Shown one piece after another: positions 1-64,000 of a DNA stretch of 64,000 nt (positions are counted from its first letter, which is position 1; each line of letters opens with the position of its first letter). The stretch comes from Argopecten irradians (lineage: Eukaryota > Mollusca > Bivalvia > Pectinida > Pectinidae): assembly GCF_041381155.1 (NCBI RefSeq), contig NC_091147.1, positions 32,692,909 to 32,756,908 of the forward strand, in the 5' to 3' direction. Below the pieces are notes generated by a model. That model was not told where the DNA came from. It did not search any database and worked only from the letters and a program-made list of their open reading frames with translations. The position numbers were made by a program, and so were the translations under genes.

Positions 1-1972
1 AAGGAGAGAGGAGGGGGGAGGAGTGAAGAAGTAGGGAGTGAGAAGGAGAGAGAGGGGGAGTGAAGAAGTAGGGAGTGAGAAGGAGAGAGAGGGGGAGTGA
101 AAAGAAGTAGGGAGTGAGAAGGAGAGAGAGGGGGAGTGAAGAAGTAGGGAGTGAGAAGGAGAGAAAGGGGGAGTGGAGAAGTAGGGAGTGAGAAGGAGAG
201 AGAGGGGGGAGTGGAGAAGTAGGGAGTGAGAAGGAGAGAGAGGGGGAGTGAAGAAGTAGGGAGTGAGAAGGAGAGAGAGGGGGAGTGAAGAAGTAGGGAG
301 TGAGAAGGAGAGAAGAGGGGAGTGAAGAAGTCGGGAGTGAGAAGGAGAGAGGGGGAGTGAAGAAGTAGGGAGTGAGAAGAAGGAGAGAGAAAGGGGGAGT
401 GAAGAAGTAGGGAGTGAGAAGGAGAGAAAGGGGGAGTGGAGAAGTAGGGAGTGAGAAGGAGAGAAGAGGGGGAGTGAAGAAGTAGGGAGTGAGAAGGAGA
501 GAGAGGGGGAGTGAAGAAGTAGGGAGTGAGAAGGAGAGAAAGGGGGAGTGAAGAAGTAGGGAGTGAGAAGGAGAGAAAGGGGGAGTGAGAAGTAGGGAGT
601 GAGAGTGAGAGAGAGAGGGGGAGTGTGAGAAGTAGGGAGTGAGAGGAGAGAGAGGAGGGGGAGTGAAGAAGTAGGGAGTGAGAAGGAGAGAAGAGGGGGA
701 GTGAAGAAGTAGGGAGTGAGAAGGAGAGAAGAGGGGGAGTGGAGAAGTAGGGAGTGAGAAGGAGAGAGAGGGGGAGTGAAGGTGGGAAGTAGGAGAGGGA
801 GTGGAGAAGAGAGGGGAGAGTGAGGGGAGGGAGTGGAGAAGTAGGAGTGAGAAGGAGAGAGAGGGGGAGTGAAGAAGTAGGGAGTGAGAAGGAGAGAGAG
901 GGGGAGTGGAGAAGTCGGGAGTGAGAAGGAGAGAGAGAAGGGGAGTGAAGAAGAGAATGAGTGAGAGGAGAGGAGGGGGAGTGAGAAGTAGGGAGTGAGA
1001 GGAAGAGAGGGGGAGTGAAGAAGTAGGGGAGTGAGAAGGAGAGAGAGGGGGAGTGAGAAGTAGGGAGTGAGAAGGAGAGAGAGGGGGAGTGGAGAAGTAG
1101 GGAGTGAGAAGGAGAGAGAGGGGGAGTGAGAAGTCGGGAGTGAGAAGGAGAGAAGGGGGAGTGAAGAAGTAGGGAGTGAGAAGGAGAGAGAGGGGGAGTG
1201 AAGAAGTAGGGAGTGAGAAGGAGAGAGAGGGGGAGTGGAGAAGTAGGGAGTGAGAAGGAGAGAGAGGGGGAGTGAAGAAGTCGGGAGTGAGAAGGAGAGA
1301 AGGGGGAGAGAAAGGGGGAGTGAGAAGAGAGTAGGGGAGTGAGAAGTAGGGAGTGAGAAGGAGAGAGAGGGGGAGTGGAGAAGTAGGGAGTGAGAAGGAG
1401 AGGGAGGGGGAGTGGAGAAGTAGGGAGTGAGAAGGAGAGAGAGGGGGAGTGAAGTAGGGAGTGAGAAGGAGAGGAGGGGGAGTGAAGAAGGAGAGGAGAG
1501 AGAGGGGGAGTGGAAGAAGTAGGGAGTGAGAAGGAGAGAGAGGGGGAGTGAAGAAGTAGGGAGTGAGAAGGAGAGAGAGGGGGAGTGAAGAAGTAGGGAG
1601 TGAGAAGGAGAGAGAGGGGGAGTGAAGAAGTCAGGGAGTGAGAAGGAGAGAGAGGGGGAGTGAAGAAGTAGGGAGTGAGAAGGAGAGGGAGGGGGAGTGA
1701 AGAAGGGGAGTGAGAAGGAGAGAGAGAGGGGGAGTGAAGAAGTCGGGAGTGAGAAGGGAAAGGGGGAGTGAAGAAGTAGGGAGTGAGAAGGAGAGAGAGG
1801 GGGAGTGGAGAAGTAGGAGTGAGAAGGAGGAAGGAGAGAAGGGGAGTGAGAAGGAGAGAAAGGGGGAGTGTGAAGAAGTCGGGAGTGAGAAGGAGAGAGA
1901 GGGGGAGTGGAGAGGTCGGGAATGAGAAGGAGAGAGAGGGGGAGTGAAGAAGTAGGGAGTGAGAAGGAGAGT
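1..1972. repeat. Purine-only 37-bp minisatellite
   Basis: About 53 tandem copies of a 37-bp unit of the form GTGAAGAAGTAGGG followed by AGTGAGAAGGAGAGAG and a G-run. The + strand is almost entirely A and G, with T only at fixed unit positions. Copies differ by small indels and AAG/GAG changes. The array is cut by the left edge, so its real length is unknown. It ends sharply at about 1972 in AT-rich DNA. Arg/Glu/Ser-rich reading frames inside it (for example 1710-1925) are by-products of composition, not genes. Confidence 0.95.
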
Positions 1973-4254
1973 TACTTAATATTATAATTAGGGCTTTTCG
2001 CCATGTGGTGAAAAGACCTATTGTTTTTGTTCTGTTTTTAATTATTATTATAATTATAAGCTAACCGATACTTACATTATATATATCATTGGCTTCTTAG
2101 GTAAAATATGTGTTTTCGTTTAAATATCACATACAGTGTATATAACAATAATGACAATCAAAAAACTAACCTAATTTTATAACATATATGTATAATTCAT
2201 TTTTCACAAAAATAATACGGGCAGCCACTTGAAACGTCATGATATACTCGTGCGTATCAAAAGGTCTCCAATACTTTTAATGACATATGTATCAAATTAC
2301 TAGTAATCGTTTCTGTCATAATTTGCGTGCCCCTGTGTTTTGGCTGAGGTGACCAAGATTGCATTTTACGGTCTCGGAATAGCAGTTGAGACTGCTTGTT
2401 TTACATATGTTCATAGAAATTTAACTGTCAAAAACAGATATATCTAGATTTAATATCCCATGAAAAGTTACATAATATAAGACAACGATCGAGAGCATCG
2501 TGGGTAGCGGTAGGCCAATGACGTCTCCTTGCAGGCGGTGTATGGGATTTGTAATTTATTTAGTCTAGATGAAATAAATGATTATTCTAATTACTGGTTT
2601 ATGTAAATAATGAATATACTTGCAATATTTTCAACGTTGGAATTTTTGTTTTGCTATAATTAATAGCGATACTGCTATCGTTTGTGCGATAAGATGAGAT
2701 GAGGAGGTTTTGCCGAGTCATCTCGGTTTTCCCTTTGGACACCAAAATAAAACTTGTATTGTAAGATATTGACCGTGTATTCTGTTTATCCTGCAACTTT
2801 TTCATTATACATACAGAAGATGGCATTCAAAACGAAAGCAAATTGCTTGTTATTTACACGATTTCGCTCAAAGCGAAACGCTTCTTTGATGATCAAGAGA
2901 TGAATTCACTAAACCAAATGAGTAGGTACTCCTTTTTACTACCGTGGGAAATATGTAAGCGACGTCATTCCGGTGATTGTGACGTCATTGTTTGCCGGGA
3001 CTGACTGCCGTTTCATTCACTCCTACTAAAAGTGACGTCACTGGAATGTTCGGGATCAAATCATCAAATTTAGAAATTGAATCAAACGAAAGAAATTAAA
3101 CGTTTATTTCCTGTAATTCCTATTGCAACTATTACAGGAAATTCTTATTATCCGGTATCGAGTTCTGTGCCCGACCTTATGTCGATATTAGAGCTGAAAA
3201 TGCATTGTTTCTTGATATCGTTCCGCATCTTTTGTTGAGGTAGCAGAAAACAGTAGATTTGGACAATCTATGAAATTAAGGCGCATGCCTTAGAAATATA
3301 GATATAGTCATTTAACTGTAAAAAATACCTGTACAAAAGTATATATATAATTAATCAGCACAACTTTTGCAATTACAATTTGATATTTTGATACAGATTT
3401 GGCCATATTCTGCGCTTATTCATGTATGTGAATACCATGGTAACAACAAAAAAATACCTGAAAAATTGCAAAATATCATGATTTTTAGCCCAAAATTGCA
3501 GAAAATTGTACTCAATTTTTTTCTTAAGACCAACCTTAAATTGAGCACTTCTATCACAATGGCAAAATAAGCCAATTTATTTCATAGGTCGATTAGGTGG
3601 ATTTTTCAATATTTTTGCCTAAACCCGCGCCATGGATTTTCCTTCAAGTAAAGCTAGCATTTCCGGTCAAGACGCACTTCCGGAGGAGCCCAGAATTGTA
3701 ATCTCTAACCCATTTTTGTTATGTTTATTTTTGAAAAAAATGAAACTTATATCAAACCCTCCATATTGGATGTACCAATTTCAGAATATATTTTATTTTT
3801 AATTGTTTATGCATGGCTCAAAACAGGGGCTCCCCACTTAATAAAAATATAGACCGTGGCCAGGCTGTTCTTCTCTGGTTTGCTACCTGACTTTAAATTC
3901 GTAAAATGAACTTTACCCGCGAAGGGCGTCAGAACGCTTGTTTTCAACGGGAATAAACACCGTAGTGATAAAGACCTTTCAAGTATGGCAACAGTCAATA
4001 TTTGCATCAGGGAAATAGGGACACAAATAGTCGATTTTCTCCAAAAGTAAGTAAGTTGCACTACATTAATTTTGCTGGAACACTTAAAAAGTCGTTCTGA
4101 TTTTAGAACAATTGGAATTATGAAGATATCTCTTACAGTATTTTTATTATGATTATTATATATAATGTAAGTTAATTATTATCATTCTACACTTTTTTGT
4201 GTCCAAAAAATCTTCAAATTGGTAAGGGGTGACCGCAACATTTTTATGTAGGTC
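1973..4254. other. AT-rich intergenic DNA, no gene seen
   Basis: No reading frame with homology or splice context was found. At 1990-2030 a short palindromic stretch (CTTTTCGCCATG/TGGTGAAAAG) looks like an interspersed-repeat end. Between about 2960 and 3045 there are three CRE-like sites (two GACGTCAT, one full TGACGTCA at about 3033), which could be regulatory, but no transcript start can be tied to them. Confidence 0.5.
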
Positions 4255-5240
4255 AAAAATCCAAGATGGCCGCCATGACGTCATACCTAAAAAGTTTAAA
4301 ACAGCCATAACTCAAAAACCGTTTAAGATACAGCAAATATTTTTGATGTTTTATGTAGATCGTTTAAAAGACTAGACTGGTTCCCGCCTCAGTTACCTCC
4401 CTTGCGTACGCTTCACTGAGGACCGGTAGCGAGTAGCCATCTTGAGTGAGAATTTCAACTCCAGAGTAGTGCGCATTATTTCTGCGCATGCTATGTCATC
4501 ATGAAGACGGCTACTTCCGTTAAGAGAAAATAACGTCATTAACGTCGTTCCTATAAACACTTTAATCTCTGTTAGCACGAAATAGTTTCAAAACTTAAGA
4601 CCTTATTTCCTTTTGTTTATATATCGTTGAAATTAATTATTTATTCTTTAAGTGAAGATCCGTCGCTTCGTGCGTAAAGGGGTTTCCCACGTCTAAAAAA
4701 AGTGATGCCTGTGAACCGGATATGTAGATTGACCAATCAGAAAAATCATCATGGTTACCCGCTACCGGTCCCTAGTGAGCGGAGCGCAGCCTGGCGGAGA
4801 GTAGAGAACTAAGGGAAGGGAACCAGTCTAATAAAAGACTAACTTTTATTTAATTACAGCTATTAGGTCAAAGGTCAAACAAAAAAGTTCGCTATGGGGT
4901 CAAAGTTCACGAATTTTTATTTTTTTGATTTTGCAAAATCTCTTTTTATAAATTGAGCAGAATGTCATTTTGATGAATTTGGTGTCTTTTATTTTTCGAT
5001 AACACTTCCGGTTAATGCTGTATGCCATTTTGAAAAATCCTTTGATCTTTGCTAAATTCCCGCCAAAATGTTTATCATTATATATTGTCGAACTGAATGA
5101 CTAATATAGTCTGCAATTGCTATAGAAAAGACCCCTCTAATGTTCTCTAACGTTTGATATGATTTTCATCTTCATCAAAAAAACAAAATGGCCGCCATGA
5201 CGTCATATCTTAAGATTTAAAAATGCTTATAACTCACTAA
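4255..5240. repeat. Old repeat with direct terminal similarity
   Basis: The segment around 4260-4330 (GATGGCCGCCATGACGTCAT, then a run on 'cataactcaaaaacc') is echoed around 5187-5240 in the same orientation (ATGGCCGCCATGACGTCAT, then 'cttataactcactaac'). This suggests two units of a diverged interspersed repeat about 0.9 kb apart, about half of that distance being the later MITE at 4373-4830. No protein is encoded. Confidence 0.4.
4373..4830. mobile_element. hAT-type MITE with 8-bp target duplication
   Basis: The element begins TAGACTGGTTCCC and ends GGGAACCAGTCTA. The inverted similarity continues inward to ACCGGTAGCG / GCTACCGGT. The flanks carry the same octamer TAAAAGAC at 4365-4372 and 4832-4839, with one extra A at 4831. 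An 8-bp duplication and a TA-starting inverted repeat fit the hAT superfamily. At 458 bp with no transposase frame it is non-autonomous. Confidence 0.75.
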
Positions 5241-6175
5241 CAGTTCTTTTCACAGATTTCATCCAATAATATTTTTTGCAGATAATCTTAAGCGTAAACT
5301 TTTTTTCTCTACATGTTATTACAAAAAATGGCAACTTTCGGTTTTCGGTAAGGGTCAAATGTTAAAGGTCCTGTTTTTAACAATAAACTTGAAAACTTTT
5401 CTCCTGAAGTTCTGTAAGGTCTAGGATCTTCATATTTCATATATAAGATGTCCAGGGGATGGGCTATAAAGTCAGATACTAGGAATGACCTTAACCCATA
5501 TTCAAATTCACAGAGGTCAAATACATATATCACAAATAAATTGTTTAAATGGTCATAACTAACTTATTGTTGGTTTTACAGCTTTCATGATATTATGTTA
5601 TTTGAAGATGATCTACAGGGCAACTTCAAAACCCATGCATTACCTAGTTCTTAACTTACCTGGCAATGACGGTATTGTAAACTAAATATAACGAAAAGCC
5701 CGCTAAATTGTCTATGACAATTTCTAGTTTATGCTATTATCATTTTAATGTATATGTTTTAAATGTGTCAGTAAGTAAATTCACGCGTGATTGGTGATTT
5801 GTGATTTTACAACTTCAAAACTGTAACCACGGTGCCGATTGGAACTAGATCGGAACAGAGCTAGAAAGGCACCCCAACCCCGTCGGGGCGACACACCTCA
5901 AGTGTAATTACAGTGTCACAAAAGGTGATTAGCGGGTCGCGCGTGAGATAGTGTCCCTTACCTGAGGTTTTGACACCTTTTCTCTAATCTGATTCCGAAA
6001 CAGGTATGTATTGTGTGGTAATTTGTCTGACTCGGAGAGAGCTGCTCATGTCCAGTGAGTGAGTTTTTGTCTTTGCCCCCGGGCAGACACTTTATCCCGC
6101 GAAGTGACTGTTATATTTCCGTTACCTACCCGGTATATATATCGCACGTGAACACGACTCGCGAGAGTACTAATA
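5241..6175. other. Non-coding DNA upstream of 44-bp array
   Basis: AT-rich to about 5820, then more GC-rich (CCCCGTCGGGG palindrome at about 5879-5889). A TATATATA run at about 6133 followed by CACGTG at about 6145 could form a small promoter ahead of the open frame at 6176. There is no independent sign of transcription. Confidence 0.3.
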
Positions 6176-6361
6176 ATGATGTCGTTTGAGAGACGTGCAC
6201 CTAGACGGGCTTCCTTTGGGGGGAGAACCTCATCTTGTTTACGAGAACCACTTGTATTCCGTCGTCTGTCTACAAGATCGCCGATATCAGCTCATAAAAC
6301 CAGGGACACTCAAGATAAAACTAAAGGTGGAATCCTCTTCAGAGTGTCGAGTCCTCGTGGG
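6176..6361 (+). CDS. Possible first coding exon, unknown gene
   Basis: An ATG-started frame gives an Arg/Ser-rich peptide of about 62 residues (starts MMSFERRAPRRASFGG). It runs to CCTCGTGGG followed by GTGAGTCT, a good 5' splice site, exactly where the 44-bp minisatellite begins. A TATA-like run and an E-box lie 30-45 bp upstream. I recognise no family. It may be a real exon whose donor seeded the array, or chance. Reading on through the array is not credible. Confidence 0.2.
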
Positions 6362-7580
6362 GTGAGTCTCTCAAATAAATATTCAGTTGTGACAGTCCTC
6401 GTAGGGTGTGTCTCCCAAACAAATATTCAGTTGTGACAGTCCTCGTGGGGTGAGTCTCCCAAATAAATATTCAGTTGTGACAGTCCTCGTGGGATGTGTC
6501 TCCCAAACAAATATTCAGTTGTGACGGTCCTCGTGGGGTGAGTCTCCCAAATAAATATTCAGTTGTGACAGTCCTCGTAGGGTGTGTCTCCCAAATAAAT
6601 ATTCAGTTGTGACAGTCCTCGTGGGGTGAGTCTCCCAAACAAATATTCAGTTGTGACAGTCCTCGTGGGGTGTGTCTCCCAAATAGATATTCAGTTGTGA
6701 CAGTCTTCGTAGGGTGAGTCTCCCAAATAGATATTCCGTTGTGACAGTCTTCGTAGGGTGTGTCTCCCAAACAAATATTCAGTTGTGACAGTCCTCGGGG
6801 GGTGAGTCTCCCAAATAAATATTCAGTTGTGACAGTCCTCGTGGGGTGAGTCTCCCAAACAAATATTCAGTTGTGACAGTCCTCGTGGGGTGTGTCTCCC
6901 TAATAGATATTCCGTTGTGACAGTCCTCGTGGGATGTGTCCCCCAAACAAATATTCAGTTGTGACGGTCCTCGTGGGGTGAGTCACCCAAACAAATATTC
7001 AGTTGTGACAGTCCTCGTGGGGTGAGTCTCCCAAACAAATATTCAGTTGTGACAGTCCTCGTGGGGTGTGTCTCCCAAACAAATATTCAGTTGTGACAGT
7101 CCTCGTGGGGTGAGTCCCCCAAACAAATATTCAGTTGTGACAGTCCTCGTGGGGTGAGTCTCCCAAACAAATATTCAGTTGTGACAGTCCTCGTGGGGTG
7201 TGTCTCCCAAATAGATATTCAGTTGTGACAGTCTTCGTAGGGTGAGTCTCCCAAATAGATATTCCGTTGTGACATTCTTCGTAGGGTGTGTCTCCCAAAC
7301 AAATATTCAGTTGTGACAGTCCTCGGGGGGTGAGTCTCCCAAATAAATATTCAGTTGTGACAGTCCTCGTGGGGTGAGTCTCCCAAACAAATATTCAGTT
7401 GTGACAGTCCTCGGGGGGTGAGTCTCCCAAATAAATATTCAGTTGTGACAGTCCTCGTGGGGTGTGTCTCCCTAATAGATATTCCGTTGTGACAGTCTTC
7501 GTAGGGTGTGTCTCCCAAACAAATATTCAGTTGTGACAGTCCTCGGGGGGTGAGTCTCCCAAATAAATATTCAGTTGTGA
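6349..7580. repeat. 44-bp minisatellite with splice-donor-like core
   Basis: About 28 tandem units of 44 bp: CAGTCCTCGTGGGGTGAGTC, then CTCCCAAACAAATATTC, then AGTTGTGA. Units alternate between GGTGAGTC and GGTGTGTC forms. Variants with AATAGATATTC and TCTTCGTAGGG recur in the same order at about 6661 and 7189. These are 528 bp, or 12 units, apart, so part of the array is a higher-order duplication. Confidence 0.95.
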
Positions 7581-8322
7581 TATATGGTAATTATCAGTCT
7601 TAACCTTAATTATACGTTTGATTCATTCCAACGAATTAGGAATTATTGATTATTCTGCTGAAGAGTCAACAATTTATTGTACGGTATGAATTTTTACAGA
7701 AACATATATACAATGTGTTCATATGTATATACATGTATACATATGTTTCTGCTCTTTATTATGGTTTTTTTTTGGAGGGGTTATTGACAAACAAACAAAT
7801 ACAATGAAATATATGTATGTATGTTGGTGTGCTAGTGTTTTTCTCTCTATTCTCGAAAGTGATTTAATCATTGTTTCATCATTTTTTCTTTTCAGCTGTC
7901 AAGTAGAGATAATCATATTGTTTCTATACAATAAAATTTCACATGATTGATAGGACCACAAATTTAGTGCCTTAATTATAGTTATTACAAGGAGTGAAGG
8001 ACGTATGAGATCTCACTTATAAATTCTTGGTTATTATTTCTTTTACAATTACATAAAATTATGTTGTTAAAGTGTTGAACAATTTAATAAATAAATCAAA
8101 ATGTGTGTTGTTTTTTTAATTTCACCTAGAAGGTCTAGATTCTAAATACAGTACCATTTCATTATGTTTTCACGATAAGAAAAGAATGGCTGGTGTAATA
8201 CCATAATTTATGCCAGAGAAAAAAAAATATCCATTTTAAATATGATATGAAAAGTGAAAATAAGTTGTAAAACATGTTGTAAATAATTTCATTCCCATTT
8301 CACGTGTGCAGGTATCCAGTTC
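7581..8322. other. AT-rich intergenic DNA, nothing recognised
   Basis: Low-complexity T- and A-rich sequence. The short frame at 7723-7950 is Phe/Ile/Leu-rich and has no support as a gene. Confidence 0.5.
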
Positions 8323-8858
8323 AATATAGACTGGCCACCAGACTCTTTAAAGATGCTCCACCGCTGACAAATGGTATTTTTTTTACTATAAAAAAACGGG
8401 AACAGACGATTTAGTATTTTTCTCCAGTTAAAAAGTTACTTACCTTTACACCATTACCACCATTGAAAAGTTTGAGCTTATAATTTTACTTCAAGTTAGA
8501 AATATGAAAAATATTTAATTGCATCCCGAAATTCCGTGACACTATATCCTTTATGAAATGAAGTACTGATTGCGCATGCATCAAAGGCGAAATAAATTTG
8601 TTATATTATTTTTTGTGTTAATTAGGCATATATATACACGATTAAACACCAATTATTGTTCAAATGATTAACATCATTTAACAAGTTATGCTCTGTCGGC
8701 GGTGGAGCATCTTTAAGTTACTGGTAAGACTTTAACTACTATGTGATCCTGTATGACGTTATTGTCTAGAATCAGGCATGTAGTAGAGACAAAAATAATC
8801 AAGCCAGATTTAAGTGATTTTTTTTTAATATTCTAGAGACTGGTGGCCAGTCTATATT
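8323..8858. mobile_element. Outer inverted-repeat element holding a MITE
   Basis: Left arm at 8324-8341 reads ATATAGACTGGCCACCAG. Its exact reverse complement lies at 8839-8856. The MITE at 8347-8716 begins five bases inside the left arm, so a 365-bp element has landed in or next to a short element with its own inverted ends. The composite sits about 200 bp upstream of the PPM1L start codon, in its probable promoter or 5' UTR. Confidence 0.7.
8347..8716 (-). mobile_element. TTAA-flanked MITE, family A, copy 1
   Basis: Ends are AGATGCTCCACCGC and GCGGTGGAGCATCT, bracketed by TTAA at 8347-8350 and 8713-8716. Two further copies (19970-20333 and 42980-43344) have the same length, ends and internal landmarks, such as 'attaaacaccaattattg', in the opposite orientation. 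TTAA flanks would fit a piggyBac-type target site. If TTAA is instead part of the inverted repeat, a TA duplication remains possible. No coding capacity. Confidence 0.85.
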
Positions 8859-9056
8859 CTGTCACGTTTCGGTCAAGTTCATTCTGAATCCGATATTTAC
8901 TAACTCCCGCATTCTTACCCACAATGCCACAGTCAATATGAATCCTGTGTCGTGCATTTCCTGTTCGATCCCTTCCTGTTAGTTGTCACCCCAGCTCTCC
9001 TGGTTTCCTCGACCCATTCTCCCATCGTTTGCCGTCTACCATCCCACCATGGCATC

Positions 9057-9243
9057 ATGACGGTGATAGCAGCATGCAGTCGCTTCCTGCGTCGATATTT
9101 GTTCTGCCAGGAAGCGTTGATCTTCTTCGTTATATTTGTGATTCTCTACAATTCACTGTTCCATGCTAAGCCAATATGGCGTTATTTCCAAAGAGCAAAA
9201 TTGAAAATGCAACTCCGATGGAATGGACCCAATAATACATACA
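9057..9243 (+). CDS. PPM1L: PPM1L exon 1: membrane anchor
   Basis: Encodes residues 1-62 plus one base. Arg9, Arg12 and Arg13 precede a 16-residue hydrophobic stretch and 'LFH', matching the vertebrate N-terminus position by position. The donor ACA|GTAAAG leaves phase 1. A weaker donor AAA|GTAGGC five bases later leaves phase 0 and would pair with the acceptor at 10091. Confidence 0.85.
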
Positions 9244-12200
9244 GTAAAGTAGGCTATCATTAATTTTAGAAACTGTCTAACATAGAAAATGAATCATAGT
9301 CTATTTCCAAAAGATGTTCACAATATGATGATTTTATGTAATGGATGCATGTGTTTATGAATCATTGATTTTTATATGTGCAACTAGCTGGTCGGGAAGA
9401 AGTCCTGATTCCACTTATTACAGTGGAATACCACTATAACATCTAAATATAGCTAGCATGACACTACCCAAATTGGAACACTTTTGGAATGTAAGAGATT
9501 GTAAACATTTTCTAAGATTGGCTTGAATCCAGGTTTGTCTCTTGACATTCCACAAATAGACGCCTTCAGGTTTAATTTCATGATCTGTTTATTATACTAG
9601 TTAATATGTTATTTTTTGTCTCAAAAAGTAACTCGCATCATCTGAAGACAATTGAACTATTATAACAACTGTTACATATAAAAGTTTTCTGTACCTCGGT
9701 ATTTAGCTCTGTAAGAGAATTCTGGAAGTTGGAACCCAACCAGAAGTCATTAAGGTAGTGATGATTTGGGAAAAAAATAATTGTTTAATACATCTCATGA
9801 AACACATTATTACCACATAAACAATACAACACCATCATGAAGTATTCGTCAGCAGAACCAGACATTCAGAAATCTGGACGCACAGTAGAATATGCATCAC
9901 GACTACTGGTTGGGTCTCAGTATGGAAAAAACCCTAGAAACATACAGAGGTACATCTGTCGGTCGTAAAAATGGCAGAGTTGCGAATCTCTCATTCTATA
10001 TATTTGTTTCTGGTATTATCAAACCATATTATTTGTTTTAAATTTTCTATTTATGCAATAAAACCTTACCAATTTTTTCTTTTTCTTAAAGATACCAGCT
10101 TCCCTCAGTTTTACGGAAACTGAAGTGAAAAAGGCCTCATGGGACTTGAGGAAACAGAATGCTGCTGTTTATGCTATCCAGGGGCGACGTCCTCACATGG
10201 AAGACCGCTTCAACATCGTCAGTCATTTGGAGCACACTGGCACATCTATCTATGGGGTGTTTGATGGACATGGGGGAGAAGTGAGTATCATTCCAATCTC
10301 ATTCAAACTTAGATCTTTATTGTAGAAGGCTATCTCATTCTGACAGAAACTCATTAATTAGTGTCATCTTGATTTAAATTGAAGTGGCTAGGGCTTAAGG
10401 ATGAATTCTTCTGAGGTTTCAGTCCCTTTGAAGTCTCGTTTCAACAAAGATCAAAGAAGTTATGAGATTTTCAAATGCAATTTCTCAATGTCTGTAGCAA
10501 GTTGCCAGTTGCAAATTTTGTCAAAAAATTTAATTTCTATATTTGAATTATTTAGTTGCTAATTTTTGCTGTAAATCTTTATTAGATATGTGGTAATTAA
10601 AATATTGAGCACTAATATGTGAAATGATATATATGCTTTTGTCACTTTATTTTACATTTAATGGTAATTTGAGCACTTTTATTTTTTACTCTAAAATACC
10701 GAAAAATAACAAATATTCAAATTGGGCACAAAAATAAGCACACAGACCCCCGGTTTTTTTGCCTGATTTAGAAAGAACAATCCTTTCCTTTCTGATATGC
10801 AAAATATTACCAAAATTTTAATACCAGAACTTTTCCTATAAAGGGTAAAATTTGGCAAAAATGGTTGAAAATGGTGCATTTTGTAGCTCAAAATTAAGGG
10901 GTAGAGGTAGCATATGTTGTTATTCTGAGAAAAAATATGTCTTATTAATCAAAACTGGTACATGTATATCTTTAAAGAAGACTACTAGAAAATAAATTCT
11001 ACAACATTCGTACATAGCAAACACCTCATTATGAAAATATGGCTTCTCTTGTGTATATGGTTAAAACGGCCAAATTCCCATGAAATCCAATATTTTGTCA
11101 ACTAAGTATCTTACAGTGACAATAGCTTAATAATAGACACAGACATATGTTTTTTCTTCCATTTTCTTTTATGGTATGACCTATTTCCGAAAATCTGTAT
11201 GAGAAAAAAAGTTTAATACAAGAAAATTTTGACTTCTCAGAGGAGTACATCCTTAAATATATATTGCAGTTAACAAATATAACAATTCCAGGTACAGTAG
11301 ATGTTCTCTAAAAATAGTCATCTTCAGTAAAACATGGTGTAACACATTTCTGAGGACCATGGGCATTATTTTGTTGTAAGCGTTTTGTTAAATTACAAAG
11401 AAATGAAGAACTTTCACAAGGAATGAAACAAATGCTACATTAAGCCATGGATTTCTGTGCTGGGTATAATTGTGTATTACTGTACTACCATGGGGCATGA
11501 AAATGATTTTAAATTAAACTATTTTTGTTGTTTCTTTTCAAGTTTGCTGCTGACTTCGCTGAAAAGACTTTGTTCAAAAGTATTATGATTCGGCTGCTGA
11601 AAGCATCACTTGACGAGCAGACGGAGAACATAACATCAATGTTGACTCAGGAAATGCTCAATGTTGACAACCAACTTCTTGATATAGCACGCTCCAACAT
11701 GGACATTTCAGGTTTGTTGTTTTCATTTGTCATGTGTAGAGTACTTTCTTGCTCTGAAATATTTGAATTACCTCCCTTTAGCTACGATATTGATTGTGAC
11801 ATGTGTTATGAATAACTATTTATGTACATTGAAGTCAAGATACAGTAACTATGATATGACATCATAATACAGTAAGTAGCTAGGACGCCTTGAAGATGCA
11901 CAGGAGGGCTGAAAATGTTAGCGGCGAACTATGATATGACTAGGGCTGTCACGGGTACTAAATTTTGTCCCCGGGTACCCTAATTTTAGTACCCTACCCG
12001 TACCCGGGTATTCGACACAGATCTACTGCTTTTCTAACAAATTAGGTTACGTTATGTTTGCTGTTTGGAAAGATTGGTTGATCGACTGAGATTTGATGAA
12101 ATCATATGTGAGTTCAGTAAAGATAGCTTCAGACGTTAATTGTCTACTTCATTTCTATTTGACATTCATAATTGCTAATGAGCTGCCGTAAAATGTCAGT

Positions 12201-14800
12201 CTAACCAGCTTGTCTGTAGCATAACCAGTCCCAGAGAAATGTTTTTGCAATGCGCAACAGGAAGTACTACATTTGGACGGTCTCGTGTGTTATCGGATAT
12301 GACTATAGTGTGACCTATTTAGTGCACATGTCCGTCAAGTAGATTGTTCTCGCATCAAAAGACGGTCATGAGAAATAAAATGTATTGAAAAGATAAGGTG
12401 TCATCCTTGGTGAGTGAAAACAAAAACAAATGAGTTGGATTTTGTAATACTTTAAATATAAGTTCTAGACTTGTTTACGTGCATCCAGACAAATTGTCCT
12501 ATTTTGACGGTTACCCGGGTACACATTTTTTGACCCGGTTACATCCCCAACCCGACCCGTAACCGGGTACTCGGGTACTCGTAACAGCCCTAGATATGAC
12601 GTCATAATACAGTAAGTAGCTAGGATGCCTTGAAGATCCCCAGGATGCTGAAAAAGTAAGCGGCGAACTATGATATGACGTTATAATACAGTAAGTAGCT
12701 AGGACGCCTTGATGCCCAGGAGAGCTGAAAAAGTTAGCAGCGAAATACTTTTGCCATGAAGGTTTTTTTCTTCATAAAATGTACATTGTATATACACTAT
12801 GTATATAAATAGTTTGCTGTAAAGCCTTAAAGGCTTGTGTTAAAAAACTTTGAATTCAGATGTATAGAATTTAAAGGCCCGTTACCTCTCCGGAGCAAAA
12901 TATAAAGGTTTCTTAAAAAACATTAATAACACCAGAAAATGCATAACGATGATCTAAAATAAGGTTACGACACCAAACATATGCAAGATTGCCTGCGTAA
13001 TATATGAAAACAGTGGAGAGTCAATTCGCTGTTTTGCCGTCTGGCGCAGTGATAGTCAACTACCGCGCGGTATTTAGAACGACGGCGGGAAACATAATAC
13101 GACCCGCGTTATGAAAATAAACATTTTATTTAAATTATTTTAATCAAATCGTTCAGAAGGTGATGATAAATGTAGTATTAACGGTAAGATAATAATTTTT
13201 AGGACTCTACAAAATTATCGATCTTGTTTTACATTCCCATTTTAAAAATTAAAAGCCGTGTCGGAAAGGTAGTGGGCCTTTAAATAAGAATTACTTGAAC
13301 TTCAACAGCCTTGAATTTCAAATTTAAAGAGAAAAACATTACCATGTGACATGAGTTGTATTATAGATGAATTAAATGTATTTGCCGTAGCCATGGTAAT
13401 TGTCTGGTGTATAAAGCATGTCTGTGTTCACCCCTTATTCACCCCTAAAGATACATTTGAACTCTTCTGATTCAAAGGCCAGAACAGTTCATTATGAATT
13501 TTCAGGGGTGAATGAATTATTGAAGGAAATTTGGGTAATGTTTCTTTTAATCAAATACATATAAAATTACCCACATGTTTATAATAATATAGTAATTATT
13601 TATTTACTGTGAATTATGTAGTCATTGTCACCATGTAAAACAGAGTGTTCTATGTTTTTATGACTTGCAGCAGAAATATGTTGACTCTTACGTCGGCTAA
13701 CTTCAGGAAATGATGTCCAGCATGTTAGTTTGAGTGACATACACTCACAGTTTACAACCATTTTTACACCATTTTTACTGAAACAGGAAATGGACTGGAA
13801 CCGCAATGTATAGAGCGCCATCTATTTTAGCTATAAGGGGACGTAATTGACAAATGTTCCTCATTGGAAAACCATTCGTTACAAGTCCTAAGTTCTAAGT
13901 CTGCATGTTCTCTAAGTACATGCAGTATAGCTATACACTTATATTGAGCTCCATAACCTTTAATTTACTAAAATTAGAATGTTTTTATCTAACAGGTTCT
14001 ACAGCTTTAGTAGCCCTCATGAAAGATGGCAAACTGACTGTAGCAAACATCGGAGATTCCAGGGGCGTACTATGTGATAAAGATGGTAGGAGTATTCCCT
14101 TGTCGTATGACCACAAGCCTCATTCGGTGAGAACAACTTTCCTGAATAATAGATAAGCCAATATAAGCTTCAGTATAACAAAATCAAATATCAACTCAAA
14201 GCTACATAGTGTATTGATACAATTACGTGCCTGCTCCGAATCTTAAAGCAGTAATACAGGTTCATGTTAGTATGATGTTACACAAGAATTAGTGTAACAT
14301 CATTACACTATAAACTAGTATGGTAAGTTCATTTATATCAAAGTTATGAAATTATTTTACTTTTACATTTATCAGTGATAACTCCATTAAATTTGATGGT
14401 AAAATGTATGTGCTTGACTTTTCAGGTGAAGGAAAAGAGGAGAATTAAAGAAGCTGGAGGTTTTGTGAGTTTCAACGGTGTGTGGAGAGTTGCTGGTGTT
14501 TTAGCAACATCAAGAGCTCTCGGCGATTACCCGCTCAAAGACAAGAACCTTCTTATTGCCGAGCCAGATATCCTTAGCTTTGACTGCAAAGAAATACAGC
14601 CCCAGTTTATCATCTTAGCAACCGATGGATTGTGGGATGTGTTTGGTAACCAGGAAGCTGTGGATTACATCAAAGAGAGACTACATGAGCCTCACTTTGG
14701 TGCTAAAAGTTTAGTGCTTCAAGCTTACTATCGAGGTTCTCTCGACAATATATCTGTGATGGTAGTTAAATTTGATACAAATTACAAACTGTTACGGTAG
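9057..14800 (+). CDS. PPM1L: Protein phosphatase 1L (PP2C family), five exons
   Basis: Joining 9057-9243, 10099-10280, 11543-11711, 13996-14126 and 14426-14800 gives about 347 residues (human PPM1L: 360). The first 36 residues include a hydrophobic segment (about 20-35) that aligns with the ER membrane anchor of vertebrate PPM1L. The PP2C domain follows with all metal-binding landmarks: RRPHMED at 92-98, DGHGG at 118-122, GDSRG at 199-203, ATDGLWD at 288-294 and DN at 330-331. It should be a Mn/Mg-dependent Ser/Thr phosphatase. In vertebrates PPM1L faces the cytosol on the ER, acts on the ceramide transporter CERT and damps stress-kinase signalling; the role here is inferred from homology. 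An upstream in-frame ATG at 8952 would add 35 residues that do not resemble the family, so 9057 is preferred. The junction between the first two exons has a second in-frame solution (9248 to 10092, 351 residues). Confidence 0.92.
9837..9949 (+). CDS. Possible alternative first exon of PPM1L
   Basis: Inside intron 1, an ATG in ACCATCATGA opens 37 codons (MKYSSAEPDIQKSGR...) with coding-like codon use. It reaches AGAG|GTACAT, a phase-2 donor. The following exon has a matching phase-2 acceptor at CCCTCAG (exon start 10109). Splicing them would give a PPM1L form without the membrane anchor. If unspliced, the frame stops at 9966. I recognise no family for the peptide. Confidence 0.3.
10099..10280 (+). 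CDS. PPM1L: PPM1L exon 2: RxxxMED and DGHGG motifs
   Basis: Covers residues 63-123, holding the first catalytic motif (HMEDRF) and the metal-binding DGHGGE at its 3' end. The donor is GAA|GTGAGT. Three in-frame acceptors sit close together (AG at 10090, 10097 and 10107), each compatible with a different upstream phase, so the exact start needs transcript data. Confidence 0.9.
11543..11711 (+). CDS. PPM1L: PPM1L exon 3: helical insert of PP2C domain
   Basis: Residues 124-179 plus one base, starting FAADFAEKTL. This is the helical stretch between the DGHGG and GDSRG strands. The acceptor is a T-rich run ending CAAG; the donor is TCAG|GTTTGT (phase 1). The sequence is less conserved than the neighbouring exons, as usual for this part of the family. 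Confidence 0.9.
11847..12745. repeat. About 80-bp unit in three copies, one split by a MITE
   Basis: In PPM1L intron 3 a unit starting CTATGATATGAC and holding 'agtaagtagctaggacgcc' occurs at about 11847-11940, 12593-12667 and 12668-12745. The hAT-type element at 11941-12592 inserted at the boundary of one unit and duplicated GATATGAC, so the tandem repeat predates the insertion. Confidence 0.85.
11941..12592. mobile_element. hAT-type MITE with exact 8-bp target duplication
   Basis: Starts TAGGGCTGTCACGGGTAC and ends GTACTCGTAACAGCCCTA. GATATGAC stands immediately outside on both sides (11933-11940 and 12593-12600). The subterminal regions are rich in CCCGGGTAC motifs in both orientations, as in hAT elements with TAGGGCTGT ends. 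It is 652 bp, non-coding, in PPM1L intron 3. Confidence 0.9.
12871..13283. mobile_element. TTAA-flanked MITE, family B
   Basis: Ends read TTAAAGGCCCGTTACCT and AGGTAGTGGGCCTTTAA, with inverted similarity extending to TCTCCGG / TCGGAAA. TTAA on both sides mirrors family A, but the internal sequence is different. About 413 bp, non-coding, in PPM1L intron 3. Its GC-rich centre (about 13025-13110) carries CCGCGCGG. Confidence 0.75.
13996..14126 (+). CDS. PPM1L: PPM1L exon 4: GDSRG strand
   Basis: Residues 180-223, with VANIGDSRGVLCDKDG matching the vertebrate protein nearly residue for residue. The acceptor is TTATCTAACAG; the donor is TCG|GTGAGA (phase 0). It ends at SYDHKPHS, just before the substrate-proximal helix in exon 5. 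Confidence 0.95.
14426..14800 (+). CDS. PPM1L: PPM1L exon 5: C-terminal PP2C half
   Basis: Residues 224-347 and the TAG stop. Carries SRALGDYPLK, ATDGLWDVF and SLDNISVMVVKF, which supply the remaining metal ligands (Asp290, Asp330). The acceptor is CTTTTCAG. The last nine residues after VVKF are not conserved. This is the best conserved exon of the gene. Confidence 0.96.
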   Translation: MKEKRRIKEAGGFVSFNGVWRVAGVLATSRALGDYPLKDKNLLIAEPDILSFDCKEIQPQFIILATDGLWDVFGNQEAVDYIKERLHEPHFGAKSLVLQAYYRGSLDNISVMVVKFDTNYKLLR

Positions 14801-15717
14801 TTAATGGCCCCAAGCAAAGGAACATTTAGCATTTCTCATGTGTTCACATCTCAACACACGATCTGATGACCATTATTTCCTATGTACATTTACGATGTTC
14901 TCTATGACTTTGAAAATTTCAATGTCAAATTGTATGCACTTTAGTGCTGAAGTTTCTTAAGACAAGAGGAATGAGATGTTTTATTAAAACAAATTTTTTA
15001 TTTTACAATCTTTAAGTGATTATAGATGACTTTTGTCAATACATATGTTCAATTCTAATTTATACCTTGCATAACATCTGCTATGATCTAGTACTTATCT
15101 TATGCACCGTGAAAACAGAACAATGTCTTTTAATAGTGGAATTTAAAAAAATATCATCATGAATTTGAAAGTTGATGATGCAATGTTTCAAAATAGTTTC
15201 AGTCCATATCATTGAAAAGAATTATGAATAAAAAAATGACTGAAATATTGTTCAAAGAAATTGTGTAGTTCATGTACAGTACTGATTATTGTCTTTGCAT
15301 TGTACAGATATATGTTCTTTATATGGGAGGGGTTAGTTTGTGACAAGACATTAGTTTGTGACAAGACATATCATTGACATAAGTTTTTGAGAAAAAAAAT
15401 AACATAATTTTCTCAAACAGAAGTAGATTTTTCTCCACTGTGAAATGATTACAAAGGTTGTGCCAGTTCAAATTGATTGTGTGATATATCTACCAGTTAA
15501 ATTGAAAGTGTTGATTGTGACATTACATGATACCTTATTAGTATTTTTCATAAATTTAGATTAAAATTGCACCACAAGTAAAGTTGGGAGGCCATTGGAA
15601 ATTTTCTGATTCAAAGCAAAACCAAAGTAAGTAACTAATTCTTTTATGTACCAATTAAAAAATATATAATTTAGATGATATATTAATAGTTGATCTGATT
15701 TTTATTTAAGCATTGAT
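14801..15717 (+). terminator. PPM1L 3' UTR with candidate poly(A) signals
   Basis: AT-rich, non-coding DNA after the stop codon. The first good AATAAA is at about 15227. Another AATAAA at about 15746 lies inside the next snap-back element. Which one is used cannot be decided from sequence. Confidence 0.4.
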
Positions 15718-15862
15718 GTAACTATTTTTAACTTCATCAGGTTATGAAATAAATATTGTTTGCAAACTTTTGTGAGAATCCGCTGTGTGAATCTGCGTAG
15801 TGGATTCACACAGTTTGCAAACAAAATTTCTTTCATAACCAATGAAGTTAAAAAATTGTTAC
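15718..15862. mobile_element. Snap-back inverted-repeat element
   Basis: Arms of about 60 bp: GTAACTATTTTTAACTTCAT on the left and ATGAAGTTAAAAAATTGTTAC-like DNA on the right. Both continue through GGTTATGAAA and GTTTGCAAAC to GAATCC / GGATTC. The loop is about 20 bp. Too short for anything but a palindromic MITE. It could form a hairpin in the 3' region of PPM1L transcripts. Confidence 0.75.
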
Positions 15863-18340
15863 ATTTTTTTTTTAATTTTTCAAGCTTCTTAATAATATAA
15901 GATGCGTTTAAACATAAGATTCCATTGATTTTTCAATGGATTATTTTAATAAATCAATATGCAACGTCGATGTCTCTATTGTGACGTCATGATTACGTTG
16001 GGTTTTCGCGCCTTTCTCAGATTTTTTTTCATGGGTTAATTATGTAGTGGTGTACAATAGTCATTCTTCATTGACGGTATTAATTGTATCATTTTACATT
16101 TGTTTTTATTAGGATGTTATGAACCTATACACAGAACAATGTCAAAGTCACAGTGGTCTATCTTTTAATCTAGGTTGAATCTTAAAATCAAGTTCATTGA
16201 AGTAACTACATATTTGAAAGAAACATAGAGTTCCTGTGTGTTGAATTGAATTGGTTTTAAGATACAAAAATGCATATTTGAGGATCGTTCTGTCTCTTGT
16301 TTAAAGTGAATAGTCGGGCAAAGAAAACCAGTCAAAATGCGTTCATTAATTGGCCTTAAGCCTTTCTTTGTCCAATTGTTCACTAGAAGTTCTATGTTTC
16401 AGCTAATTTTACCTAGTTGGTAGTTGTATGGAAATATTTGTAGTTGTATGGAAACGTTAAATATTAAAATTGAAATTGTATTTGAGAAAAACCTACTTAT
16501 TTATCTCACTGTTTTAACATAATCCTGGTTGAAGGAAGAGATGATGATTTTACAATAGTTTTATAGTGTTAAATACTGTCAGTATGCCACAGAAAATTAC
16601 ATTGCATTCATATATCATTTGTATAGTGTTGTGAATACAAGGAGAGTATTATTAAACACTTTTATATACAATAGGAATGAAAGTTTTTATGTGTAAATAC
16701 AGGACACCTAGATATTCATGTGGTTTTTATTCGGTGATAAAATGTCACAAAAGATGATTTTATGCAAATTATTCTGAACTTATTGTGTTATTTCTAAAAT
16801 ATGTTAATTGGCATATCAAGAGTCATATTTGTCCTTGTTGATAATTCCGTCTTTTCAAATTACAAAGTTGTCTGCCTTTTGGAAAGTATGGGTAGTGACA
16901 TCATCAATTTTTGTGCGAGACTTATGTTTCTCTAAAATGAAAACAACGTTATTGTTGCAAACACATAACGTCTTAATACCTGCCAACAAGGGCAGATAAT
17001 TCTGATATGTAAAGACGGAATACATGTATGTAGTACTCCCATGAATAAGATGCAATACTATAAAGTGCAATATATATATATATATATATAGATGTTATGA
17101 GTATTTTATAATGTTGGGTGTAATTGGATGCTGTAAAAATGTTACAAAAAATATTAAACTTATCTTAAGTAGCTTATCACTGAGGTGTTCTTTCATTTGT
17201 AATAATTGCCAATTAAATGAAAGCAGTTATAAACTATTAGACGTTTTGGTAACTTTTCTCCTTGGATGTGCTGAAGATTTGTACATTATAGGCTTACCCA
17301 GGGTAATGTGGAAATGTATTTCTGTTGATATGATAGCTTTGATCATTACTGGTATATTTTGACCCTGAAGTACAGACATGCAGGTGTGTATTTTAGAAAA
17401 GTGAAAAACTGCAGTACTCAGCTTAATTTCAGGCAGTTTCCTACTCCTCTACATTTTGATGCATGCACTTATATTTAGATGTGATTTTGAAATCAAGTGA
17501 CATGTATACCATCTCCTGTCTTCGGGTTTGGACACTTTCATCATATTGCAAGTCTACAGAAAAAAAACCCACACCTTATAATTGGCAATACCTGTGTGAC
17601 CTTGGCCAAAGCTTCAAATGTAGGAATTACTGAAAAAAACTAGTTTCTACTTCATCTTAATACATATACAGTTTGAATGAGAAAAAAATAAAATATGAAA
17701 AAATCATGAATTTTACTGATATTGCAATAATTATTTAATTGAACAGTTGGGCAAGGATGGCTAAAGTCGGTAAAAATGGTGTGAATGTATCCAGTATAAT
17801 TTCTTATGAAATGGAAAAATAAAATCTCTCGTCAAAATCTGTCTGCGTACGAAGAAATTAATTTAAGTATGGAAATTCTAAAACGTCCTCCCGGCTCACT
17901 ATGTCCGTGATTACATTTCCACGCAGCCTCGCTTTCAATGCTTTCAACTTTTCTTTACTTTAATGGTCAGAACTAGTACTGGAAAACTAAGCAGAACTTG
18001 ACCGTCGTATTAATATGTGAGAACTTTTGGAAGGCCAATGAACGCATTTAGACTGGTTTTCTTTGCCCGATATTGCAATAATTATTTAATTGATTATTCA
18101 CATTTATATGTTTCATGGAAAATATACCTTGATTTTAATCTTTTAATTTGCCAACATACAATTGTAAGTACCTAAGGTCCTAGATTCATCATGACCAACA
18201 AGTCAGTATACAATTAATGTGTGTATATGTATATAGTAAAAAATATGGGAGTCCAAACAGAGTGAAGAAATATAAGAAAATAAACAACGACAAAATTCAT
18301 GTTTGCGCTTTAGCCATATCATGATGACTTTTCAGGGAAA
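15863..18340. other. AT-rich intergenic DNA, nothing recognised
   Basis: Short frames (for example 16165-16383, 16808-16999 and 17111-17362) lack homology, splice context and compositional bias. A (TA)n microsatellite of about 20 bp lies at 17071-17090. Confidence 0.5.
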
Positions 18341-18420
18341 AAATTAAGCATTCCTGAAGAGCCATCATGACATAACGAATGCTCTAGCTAGAATTGTGTC
18401 ATTTTTTTTTTAATTTTTCC
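18341..18420 (+). mobile_element. Short Penelope-like 3' tail remnant
   Basis: ATTCCTGAAGAGCCATCATGA, a T-rich stretch and the spacing match the 3' end that follows the GIY-YIG endonuclease fragment at about 44025-44060. This looks like a severely 5'-truncated copy of the same Penelope-like family. The match is about 30 bp, so the call is tentative. Confidence 0.4.
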
Positions 18421-18600
18421 TTTATTTACATAATTATAAATTAATCAGGAAAATGCCTATGGTGAAAATTTGACAGATTTACCAGTTTTAGAGTTTAGTT
18501 AATAGAAAGTTGGATCAGTCCCATGTCCCCATATCAGTTGATGAGGTTGGCTCTATTCAACACAATAGAACAATGTAATTCAGTGTATAACATAACTGTC

Positions 18601-18680
18601 CACAGGGACCTGGCACAAATTTTTTTAACCAACATATAGATATACCGTATATGTTAAAAAATTTGTGCCAGGTCCCTGTG
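18601..18680. mobile_element. 80-bp near-perfect hairpin element
   Basis: Arms of 28-29 bp (CACAGGGACCTGGCACAAAT continuing into a T-run and AAC) are identical apart from one base in the homopolymer. They are separated by about 22 bp. Near-identity of the arms argues for a recent origin or gene conversion. No coding capacity. Confidence 0.8.
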
Positions 18681-18905
18681 TAATTGTCCATATATGGATG
18701 TAGTGATAGAAAATAATAAATCTCTGATTGTGAAATATATTACTGTAGTATTTTTTTAAGTACATTGTTTTAAACATTTTAATTTAAGATACCAGTATAG
18801 ATTACTTGTGTACAAGTTCTGATCTCTGATATACAATTTGACTACAAAGGATAATTATGACACATTTCAGCAGAACACCCACAACATCAAACCTTGTCGG
18901 TTTTC

Positions 18906-19919
18906 AGGTCACCTGAGACGAAGTCTCAAGTGACCTATTCTAATAGCCTTTTGTCTGTCGTTGTGCGTCGTTCGTCGTATGTCCGTAAACAATTTATATT
19001 TTCGACTTCTTCTCCAAAACTGCAGAAGCAATTTCAATGAAATTTTGCACAAACCTTCTAAGGCATAAGGCCAATCAAAATTGTGAATTATATGGTCCCC
19101 AGCCCTCCCCAGGGGGCTGAGGGAGGGGCCAAATGGGGTAAAATTGAGTAAAATTTCAAAAATCTTCTTCTCTACTCACAGATGTGGTAAAATCAAATAC
19201 TCTTCATAGATAGAAAGGTCTAAAGGTCCTTTACATAAATTGTGAATTATATGACCCTGGGGTATCTAGTTTCCCCCTGGGGAGGGGGGTAAGTTTACTA
19301 TAGTTTATATAGGAGATAGCATTTTAACATCATATCCATATTGGTCCAGACCGGCCCCCTGGGGGCAGAGGGGCGGGGCCAAAAAGTGTCAAATAGGCTA
19401 AAACTTCAAAAATATTCTGTTAAAATTCTGGAAATAGTAGAATCAAATAATTATAGATGGAAAGGTCTTAAGGTGTTTTATAAAAATTGTGAATTATATG
19501 ACCCTGGGGTCTCATGTTTCCCCTTGGGGAGGGGATCAAGTTTACTATAGTTTATATAGGAAAAACACATAAATGAGCATTTTTTTATCAAGTTTTATTG
19601 GAAATGAGTCAAACTTGGTTAGAATTATTAGCCTACGATATAGCATTTTAACATCCATATCAGTCCTCGATGACCCCCTGGGGGACTAGAGGGGCAGGAC
19701 CAAACAGGGTCAAAATGATTAAAATTTCAAAAAATACTTCTAAGTTCACAGGTTTGATGGAAGCAAATACTCTTCATAGTCTAAAAAGTCAAATTATAAA
19801 TCACTGACCAACTTCAAGGCCCAGCATATAGTGTTTATATGTCTTTAATTTGTTACATTATTTGTTTCATTATATATTCTAACTCAGGTGACCGTTAAGG
19901 CCCATGGGCCTCTCGTTAA
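18906..19919 (+). repeat. Family R1 interspersed repeat, copy 1
   Basis: Begins AGGTCACCTGAG with the hairpin GAGACGAAGTCTC. It ends CTCAGGTGACC, then the perfect palindrome GAGGCCCATGGGCCTC within 'gttaaggcccatgggcctc'. Between the ends are two to three monomers of about 320-340 bp, marked by 'ccctggggtc', 'tttactatagtttatatag' and GGCCCCTG-type runs. Other copies: 37662-39375, 60014-60850 and 60987-62206, all in the opposite orientation. Confidence 0.8.
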
Positions 19920-19969
19920 TTACATAAAATGAATTTTAATCATGGCTTGTTTTAATGAGAGGAGCTTGG

Positions 19970-20333
19970 TTAAAGATGCTCCACCGCCCACAGAGCAAAA
20001 ATGATATTCATCACTTGAACAGTAATTGGTGTTTAATCGTGTATATAATAGTCTAATTAACACAAAGAATAATATAAAATAATTCATTTTGCCTTTGGTG
20101 CATGCACAATCATTACTTCATTCCATATAGGATATAGTGCCACAGATTTTTTTCGGGATGCAATTAATTATTTTTTGTAATTTTAACTTGAAGTAAAATT
20201 AGAAGTTCAAACTTTTCAATGGTGGTAATGGTGTAAAGTAAGTAACTTTTGTAACTGAAGAAAAATACTAAATCGTCTGCTCCAGTTTTTAATAGTGAAA
20301 AAATACCATTTGTCTGCGGTGGAGCATCTTTAA
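19970..20333 (+). mobile_element. TTAA-flanked MITE, family A, copy 2
   Basis: Same ends as the copy at 8347-8716 but inverted relative to it. TTAA flanks both sides and the right end is GCGGTGGAGCATCTTTAA. Length 364 bp, non-coding. Confidence 0.85.
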
Positions 20334-20736
20334 GTTGTTTCAATTTTTTACACCTTTATTGTATAATTGATGTGATGTTTTACAGCTGACACTGTCACCA
20401 ACTTATATGACACAAATTGTTTGTATATTTGCGGTTTATGCTATGACTTTATTTCAAACCAATGTTATAGAGAGGATGAATATAAAAAAAGCCTAAATTC
20501 TGATTTATTTGACTTTGGATTTGTTCATAGTTCTATGTATTGAATACATGTGATACTGTTGTGATGATAATGTGAAAGTAATAAACAAATACAGATAGTC
20601 TGGTTAGAGATGACATATACAATGTATAAGAGTCATATATTGTAATTCAGCTGTTATAACATATAATCCTGTTTCCTCTAGCTAGCTGTTTTAAGATCAT
20701 AGTTTAGATGTTAAAGCAGACTATCATCTATATTTG
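20334..20736. other. AT-rich DNA, nothing recognised
   Basis: About 400 bp of non-repetitive, AT-rich sequence between the MITE and the 39-bp array. Confidence 0.4.
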
Positions 20737-23175
20737 CTATGGGTTGGAATTATAGAAGGCCTGGGTCAATATGGGCCTTGAGTTAGAATTATAGAAAGCC
20801 TAGGTCTATATTGGCCTTGGGTTAGAATTATAGAAGGCATGAGTCTATATCGGCCTTTGGGTAGAGTATTAAAAGGCCTGGGTCTATATGGGTCTTGGGT
20901 TAGAATTATAGAAGGCCTGGGTCTATATGGGCCTTGGGTTAGAATTATAGAAGGCCTGGGTCTATATGGGCCATGGGTTGGAATTATAGAAGGCCTAGGT
21001 CTATATGGGCTATGGGTTAGAATTATTGAAGGCCTGGGTCTATATGGGCCTATGGTTGGAATTATAGAAGGCCTGGGTCTACATGGGCCTTGGGTTGGAA
21101 TTATAGAAGGCCTGGGTCTATATGGGCCTTGGGTTAGAATTATAGAAGTCCTGGGTCTATATGGGCCTTGGGTTAGAATTATAGAAGGCCTGGGTCTATA
21201 TGGGCCTTGGGTTAGAATTATAGAAGGCCTGGGTCTATATGGGCCTTGGGTTAGAATTATAGAAGGCCTGGGTCTATATGGGCCTTGGGTTAGAGTTATA
21301 GAAGGCCTGGGTCTACATGGGCCTTGGGTTAGAATTATAGAAGTCCTGAGTCTATATGGGCCTTGGGGTAGAATTATAGAAGGCCTGAGTCTATATGGGC
21401 CTTGGGTTTGAGTTATAGAAGGCCTCAGTCTATATGGGCCTTGGGTTTGAGTTATAGAAGGCCTGGGTCTATATGGGCCTTGGGTTAGAATTATAGAAGG
21501 CCTGAGTCTATATGGGCCTTGGGGTAGACTATTAGAAGGTCTGGGTCTGTATGGGCCTTGGGTTAGAGTTATAGAAGGCCTCAGTCTATATGGGCCTTGG
21601 GTTTGAGTTATAGAAGGCCTGGGTCTATATGGCCCTTTGGTTTGAGTTATAGAAGGCCTGGGTTTATATGGGCCTTTGGTTAGAATTTTAGAAGGCCTAG
21701 GTCTATATGGGTCTTGGGTTAGAATTATAGAAGGCCTGGGTCTATATGGGCCTTGGGTTAGAGTTATAGAAGGCCTGGGTCTATATGGGCCTTGGGTTAG
21801 AGTTATAGAAGGCCTGGGTCTATATGGGCCTTGGGTTAGAATTATAGAAGGCCTCGGTCTATATGGGCCTTGGGTTAGAGTTATAGAAGGCCTGGGTCAA
21901 TATGGGCCTAGGGTTAGAATTATAGAAGGCCTGGGTCTATATGGGCCTTGGGTTGGAATTATAGAAGGCCTGGGTCTATATGGGCCTTGGGTTAGAATTA
22001 TAGAAGGCCTGGGTCTATATGGGCCTTGGGTTAGAATTATAGAAGGCCTCGGTCTATATGGGCCTTGGGTTAGAGTTATAGAAGGCCTGGGTCCAATATG
22101 GGCCTAGGGTTAGAATTATAGAAGGCCTGGGTCTATATGGGCCTTGGGTTGGAATTATAGAAGGCCTGGGTCTATATGGGCCTTGGGTTAGAATTATAGA
22201 AGGCCTCAGTCTATATGGGCCTTGGGTTAGAATTATAGAAGGCCTGGGTCTATATGGGCCTTGGGTTAGAGATATAGAATGCCTCGGTCTATGTCGGCCT
22301 TGGGTTAGAAATATAGAAGGCCTCAGTCTATATGGGCCTTGGGTTAGAATTATAGAAGGCCTGGGTCTATATGGGCCTTGGGTTAGAATTATAGAAGGCT
22401 TGGGTCTATATGGGCCTTGGGTTAGAGTTATAGAAGGCCTGGGTCTATATGGGCTTTGGGTTAGAGTTATAGAATGCCTGGGTCTATATGGGCCTTGGGT
22501 TAGAGTTATAGAAGGCCTGGGTCTATATGGGCCTTGGGTTAAAGTTATAGAAGGCCTGGGTCTATATGGGCCTTGGGTTAGAAATAAAGAAGGCCTGGGT
22601 CTATATGGGCCTTTGGTTAGAATTATAGAATGCCTGGGTCTATATGGGTTTTGGGTTAGAAATATAGAAGGCCTGGGTCTATATGGGCCTTGGGTTAGAG
22701 TTATAGAAGGCCTGGGTCTATATGGGCCTTGGGTTAGAATTATAGAAGGCCTGGGTCTTTATGGTTCTTGGGGTAGACTATTAGAAGGTCTGGGTCTGTA
22801 TGGGCCTTGGGTTAGAGTTATAGAAGGCCTGGGTCAATATGGGCCTTGGGTTAGAATTATAGAAGGCCTGGGTCTATATGGGTCTTGGGTTAGAAATATA
22901 GAAGGCCTCAGTCTATATGGGCCTTGGGTAGAAGGCCTGGGTCTATATGGGCCTTGGGTTAGAATTATAGAAGGCCTGGGTCTATATGGGTCTTGGGTTA
23001 GAAATATAGAAGGCCTGGGTCTATATGGGCCTTGGGTTAGAATTATAGAAGGCCTGGGTCTATATGGGCCTTGGGTTAGAATTATAGAAGGCCTGGGTCA
23101 ATATGGGCCTTTGGTTGGAATTATAGAAAGCTGGGTCTATATGGTCCATGCGTTGGAATTATAGAAGGTCTGTGC
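20737..23175. repeat. 39-bp minisatellite with open 13-codon frame
   Basis: About 62 units of 39 bp: GGCCTGGGTCTATATGGGCC then TTGGGTTAGAATTATAGAA. Because 39 is a multiple of three, the + strand reads as a repeating GLGLYGPWVRIIE peptide over long stretches (20839-21411, 21676-22107, 22400-23164). Single-base indels break the frame several times and no gene context surrounds it, so I treat it as non-coding satellite DNA. Confidence 0.95.
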
Positions 23176-23520
23176 AAATATTGTTTCACATGTGAAATCT
23201 AAATTAAATTAATTTGGGTAAAAACTATACATGTCATGCATGAACAAAACTATGTTCAACATAAAAATGTACATATGTATATTTTTTTGTTATTTACTGA
23301 TAGTCACAATAAAACAATGCATATATAAACTTTCGTTATGGGTGTTTATAAATAGGAAAAACAAAACAAGCTATTCTTTTAATGTCACGGAGTCAAATAG
23401 ACTTAATTCTCCAAACGATTTGACAATAACTAAGAGGCCTTAAAAGACCCGACATTGGGCATGTTTTATGCTGGAATAAAGGCCAACCATCTTGGATTTT
23501 GATAATTGAAGTTTGTTACC

Positions 23521-23700
23521 GCTGAAGGCCTGGGTCTATTTGGGCCTTGGGTTAGAATTATAGAAGGCCTGGGTCAATATGGGCCTTTGGTTGGAATTAT
23601 AGAAAGCCGGGTCTGTATGGGTTGGAATTGTAGAAGGCCCGGGTCTATATGGGCCATGGGTTGGAATTATAGAAAGCCGGGTCTATATGGGCTTGGATTT
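23521..23700. repeat. Detached block of the 39-bp minisatellite
   Basis: Four to five degenerate units of the 20.7-23.2 kb array, separated from it by about 345 bp of unrelated AT-rich DNA (23176-23520). A fragment starting GGATTTTG(A/T)(A/T)AATTGAAG with GTTTGTTACCGCT occurs on both sides of this block (about 23494 and 23694), so the block may have arrived by a local duplication. Confidence 0.85.
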
Positions 23701-24362
23701 TGAAAATTGAAGTTTGTTACCGCTATTTCTCAGAAACAACTGAAGGGATATGTCTCAACTTTCATATGTAGGGTTCTGAATGGCCCTTGTCCATAATACA
23801 TTTTAGGACCAATCGGTCAACAATGTAGATTACAGGCCGCAGTTAGATTTTGAAGTTTAAGGAGACGCCATCTGGCTATTGGCACAAAGCACCGTATACA
23901 GTCGTGGCTAACAATTCAAGAATTCCTTAGTTGTACGTTTCCAAAATATTTGATGACTTTGAAATTAAAATTTAGGAAAAAGTTCATTCACTTGAACAAA
24001 CTTGGTAGCCCTTTTTTTAAATATTAGCCTAGTGACCTTGAATGGCGGTAAATGTCATTCATTCCTACAAACTTGGTAGTCCCTTTTCCCAGCATGCGAC
24101 AGGCCAAATATCAGTACCACAAGTCATTTCGAGGTTTTTGCCATTTGACCCTTGTGACATTGAATAAAGTTGAAGGCCATTTTTTGAAAAATTTGGTAGC
24201 CCCTCATCCCAGCATGTCACAGACCAAATATCATGTCTCTAGGCCTCCTAGTCATTTAAAGACTTTGGTCATTTTGACCCGTGTGACCTTGAATGAAGAT
24301 CAATGTCATTAATTTGAACAAACTTAAGGTAGCCCTTCATCTAAGCATGTCACATGTCCAAT
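23701..24362. repeat. Interspersed repeat rich in GACCTTGAATG motifs
   Basis: Three loosely repeated stretches share 'aacttggtag', 'cagcatg(t/c)gaca' and 'gaccttgaat(g/a)'. Similar wording occurs at 31981-32110, so this is a dispersed family. The frame at 24052-24312 is an artefact of these repeats. Confidence 0.5.
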
Positions 24363-24502
24363 ATCAGTAAAACCTAATGTAAATAAAGCTAACCATGTAA
24401 TGTTGTATAGCAGTAAAACCTAATGTAAATAAAGCTAACCATGTAATGTCATATATCAGTAAAACCTAATGTAAATAAAGCTAACCATGTAATGTCATAT
24501 AC
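24363..24502. repeat. 46-bp tandem repeat, three copies
   Basis: Unit ATCAGTAAAACCTAATGTAA, then ATAAAGCTAACCATGTAATG and TCATAT, repeated three times with one or two changes. Confidence 0.9.
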
Positions 24503-24600
24503 GCCTTTTATCCTGTAATGTATGATATGCTTACTTACGAGATTGGCTTATTTTCCAAACATTATATCAAAATTAAAACAAAAGAAAAAATAAATTTACC

Positions 24601-25073
24601 TGGTATATTTGAACGAATTTCGGCCGGGTACGAAATGGTCCCTATATGTCGTATTGGAGCACTCCCTCAGAAAATCTTTGTATGTTTCCAAATAATTGTA
24701 AACGCGTACATGCATTTATATATTATTTTTGTCCAAAGGAAACATAAAGACCATCCTTAATATCTACTTTACCACTCATAAGACGTCAAATTCATAATTT
24801 GTAGACTTGCCGTATAGTTTTCCTTCGGAAAGACCATCATATTTATATGTAAAAAAATGTCTCGCTGTGAATTTGATATTTCATACGGTTCAGTTTTATT
24901 GCCTAGTGGGTAAGTGATATCAAACAAGTAAGATAAAATGCATACAGACATTTTAATAATGGTTTGCACAAGCATTTCTTTGCTCCATTAGCAGTAATAT
25001 ACAGCAATTGTAGCTCTAAAGACGACACCATTTTCTATCTAAAAGTCTTTTGAGCTACAATATTGCAGCTACT
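24601..25073 (+). repeat. Family R2 interspersed repeat, copy 1
   Basis: Starts near CGGCCGGGTACGAA and ends GAGCTACAATATTGCAGCTAC. The 3' end holds an inverted repeat, TTGTAGCTC...AAGAC against GTCTTTTGAGCTACAA. Shares full-length similarity with 27733-28243, 44751-45680 and, inverted, 48816-49250. Confidence 0.8.
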
Positions 25074-25334
25074 GGTATATATATAGGTACATTAACAAAT
25101 TTGATAATTTTTAATACAATTTTGCATTTATTTATATGCACATATTTATGTATATAATAATGTATAACAACACCGCTACAGAACGTTTCATATTGACTAC
25201 CATCAGAAATCAAAATACCCAAAGTACTGCAAATACATCACAACAGAAACAGAACAGAAGCTGTTTGAGAACATCGCCTCTGGAATTTTGTTGATTTAAG
25301 TCAGGTTCCTTGTAATTTACCAGTATTACTTTTC

Positions 25335-25810
25335 AGTCCATTGGGCCTCTTGAAATTTTCAAAATTCAGCAGTTTCCCCCTTCCAGTAATTGTCATTACC
25401 CAATTATTATCCTAAATTATTGTAGAAATCAATTTCATTTGTGACGGATATCAGTTTTTCAACACTTGCACCAGAACCTTAACCTGGATACTTCAGCCCA
25501 TTGAGCCTCTTGAAATTCTGAAAATCTAGCATTTCCTTTTCAGTAATTGTCCATACCCATCACAACAATTATAATCAAAATTGATTGTAGAAATCAACGT
25601 CAGTTGACAGGTAACAGTATTGTAACACTTACACCAAAACCTTAACCTGTCTATTTCGGCCCATTGGGCCTCTTGAAAATCTAAAAATCCAACATTTGGC
25701 TCTTTTAAATAATTGCCCACGTCCATCACAACAATGTAATCCAAAAGGATTGTAGAAATCAAGGTCAGTTGTGACAGACAACAGTTTTTCAACACTTACA
25801 CCAAAACCCA
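25335..25810. repeat. About 160-bp tandem repeat, three copies
   Basis: Each unit starts near CCATTGGGCCTCTTGAAA (25338, 25498, 25660) and ends near CAACACTT(A/G)CACCA. It leads straight into the 53-bp repeats of the fold-back structure and may be part of the same element. Bivalve 'pearl' elements have tandem cores of similar size; membership is a guess. Confidence 0.75.
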
Positions 25811-26310
25811 TCCTCAGGGTTTCCGATCACTTACGATCTCTACATCCCTGGATCATCCTCGCTACTCCAGGGTTTCCGATCACTTACGATCTCTACATCC
25901 CTGGATCATCCTCGCTACTCCAGGGGTTCCGATCACTTACGATCTCTACATCCCTGGATCATCCTCGATACTCCAGGGGTTCCGATCACTTACCATCTCT
26001 ACATCCTTGGACTATCTCATAGTAAATTAAAGGCAACAGAACAGGTAATTAGTCCTTTGATGCACATTGGTACACATCGTATAACGGTACACTGTGGTCG
26101 ACTGTGTGGCTTTGAAGTTGGGCGTCATCAAAGGATATCTTTGCTGGTTTGTGATTGGTCAAGTGTTTTCTGCTGAGCTGTCTCCGATTTTACTATGAGA
26201 TAATCCAGGGATGCAGAGATCGTAAGTGATTGGAACCCCTGGAGTAGCGAGGATGATCCAGGGATGTAGAGATCGTAAGTGATTGGAACCCCTGGAGTAT
26301 CATAAACCTC
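25811..26310. mobile_element. Fold-back structure with tandem repeats in its arms
   Basis: The left arm has nearly four direct 53-bp units (TCCGATCACTTACGATCTCT...TCCTCGCTACTCCA). The right arm (about 26196-26303) has two units of the same sequence inverted. The inner junctions are also inverted: GGACTATCTCATAGTAAA at about 26009 and TTTACTATGAGATAATCC at about 26190. Inside, TCCTTTGATG and CATCAAAGGA form a further small inverted pair. The 160-bp loop has no gene. Confidence 0.8.
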
Positions 26311-26679
26311 GGATTTCGAACGCCGACGCCGGAGTGATTCCATAAGCCTCCCTCTCTTCGAGAGGAAAGCTAAAAATTAGAATGAAATCAAATTGATTTA
26401 CAAATCAAAATATATAAATATAACAATTTTTATAAAAAACGATAAACTGCTAGGCAAAATCAAATTAGAATAAGATCTTCTATCTACGAGCGGACGGTCT
26501 ACGGAGAGCGACATTTAATTCAATGCTTTGTGTATCTTATCAGCAGTCAAATTTCTTGTGGCCAACTTTGATATAAATTATTTCAAGAATATTCAACTGA
26601 TCACAGAAAATACTTATAAATGTTTTGTTTGACAGTCTTCTTTATTAAAATTCCTACATAAAACAAAAGATTTCAAAAT

Positions 26680-27195
26680 AAAATAAAAGATCCAGAGGGA
26701 TCTTGGCGCCCACCAAATAATGATCTATGCCTGACAAGTGAAAGAGCTAGCTAGGATCTTTTCTCTGCTTTTCAAACTTTGGGTCCCAAAATGCAATATG
26801 CACAACTAGGGTGAAAGGGAACCTATAAATGAAATTTGAGACAGATCCCTTGAGTAATTTCTGAGTAATAGCGATAACAAACATCAACTGCCAAAATCCA
26901 AGATGGCTGCCTGGCGGCCATATTGTTTTTCCGATCACCCTCAAAATCAGCATGACACTCCGAGTGCCCTAGGAAAACCTACATATGAAATTTGAGACAG
27001 ATCCCTTGAGTACTTTCTGAGAAATAGCGGTAACAAACATCAACTACCAAAATCCAAGATGGCTGCCTGGCGGCCATATTGTTTTTTCTGATCAGTCTGA
27101 AAATCAGCATGACACTCCTAAGGACCTAGGGAACCATGCATGTAAAATTTGAGAAATATCAGTGCAGTACTTCTCGAGCAATAGCGGTAACAAGC
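26680..27195. repeat. Interspersed repeat with two CAAGATGGCTGCC units
   Basis: Two tandem stretches share 'tgaaatttgagacagatccc', 'atccaagatggctgcctggc' and 'ggccatattgttttt' (about 26827-26935 and 26985-27090), with a third degenerate unit after that. It begins at 'gatccagagggatcttggcg', probably one terminus. The small frame at 26747-26953 follows from the repeat. Confidence 0.65.
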
Positions 27196-27732
27196 ATTGT
27201 TTACGGATAGACACCAGACCATGGACGAAAGGTGATTTGAATAGAAATGAGTTTCTGTCTTACACTCTTGACTCTTGTGTTGCACAATTATGTAGGTAAA
27301 ACCATGCACACAAGAGGGCAGACTTTTATAATGCCTTTACCTCAGATCTGTTTTCAACAATCATTTAAAAACGTTATTTTATGTACACAGAAAGAAACTC
27401 TGATAAGTTTACTTTATAACTCTCAGGTCTATAAGCCTTAGATAGTAAGCCCAATTTGTATTATCGTTAACAGAGGTTATGTAAGAGGAGTCACCAGTGT
27501 GTATACAGTCAGGATAGACCTAGATGGAACTGTGTATTCCACCAATCAGAAGGCAGTCTTCCCAGTACTGGAAAGGAATATTATTCAATGAATAGGAAAT
27601 TTATGAATGAAATGGTTCAAGAGGTCACCACTAGATGTCATTGTAGGGCAAGTCCTACACATATAGTATACCAGATAGCAATACCTTAAATTGGGATATT
27701 TTGGCATCCGGAAATTTTGTATCAAAAAAGGT
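27196..27732. other. Non-coding spacer, nothing recognised
   Basis: AT-rich DNA between two interspersed repeats. Short frames show no coding bias. Confidence 0.4.
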
Positions 27733-28243
27733 AGAACGAATATACGTACCCCGCCTACTATACCTTTCGGCCGGGTACGAATTGGTCCCTATGTGACCTA
27801 GTGGAGCAGTGCCTCTGAAAATCACTCGGGCATAGTTTTCTATACTTTTTTTGTAGGTTTCCAATTATTTTATGCGTATACATGCATTTACATATTATTT
27901 TTGTCCAAAACAAACATAACTACCATTCTTAATATCTACCGTATCGCTCACAAGACGTCAAATTCATAATTTGTAGACTTGCCGTATAAATTCTCTTCAG
28001 AAAGACCTTCATATGTATATGTAAAAAAGATAATGTCTCGCTGTGAATTTGATATTTTCTACAATTCAGTTTTATTGCTAATAGGTAAGTGAATCAAGTA
28101 AGATAAAATGCATCCAAACGTTTTAATAATGGTTTGCAAAACCATTACTTTGCTCCATTGGCAGTCATAGGTACCAATTGTAGCTATAAAGACGACACTA
28201 TTTTCTATCTAAAAGTCTCTTGAGCTACAATATTGCAGCTACA
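27733..28243 (+). repeat. Family R2 interspersed repeat, copy 2
   Basis: The best preserved copy of the family, from GAACGAATATACGTACC to ATTGCAGCTAC. On its - strand the first 130 bp keep an open frame (27655-27864) whose core ...IGTNSYPAERYSR also appears in copy 4, so the ancestral element may have carried a short coding segment. Confidence 0.8.
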
Positions 28244-28356
28244 AAATAGGGTGGTTAAATTTTGGTGCATTTAAATTTGATTTTCCCTATTCCGTGTCAA
28301 TTTGGGCTCATTATGATTCATATATAAAAATTTTGAAGATTTTTTTTTGTCTACAG

Positions 28357-28512
28357 ACATGGATCCCACCACGATGAAAATCGGACGCGATTAGTTTTGA
28401 AGCCTTATCGATACAAAGACGACCCTTTGAAATATTTGTCTTCAATGGAAGTGATTAATAGTCACACATCTAATGATATATCTAATGATGTTTGCACAGA
28501 AGACTCACACAG
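28357..28512 (+). CDS. Candidate coding exon, unknown gene
   Basis: A strong acceptor (T8GTCTACAG) and a strong donor (CACAG|GTAACT) bracket 156 nt. One frame is open throughout (CAT from 28358), giving HGSHHDENRTRLVLKPYRY... over about 51 residues with phase 2 at both ends. I recognise no family. A chance open frame of this size is possible, but both splice signals fit well. No neighbouring exon of matching phase was identified. Confidence 0.35.
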
Positions 28513-28738
28513 GTAACTTTTTTTCTGGTTAACAGAACATACATTAAATACGTGTTTATGTAATGTGATGGAGTGATTTATCCGAAAGAACGTGTTTACA
28601 TGCCTACTAAATGACATGTAGAGGTATTGATCGTACAAATTTGTAGCCAAATTTTGGAGTTAAATTTTAGTGCTTTCATGTCAAACGCCAAATAAGCCAA
28701 AATATGACCAAATACAAGCGCTACGTGTGTTTTGTTAA

Positions 28739-28776
28739 ACAAGAGGCCCAGAGGGCCTGTATCGCTCACCTGTTTT
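28739..28776. repeat. Short repeat end with AGGCCCAGAGGGCCT palindrome
   Basis: AACAAGAGGCCCAGAGGGCC followed by TGTATCGCTCACCTG resembles the outer end of R1 (AAGAGGCCCATGGGCCTTA) with a different core. Probably a truncated member of a related family. Confidence 0.6.
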
Positions 28777-29170
28777 TTTTTAGTAATTATCATAAAGACT
28801 CTGACAATTAGAAAAAATAGCAAAATTGACTCCCAAAGTTTAATTTTGAATCACAACCATACAATGATGCTATTGATACCATACAAATATGCTATCCAAT
28901 ACATAGGTTCAGAGACAAAATAATTTATATGAAAATAGTAGCCTAATTGAACTTTTTGACCCCACTTTTATTGCCGTATAACGTTCATTCTCCACTAATT
29001 TGCATGTTTTCAGAAATGAAAACATAAAATATGAAAATTGAAAACAAAGGTCTTATGTATTGTCATTTGTTTGGCAAATATCTCTACTTTTTAAATCCAA
29101 AAGGGCTGGCTCCTATCTTTACTCAAAGAAAAGTTATAATTGTTACAGTCAACCATCATATTTTGGTAAA
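28777..29170. other. AT-rich DNA, nothing recognised
   Basis: No gene, repeat or structure seen. Confidence 0.4.
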
Positions 29171-30995
29171 GAACAGATACGTGACTTTGTTAAAATGAAC
29201 TAAATTGAGGTTTGTCATTAGAAATGCCACAAAATATACACTTTAACTGAATGTTTGCTTTGGTTTTGGACTTTTCTTTCCATTCAAAGCCATTTGTCCG
29301 TCTCGAAAGCAACTTGTCTTTATCAATTGCAGTTATGAAAAGTTCATTTGTGAATATTGGTTTGTATGATTCATAAGTGTGTTCGAATAGTTTCATATAA
29401 AAATAGTACCAAAGTATTTTGTTTCTATATTTTTCCTTATTATCAAACTGTATCTTTATCTGCATCAGTACATGTCAGTAATTTTGTATTTGTATAAATC
29501 ACAAATTACTGTATATGACATTAAAATCCTGCTTTAAGCAGTAACGTATATGTTACAATATACTTAATATATGACTGTAGAAATCTGACAGGATTATTAT
29601 GTTTTTCTGTTTTATAAATTCGTCAAAATGCATCAAAGAAAACGTACTTTTCAGCGATTTCACTTCTCTGCAATACTTTAGATGATTTTTGCGTAAATTA
29701 GCAGCGATAACGTATCTGTTTTCTTGGTATATGTCTTTATGAAGTATTAGAAAAAAAACGAATTCAATAACAAGAATCTGCTTCAAAACTTGTAGTCAAA
29801 ACTACAACATCGAAATTATCAAACGATAGATCAAAACTATTGAAAGCGGCGTCGATGAAGAGATGATTTATGTTTGTACCATATTGGTAACGTATCTGTC
29901 TACATCGATTCCCATTGACTGCGGATGGTTTCAGCGTTCTTGTCATTAAATGGGAAAAAACGACCTGCACGGCTGACAGGTAGATGTGATAACTCAGGAT
30001 AAACAGTTCGTCTGATATTTTTGGCCAACGAAACCTCACTTGTCCTTTGTTGATGTGTTTTGACATGAAAAAAAGGAATAATTCATTCTCATTGTGTCCT
30101 CGCCTTCCTTCACCTGAGAAACGTATCAGTCTCCGTCATACTTGATTGTCACAAACAACCCTAAACTTACATTTTCTTACCATATCTAGTCTGAAACAAA
30201 TTGCTACAAATGAAACCAAGTTCACTCAAATTAAGGTTTACGTACAAAAGTACAGATCCGTTTACCAAATATGACAGTGTACGTTACCAAAATAAACAGA
30301 TACGTTATTTCATGTTTATATATCACATTACCGTATCATTAGTATAACAAACATTTTAACAATATCTGGCTATAGAATGTATTTGAATTAGTCGATGTAA
30401 CACTATTTTTATTAGTTTTACACTAAACATTAGAGTTAACGGTACATCTTTCATCAAACAGATACGTAATCTTTTATACCAGATACGTTACTATTTTGAT
30501 ATGTGATTTATACATTTAACAATTAATTATATACCTAATAGCTTAATCAATACAGCTAAACTAGTGTTAGAAATCACGTGATTATTATCAGAAATGTATA
30601 TATATATGTTACTATGTACAGGTATATACTAGAGGAAAGTAAAGGTTTTTCTTATTTCGAGTTTCCCAACACTGGCAACACAACGAATCTTCCCGCTTGT
30701 AAACTATTGACAAACTCTCGGACACTTGCCACGTGGTTAAGCTAATTTCGAATGTTTTATGACAAGCGTGAGAATTTCTGTCGATATGGGTATTTTTCCA
30801 TAACGTATCTGTCGGTAACGTACTGACCGACACTAATCCCTCTCATCATTTAAATGACAACCGTGTGACTTGTCGACCAAACCACAAACATTGTAACACT
30901 TAGTATTATATACTTTTCAAACTGTGATGTGAATTTATCTCTGTGGGAAAGTGGCATCTTAGGTAATCAAGTACATAGTAGTAACGTATCTGTTG
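29171..30995. other. Dispersed cluster of the 9-mer CAGATACGT / ACGTATCTG
   Basis: Exact matches start at 29174, 30297, 30459 and 30480 (as CAGATACGT) and at 29710, 29890, 30803 and 30984 (as ACGTATCTG). Close variants lie at about 29541, 30119, 30251, 30274, 30328 and 30815. Flanking bases extend several to GTAACGTATCTGT. Spacing is irregular, orientation is mixed and the DNA between sites is not repeated, so this is not a tandem or ordinary interspersed repeat. Short - strand frames (29764-30066, 30612-30833) have no recognised family. Confidence 0.7.
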
Positions 30996-31084
30996 ATGTC
31001 GTTGCGTAACATGTATATTTTCAAGATTAGATCGCACCTGTCTATGGCATGTGAAACGTTGCAATATTCATTAAATTTATATTT

Positions 31085-31465
31085 TTGTTCTAAAAAATAA
31101 ATATTTGTTCTTTAAAAAAATAAATATTTGTTCAATAATACAAAATATACATTCAAAAAATAAATATATATTCATAAAGAATAAATATTTATTCAAAAAT
31201 TGAAATATATGTTCATAAAAAAAATATATTTATTCAAAAAAAATAAATATCTGTTCATAAAAAATAAATATTTATTCAAAAAATTAAATATATGTTCATA
31301 AAAATAAATATATGTTCATAAAAAAATAAATATATGGTCAAAAAAATAAATACATGTTCATAAAAAGTAAATATATGGTCAAGAAAAATAAAAATATTTG
31401 TTCAATCTGTATTTAGGATTATTGAATATATATTTATACATTCAATGTGCCAAAATAAATATATG
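31085..31465. repeat. About 20-bp AT-rich minisatellite
   Basis: Roughly 17 degenerate units of AAAAAATAAATATATGTTCAT, with variants ATTTGTTC, ATGGTC and ATTTATTC. Confidence 0.9.
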
Positions 31466-31472
31466 TTCATAA

Positions 31473-31634
31473 ATGTTGCATTGTGGGACAGTATGTAATG
31501 ACACCAAGGGCTTTCGTTACGGCGTATTTGATTGGATAAATGAAAACGAAAGTAGTCTTGATCATGGAAGTGTTTGTTTTCAAATGAAGGCTGCAGACGA
31601 TTTGACGATGGAAGTGGAAATGCTATTTGTTTTG
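31473..31634 (+). CDS. Candidate first exon, unknown gene
   Basis: An ATG directly after the AT-rich minisatellite opens 54 codons (MLHCGTVCNDTKGFRYGVFD...) ending at TTTTG|GTGAGT, a consensus donor in phase 0. The composition is coding-like (acidic, mixed), but I recognise no domain and see no partner exon. Without splicing the frame runs on to 31745. It lies about 3 kb after the other unknown exon on the same strand; the two are not phase-linked directly. Confidence 0.3.
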
Positions 31635-31874
31635 GTGAGTAAACTAAGTAATACCTACGTGTACATCTCAATTAAATGTAACTGTGTGACAGGGCACATC
31701 GTTTGCAATTGGCGTCCGACCAGAAACATATATAACGTTACGTAACCTCCCGTCAAATAGTTCAATAAACCACAACATGTCATGTAAGACCAAGACCGTT
31801 TTCGTTTATTCGGAGCAACCAGTTCGACCGTTTGTTATTGTCATTATCTAAAATGTAAATCCTGACGGACCTGC

Positions 31875-32215
31875 AGTTTTTTTGATGACCTATAGTCATC
31901 ATGCACCGTCCGTCGGCGTCCGCCGTGCGTAAAACTATTCATTCAAACGACTTCTTCTCAATAACCGTAAGGCCTAAAGTACTCATATTTGGCCTGTAGC
32001 ATGCTGGGATGAAGAACTACCAAAGTTGTGAAAATGAATGACCTTGACCTACTTTCAAGGTCAAAGGAGTCAAATAGGCTAAAATCTTTGAACACATCTT
32101 CTTCTCAATAACCGTAAGGCCCAGAGTACTCATATTTCTAAAATGAAGTATGCAAAATGTGCAGGAGGACCCATTTTTCTTTCAAATGTGCATTTTTAGA
32201 ACATTTCAGTCGGCT
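31875..32215. repeat. Interspersed repeat starting GATGACTATAGTCATC-like
   Basis: Begins with the palindromic GATGACCTATAGTCATC and a CGTCCGTCGGCGTCCGCCGT run, then 'cttcttctcaataaccgtaa' twice (about 31951 and 32099). Typical of a dispersed family with short GC-rich ends. No coding capacity. Confidence 0.6.
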
Positions 32216-33124
32216 ACATGTAAGTTAGATAAAATTTGGCCTAATATCTCAAGGTGTGTATGTATGTTAGTCTGTAAATATAAATGAGCATGATTCTTAT
32301 CCCTATCCAAAAACTACAATCACTAGGAATATGAAATCCAAATAACTAAACTTGTTCTGAAACATTTTCTATCAAAAATAAAATTGGAGTTATCCCCCTT
32401 TAATCAGTACTTATTAATATTATTATCACTATACTGTAATTAATTCAATTTATTTGTATATTTAAATATATGTATAAATTAATTGCAGAATGAATTCATG
32501 TTTATACTTTAAAATAAGATCTGGAGAGGACTTAAATAGGCGTAGCCTGATGTCCGATCCTATTGATGTACATAATATCAATAAAATATTGTTGAAATTG
32601 GAAATTGAAAATTGGCTAAAATGGGGGGGGGGGCAAAAAGACATGTTTGGCCCTGTCCTGGGTAACGGGGGTGGGGAGGCGATTACCCCCCTGCCCCTCT
32701 CTTCCTACGTCCCTGCCAAGGACGTATACTTATAAATCCTTGTTATGACGGATAGAGGTCGGTGTCTAAAAAAGCGGTCTTTTTTCGGCGATTCTGGCCA
32801 ATGTCATAGCAAGTACCGTACAGTACAGAAGTCCCCCATTATACAGATTGGGGACACTCCCGTATATATACGCAGAATAGTCCTGCATTTGAGTAATAGT
32901 CCTGTATTTGAGGGAGTGTCCCAACCTGTTTATACCGCCTATTTCCACCCTGCTGATGTACAGCTAACTCCACAGATTCACTTTACAGCTAGTATACAAG
33001 TAATTGATCATAGAGTTAAAACATTTTTACTGAAAAAGCGTGCTTTTGCAGTATTGCTACGGCCCGGATGACCCACTAATTTAAATGCGATTGACCTCTC
33101 ATTTGCATGCGATTTTTTCTTTTT
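32216..33124. other. Mixed non-coding DNA
   Basis: A G-run at about 32622-32634 and an imperfect inverted pair, GGGGACACTCCC (about 32851) and GGGAGTGTCCC (about 32911). The 108-residue frame at 32745-33071 spans this inverted pair and has no family resemblance, so I do not call it a gene. Confidence 0.4.
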
Positions 33125-33625
33125 TCCTCTTTCTAGAACAAATCGTAAGTGAATCCCCACCATATAAGGATGCAACCATTGCATCATGTAAGTATCTAAT
33201 TGTAAGTGCTATCTCATGCTTAGTCACAGAAGAAGTCGTTTATATGGAAATAGCTAAATTGACCACTTTTGACCCCACTCCTCAGCCCCCCCCCCCCCCC
33301 GGGGGTCATCCCCATCATTTGTTCAATTATGAATCCCCACACTATAAGGATGCTACCATCGTATTATGGGTGCTATCCCATGCTTGGTTTCAGAGAAGAA
33401 GTCGTTTATATGGAAATAGCCAAATTGACCCCTTTTGGCCCAGCCCCTCAGGCCCCTGGGAGGTCAGCCCCATCATTTGTACAATTTTCAGTAAGTAGCC
33501 CATAAGGATGCTTCCAGTCAAATTTTGTTGAAATCCGACCAGCGGTTATGGAGAAGAAGTCGATTGTTGGACGACGACGCCGGACGCTGCGGTATCCCAT
33601 AAGCTCACCTCGGTCAGCAAAAAAT
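33125..33625. repeat. Interspersed repeat with two GAATCCCCAC units
   Basis: GAATCCCCACCATATAAGGA (33152) and GAATCCCCACACTATAAGGA (33331) start two units that share 'agaagtcgtttatatggaaa'. A run of 15 C followed by 5 G lies at 33286-33305. The end (GACGACGCCGGACGCTGCGG then CCCATAAGC) resembles the end near 26320-26348, so the families are related. Frames through it are artefacts. Confidence 0.6.
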
Positions 33626-33679
33626 GTCATATTTTATCACCAGTTTACACAGTCCTGATATAATATAACACAAAGACAA

Positions 33680-33705
33680 CATCCACATTGACAATATTTT
33701 ATTGC
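33680..33705 (-). terminator. Candidate distal poly(A) site for ARGLU1
   Basis: On the - strand, GATGCAATAAAATATTG is followed within 20 bases by a GT-rich stretch (ATGTGGATGTTGTC TTTGTG). It is about 3.5 kb beyond the ARGLU1 stop, so use by ARGLU1 would need a long 3' UTR that includes the 40-bp minisatellite. Nearer AATAAA-like sites may be used instead. Confidence 0.3.
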
Positions 33706-34030
33706 ATCTGAAGTGCAAATATATAACTAATTTCAAAAGCAGAAAAAATGATAAAAAAAAACAGCATAATTTTTGTCAATAGAATATTCAATAGAAAAAA
33801 AAGTCAGCTGTATATCTGATGATCACCTCAAATTCTATTGAAATTTTATTGCAAACACTGATTTCTTCTAATATCTACATTCAGCAAATCAATAGATAAA
33901 TGGAATTCTTTTTCTTAAATTCTTCAATTTAAGTATGTACATTTTTTTAAAGTAGCTATCCAAATAAAAATTAAGTAAACTAATGGCAGATTAAGGTGCT
34001 GCTGTAACGTCTTACCAGGAATCTCCATGT

Positions 34031-34562
34031 TTATGTAGAGATAATGCTACATCAACAAGCAGAACATCCTCTATGTAGAGATAATGCTACATCGACAAGC
34101 AGAATTTCCTCCATGTAGAGATAATGCTACATCGACAAGCAGAATTTCCTCTATGTAGAGAAAATGCTACATCGACAAGCAGAACTTCTTCTATGAAGAG
34201 ATAATGCTACATCGACAAGCAGAATTTCCTCTATGTAGAGATAATGCTACATCGACAAGCAGAATTTCCTCTATGTAGAGATAATGCTACATCAACCAGC
34301 AGAACTTCCTCTATGTAGAGAGTATAATGCTACATCGACAAGCAGAATTTCCTCTATGTATAGATAATGCTACATCGACAAGCAGAACTTCCTCTATGTA
34401 GAGATAATGCTACATCGACAAGCAGAATTTCCTCTATGTAGAGATAATGCTACATCGACAAGCAGAATTTCCTCTATGTAGAGATAATGCTACATCAACA
34501 AGCAGAACATCCTCTATGTAGAGATAATGCTACATCGACAAGCAGAACCACCTCTATGTAGA
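34031..34562. repeat. 40-bp minisatellite
   Basis: About 13 units of TCTATGTAGAGATAATGCTA then CATCGACAAGCAGAATTTCC. Each unit contains GTAGAGATAATGCTAC, which can pair with itself (GTAG...CTAC). One unit has an AGT insertion, which shifts the period once. Confidence 0.95.
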
Positions 34563-36137
34563 CTGGTGTTACCTACTTGATTTACTTACCATAACTTTGA
34601 CCAAAACTTTACAATGCCTCACTAGTTGCCACTTACACAATTATTTTTCCATTTTATACGTACAAGCTATCCTTTCTTGTGAAAAGTATTCCACATTTGT
34701 ATATTACTGAGTTATCTGCCCCTGCGGGTAGGAACCGATTGCTACCTCATGTTTTTTAGGGTAATGTCAGATCTTCCGGAGAAAACAAAATTTGTTTGAT
34801 ACCTACACATATAGATGCATAACTCTACTAATATCAAAAGACTGAATATTGTCACAATCATTAATTTGAGAAAACTAGGTTATTTTCCGATGAGAAATAA
34901 AAGTACATGTTTTCAATAACAAATAAAACAAGTACATGTTTTCAAGAGAAGATAACTCTTCTAAAAAGGAAGACTTGAAACAATATCAATTTATGTCACC
35001 ATTAACTTACCTGGATCTAACCTAACACATCTTACAGAATGACCCAAATATATCTGAAAAAATAACTTTTTAAACAGTAACTGCGTTAAAAATCCAAATT
35101 TACCAACAATCAGTATCACCATACACTCAGCTACTTACCTTCTCCCTATATCACAGGACTAACATTTAACGGGACAATTCAGTTAAACAAATTAAAATTT
35201 TGCCAAAAAATTAAAAATTTTGATCAGAATTTATACCTACAGAGGACTCCACGTAATCGAATAATGGTAATTTGAATATTTCGGATATTTGTATAAAATT
35301 CTGCGGTCCCGATTTTTGCCTTCTTTATCATTGTTTCTCATATTAAATACATGTCCATTTTTACCCTGTTTTATTGAAAAATGAAGTTTCCATAAATTAT
35401 CCCTTCAAAAGTTTAATCCCGGCATTTCATTCATCAGTTTCATTGATTCATTATTTTCTATGTATAAAATAATCCATTCTGACAATTCACAATCAAACTT
35501 AAGGAATATGACATTTTTTCAAAAATTTGCAATGAACACCTCTAACAAAATCCAATTCCTTGGCACAGGTACAATTCATCATTATGTACAACACTATTTT
35601 TTCATGTTTTTACAATAACTGAAGCACAAATCATACACAAGACAATCAAAATACTAGCTCAATGTACTATAAAAATTGGAAGCCTTTATCTTCTGACTTT
35701 TTATTTGGACCCTTCAACGCATGCATGAAAATTTCCTGTATGGAATGAAGGATGTGCTGCTATAAGCTAGCACAATGACACGCTTGAGTAGCGTGTAGCA
35801 GTTTACAGCTAGCATATCTCCCACTCCGTACAGGAAATGTTCATCCCAATCCTGAAGAAATCAAACAAAATAGGTTTCACAGCACTTTGAGCTAATTACT
35901 AATCCAACATCAACGGATGCCCTATCTCAGCGAGTGATAAGAAAGTTACAAACCGTAAAACAAGACAATCTATAGTCATACATCTCGTGTCTCAGACCCG
36001 CTGTATTTGTGGCTTGATGTTTTGATTGTGTGTTTGCGAGCATTACATCAGAATTTTCAGTGAAAACACAGCGATTTTCGCTCAAAACGTGTAATGATAT
36101 CACAATAGATACCTTGCAAAGCCAGAATAAGATGAAA
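34563..36137. other. AT-rich DNA downstream of ARGLU1
   Basis: No gene seen. A loose inverted pair flanks 35700-35850: CATGAAAATTTCCTGTATGG with its partner CCGTACAGGAAATGTTCAT, and GCTAGCACAATGACACGC nearby. This may be a degraded short element. It could include ARGLU1 3' UTR. Confidence 0.35.
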
Positions 36138-36340
36138 GTAATATAGCACTTGGTCTACTGAGACGGAATTGATCTGAATTCACTTGGTCTACTGAGACGG
36201 AATTGATCTGAATTCAATCGACTCTGATAATGGTTAGTAATATAGCACTTGGTCTACTGAGACGGAATTGATCTGAATTCACTTGGTCTACTGAGACGGA
36301 ATTGATCTGAATTCAATCGACTCTGATAATGGTTAGTTAG
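36138..36340. repeat. About 99-bp unit duplicated, each with an inner duplication
   Basis: AGTAATATAGCACTTGGTCT occurs at 36138 and 36237. Within each unit, CACTTGGTCTACTGAGACGG followed by AATTGATCTGAATTC is present twice. So a 36-bp duplication was itself duplicated. The two 99-bp units are almost identical, implying recent origin. Confidence 0.9.
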
Positions 36341-36719
36341 GTGCTATATACACATTTACCATCATTTAAAGAAGTCTCTATATAACTTATGCACCTGTAG
36401 ATATAAACTTGATTACATTTCTGCTTAATTCATGTGACAGTAATATTAAAGTTGCTAGCTCTATTATTTTCTAGGTTGATGCACTCTCTAGTTAATACAT
36501 TGGGAGTCTATGGTCACAACACACTCCTGGCAGTCAGGTTCAACATATAACAGTCAGAACAAGAATTTGTCAAATTATCTAAAATGACAATATAAATAAA
36601 AATAAAATGTAATGTCACATTCATATCTATTAGCAATTACTAACACAAATTTACTGTCATTAAAACCATTCTCTCACAAATGCCTATTACACTGTAGTCT
36701 CTAGCACTATTTACACACA

Positions 36720-36955
36720 ACACTTCACATCTCACACCACACATAATACATACACTAATACTTCACACACACTAGTCACACACGAGTACACACCGACAAT
36801 CTACCCATACTTCACACACGAGTACACACCGACACACTATCCATACTTCACACACACCGACAATATACCTGTACTTCACACAACACAAGTACACACCGTC
36901 AATCTACCCATACTTCACACAACACAAGTACACACCGTCATACACCATCACTGCT
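36720..36955. repeat. CA-rich degenerate minisatellite
   Basis: Irregular units of CTTCACACA and GAGTACACACCGACA. It lies just past the ARGLU1 stop codon on its downstream side. Confidence 0.85.
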
Positions 36956-37209
36956 GAGAATGATCATACCCCCTACAAATCCAGCTAATCAAATAAGAGC
37001 TACACGCACAATGAATGAGACCGACAGGAATCACAGCATCCTGTGGGTATATGATCTTTTTTCACCAAATAGCTGTAGATTGCCACAAACTGGAAACGAT
37101 CCTCGAGCTATCTCATCACCGAACCTTGAAAATATTTCATTTTTCACTCTCGGTTTCCTCCATTGCTCAACACTATATACTGCTTTTGATTCTAATAAAA
37201 CTACACACA

Positions 37210-37368
37210 TCACTTTCCCAGAGAGAATGACACTTTAGGACGCGCATTCTTTTTGTTGAGTATCACCTCCTGTTCGCGTTTCTTACGCCGTTTATCATCA
37301 TCCTCCATTCTTTGTTTTTCCTCTAACATACGTCTCTGTTCTTCTACAAGTTTCAACTGCTCTTCCGC
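37210..37368 (-). CDS. ARGLU1: ARGLU1 exon 5: C-terminus
   Basis: Residues 200-251 and the TGA stop. [20 protein letters not shown] is followed by a basic stretch and the conserved tail [10 protein letters not shown]. The acceptor is CTGTTTGTTCAG. A few vertebrate tail residues after SFSL are replaced by GK. Confidence 0.95.
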   Translation of the reverse strand, partial: AEEQLKLVEEQRRMLEEKQRMEDDDKRRKKREQEVILNKKNARPKVSFSLGK

Positions 37369-40300
37369 CTGAACAAACAGAATCATCAACATTCTCATTT
37401 TACTTTTTTTAGACTTCTTATTCAAAATCATATATTGGTGCAGCCTGGTATTTTTGTATTAAAGATATTCAAACTTTTTGATGGTCATTGATTTTAAATT
37501 AAAATATGTGTGTTAGCTATAGATCCTGTTACAAATTGATTGTGCAATTTGATTTTGAATTTTAAATAAAAAACAAAATATTGTTAAAAGTCTATATGAC
37601 CAAAAACAAACTGGCCAAATACATCTACCTAAGATTGATTTAAATTTATGGGGAAAAAAAAAACAAGAGGCCCATGGGCCTTAACGGTCACCTGTGTTAG
37701 AATATATAACGAAACAAATAATGAAACAAATTAAAGACATATAAACACTATATGCTGGGCCTCGAAGTTAGTCAGTGATTTATAAATTTGACTTTTTAGA
37801 CTATGAAGAGTATTTGCTTCCATCAAACCTGTGAATTTAGAAGTATTTTTTGAAATCTTAATCATTTTGACCCTGTTTGGTCCTGCCCCTCTGGTCCCCC
37901 ATGGGGTCATCAAGGACTGATATGGATGTTAAAATGCTATATCTTAGGCTAATAATTCTAATCAAGTTTGACTACTTTCCTATGAAAATTGGGCAAATAA
38001 TGTTCACAAATATGTTTTTCCTATATAAACTATGGTAAACTTGACCCCTCCCCTGGGGATAACGTGAGACCCCAAGGTCAAATAATTCACAATTTTTATA
38101 AAACACCTTAGGACCTTTCCATCTATAATTATTTGATTCTACTATTTCCAGAATTTTATAAGATTTTTGAAGTTTTGGCCTATTTTGACCCTTTTTTTAG
38201 CCCTGCCCCTCTACCCCCAGAGGGTCGGCCAGGACCAATAAGGATATGATATTAAAATGCTATCTCAGGCTAATAATTCTTACCAAGTTTGACTCATTTC
38301 CAATGAAAATTGAGCAAAAAATGCTCATTAATGTGTTTTTCCTATATAAACTATAGTAAACTTGACCCCCTCCCCAGGGGGAAATGTGAGACCCCAGGGT
38401 CATATAATTTACAAATTTTATAAAACACACTTTAAGACCTTTCTATCTATAAAGTGTATTTGATTCTACCATTTCCAGAATTTTAGAAGAATATTTTTGA
38501 AGTTTTAGCCTATTTGACCTTTTTTGGCCCTGCCCCTCTACCCCCAGGGGGTCGGCCTGGACCATGGATATGATGTTAAAATGCTAACTCAGGCTAATAA
38601 TTCTAACCAAGTTTGACTCGTTTCCAATGAAAATTTAGCAAAAAATGCTCATAAATGTGTTTTTCCCTATATAAACTATAGTAAATTTGACCCCCTCCCA
38701 AGGGGGAAACGTGAGACCCCAGGGTCATATAATTCACATTTTTGTAAAGGACCTTAAGACCTTTCTATCTGTGAAAAGTATTTCATTCTACTATTTCCAG
38801 AATTTCAAAAGAATATTTTTGCAGTTTTAGCCTATTTGACCCCTTTTGACCCCGTCCCTAAAGGCCCCTGGGGGTCAGTCATGGAAAATCTGTTGATAGG
38901 ATTAAATGGTCATCTCATACTGATAATTCTGACAACATTTGACTCATTTCCTATTACAAATGACCAAATAATGCTCAAAAATTGTGTTTTCCCAATATAA
39001 ACTATAGTAAACTTAACCTCCTCCCCAGGCGGGATACTAGAGACCCCAGGGTCATATAATTCACATTTTTTGTTAAGTGCCTTAAGACGTTTCTATCTAT
39101 GAAGATTATTTGATTCTACCACATATGTGAGTAGAGAAGAAGCTTTTTGAAATTTTACTCAATTTTACCCCTTTTGGCCCCTCCCGCACCCCCCTGGGGG
39201 ATGGGGACCATATCATTCACAATTTTGATTGGCCTTATGCCTTAGAAGGTTTGTGCAAAATTTCATTGAAGTTTGGAGAAGAAGTCAAAAATGTAAATTG
39301 TTTACAGACATACGACGCATGACGACGGACAAAAGGCGATTAGAATAGGTCACTTGACTTCGTCTCAGGTGACCTAAAAGAAAGTATAAATAAAATCGGA
39401 TTAATTATAAATTAGTGGTCAAAAAAAAAAAAACCATGACCACCATTTACATGTTTACACTTTAACAAATCAATTTCACAAGTACATACCAGTTTTTTCT
39501 GTGCTTCCTCTATCTTGCGGTTGTTTTCTTCCATTATTTGTTCTAATGCCTCTCTTTTCTTTCTTTCCTCATCCTACAAAAAAGGTTGGCATGTGAACAT
39601 ATGGATGCTAGATATTTGCCTATCTCTAAGATTCCATGGATGCCCCTTCATAGCCCCAGAAGCACTTCCCTAATGTCAACCTACTAATACTGATCCAGCA
39701 AAAAGCAACCTGATTAAATATACAACACAACAATGTCAAAGATATATTATTAAAGTAGATTGATTACAAAATTTCATTCATTATTTTAAAATGTTTCTAC
39801 ATTGTAAATGTATAGATGTACAGAATGCAGATGTTTCAAACTAGACATTTCAAATCATTACAATATTAACATGTTAGCCTTTAAAAGAGTGTGCTCTATG
39901 GTCTGTTAACATTATATAAGATATACATCATTGATATGGTTGACCGACAAACAATCCAGTACACATGTAACAATGAGGGAACACTGCATATCTGTTCCTT
40001 CCTTGTCAATAACAAAAGTCATTACATAATTAGGTATAATCAAATTTCACCATCATCACAGAAAAGCATTTGATGATAATATCCCTGATGTCAATGAAAG
40101 ACCAAAATTAAGAAAAAACAAAAGTGCATTAAAATTTGTAATGGTATATATAGTTAGATGGCACGGTTTTACCTGTGGGTAGTTAACGTACATACCAAAA
40201 CCAGACAGCAATGCTACTTCTCTCCGTCTGTCGAGCTACAAATCTTCACATGAGTAAGCAATCGTGGAGGGATGTAAACTCAATAGCCCTCCTTGCCTCC

Positions 40301-43300
40301 ATCACAGGCACATACATTGAACATCCTTCCTCCCTTGTATAGCTCAGAACTGACCTTTACACTTATGACCCCCCGAACCCCTCTTACTTAACCCCCGACC
40401 CCATGACCTTGCCTTCTGAAGGAAAATTATTAGTTGCTATGGGGAAACGTGCTTTCTCTCTTGCACTCTCACAACTTTACTGTACCTTAGACTTGGACGG
40501 TGATCCTATTGATATAAATGTTAAATGTGTAAGAAAATGTCTAATACTTGCATACAGAGGTAAAAAATTCATCCCTGATACTCCCTTTATGTCTGTAATT
40601 AGATACTGCGATTCAGTAACTGTGAAAGAAAATGTTGGTTTGGCATGATTATCTGCTGGTACTACTTCTACCAAATGCTGGAATTTAAATGGCTCCATCA
40701 TGCATAAAACAGTTACATGGAGATTTGGAGGGTGGGATTGATTTTTTCTCCGAGTCTGACAGTCCAACTGTTACACCATGCAACATTTTGTACAAATTTC
40801 AATACATATTCTTAAGAATATTTTTTTTTTTTTTCCTTTCAAATTCAAAATTTACAGTAAGAAAGTAAAACAATGACTGTCATTACTAAAGCAATCAGAA
40901 GTGGATTCTTAAAATTTGAGCAGCCTCCATACATGTCCACTTATCATTAAGAAAGTAATGTGTTGCACTTTTTGATGAGGAGTTGAGCTGGATGGCTGTT
41001 TGACAGACCCGGAGGGATAGCTAAGGTCTGGCCTTCACTGATACACACAAAACTCACAACTGCAGATTTGTTCAAACACTCTGGCTGTTCTTGTACACAC
41101 TTTGTCGCATTTGAGTCCTGCTGCAAATCAGACTCTTCTAGTGCCATCAAACAGCTTCAAAATGATCTTTTAAATTCTTATGTATTTGATCAGGTTATGA
41201 TATAGTAATCTTATCTTTAAGGTTTACTATTAAAACAATACTTAATGCAAGGTTTTAGTGGATTGATGTTCAGTTAAATTATGTTTCAAGAATTTGCAGA
41301 AAAACACAAATGAACAAAGGAATAGAAATTGATTGATCTTTTCCTGTACTGGTAGACCAATCCATACATTACCTTAATGTTTGTTTTTGTTACACATGGA
41401 TCACAATCAACTACAATATTTAGCTGGGTAGATTACACATACGGTCAGAACATTTGGGGCGATGTCGTCAATAGAGATTATAAGTAATAATAGATGCATC
41501 CACCGACATTTCAACAGGTATGGTAAATAATACTCATACTTAATATTTTCTGGCAGATAGATATTTTTTACATTCAAAGCTAATTGAACAAATCTGCAGT
41601 TTTTAGTGTTTCACACTCTTTCATTCAGCTACACTCACTAGACAAATCACAATCTTTTTAGGTTAATTCTATTTTCAGCCGAATTTGTTTTTCAGCACAT
41701 CCAAATTCAAGACAAATTCTTCTCTTGAAGTTATTACAAGATTTAGACCAGTACTAAGGTGTGAAGAGTCTATGTAGCTCTGTCAAACTCTCTCTCTCCA
41801 CACAGTAATCTGTGACTAGATAGACCAGACCAAAGCTAACCCAAACAAACGCCCAAAATGTCAGTGTACCTCCTTGTTTCTTCGAGCCTCCAGCTCCGCC
41901 TCGCGTTGGCGCTCAAGTTCCTCTAGCATCTGTTTCTCCATTATTCGTTTGGCCTCCTCCACCCTTCGACGGACCTCTGCCTCTATCTCATCCTTTCGTC
42001 TCTCGAGTTCCTCCTCTACTCGTTTGGCGACCAACTCCTCAACACGACGAGCCACCTCTTCCTCTATAAGCCTCTCTTCTAACTCCTTCTGTTTCCTGTA
42101 ATTAGACCAAGCTTATTCAGCATTTTTATCTTAATTTTTCGTCGATACAAATGGAATTTTGCTACCAAAATTTTGATAATATATAAAATTATTATAATTT
42201 TTAAGTCGTAACATTCAGTATTATAAGTAATATAAGGAAAGAAATCTTCACAATACTATAACAAAGACATCCATATATGGTTAGTTAGGCAGTTCTTAGA
42301 ATATCACCTTCTGATTGGTCCACAGGAATTTATTGATGGAAACATTTATGAATGAAATGTTTGAAGAGATCACTACTAGATGGCATAATAGGTCAAACCC
42401 TTGACCTCTATGTAGTAACCTGAGTGACACCAACGCATTACTGAGTTGTGTCATAAATATCCTTTCAAGCCAGAAGACTTTGCTGTATTGTAAAGAAATT
42501 ACATTCATTTTAAAAGAAATTATAAAAAGATATTTTACTTATTCTCCAAATGTAACATTTGATCACAAAACATTGTAATTCTTACTGTAACCGTTGCCTT
42601 TCAAGCTCCACCTTCTTTTCTTCTTCCTCTCGTCGTTTTGCGCGTATTATCAGATCATCGTCACTACTAGAACTACTGGATGTGGATCGTTTCCTGGAAG
42701 AGATTAAACAATTATTAACGAAAATTTAAACGGAAATTTTACGATTATTTAGAGCTCTAGATATCCTGATAATACAGATGAATTGTGAGACAGTTAATTT
42801 ACAAAATTTATTTTTCTACCATGAAAGAAATATGTGTCATAACTAGGCAAAAAATTTACTAGCTCAGGGTTTGCGCTGGATGTTCCATAAGTGGGGTCCT
42901 TCTCAGCTAAGATGGGGTCCCCTTATGTAATTGGAATGGACTTTCTGGAAAAAAGTGGGGTCCTTTTTACTTTCTATGCTTAAAGATGCTTCACCGCCGA
43001 CAGAGCATAAATGATATTCATTATTTGAACAATAATTGGTGTTTAATCGTGTAGATATATGTCTAATTAACGCAAAAAAATAACATAAAATAATTTATTT
43101 TACCTTTGGTGCATGCCCAATCAGTTACATCATTCCATATAGCATATAGTGCCAGGGAATTTTTTCGGGATGCAATTGATTATTTTTGATATTTTAAGCT
43201 TGAAATAAAATTAGAAGCTCAAACATTTCAACGATGGTAATGGTGTAAAGAAAGTAACTTTTGTAACTGAAAAAAAAAGACTAAATCGTCTGCTGCTGTT

Positions 43301-46102
43301 TTTGATAGATTAAATATCATTTGTCAGCGGTGGAGCATCTTTAAAATGAAAAAGGATATTTGGGGAAAGCTTCAACGCAAACCCTGCTAGCTATTTTTTG
43401 TTCAGTAATAACTGAAAACCATCAGGCTTGTTGAATAAAGCAAATAGATCTAGATGTGTTTCAAAATTTGTCATCATTGAACAAACACAATCGGAAATTA
43501 AATTCACAAAAGATTCCCCAGTGAACCGAAATGTGTATCACGACACTTTTTTTTCATACTGAACTGTATATAATATCGGTATAATGTAGTACATATGTGT
43601 TTAAATGGCTTGCATTTTACTGTAAAAGCAAACACGAATTGCAAATCGAAGTGTGTGATATATGCTATAATTTGTTCTTGTTGCGGTGATTTTTACATCG
43701 GCCAAACTTGCAATGAACTTAGAACACGTATGACTGTTCATAGGCAACAAACAAGAACGGATTCTCTACGTAATTTGAATGTCAATAAGCATATACATGG
43801 TTGTGCAGGTGATAAATTTAATGTTATACCTTTATATCAATTACATTCTTCAGACACTGTTTTGTTGGAAAATAAAGAGAATCAGCTTATAAAAATATTG
43901 AAACCAACTCTCAATAGGCCATAATAGAAAATGGCGCAACTTCATATTATTGTTATGTAAACGTGTGTACCTTGTGACGTCACGCTATTTGTGACGTCAT
44001 TAATTTGTTCTTTGAAAAATAAACATATTCCTGAAGAGCCATCATGAAATGATGAATGTACAAGAGAAAAGTCATTGACTTTTATTTTTTATATAATATC
44101 GGTATATATATACTGATAATAATGCACACCACAGCTAGTGTATATGCTCTATACACCAATCTTAGCCTTTACAGGTAACTGTGTAGCCATGTACTGAAGC
44201 ATAATGATCAGCAGGATCGGACTACTTAGCCCAACTAAAATACCCACAGTGGTGGTGGTATAAGGGTCTCATATGTTATCTAGGGCAAAGACTTTGAAAA
44301 AGGAGTGTACTGTGTAGCAGGATTGGACTGGGTTGATCATGTCATTGGTGTCAAGGTAGCTCAATGGTAGAGCATTCGGTTAGTGTTTGAAGGTCCAAGG
44401 TAAGAATCCCGGTCTGGCCACCACATTTTCTCCCCTCCAGATACACATGCATCTTAATTTAATTATTTTAGCTGCCATATATTCCAGTGATTGAATGCAA
44501 GATCTCCAAATACTTGCCGACTGTACAGTGCATGCTTTACTGATTGAAATACCTTGTGACCGATTACTGACCTAGTATGCTACATTACTGTATACAAACT
44601 ACGTATATATAAAATCACAGAATCACATCGCAACGATTCGCTTATCACAAGCGGAATATGACAAACCTTTAATAAAACATTTTTGCAAATTACACTACGG
44701 TTAACTAAAATATTTCAAAAACGAGCGAGGTTCATGTCAAACTACAGAACGAATATACGTACCGGGCCTACTATACCTTTTGGCCGGGTACGAATTGATC
44801 CCTACATGTCGTAGTGGAACACTGCCTGTAGCGTTTCCCACAGCCCTGATTAGCATGGCGCTGCGCCGTTTTTACCTGACGCCATCCCCCTTTAACCTTG
44901 CCCTGCCCTCCGAAAATCACTCTGGCAGTTATCTATACTTTTTTGTAGGTTTCCAATTATTTTATGCGTATACATGCATTTAGTTTTTACATATTATTTA
45001 GTCCAAAACAAGCATAACTACCATTCTTACTACCGCTCCTAAAATTCACAATCTGTCATATAAACTCCTTTCAGAAAGAATTTCATATGTATTATGTAAA
45101 AAAATAATGCCTTGATGAGAATTGGATATTGTATGTGGTTCAGTTGTATTGCCAAGTAGGTAAGCAATATCAAACAAGTACGATGAAAATGCAAACAAAC
45201 CGTTACTAATGGTTTGCATAATCATAATGTTGCTCCATAAGCAGTAATAGGCACCCAGAACTTGAAGACCTAACAGAACTTGAAGACCTAACAGAACTTG
45301 AAGACCTAACAGAACTTGAAGACCTAACAGAACTTGAAGACCTAACAGAACTTGAAGACCTAACAGAACTTGAAGACCTAACAGAACTTGAAGACCTAAC
45401 AGAACTTGAAGACCTAAACCCCACTCCCTAAAATTTCTTTCATATTTTTATCTTATAACTGTCACTAAAAGAAAATAATAAAAAAAAAATAACATGCACC
45501 TTCACGATCACTGTAAATAACTTCACTCTTTTTTTTCCCACAATCACGCCTCTGCCAATCCGCACAATATAATCATCGGCATCGATGGATTTGTGTTTCT
45601 TATAAGAAGAAGATTGTAGCTCTCAAGACGACACCAATTTTTGTCTTTCAAGTCTTTTGAGATACAATATTGCAGCTAATATTAAACTAGTCTGAATTTA
45701 CTAGTGATATTTACATTGCACAAAGCGAATACTCGCCAGTGTTAACATCAGGACAATTTGGATTAGTCACTCTTGGTGGAGTGGAGGGAGTCTAGCGATT
45801 GCGACCCCCCCCCTCCCCCCGTGATTTTTTTTATAAACATTAATCTACACCCGAAGACATCACAGCCATACAATTACATATGCAGCATGTTTTGATTTTC
45901 ATGTGCATAACATAATGTGAGACCTTTCATGTCGACTTCGCTTCCTGTCTCTCGACCTTGAGCGGTTCCGACTGTGGCGACTTGATCTCGATTCCTTTTG
46001 CTTGGTTCGCGAACCTGAACGAGAACGTGTCCTCCTCTTTTTATGCTTCCCCTTGTGCCTCTGCCTACTGGAAGATCTGCTACGACTACGAGAACGACCC
46101 AT
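37210..46102 (-). CDS. ARGLU1: Arginine and glutamate-rich protein 1, five exons
   Basis: Joining (- strand) 46102-45924, 42693-42586, 42095-41870, 39573-39490 and 37368-37210 gives 251 residues with all phases matching (human: 273). Residues 1-59 are an Arg/Ser-rich domain beginning MGRSRSRS. Residues 61-75 are a Ser-then-Asp patch, a likely CK2 target. From about 78 on, a long charged coiled coil includes [20 protein letters not shown] and [10 protein letters not shown], near-identical to vertebrate ARGLU1, and the protein ends [10 protein letters not shown]. Vertebrate ARGLU1 is a nuclear splicing modulator and a Mediator-linked transcription cofactor; the role here is inferred. Compared with the vertebrate protein, the segment around 'RIDIFGRT' between the RS domain and the coiled coil is absent from this model. 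It may be a missed exon in the 3.2-kb first intron, or truly lost. Confidence 0.93.
37662..39375 (-). repeat. Family R1 interspersed repeat, copy 2 (longest)
   Basis: Fills most of ARGLU1 intron 4. It has the R1 ends (AACAAGAGGCCCATGGGCC and CGTCTCAGGTGACCT) and about five internal monomers of 320-340 bp. Each has 'tataaactat(a/g)gtaaactt', a CCCC(A/T)GGGG run, 'aagacctttctatctat' and 'tgactcatttcc'. Copy 1 has only two to three monomers, so the monomer number varies between copies. It reads in the gene's direction. Confidence 0.8.
39490..39573 (-). CDS. ARGLU1: ARGLU1 exon 4
   Basis: Twenty-eight codons, residues 172-199 ([20 protein letters not shown] then IEEAQKKL), phase 0 at both ends. 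The acceptor is CCTTTTTTGTAG; the donor is CTG|GTATGT. It is short and symmetric, so skipping it would also keep the frame. Confidence 0.95.
39574..41869 (-). other. ARGLU1 intron 3, unusually repeat-poor
   Basis: Apart from the candidate cassette exon, this 2.3-kb intron has no recognised mobile element, in contrast to the neighbouring introns. The + strand frame at 40403-40648 has no homology. Low repeat content fits an intron with conserved regulatory sequence, but conservation cannot be judged from one sequence. Confidence 0.4.
40173..40235 (-). CDS. ARGLU1: Candidate 63-nt cassette exon of ARGLU1
   Basis: Between exons 3 and 4, an acceptor (GAAGATTTGTAG) and donor (CCACAG|GTAAAA) enclose exactly 21 in-frame codons, phase 0 on both sides and no stop: [21 protein letters not shown] minus the last residue fits after ...RRNKE. 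LDRRRE continues the charged helix; the Gly/Tyr/Pro part would interrupt it. Vertebrate ARGLU1 is known for regulated splicing around an ultraconserved intronic element, which makes an alternative exon plausible. The polypyrimidine tract is weak, as expected for an optional exon. Confidence 0.45.
41870..42095 (-). CDS. ARGLU1: ARGLU1 exon 3: core coiled coil
   Basis: Residues 96-171, the family hallmark ([20 protein letters not shown]... [16 protein letters not shown]). The acceptor is TCTAATTACAG; the donor is AAGGAG|GTACAC (phase 0). Confidence 0.97.
42586..42693 (-). CDS. ARGLU1: ARGLU1 exon 2: Ser/Asp patch and coiled-coil start
   Basis: Residues 60-95 plus two bases: KRST, six Ser, three Asp, then [18 protein letters not shown]. 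The acceptor is CTCTTCCAG and the donor TTACA|GTAAGA (phase 2). This is the least conserved exon, but its end aligns with the vertebrate EEEEKKAEFERQR segment. Confidence 0.9.
42980..43344 (+). mobile_element. TTAA-flanked MITE, family A, copy 3
   Basis: In ARGLU1 intron 1. The ends are TTAAAGATGCTTCACCGCC and GCGGTGGAGCATCTTTAA, and the internal sequence follows copy 2 (19970-20333) throughout. 365 bp. Confidence 0.85.
43595..44080 (+). pseudogene. Penelope-like element: GIY-YIG endonuclease and 3' end
   Basis: The 109-residue frame at 43595-43924 is the C-terminal endonuclease of a Penelope-like retroelement. It has [20 protein letters not shown] (the degenerate GIY...YIG core with Cys residues), then the catalytic-type Arg in [12 protein letters not shown], a His pair in NVNKHIHGC, and the Glu in [15 protein letters not shown]. 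The reverse-transcriptase part is missing, so the copy is 5'-truncated. A roughly 150-bp 3' tail follows, with two TGACGTCA-like sites and CCTGAAGAGCCATCATGA. It lies in ARGLU1 intron 1, antisense to the gene. Confidence 0.8.
44345..44610 (+). mobile_element. tRNA-derived SINE
   Basis: The head is tRNA-like: A box TAGCTCAATGGTAGAGC, an anticodon-arm pair TTCGG / TTGAA with loop TTAGTGT, B box GGTAAGAATCC and an end TGGCCACCA. The acceptor stem and B box have mismatches, so it is not a working tRNA. A non-tRNA body follows to about 44600. Pol III transcription from + is possible. In ARGLU1 intron 1. Confidence 0.65.
44751..45680 (+). repeat. Family R2 interspersed repeat, copy 3, interrupted
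   Basis: Same start (GAACGAATATACGTACC) and same end (hairpin TTGTAGCTCT...GAGATACAATATTGCAGC) as copy 2. It has about 80 extra bases at about 44825-44910 and, near its 3' end, the 18-bp tandem array plus about 190 bp of other DNA. In ARGLU1 intron 1. Confidence 0.75.
45257..45417. repeat. 18-bp tandem repeat, nine near-identical units
   Basis: AGAACTTGAAGACCTAAC repeated nine times without visible change, inside R2 copy 3. On the - strand it reads SSSSVR repeats (45206-45424), a by-product and not a gene. Confidence 0.95.
45924..46102 (-). CDS. ARGLU1: ARGLU1 exon 1: RS domain
   Basis: Residues 1-59 plus two bases. The start ATG is chosen because MGRSRSRS is the conserved family N-terminus. 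The frame is open for nine more codons upstream (MLCMHLSKK), but these are not conserved. The donor is GAAAG|GTCTCA, a weak site that joins in phase 2 to give Arg60. Confidence 0.9.
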
Positions 46103-46225
46103 TTTCTTTGAAAGGTGCATACAAAGCACTCGGTAAACGTTAACAAAACGATTTTCCTAGCATTTGCGAATCCAAAATGGCTTCCATCGACATCGAGTTG
46201 CTTTATTTCCGGAAATGGAAACGTC
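46103..46225 (-). promoter_or_regulatory. Probable ARGLU1 promoter, TATA-less
   Basis: Upstream of the ARGLU1 start codon lie a YY1-like site (AAAATGGCTTCC on +, 46174-46185) and a palindromic ETS-like site (ATTTCCGGAAAT, 46205-46216). No TATA box is seen at a fitting distance. ETS plus YY1 without TATA is typical of broadly expressed RNA-processing genes. The exact start site is unknown. Confidence 0.45.
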
Positions 46226-46439
46226 CTGGTTAAGTATCGTCTGCGCATGTCGATCATGTGTAAATCGTGTCCGAGGGTGGTTCGAGACACAGAAACAGAC
46301 TTTAAGAAATATTTTTTGTTATTCAGCCAACCACTGGTGAATGAACGATATTTTCATTGATAATTTAAATAACACATACATGTAAATATTAAGAAATTCA
46401 AATCTTCAATTGATGGAACGAGAAAAAATATATATGATA

Positions 46440-46519
46440 TTTAAGGATTAACTTGAATAGATTTTTTATGTTATGGAAATTGCACAACATAAAAAAATCA
46501 ATTCAAATTAATCCTTATA
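46440..46519. mobile_element. 80-bp snap-back element
   Basis: Arms of about 31 bp: TAAGGATTAACTTGAATAG then ATTTTTTATGTT, against an inverted partner ending CAAATTAATCCTTA. Two or three mismatches; loop about 17 bp. Same architecture as 18601-18680 but unrelated sequence. Confidence 0.75.
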
Positions 46520-48815
46520 ATTCAATTTACTAAAGATAACAATCTTCAATATTCAAAATTCATTTTTTGACTCTTTTGTCTATGAAATCATTAGGCCGTT
46601 ATCTCAGCCAATCAGTAGCAACGATATAAACGGCGACGCCATTTTTCCCTTTATAGGCTGTTAAAGTAATTTTTTAAGCCAATGAAAATGTCCATAACAA
46701 GCAAAATTGAATTATTTGGTGCCAAACACACCAATGTCCAGCTCTTGTTTTTAGAAAATCTGTTCAAAAAGAAAATGAACTTTTTACTCCCTACATACCC
46801 AATTAGTATACATTTATTGTAATAAGTGGAAACACCTGTTTAGGTGAAAGATTAGAATGATTGACCGAGATAAACAGAGAATATACATGTACTTTACAAT
46901 ACTTTTGATTGAAAAATGGGGATATACTGCAATTACTGACATGTTTATTGCTTGGTTTATAAAATACATGTAAAACAATTATTATAGTACAAATAACTGT
47001 AATTACCAGTTTTGATCAAAATCTTGAAGCTTTTTCTAAAGATGAGACAGGCCATTTTGGATTATTTAGCTACATACATGTATGCAGGGCATCCAGTTAA
47101 TCCTTGACTGAAAGCAGATTCAGAAGTCAAATCACAATTTCTCAGAAATCTGAAGGCAATACAAATGATAGACACATGCTTCAAACTCAAAGGGTCAAAT
47201 TTGATTTTGGGAGACAAAACCATACTCTCAATGGTCTACTAGATGCCCTGTGTACACGTGTATACTGTAGTTATTACCATGCTCACAATATTGACCATTA
47301 TGTGTAAATTGTCAACATTCATGTTTATTTTTCTCTCCGAGCTTACCATGTGACTTGTTAATTATTGGAGTTTTTTTCTTACACAAATGCAAATTACTAA
47401 CCTTATATTTCTACACATTAAATATAAACAGCGACTTATATAGTATATGTAGTATTATATATCTAAGTCTTTGATATAAATGAATTGTTATTACAGTATA
47501 ACCTCATTAACATGTCAAAACTGGCCTAGGTCTTAGTAGGGTTTCTGTATATCTCGATTTAATTGAATAGTATGTAAACTAAATCCTGAATAATCCGGAA
47601 CCTGTCTATACCAGCCAAATATGCTTGCATGACCCTGTGACATACGGTTAAGACAAATCATACTGTATTATTTATGAATTTAATTTCATTATTAATATAA
47701 TATAAAAATTTTGTTTCAGAGCGTTATTATGAAAACCAAAGGAAAGATACAGAGCTATATTTCGTGCGTTAAAAGAGCTGGATGGACATATAATATCAGG
47801 TATAGAATACACTGTACAGAAATATATAGTAATAAGAAAAGGTTTTTTTCTTGAAGTAAGAAGAAAAAGTAATCAGTTATCTTTACAGACAATTCTATAC
47901 TAGACCCAACAGGTATATGATATTACACATGTGTATGATTTTAACATGTTTAATTTATAGAAAGTCTTGAGTTTACTTTGATGAATATGAAACAGAACCC
48001 ATATTTTATTGCGTGATTGTCAGAGATAATAACCTGAACACCATTTCCTAATAGTTTGGTTTAAACTTGAAGTAAATTATCAATTCAAATAATTGATTTA
48101 ATGACTCAGCTGCCATAAAATTGGGGATGCATAGTATTACCAACATTTGTCCTGTCCTGCCACATCCCGCGCTGTCCTGTTTTCACCCATGGAGACAAGG
48201 ACATTGACATCACAAATATTTCTAGGTTTTGTGAGACGATGCTGTCCAAACAGAATGTCTACTATAAGCATATCAAAGTCAAGGTCAGCCACAGAGCAGA
48301 ATTCTTTGTTCACTTTTCATTGTTTTGGCTTAGGTTTATATTTTCATGATTTCATGATAATGAGAAATTAACTTTATTTTAAAAAAATCTTTCTGTTTGA
48401 TATTTTACAGCACAATGCCATCAATTGCAGTATATACCTGGATTCCTACACATTTCTGAAGTGATCAGGCATTATTTACTCTGCAATATACATGAAGCTG
48501 AATTGGGAATATCAATCCTCAAGAGTGGCTCCAGTTTTTGCAAATTTTGCATTTTGTATCTTCATATTGGCAGTTGTACACATTAAACAAACAACGTGGC
48601 TAAACAACAACCTTTCACTTCAGTGAAGATTATAGAAAACATTGGAAAATAACAACTCCAATTAATCTTAGTTTTTAGTCCTTCATGAGCCGGTTTTGAG
48701 TTTGAAGCCTACATGGAGAATACGTAGTTGACAGGTACTGACTGTAGAGCGGTGATTTTTCTCCAGGTTACATGTATCCATCTTTTTTCGACCTTCTGAA
48801 CATGGCAAGTTTTTA
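46520..48815. other. Mostly unique DNA; two weak exon-like spots
   Basis: At 47720-47799 a good acceptor (TTTTGTTTCAG) and donor (ATCAG|GTATAG) enclose 80 nt. One frame is open but looks random; another reads KPKERYRAIFRALKELDGHI after an in-frame stop, which could be a decayed exon. At about 48150-48310 the - strand reads a stretch with CDVNVLVSMGENRTARDVAG, faintly like one ankyrin repeat. Neither is strong enough to call a gene. The rest shows nothing. Confidence 0.25.
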
Positions 48816-49250
48816 GAGCTACAATTGGTGCCTATTACTGCTAATGGAGCAAAGTAATGGTTTTGCAAACCTTTATTAAAACGTTTGCAAGCATTTTATC
48901 TTACTTGATTCACTTACATATTAGCAATAAAACTGAATCGTAGAAAATATCAAATTCACAGCGAGGCATTATCTTTTTTACATATACATATAAAGGCCTT
49001 TCTGAAGAGAATTTATACGGCAAGTCTACAAATTATGAATTTGACGTCTTTTGAGCGGTACGGTAGATATTAGGAATGGTAGTTATGTTTGTTTTGGACA
49101 AAACTAATATGTTAATACTTGTATATGCAAAAAATAATTGGAAACCTACAAAAAAGTATAGAAAACTGTGCCCGAGTGATTTTCGGAGGCACTGCTCCAC
49201 TAGGTCACATAGGGACCAATTCGTACCCGGCCGAAAGGTATAGTAGGCAT
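48816..49250 (-). repeat. Family R2 interspersed repeat, copy 4 (inverted)
   Basis: From the ATTGTAGCTC-side end to CCTACTATACCTTTCGGCCG in reverse. Its + strand frame (49119-49352) contains CARVIFGGTAPLGHIGTNSY then PAERYSR, the same peptide that is open on the - strand of copy 2. The 3' hairpin end is shortened. Confidence 0.75.
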
Positions 49251-49579
49251 ATGTGTACATATTTATCCCATTCTATCCTAACGTGCGCATGCCCTGTTTT
49301 GATTTTATACATGTATGAAGGTAGGAGCAATATCAGGTTGTCATTTCTATAGTTTCATGTATGTTATAACATGTCTCATAAATTAAAATCAGCTACCACA
49401 TCAATTAATCAAACATAATGAGTAAAATATGCATGTAATATTAATAACATTTTGGAGTCTTAATATATTTTCAAATAAATCATTTTTACCGCAGAAATGG
49501 CAAGCAAATTATCACTATATTTGGAAGTAAACACACATCCACGTGATCATTTATTATCCATAATACAACTGTATGTTCT

Positions 49580-49884
49580 GGCCAATGGCATGAATGAGGT
49601 ATATAAGCACGTGACTTGTTTTACTACGTTTTTACAGAGATTTGAATTATTTAAATCTCTGGTTTTTACTACATATGTAATAGGACATGTCGGAGTTCCG
49701 GGATATATATCGACATCATCAATTCGTAAGTCGACAACTCGATGACAGAAATATGCCGCCATAGAAAAGTTAATGTCAAAGAGGGCACCTTAAAAAGTTC
49801 ATTTTCATCAAAAACGGGTTTTTTTTAAGTAAAAACGTACTAAATAGAGTCACGTGTTTATACATCATTCATGCCATTGGCCGA
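49580..49884. mobile_element. Inverted-repeat element beside the 21-bp array
   Basis: Arms of about 55 bp: GGCCAATGGCATGAATGAGG with GCACGTGAC and TACTACGTTTTTA on the left, and the reverse complement ending CATTCATGCCATTGGCC on the right. A smaller palindrome, AGAGATTTGAATTATTTAAA then TCTCT, lies at about 49637-49661. Non-coding, about 300 bp, MITE-like. Confidence 0.75.
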
Positions 49885-49929
49885 AATATGGAATCGTATT
49901 ATGGTTAACTTGTGATCACACCCTATATT

Positions 49930-52900
49930 CAATACAAGTACACATGTCTATATAGTCAATACAAGTACACCTATAGTCAATACAAGTACATTTATAGTCA
50001 ATAAAAGTACACTTATAGTCAAAACAAGTACATTTTTAGTCAATACAAGTACACCTAAAGCCAATACAAGTACAACTAAAGTCAATACAAGTACACCTAT
50101 AGTCAATACAAGTACACCTATAGTCAATACAAGTACAACTAAAGTCAATACAAGTACAACTAAAGTCAATACAAGTACACCTATAGTCAATACAAGTACA
50201 CCTATAGTCAATACAAGTACACCTATAGTCAATACAAGTACAACTACAAGTACACCTATAGTCAATACAAGTACACCTATAGTCAATACAAGTACACCTA
50301 TAGTCAATACAAGTACACCTATAGTCAATACAAGTACACCTATAGTCAATACAAGTACATCTATAGTCAATACAAGTACACCTATAGTCAATACAAGTAC
50401 ACCTATAGTCAATACAAGTACACCTATAGTCAATACAAGTACACCTATAGTCAATACAAGTACACCTATAGTCAATACAAGTACACCTATAGTCAATACA
50501 AGTACATCTATAGTCAATACAAGTACACCTATAGTCAATACAAGTACACTATAGTCAATACAAGTACACCTATAGTCAATACAAGTACATCTATAGTCAA
50601 TACAAGTACACCTATAGTCAATACAAGTACACCTATAGTCAATACAAGTACACCTATAGTCAATACAAGTACATCTATAGTCAATACAAGTACACTATAG
50701 TCAATACAAGTACAACTATAGTCAATACAAGTACATCTATAAAGTCAATACAAGTACACTTATAGTCAATACAAGTACACTATAGTCAATACAAGTACAC
50801 TATAGTCAATACAAGTACACCTATAGTCAATACAAGTAGTCAAACTACACTATAGTCAATACAAGTACACTATAGTCAATACAAGTACACTAAGTCAATA
50901 CAAGTACACTAAGTCAATACAAGTACACTATATAGTCAATACAAGTACACCTAAAGTCAATACAAGTACACCTATAGTCAATACAAGTACACTAAGTCAA
51001 TACAAGTACACCTATAGTCAATACAAGTACACTATAGTCAATACAAGTACACTATAGTCAATACAAGTACACCTATAGTCAATAACAAGTACACTATAGT
51101 CAATACAAGTACACTATAGTCAATACAAGTACAACTATAGTCAATACAAGTACACCTATAGTCAATACAAGTACACCTATAGTCAATACAAGTACACCTA
51201 TAGTCAATACAAGTACAACTATAGTCAATACAAGTACACTATAGTCAATACAAGTACACCTATAGTCAATACAAGTACACTATAGTCAATACAAGTACAC
51301 TATAGTCAACAAGTACACTCTATAGTCAATACAAGTACACCTAAAGTCAATACAAGTACAACTAAGTCAATACAGTTACAACTAAAGTCAATACAAGTAC
51401 ACCTATAGTCAATACAAGTACACTTATAGTCAATACAAGTACACCTATAGTCAATACAAGTACACCTATAGTCAATACAAGTACACCTATAGTCAATACA
51501 AGTACAACTATAGTCAATACAAGTACACCTATAGTCAATACAAGTACACTATAAGTCAATACAAGTACACTATAGTCAATACAAGTACACAATCTATAGT
51601 CAATACAAGTACACTATAGTCAATACAAGTACACACTATAGTCAATACAAGTACACCTAAAGTCAATACAAGTACACATAAAGTCAATACAAGTACACCT
51701 AATAGTCAATACAAGTACACATAAAGTCAATACAAGTACAAGTACACCTAAAGTCAATACAAGTACACCTATAGTCAATACAAGTACACCATAAAGTCAA
51801 TACAAGTACACCTATAGTCAATACAAGTACATCTATAGTCAATACAAGTACACCTATAGTCAATACAAGTACACCTATAGTCAATACAAGTACACCTAAA
51901 GTCAATACAAGTACACCTATAGTCAATACAAGTACACCTATAGTCAATACAAGTACACCTATAGTCAATACAAGTACACCTATAGTCAATACAAGTACAC
52001 CTATAGTCAATACAAGTACACCTAAGTCAATACAAGTACACCTAAAGTCAATACAAGTACACTATAGTCAATACAAGTACAACTAAAGTCAATACAAGTA
52101 CACCTATAGTCAATACAAGTACAACTAAAGTCAATACAAGTACACCTATAGTCAATACAAGTACACACATATAGTCAATACAAGTACACTTATAGTCAAT
52201 ACAAGTACACCTATAGTCAATACAAGTACACCTATAGTCAATACAAGTACAACTAAAGTCAATACAAGTACACCTATAGTCAATACAAGTACACCTATAG
52301 TCAATACAAGTACACCTATAGTCAATACAAGTACACCTATAGTCAATACAAGTACAACTAAAGTCAATACAAGTACACCTATAGTCAATACAAGTACACT
52401 TATAGTCAATACAAGTACACCTATAGTCAATACAAGTACACCTATAGTCAATACAAGTACAACTAAAGTCAATACAAGTACACCTATAGTCAATACAAGT
52501 ACACTATAGTCAATACAAGTACACTATAGTCAATACAAGTACACCTATAGTCAATACAAGTACACATATAGTCAATACAAGTACACCTATAGTCAATACA
52601 AGTACACCTAAAGTCATAGTCAATACAAGTACACACTAAAGTCAATACAAGTACACAGTCAATACAAGTACACTAAGTCAATACAAGTACACCTATAGTC
52701 AATACAAGTACACTAAGTCAATACAAGTACACCTATAGTCAATACAAGTACACTTATAGTCAATACAAGTACATCTATAGTCAATACAAGTACACCTAAA
52801 GTCAATACAAGTACACATATAGTCAATACAAGTACAACTAAGTCAATACAAGTACACCTAATAGTCAATACAAGTACACCTATAGTCAATACAAGTACAC

Positions 52901-55900
52901 TATAGTCAATACAAGTACACCTATAGTCAATACAAGTACACCTATAGTCAATACAAGTACACACTATAGTCAATACAAGTACACATAAAGTCAATACAAG
53001 TACACCTATAGTCAATACAAGTACACCTAAAGTCAATACAAGTACAACTAAAGTCAATACAAGTACAACTAAAGTCAATACAAGTACACCTATAGTCAAT
53101 ACAAGTACACTAAAGTCAATACAAGTACACCTATAGTCAATACAAGTACACCTATAGTCAATACAAGTACACCTATAGTCAATACAAGTACACCTATAGT
53201 CAATACAAGTACAACTAAAGTCAATACAAGTACACCTATAGTCAATACAAGTACACCTATAGTCAATACAAGTACACCTATAGTCAATACAAGTACACAT
53301 ATAGTCAATACAAGTACAACTAAAGTCAATACAAGTACACCTATAGTCAATACAAGTACACTTATAGTCAATACAAGTACACCTATAGCCAATACAAGTA
53401 CACCTATAGTCAATACAAGTACACCTATAGTCAATACAAGTACACCTATAGTCAATACAAGTACACCTATAGTCAAGTTACAAGTACAAGTACACCTATA
53501 GTCAATACAAGTACACCTATAGTCAATACAAGTACACCTATAGTCAATACAAGTACACCTATAGTCAATACAAGTACACCTATAGTCAATACAAGTACAC
53601 CTATAGTCAATACAAGTACACCTATAGTCAATACAAGTACACATATATAGTCAATACAAGTACACCTTATAGTCAATACAAGTACAACTATAGTCAATAC
53701 AAGTACACCTATAGTCAATACAAGTACAACTATAGTCAATACAAGTACACTATAGTCAATACAAGTACACCTATAGTCAATACAAGTACACCTATAGTCA
53801 ATACAAGTACACTATAGTCAATACAAGTACAACTAAAGTCAATACAAGTACACTATAGTCAATACAAGTACACCTATAGTCAATACAAGTACACCTATAG
53901 TCAATACAAGTACAACTATAGTCAATACAAGTACAACTATAGTCAATACAAGTACACCTATAGTCAATACAAGTACACCTATAGTCAATACAAGTACACC
54001 TATAGTCAATACAAGTACACCTATAGTCAATACAAGTACACCTATAGTCAATACAAGTACACTATAGTCAATACAAGTAACCTATAGTCAATACAAGTAC
54101 ACCTATAGTCAATACAAGTACAACTATAGTCAATACAAGTACACCTATAGTCAATACAAGTACACCTATAGTCAATACAAGTACACTATAGTCAATACAA
54201 GTACACCTATAGTCAATACAAGTACACCTATAGTCAATACAAGTACACTATAGTCAATACAAGTACACCTTATCAATACAAGTCAATAGTCAAACAAGTA
54301 CACCTATAGTCAATACAAGTACAACCTATAGTCAATACAAGTACACCTATAGTCAATACAAGTACACCTATAGTCAATACAAGTACACCTATAGTCAATA
54401 CAAGTACACCTATAGTCAATACAAGTACAACTAAAGTCAATACAAGTACACCTATAGTCAATACAAGTACACTATAGTCAATACAAGTACACCTATAGTC
54501 AATACAAGTACACCTATAGTCAATACAAGTACACCTATAGTCAATACAAGTACACTATAGTCAATACAAGTACACCTATAGTCAATACAAGTACACCTAT
54601 AGTCAATACAAGTACAACTATAGTCAATACAAGTACACTATAGTCAATACAAGTACACCTATAGTCAATACAAGTACACCTATAGTCAATACAAGTACAC
54701 CTAATAGTCAATACAAGTACAACTATAGTCAATACAAGTACACCTATAGTCAATACAAGTACACCTATAGTCAATACAAGTACACCTATAGTCAATACAA
54801 GTACACCTATAGTCAATACAAGTACACCTATAGTCAATACAAGTACACCTATAGTCAATACAAGTACACCTATAGTCAATACAAGTACACCTATAGTCAA
54901 TACAAGTACACACTAAATCAATAGTACACCATAGTCAATACAAGTACACCTAGTCAATACAAGTACACCTAAGTCAATACAAGTACACCTATAGTCAATA
55001 CAAGTACACCTATAGTCAATACAAGTACACCTATAGTCAATACAAGTACAACTATAGTCAATACAAGTACAACTAAAGTCAATACAAGTACACCTATAGT
55101 CAATACAAGTACACCTATAGTCAATACAAGTACACCTATAGTCAATACAAGTACACCTATAGTCAATACAAGTACACCTATAGTCAATACAAGTACAACT
55201 AAAGTCAATACAAGTACACCTATAGTCAATACAAGTACACACTATAGTCAATACAAGTACACCTAAAGTCAATACAAGTACAAGTATCATACAAGTACAC
55301 TATAGTCAATACAAGTACACCTATAGTCAATACAAGTACACTATAGTCAATACAAGTACAACTATAGTCAATACAAGTACACTATAGTCAATACAAGTAC
55401 ACTTATAGTCAATACAAGTACACCTATAGTCAATACAAGTACACCTATAGTCAATACAAGTACACTATAGTCAATACAAGTACAACTATAGTCAATACAA
55501 GTACACACTATAGTCAATACAAGTACACCTATAGTCAATACAAGTACACCTATAGTCAATACAAGTACACCTATAGTCAATACAAGTACACCTATAGTCA
55601 ATACAAGTACACCTATAGTCAATACAAGTACACCTATAGTCAATACAAGTACACCTATAGTCAATACAAGTACACCTATAGTCAATACAAGTACACCTAT
55701 AGTCAATACAAGTACACCTATAGTCAATACAAGTACACCTATAGTCAATACAAGTACACCTATAGTCAATACAAGTACACCTATAGTCAATACAAGTACA
55801 CCTATAGTCAATACAAGTACACTATAGTCAATACAAGTACAACTAAAGTCAATACAGTACACCTATAGTCAATACAAGTACAATAAGTACACTATAGTCA

Positions 55901-56470
55901 ATACAAGTACATAGTCACTAAAGTCAATACAAGTACACCTATAGTCAATACAAGTACATATAGTCAATACAAGTACACCTATAGTCAATACAAGTACAAC
56001 AAGTCAATACAAGTACACCTATAGTCAATACAAGTACAACATAAAGTCAATACAAGTACACCTATAGTCAATACAAGTACATCAATAGTCAATACAAGTA
56101 CACCTATCAATACAAGTCTATAGTCAATACAAGTACACCTATAGTCCTACAAGTACACTATAGTCAATACAAGTACACCTATAGTCAATACAAGTACACC
56201 TATAGTCAATACAAGTACACCTATAGTCAATACAAGTACACCTATAGTCAATACAAGTACACCTATAGTCAATACAAGTACACCTATAGTCAATACAAGT
56301 ACACCTATAGTCAATACAAGTACACCTATAGTCAATACAAGTACACCTATAGTCAATACAAGTACACCTATAGTCAATACAAGTACACCTATAGTCAATA
56401 CAAGTACACCTATAGTCAATACAAGTACACCTATAGTCAATACAAGTACACCTATAGTCAATACAAGTAT
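49930..56470. repeat. 6.5-kb minisatellite of 21-bp units
   Basis: About 310 units of GTACACCTATAGTCAATACAA, with variants such as CTAAAG, CATCTATAG, ACTATAG (one base shorter) and TTATAG. Because 21 is a multiple of three, the - strand reads VLVLTIG or CTCIDYR repeats for up to about 195 codons between indels; these are not genes. Blocks of unbroken 21-bp units (for example 55510-55815 and 56165-56465) alternate with indel-rich stretches, suggesting recent local expansion. Confidence 0.97.
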
Positions 56471-57318
56471 AGCTATATCGACATGTATGCTGATGACTCT
56501 ACCATTCACATCAACGGCATGGATGTTATTGAATCAAATCTCCAAATTGACCTAAATCATATAAAGCAGTGGTGTACAAATAACAATATGGCTTTTTCTA
56601 AAAAAACACAAAAAAACATGTATGCTCCTTGGCAACTAGAGCATTACATACTGCAGGAGTTTTAGAGCTAGGATTAGACAATTACATATTAAACTCGGTC
56701 ACTACACAAAAAGTGCTAGGGATACACATCGATCACACCCTTGGTTGGCATGAATAAGTTAATAAGGTTTACTCTAAATTGGCAACTAGATTAGCCCTCC
56801 TCAGAAAATTAAATACCTATCTGTCAAAAGACGCGAAACTGTTATATTATCATACTTATATCTCACCAATTCTTGACTATGCGTGTATTGTCTGGGGAAA
56901 TTTTGTACTAAAGAACAGATAAAACAATTAACAAAAATTCAAAAGCAGGCATTGAGAATAATTCTTAATAAACCACCTCTCACACCTTCTAAGGAAATGT
57001 TTAATGAACTCATAAATACTACCCTTTGAGTATAGAATCAAATACCACATGTGTGTGTTAATATATATAAATCAATTCACGGAGTGGCCCGTGAATTCAT
57101 CCAGCTGTTCGTATGGTCTAAGGTCAGCCTCAAAAGATGCTTTTGTGCTCCCAAAGCCTCGTACAGAACTAATGAAAAAGTCATTTAGCTACTCTGGAGT
57201 GATTAACTGGAATTTATTACCCAGGCAAATTAAAGAATGTGCGCCACTTGCTAATTTTAAATGCCGATTAAAAATGCATTTATTGCAAATGTATATTGAA
57301 ATTGTTTCAATGTTGTAA
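56471..57318 (+). pseudogene. 5'-truncated LINE reverse transcriptase, C-terminal half
   Basis: Begins in frame at [12 protein letters not shown], the catalytic YADD motif of a non-LTR reverse transcriptase, directly at the end of the 21-bp array. It continues with [20 protein letters not shown], then in shifted frames KVLGIHIDHTLGW, ALLRKLNTYLSKDAKLLYYH and YISPILDYACIVWGN, and ends with FSYSGVINWNLLP...FKCRLKMHLL (57049-57318). Several frameshifts and stops, so not functional. The family (jockey/CR1-like) is inferred from wording. Confidence 0.85.
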
Positions 57319-57544
57319 ACAACACAATCGAGATCCTGTCCTTGAATAGTATGTGGTGATGAATCTTTTTTTACTTTGATTCATTTAACTTGATTTGTAG
57401 TCGAAGTTGATATACATTTAATTGTAAATGTTTTTCGTATGTTATTTTTGATTAATTACCTTAGTTTAGTTGATTTACTTCTATCTATACACGTATAATT
57501 TGTCATATTATTGTCTGTTGTATTGCATGCTTTTGTGTCGACCC

Positions 57545-57603
57545 CATAAGTACACTTATAGTCAATACAAGTACACCTAACGTCAAAACAAGTAAACCTC
57601 ACG
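57545..57603. repeat. Stray units of the 21-bp minisatellite
   Basis: Two to three degenerate units (AAGTACACTTATAGTCAATAC, then CTAACGTC and CTCACGTC variants) on the far side of the truncated LINE. They are best explained as the right edge of the same array, split by the LINE insertion. Confidence 0.85.
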
Positions 57604-57824
57604 TCAAATGATGATGTAAATGAAGCTTTACAGATATTTTACTGCCTTAATTGGAGTAATAAATAGACATCCAAATCTTCAAATTCGACAATACCGTCAA
57701 CCCTAAAAGACGGGGATGTTACACTTAACCAAAAAAAAACCACTTTGTCAAAATATCCCATGGTGTAGCAAAATCTCCCCTAAATGAACAAGATCATACA
57801 TGACTTGAAAACCATGTACTAAAC

Positions 57825-58500
57825 ATGTTACCTAATCATGCTGAATTTTCTATTCCGTTAATTTCTGTTCAAGGCGTCTTTGATCTCGTGAATAATCTAA
57901 ATACTTCAAAGGCCACTGGTATTGATGGTGTTGGACATAAAATTATCAAGCGGTGTGTTCAACAGCTAGCTCCACACATAGCGTACATAATCGATTTAGT
58001 TTACAATCTGGTATCTTCCCCGCTAGACTAAAGGGGGCCAGAGTAACTCCTTTATTTAAAGGAGGTAATGTTGATGAAGCTGGAAATTATAGACCAATGT
58101 CTGTACTACCGACACTTGCTAAAATAATTGAAAGACATGTTACGGATCACTTAAACAGATACCTCCTTAAATATGAACTTCTCCTCTCTACACAACCAGG
58201 ATTTAGAGAAAATCACTCCTGTCAAACAGCTCTAATTAAATTAATAGATCAGTGGAGAATTAACATTGATAATAATGATTAAGTAGGTAGCATTTTCTTA
58301 GATCTTAGAAAAACATTTGACTTGGTAGACCATAGAGTTCTATTGCATAAATTGAAAATAATGAAAATGTCAGCACATAGTTTACTTTGGTTTGAATCAT
58401 ATCTTAACCAAAGAAAACAATCGGTAAAAATCGAGAACATTAAATCTACCTCCCAACAAGTTATATCAGGTGTTCCTCAGGGATCATCGATTTTACTGAC
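57825..58500 (+). pseudogene. LINE reverse transcriptase, N-terminal half
   Basis: Reads NLNTSKATGIDGVGHKIIKR, then after a frameshift at about 58005 FPARLKGARVTPLFKGG, NYRPMSVLPTLAKIIERHV and QPGFRENHSCQTALIKLID. An in-frame TAA at 58280 follows, then GSIFLDLRKTFDLVDHRVLL (58283 on) and SGVPQGSS. These are reverse-transcriptase motifs up to SGVPQGS. The sequence then loses similarity, so the YADD half is missing here and instead lies upstream at 56471. Non-functional. Confidence 0.85.
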
Positions 58501-58619
58501 CGTTCTATCACTATCCATGTTTGTAATTTTCAAATAAAGTCTTAAAACTTCAACTGACTGTTTAGTAGTAGTGGATGTCCAGCCCATGTCACCTCTAGTG
58601 GCCAAGTTATGTTCAGGTA

Positions 58620-58803
58620 AATCAACAACTCACCCCATACGTCTAGGTATGCATATTATATACCAAACACATTCAATTTACCTTTTACATATGGAGGAAA
58701 TCTTTTTCAGAATTATGATAATTAACTTTGATGTTAAATATTTACGATGAATCTATTTGATATATAATCTGCATAACTAGGCGTATGGGATGAGTTGTTG
58801 ATT
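58620..58803. mobile_element. MITE-like element, 22-bp inverted ends
   Basis: AATCAACAACTCACCCCATACG at 58620-58641 minus its last two bases matches, inverted, CGTATGGGATGAGTTGTTGA at 58782-58801 with one mismatch. GTCTAGGTATGCATA / TGCATAACTAGGC continue the pairing. About 184 bp, non-coding. Confidence 0.75.
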
Positions 58804-59227
58804 CAAACTTTGAACTAGTAGATTCTAAACATTAAGACTATATTGATGTATTTATTACTGTGATCACATTACCGGATAGTGTTATCATTATTATGAATAA
58901 TTATATAAATATATCAAAAAGAATGACAAGGCAAAATGTAATCTTGACATTCAAATCCATTTTTTGACCAGTAGACACAAGTACTTCTTCCAAGTGAGAA
59001 AGTGATTTCTTTTGTAGTCTTTCTTTGCATTGTTATATTTATATATATGTGAAAAAGCAAATATACATATTGTTTCAAACAGAAAAAAATTTAATATCAA
59101 ATGACATAATACAAATAAATGGGTAATTACTATTAAAATGATATTGGCGTAATCGAGTATTGATATCAATATTTTTACAACAAAATGTTTAATTAGCAGT
59201 ATCCATGACAATCCGAATAATCAAATA
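58804..59227. other. AT-rich DNA, nothing recognised
   Basis: The - strand frame at 58951-59211 is Ile/Leu/Lys-rich and has no support. Confidence 0.4.
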
Positions 59228-59556
59228 CAATGCAATAAGTATCATATCAGACCGCCTTATTCACTTCATAACTATCATCAATGCAATAAGTATCATGTCA
59301 GACCGCCTTATTCACTTCATAACTACGATCAATGCAATAAGTATCATGTCAGACCGCCTTATTCACTTCATAACTACGATCAATGCAATAAGAATAACAT
59401 TCAGACCGCCTTATTCACTTCATAACTATCATCAATGCAATAAGTATCATGTCAGACCGCCTTATTCACTTCATAACTACGATCAATGCAATAAGTATCA
59501 TGTCAGACCGCCTTATTCACTTCATAACTACGATCAATGCAATAAGAATAACATTA
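59228..59556. repeat. 51-bp minisatellite
   Basis: Six to seven units of GATCAATGCAATAAGTATCA then TGTCAGACCGCCTTATTCAC and TTCATAACTAC. A variant with AGAATAACATT appears at the fourth and last units. Because 51 is a multiple of three, a frame stays open (59205-59588), but it is not a gene. Confidence 0.95.
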
Positions 59557-60013
59557 ATCGAGCTATGCAAATGACAGCTGATGAATGATACTGATAAACT
59601 GTTTGTTTGTTTGATTAATGAACGTCCTATTAACAGCTATGGTCATGTAAGGACGGCCTCCCATGTATGTGGTGTGTAGTTTATATGAAGTGCGTGTTTT
59701 GGGAGACTGCGGTATATTCGTGTGTTGTCTTCTTGTATAATGGTGCAATATCACTGAAGCATGCAGCCGAAGACACCCCACCCGGTCACATTATTCTGAT
59801 AACGGGAGAACCAGTCGTCCTACTCTCTTAATGCTGAACACTAATAAACTGTAAACATGGTAACCGATTTTCAAAAATAACAACTACTATTAGCTCGTCT
59901 ATATTTCCGTCGACTGATATGAAACTATCCAATCGATACACAGTTGATCTATCGATTATTTACCAAAACTAAATATAAGAAAAAATATAAAATATATATT
60001 AAAACATATTAGC
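59557..60013. other. Non-coding spacer
   Basis: Contains GTTTGTTTGATTAATGAACG at about 59610, followed by 'tcctattaacagctatgg' and 'aaggacggcctcccatgtat'. This wording is common in dispersed mollusc repeats, so it may be a repeat fragment. No gene. Confidence 0.35.
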
Positions 60014-60850
60014 AATATGGATATGATGTTAAAATGCTACCTCAGGCTAATAATTCTAACCAAGTTTGACTCGTTTCCAATGAAAATTGAGCAAAAGATG
60101 CTCATAAATGTGTTTTCCCTTAATAAACTATAGTAAACTTGACCCCCTCCCCAGGGGAAACGTGAGACCCCAGGGTCATATAATTCACAATTTTTGTAAA
60201 GTACCTTAAGACCTTTCTATTTATGAAAAGTATTTGATTCTACCATTTCCAGAATTTCAGAAGAAGATTTTTGAAGTTTTAGCCTATTTGACCCCTTTTG
60301 ACCCCGCCCCTATGGCCCCTGGGGGTCAGTCATAGAAAATTTGTTAATGGGATGAAATGGCCATATCATACTGATAATTCTGACAACATTTGACTCATTT
60401 CCTATTACAAATGACCAAATAATGCGCAAAAATGTGTTTTCCAAATATAAACTATAGTAAACTTAACTTCCTCCCTAGGGAGAAAACTAGAAACTCTAGG
60501 GTCATATAATTCACAATTATTGTAAAGGACCTTAAGACCTTTCTATCTATGAAGAGTATTTGATTCTACCACATCTGTGAGTAGAAGAAGAAGATTTTTG
60601 AAATTTTACTCAATTTTACCCCATTTGGCCCCTCACACAACTCTCTGGGGGGTGGGGACCATATAATTCACAATTTTGATTGGCCTTATGCCTTAGAAGG
60701 TTTGTGCAAAATTTCATTGAAATTGTTTCAGCAGTTTTGGAGAAGAAGTCGAAAATGTAAATTGTTTACGGACATACGACGCACGACGGACGACGGACGG
60801 ACAAAAGGCGATTAGAATAGGTCACTTGAGACTTCGTCTCAGGTGACCTA
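60014..60850 (-). repeat. Family R1 interspersed repeat, copy 3 (truncated)
   Basis: Two and a half monomers and the GACGACGGAC-rich end with CGTCTCAGGTGACCT. The palindromic GAGGCCCATGGGCCTC end is missing, so the copy is truncated at about 60014. Confidence 0.8.
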
Positions 60851-60986
60851 AAATACATTTGGCACACAAACACTCCGGTATCAGCTGACGGAAAGTGAAC
60901 GTATCATAAAATTAACGTTAGGGCATTCGGAAATGTTTAATAGCAACAATAAAAAGGTTGCCTGCCAAAGTAATGTTTATAAGCTT

Positions 60987-62206
60987 AACGAGAGGCCCAT
61001 GGGCCTTAACGGTCACCTGAGTTCGGATACAGAATGAAACAAAGACATATAACCACTATATATTGGCCCTTCAGGCTCTTGAAGTACGTTGGGGAATTAA
61101 TAAATTTGACGTTTCAATCTATGAAGTGTATTTCCTTCCATCAAACCTGTGAATTCAGAAAAAGATTTTTTTGAAGCTTTAGCTTGTTTGACCCATTTTG
61201 GTCCCGCCCCTCTGTCCCCAGAAGGTAGGCCAGGACCAATATGGATATGATGCTAACTCAGGCTAATATTTCTAACCAAGTTTGACTCATTTCCTGTGAA
61301 AATTGAGCAAATAATGTTCATAAATGTGTTTTCCCTATATAAACTATAGCAAACTTGACCCGCTACCCAGGGGGAAACGTTAGACCCCAGGATCATATAA
61401 TTCACAATTTTTGTAAAGGACCTTTAGCCCTTTCTATCTATGAAGAGTATTTGATTCTACCACATCTGACTCATTTCCTAATACAAATGACCAAATTATA
61501 CTCAAAAATGCGTTTTCCCTTTACCTGATACCTGGGGCTTCAACTACAGACACTACGAAATTTGGGAGGGAGTTCCACAGATCCACCACTCGCCGACTAA
61601 TGGTCCTTCTCTGTTTCTTATAGAGTTTCATATCGTTTCCTTTAGTTCTAGTGAGTGACTGTGTGAATAACTTGTTCTTATCTAATTTTGACAGTTCGTT
61701 AATATTATATACTCTTCTGCAAAATCGTTTCGTTTTCTTCTATACTCTAATGTAGGTAGTCCTAGTTTTAAGTCTTTCGTGGTATGGTAGATTTTATATA
61801 GCATGTGCCTTTATAAACTATAGTAAACTTAACACCTTCCCCAGGGGGAAACACGAGACCCCAGGGTCATATAATTCATATTTTTGTAAAGGACCTTTCA
61901 GACCTTTCCATCTATGAGGAGTATTTGATTCTACCACTTATGTGAGAGAAGATTTTTGAAATTCTAGTAAATTTTCACCTTTTGGCCCCTCCCACGGCCC
62001 CCAAGGGGGTGAGGACCATATAATTCACAATTTTGATTGGCCTTACGCATTAGAAGGTTCGTGGAAATTTCATTGAAATTGCTTCATCTGTTCTGGAGAA
62101 GAAGTCGAAAATGTAAATTGTTTACGGACATACGACGCACGACGGACGACGACGGACAAAAGGCGATTAGAAAAGGTCAATTGAGACTTCGTCTCAGGTG
62201 ACCTAA
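60987..62206 (-). repeat. Family R1 interspersed repeat, copy 4, with insertion
   Basis: Both ends present: TTAACGAGAGGCCCATGGGC at 60987 and CGTCTCAGGTGACCT at 62206. TTAACGAGAG outside the palindrome is shared with copy 1, so it belongs to the element. About 270 bp in the middle (61522-61793) are LINE-derived. Confidence 0.8.
61522..61793 (-). pseudogene. LINE C-terminal fragment inside R1 copy 4
   Basis: On the - strand: LKLGLPTLEYRRKRNDFAEE, then after one frameshift NELSKLDKNKLFTQSLTRTK and RVVDLWNSLPNFVVS. This is the typical C-terminal end of a non-LTR retrotransposon polyprotein. It interrupts an R1 monomer and is a different subfamily from the LINE at 56-58 kb. Confidence 0.7.
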
Positions 62207-63494
62207 CACAAATAATTAATTAAATAACACTACGTCATAGAGCGAAGGAATAGTTCATACAGATAAATTTATTAGCCAGTATACATGTATACATGTACGT
62301 GCATACGAAGTCAAATATTTTGTACATTGCAACATTGTTATAATTATTCAAAAATAAAAATGTTTATTAATGATAATCTGTAAAAACTGTATCATTAAAC
62401 TGTCAACCAATACAGAAAATAAATTGGAAAAAAAGAAATAAAAAAACAAAACAAATAAAACAACAACAACAAAAATATTTATATTAATTTGTACGAATAA
62501 ATCTGAAAACGATTAACAATCTGTATTATATTGTTGGGAAGTGTAATATATTTAAAATACCGTAAAGCCGCTTATTTTCAAGGATCAAAAACCCAAAAAC
62601 GAGAAATCTGAATTTCAGCGGTTTTACATTTTCACGATCTGGCTTTCATATATGTGATTCCACCATTTTTCAACTTATCGCAGATAAATGTGTCGCGAAA
62701 ACGCTGTGAGCAATTACAACATTATATTACAATATTGCTTTAGATAGATTCCGAGAAGCTCTAACTCCAAATGGCAAAACAATTACATATATTTACATAT
62801 GCCACTATATACATGTAGTATATGGGAGGGGAGTTGCGTTCAAATTAGCGTAATCGCAATGACGTATGAATACAAACGCAATTGCAGGTTCGGCTACTTC
62901 TAGTTCACGCTTCGATACGATTTTGCGTCATAAGTTGAAAGATTTCAAAATAGCAATAAAGACTGTTTATTAGATCCCATTAAATATGTAGTTGACATTA
63001 AAACAACAGTGTGTTCAAGCATTGTAACGGCAATAGACAACAAAATGAATCGCTGATCGGAGCTACAACCGGAGGACTTTCCTCAGGAATGTTCGGGGAA
63101 TTCCATAGTTACGTCAGTATACGTGTGTGTACGGTCACTCATCTCACCTAAATATACAGAACATCAGGTTGTCGGATAACAAATCTGGGGGCGTCTAAGC
63201 GAACAATTGGTTAACAGATCATGTACAGGTTTCCAGAAAAAAAACCCATTACATCCGAAACAGTATCATCAGCTTTACTCCCCGCTTTTGCATTCTAACT
63301 AGGCCTACACACACCCTTCAAAAACACGTGTCTTTCCTCCGTACAATAAAATAAAAGCCATCACTATGAAGAATTTAGTTTATGTCGCGTTCATAGTCCG
63401 ATATATACATGACAAACATTCAGCAGCTCAACGATTATACATTGCACCATCAATAGGCTATATACCAATGACTTTCCTCGGTTGAAAATCAAAT
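62207..63494. other. AT-rich DNA, nothing recognised
   Basis: Includes A-rich and CAA-rich simple sequence at 62425-62475. No gene or repeat family identified. Confidence 0.4.
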
Positions 63495-63655
63495 ATGGCG
63501 GCTCGCTCCACTTCGGACTGCATCACTACCTATACCCTGGTTACGATACATACCGGTAGTCGTTCCGCATTGGTTTTCTCAATTTTTGGATTCGAAATGG
63601 ACATTATTAATAAGGGCGAAGCCCGAAAGGGCACGAAGTGTGAAGCACTTTTAAG
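63495..63655 (+). CDS. Candidate first exon with YY1-like start context
   Basis: AATATGGCGGCTCG places an ATG inside a YY1-like motif, as in many housekeeping genes. The frame (MAARSTSDCITTYTLVTIHT...) stays open for 53 codons to TTTTAAG|GTAAGA, a consensus donor in phase 2; unspliced it stops at once. The last third, from AAGGGCGAAGCCCGAAAGGG on, looks like a dispersed repeat with palindromic pieces, which weakens the case. Any further exons would lie beyond the window or in 63.7-64 kb. Confidence 0.3.
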
Positions 63656-64000
63656 GTAAGAAAATATATGAAAAAACACAATCTTCAAAATTCAATCCTA
63701 CACACTGACAGCTTCAGTTTGCGGCCGCCATTTTGTCATACTTATGGGGAGGTTGCGCGTTGCTACGGTACTGCTCTCCCCAGTAAATATATATATTTAA
63801 CTAATGCAAATGCATATAACAGGAGTAATTAAACATTTTTATTATTATTTAAATAAGAAAAATAACACTTTGAAAATTACAAGCTATAGAATGCAGTCAA
63901 AATATCCACCAAGGCGAAGATGAGCACAAGGAATCATGACGTCACATAACGTCAACAAATGGCGCGAAATCATAGGATTCGCAGACACAGAGCCATCTGA
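63656..64000. other. Right-edge sequence with GC-rich spots
   Basis: GCGGCCGCCATTTTGTCAT at about 63721 (NotI-type site plus an inverted YY1-like motif) and GACGTCACATAACGTCA at about 63939. It could be promoter DNA of a gene beyond the window. Confidence 0.25.

Follow-up and report, generated by a model that had tools for sequence, protein, structure and literature searches.

Clustering of a short motif in the window

The 64-kb window of Argopecten irradians, by which we mean the whole stretch of DNA analysed, raises the question of what kind of sequence carries eight exact copies of the 9-mer CAGATACGT, four on the plus and four on the minus strand, all within positions 29174-30992. In dinucleotide shuffles, 64 kb contained 0.35 exact copies on average and never more than 2, and in k-mer scans with the tandem arrays masked this was the top clustered 9-mer after (AT)n, poly-A and poly-C. 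With at most one mismatch the whole window holds 14 copies versus a shuffle mean of 10.3, a total that is not itself in excess; the unusual feature is the clustering and not the number. One-mismatch copies are located at 29544, 30121 and 30253 within the cluster and at 37330, 56815 and 58156 outside it, and a fourth near copy (30275-30287), which contains an indel, was spotted by eye via site 1293 of the family consensus described below.

The first-pass annotation had reported eight exact copies, four per orientation, and had noticed none elsewhere in the window; our count agrees on both points. Its near copies are also present, although they number three or four instead of about six. The 9-mer is real, yet the full motif is longer (AACAGATACGTTAC), and the irregular spacing that had been described holds, though merged sites in the family consensus fit a regular period.

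A dispersed element with terminal inverted repeats

The extended word CAGATACGTTAC occurs 330 times in the 845.8-Mb source genome (both strands), versus 70 occurrences of the reversed control. Among 100 places listed, 81 fell in 21 groups and 19 were single, the latter being close to the number predicted by the control; scaled to the 330 places, the genome may contain approximately 70 such groups. Twenty of the 21 groups were fetched, and all 20 loci match the window over the cluster and have the surrounding DNA in common as well, the best piece per locus displaying 91-98% identity to the window over a length of up to 2.1 kb. The recurrence of similar clusters with shared flanks, for which the first-pass annotation had proposed a genome-wide count, is thereby found. 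The cluster is part of a dispersed element that is not limited to the window locus.

The family consensus, built from 15 rows (14 loci and the window copy), is 2,581 bp long; all copies except that of the window were collected via the motif itself, and motif-free copies would be missed. It begins with CGTTCATTCTCCACTAA and finishes in the exact reverse complement, giving terminal inverted repeats of 17 bp that are identical at 17/17 bases, past which the two ends diverge and share a weak gapped similarity (64% over 98 columns). Both ends are kept in 15 of the 20 fetched loci, and seven of these 15 two-ended copies have all 17 terminal bases exact at both ends. The 45 bases beyond each end are different between loci, except for L011 and L016, which have both sides in common.

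An exact 4-bp target-site duplication is present on either side of 11 of the 15 two-ended copies. L011 and L016 have common flanks and count as one insertion, which leaves 14 events, ten of them with an exact duplication. The duplicated sequences are AT-rich and not fixed:

L009: ATAT
L011 and L016 (one event): ATAA
L014: TTGA
L017: TGAA
L020: TTTC
L022: AAAT
L024: TTAA
L026: TATA
L027: TTAC
L028: ATAT

An exact duplication is absent from the other four two-ended copies: that of L018 is off by one base, a lenient reading of the mutated end of L021 yields a plausible TTTA duplication, and neither L012 nor L023 agrees with a 4-bp duplication. When searched against viral contigs, CGTTCATTCTCCACTAA had one exact match in each of three contigs, which we took as chance, and its matches in the literature were, by title, on other subjects.

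The family displays three features of a DNA transposon with terminal inverted repeats, namely dispersed copies with the same ends, the inverted repeats themselves and a duplication of fixed length. Almost certainly, the cluster is the interior of a DNA transposon of the non-autonomous, cut-and-paste kind, present here as a truncated copy. The first of the three readings offered by the first-pass annotation, that of subterminal transposase-binding sites in a DNA transposon, is sustained as to the transposon by the 20 of 20 loci, the inverted repeats and the 4-bp duplications, and has to be given up as to "subterminal", since the sites are internal.

The copy in the window

The window copy and its immediate surroundings comprise the following features:

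28808..28981, plus strand: flanking dispersed repeat, the insertion target, with about 93% identity to L016 and L028
28978..28981, plus strand: ATAA, presumed left copy of the 4-bp duplication, its partner lost with the right end
28982..28998, plus strand: left terminal inverted repeat CGTTCATTCTCCACTAA, exact; the matching right terminus is outside the truncated copy
28982..31045, plus strand: truncated transposon copy, predicted to be non-autonomous, with the right 526 bp missing
31086..31406, no strand assigned: AT-rich tandem array with a unit of about 21 bp (consensus TGTTCAATAAAAATAAATATA), just past the truncation and outside the element

Aligned with the 15-row consensus over 2,067 columns (window 28980-31045), the copy is 98.1% identical, with a divergence by substitutions of 1.4%. 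In L016 and L028 the flanking repeat continues unbroken past the insertion point (GCCGTCTAAGG), while the window has GCCGTATAA followed by the terminus; therefore, the element presumably jumped into this repeat and later lost its right end. At the position of the ATAA, uninterrupted versions of the flanking repeat have CTAA. The AT-rich array that follows the truncation may be linked to the loss of the right end. After its insertion and this loss, the window copy is presumably inert. A search of window positions 26000-36000 against Rfam returned 0 matches.

The motif within the element

In the consensus, 13 motif sites are present in both orientations, at positions 195, 562, 728, 907, 1137, 1272, 1293, 1313, 1475, 1496, 1813, 1993 and 2183. 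The outermost ones are about 190 bp from the left and about 390 bp from the right end of the consensus, and the order is one plus, four minus, five plus and three minus sites (four orientation blocks, p=0.044). The matrix derived from them gave the motif AACAGATACGTTAC, and the information at the sites amounts to about 21 bits in about 13 columns. All 13 sites score at least 17 bits and the next best position in the consensus 7.1 bits, a gap that is partly built in by training the matrix on the same 13 sites; Markov sequences contained on average 0.33 sites of at least 9 bits. Where same-strand neighbours are 20-21 bp apart, the gap places them on one face of the helix. When the sites were merged into 10 positions, their placement agreed with a period of about 181 bp (p=0.014 by simulation, post hoc).

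Scanning the window with this matrix at 9 bits or more gave 11 sites within the element; outside it, the scan yielded three weak sites of 9.6-10.6 bits. The sites of the window copy, including one recognised by eye, are:

29174..29185, plus strand: motif site 1, 22.2 bits
29541..29552, minus strand: motif site 2, 20.4 bits, one mismatch
29707..29718, minus strand: motif site 3, 23.1 bits
29887..29898, minus strand: motif site 4, 25.6 bits
30118..30129, minus strand: motif site 5, 17.0 bits, two mismatches to the 12-mer
30253..30264, plus strand: motif site 6, decayed to 9.8 bits, versus 20.3 bits for the consensus site
30275..30287, plus strand: motif site 7, by eye, broken by a one-base insertion; consensus site 1293
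30297..30308, plus strand: motif site 8, 21.7 bits
30459..30470, plus strand: motif site 9, 17.2 bits
30480..30491, plus strand: motif site 10, 22.2 bits, 21 bp after site 9
30800..30811, minus strand: motif site 11, 21.4 bits
30981..30992, minus strand: motif site 12, 24.6 bits

The family's 13th motif site (consensus position 2183) is gone from the window copy and was apparently lost with the right end. In the literature search for the motif 12-mers, neither was among the matches listed, which by title dealt with other subjects.

Several of the spacings between sites are 162-190 bp or about double, and such values would also be left by a decayed tandem repeat, the third reading of the first-pass annotation, with the 12-mer as its sole recognisable remnant. 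The consensus does match itself weakly in a few places, best over 49 bp at 78% (E=0.001, on opposite strands, around 1293-1313 and 1993) and, outside the motif, over 52 bp at 71% (E=0.02). However, when 190-bp units are taken from each site, the similarity between them is limited to their physical overlaps and a single 22-bp stretch (86%); the motif is found in both orientations; and the information drops from at least 1 bit to the background (0.20 bit, sd 0.14) within about two columns of the motif. We consider this origin very improbable. The motif looks like a scattered protein-binding site in one element rather than a worn tandem array.

Change of the motif after insertion

The motif appeared to change more slowly than the rest of the element (31/1847 versus 691/27825, simulated p=0.006), a result that is biased because the copies were gathered by exact 12-mers. 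The difference was gone when the comparison was confined to the nine sites whose consensus form departs from the search word and which are unable to bias the sampling (27/1283 versus 691/27825 elsewhere; Fisher p=0.46). Both tests were performed on 12 of the 15 rows (L012, L016 and L020 dropped). In L001, the one older copy examined, 19 of 93 aligned motif columns differ versus 12.5% of 1357 columns elsewhere; leaving out sites 562 and 728, which are in a badly aligned part, 8 of 72 motif columns differ, and five motif sites fall in gaps. Copies seem to decay neutrally once inserted, as is expected of an inert transposon copy, and a host enhancer or replication role is therefore unsupported. 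The uniform strength of the 13 ancestral sites suggests that they mattered while the element was moving.

Such a role had been the second reading of the first-pass annotation. The extreme local clustering and the position between a PP2C-like and an ARGLU-like gene would agree with an enhancer or replication element of the host at the window locus, kept by selection. With the same cluster and flanks in 20 of 20 fetched loci, and unbiased motif positions that are no better conserved than their surroundings (p=0.46, a test of the family and not of this one copy), we give it hardly any credence. The apparent regulatory cluster is now explained, and without a search for copies arrays of this kind would easily be taken for enhancers.

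Coding content and proposed role of the motif

Open reading frames of the consensus reach at most 94 codons; in the window copy, one frame has 123 codons. Pfam gave 0 families for five frames of the element, four of them from the window and one from L009. On the fetched copies, the element is without a recognisable gene, and it is taken as non-autonomous because its frames are short (at most 94 codons in the consensus) and the five tested frames lacked a Pfam match. Two of the fetched loci, L018 and L022, contain larger inserts at the same consensus position, and a comparison of the two inserts gave no match at E 1e-3. Over the element, frames in these two loci reach 101 codons at most; the inserts are taken as later insertions.

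An autonomous partner located elsewhere would produce a protein, either a transposase or an accessory protein, that binds the sites both singly and in the helically phased neighbours 20-21 bp apart; the bound protein could then join the two ends for transposition, or control the element. Binding of such a transposon-encoded protein is the likeliest role of the motif, at about even odds. The internal sites, which are not near the ends as in textbook subterminal arrays, argue against a transposase-binding role, and the missing conservation of the motif after insertion fits an inert copy and adds no direct support for binding. Identity and binding role taken as a whole, with the weight on identity, are quite probable.

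The same transposon could instead carry putative sites for a transcription factor or zinc-finger protein of the host, serving germline expression, nuclear positioning or nucleosome phasing. The sites cover most of the element rather than its ends, same-strand neighbours are 20-21 bp apart, the orientations form four blocks (p=0.044) and the period of about 181 bp is near the nucleosome repeat; that periodicity, however, was examined after the fact on 10 merged positions, and the element has no recognisable gene to express. We regard binding by a host factor as rather unlikely, but it is the main rival. More doubtful still is a body-wide ladder of putative binding sites that would not serve the recognition of ends, with roughly one rung for each nucleosome repeat and neighbours in helical phase; here a gene-less transposon would be coated with a single protein, encoded by itself or by the host, that controls its chromatin or its pairing. 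Given the similarity of the copies and the strength of the sites, one 14-mer could be enough to fish out the putative binding protein.

Comparison with known transposon groups

Motif arrays of this sort are best known from plants, where they are subterminal, and CACTA elements have duplications of 2-3 bp. In the portion of PMC2613891 at hand, CACTA (En/Spm) elements are described with CACTA termini and 3-bp duplications; the En/Spm protein TNPA binds short repeated motifs, and defective gene-less copies need it in trans and move if their cis sites are kept. TNPA of maize is the model for the binding proposed here. The element of the window is likewise a DNA transposon with inverted repeats that holds a short motif many times over. 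Unlike En/Spm as described there, its ends are CGTTC... and not CACTA, its duplications have 4 bp instead of 3 bp, and its motif, read here from sequence alone, occupies the interior, with 13 copies on both strands that start about 190 bp from the left and 390 bp from the right end, whereas the En/Spm repeats are confined near the ends. Sites that run through the interior are unusual against the subterminal arrays best known from plants (PMC2613891, in part). With its termini and duplications, the element does not belong to CACTA.

Sola elements, according to the available part of PMC10741241, encode a DDD transposase and have 4-bp duplications; their termini vary greatly, and their inverted repeats measure 11-1124 bp. 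The element shares with them the 4-bp length of its duplications, which are without fixed sequence, and a short inverted repeat; internal motif arrays, in contrast, do not figure in the excerpted Sola description (PMC10741241). Membership of Sola is possible on these duplication and end features. Academ elements have duplications of 3-4 bp and an Academ transposase; the 4-bp duplications fall within this range, and membership of Academ is possible too. So is a MuDR or PHIS-type origin, the duplication ranges of both including 4 bp in the excerpts of PMC10045372.

KolobokP is present in almost all bivalve genomes analysed in PMC9587614, whose accessible passages describe short inverted repeats (11-18 bp) within a long repeat, duplications of 3-5 bp around solo copies, 5'-RR...YY-3' termini for Kolobok and KolobokP and TTAA duplications for ordinary Kolobok. 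The element resembles KolobokP in its short inverted repeats and in a duplication length within 3-5 bp. It differs in its CG...CG termini, and a repeat-internal-repeat structure was not seen in the fetched loci, in which the only multimer, L025, is a tandem duplication that includes a piece of a different transposon. On account of the CG...CG termini and the varied duplications, Kolobok and KolobokP were rejected. PiggyBac (TTAA duplication and CC...GG termini in the passages seen of PMC10045372 and PMC9587614) was likewise rejected, since TTAA was found in one of the 11 exact duplications (L024) and the termini are CG...CG, as was Ginger on the basis of its 5'-TG...CA-3' termini (PMC10741241, in part).

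DNA elements, including non-autonomous ones, are overrepresented in bivalves according to an excerpt of PMC10294476, and such a family is therefore expected there. The matches listed from the literature on bivalve transposons and on subterminal repeats held no description of it; Repbase or Dfam may already contain the family.

Neighbouring elements at other loci

Reading frames beside the L025 copies (ALSGCDTTS..., GEDTDLLVF...), which look Academ-like, were considered as an autonomous partner and rejected. They belong to another element, of which L032 contains a better gene copy, and are assigned to a neighbour rather than to a partner because the L032 gene is located between different inverted repeats, ACCTCAAACAAATTGCAAAAGAAAC. 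The XPG-like frame beside the L025 copies also belongs to a different element with other ends. The L025 frames matched no Pfam family, and one of them had no match in the phage records.

The L032 element (362-6142; G000:C7:10751361-10757141) is 5.78 kb long, with perfect 25-bp inverted repeats, and has a 754-aa open frame containing GEDTDLLVLL and ALSGCDTTS. Pfam gave nothing significant for this frame (DUF6589 only, E=0.085), whose product presumably resembles XPG-bearing transposases. A 195-aa piece of a related gene had 73 matches in the genome, its own locus included. At L029, L025 and L030 (G000:C3:19679000-19694000) tandem units of about 4.6 kb were found, and in three of them a truncated copy of the element is fused to part of the other transposon; these units represent a local tandem duplication.

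Other features of the window

An exon of a protein phosphatase 2C gene is located on the plus strand at 14420-14800 (PF00481, E=5.9e-30); upstream of it, the frame 10134-10325 is PP2C-like by eye, without a Pfam match. On the minus strand, an exon at 42000-42112 matches ARGLU (PF15346, E=1.4e-6), and the frames 37210-37458 and 45899-46156, the latter without a Pfam match, resemble by eye the remainder of this ARGLU-like gene. Within the span of this gene, a plus-strand frame at 43574-43924 encodes a GIY-YIG nuclease domain (PF01541, E=2.3e-7), which we take as a possible Penelope-type relic. A reverse-transcriptase fragment, LINE-like by eye, is present on the plus strand at 57941-58282 (PF00078, E=8.2e-6, below the gathering score). 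Two long tandem arrays with 39-bp and 44-bp units occupy 20740-23172 and 6350-7580, respectively, and a very large one, composed of about 311 copies of the 21-bp unit TATAGTCAATACAAGTACACC, extends from 49951 to 56477.
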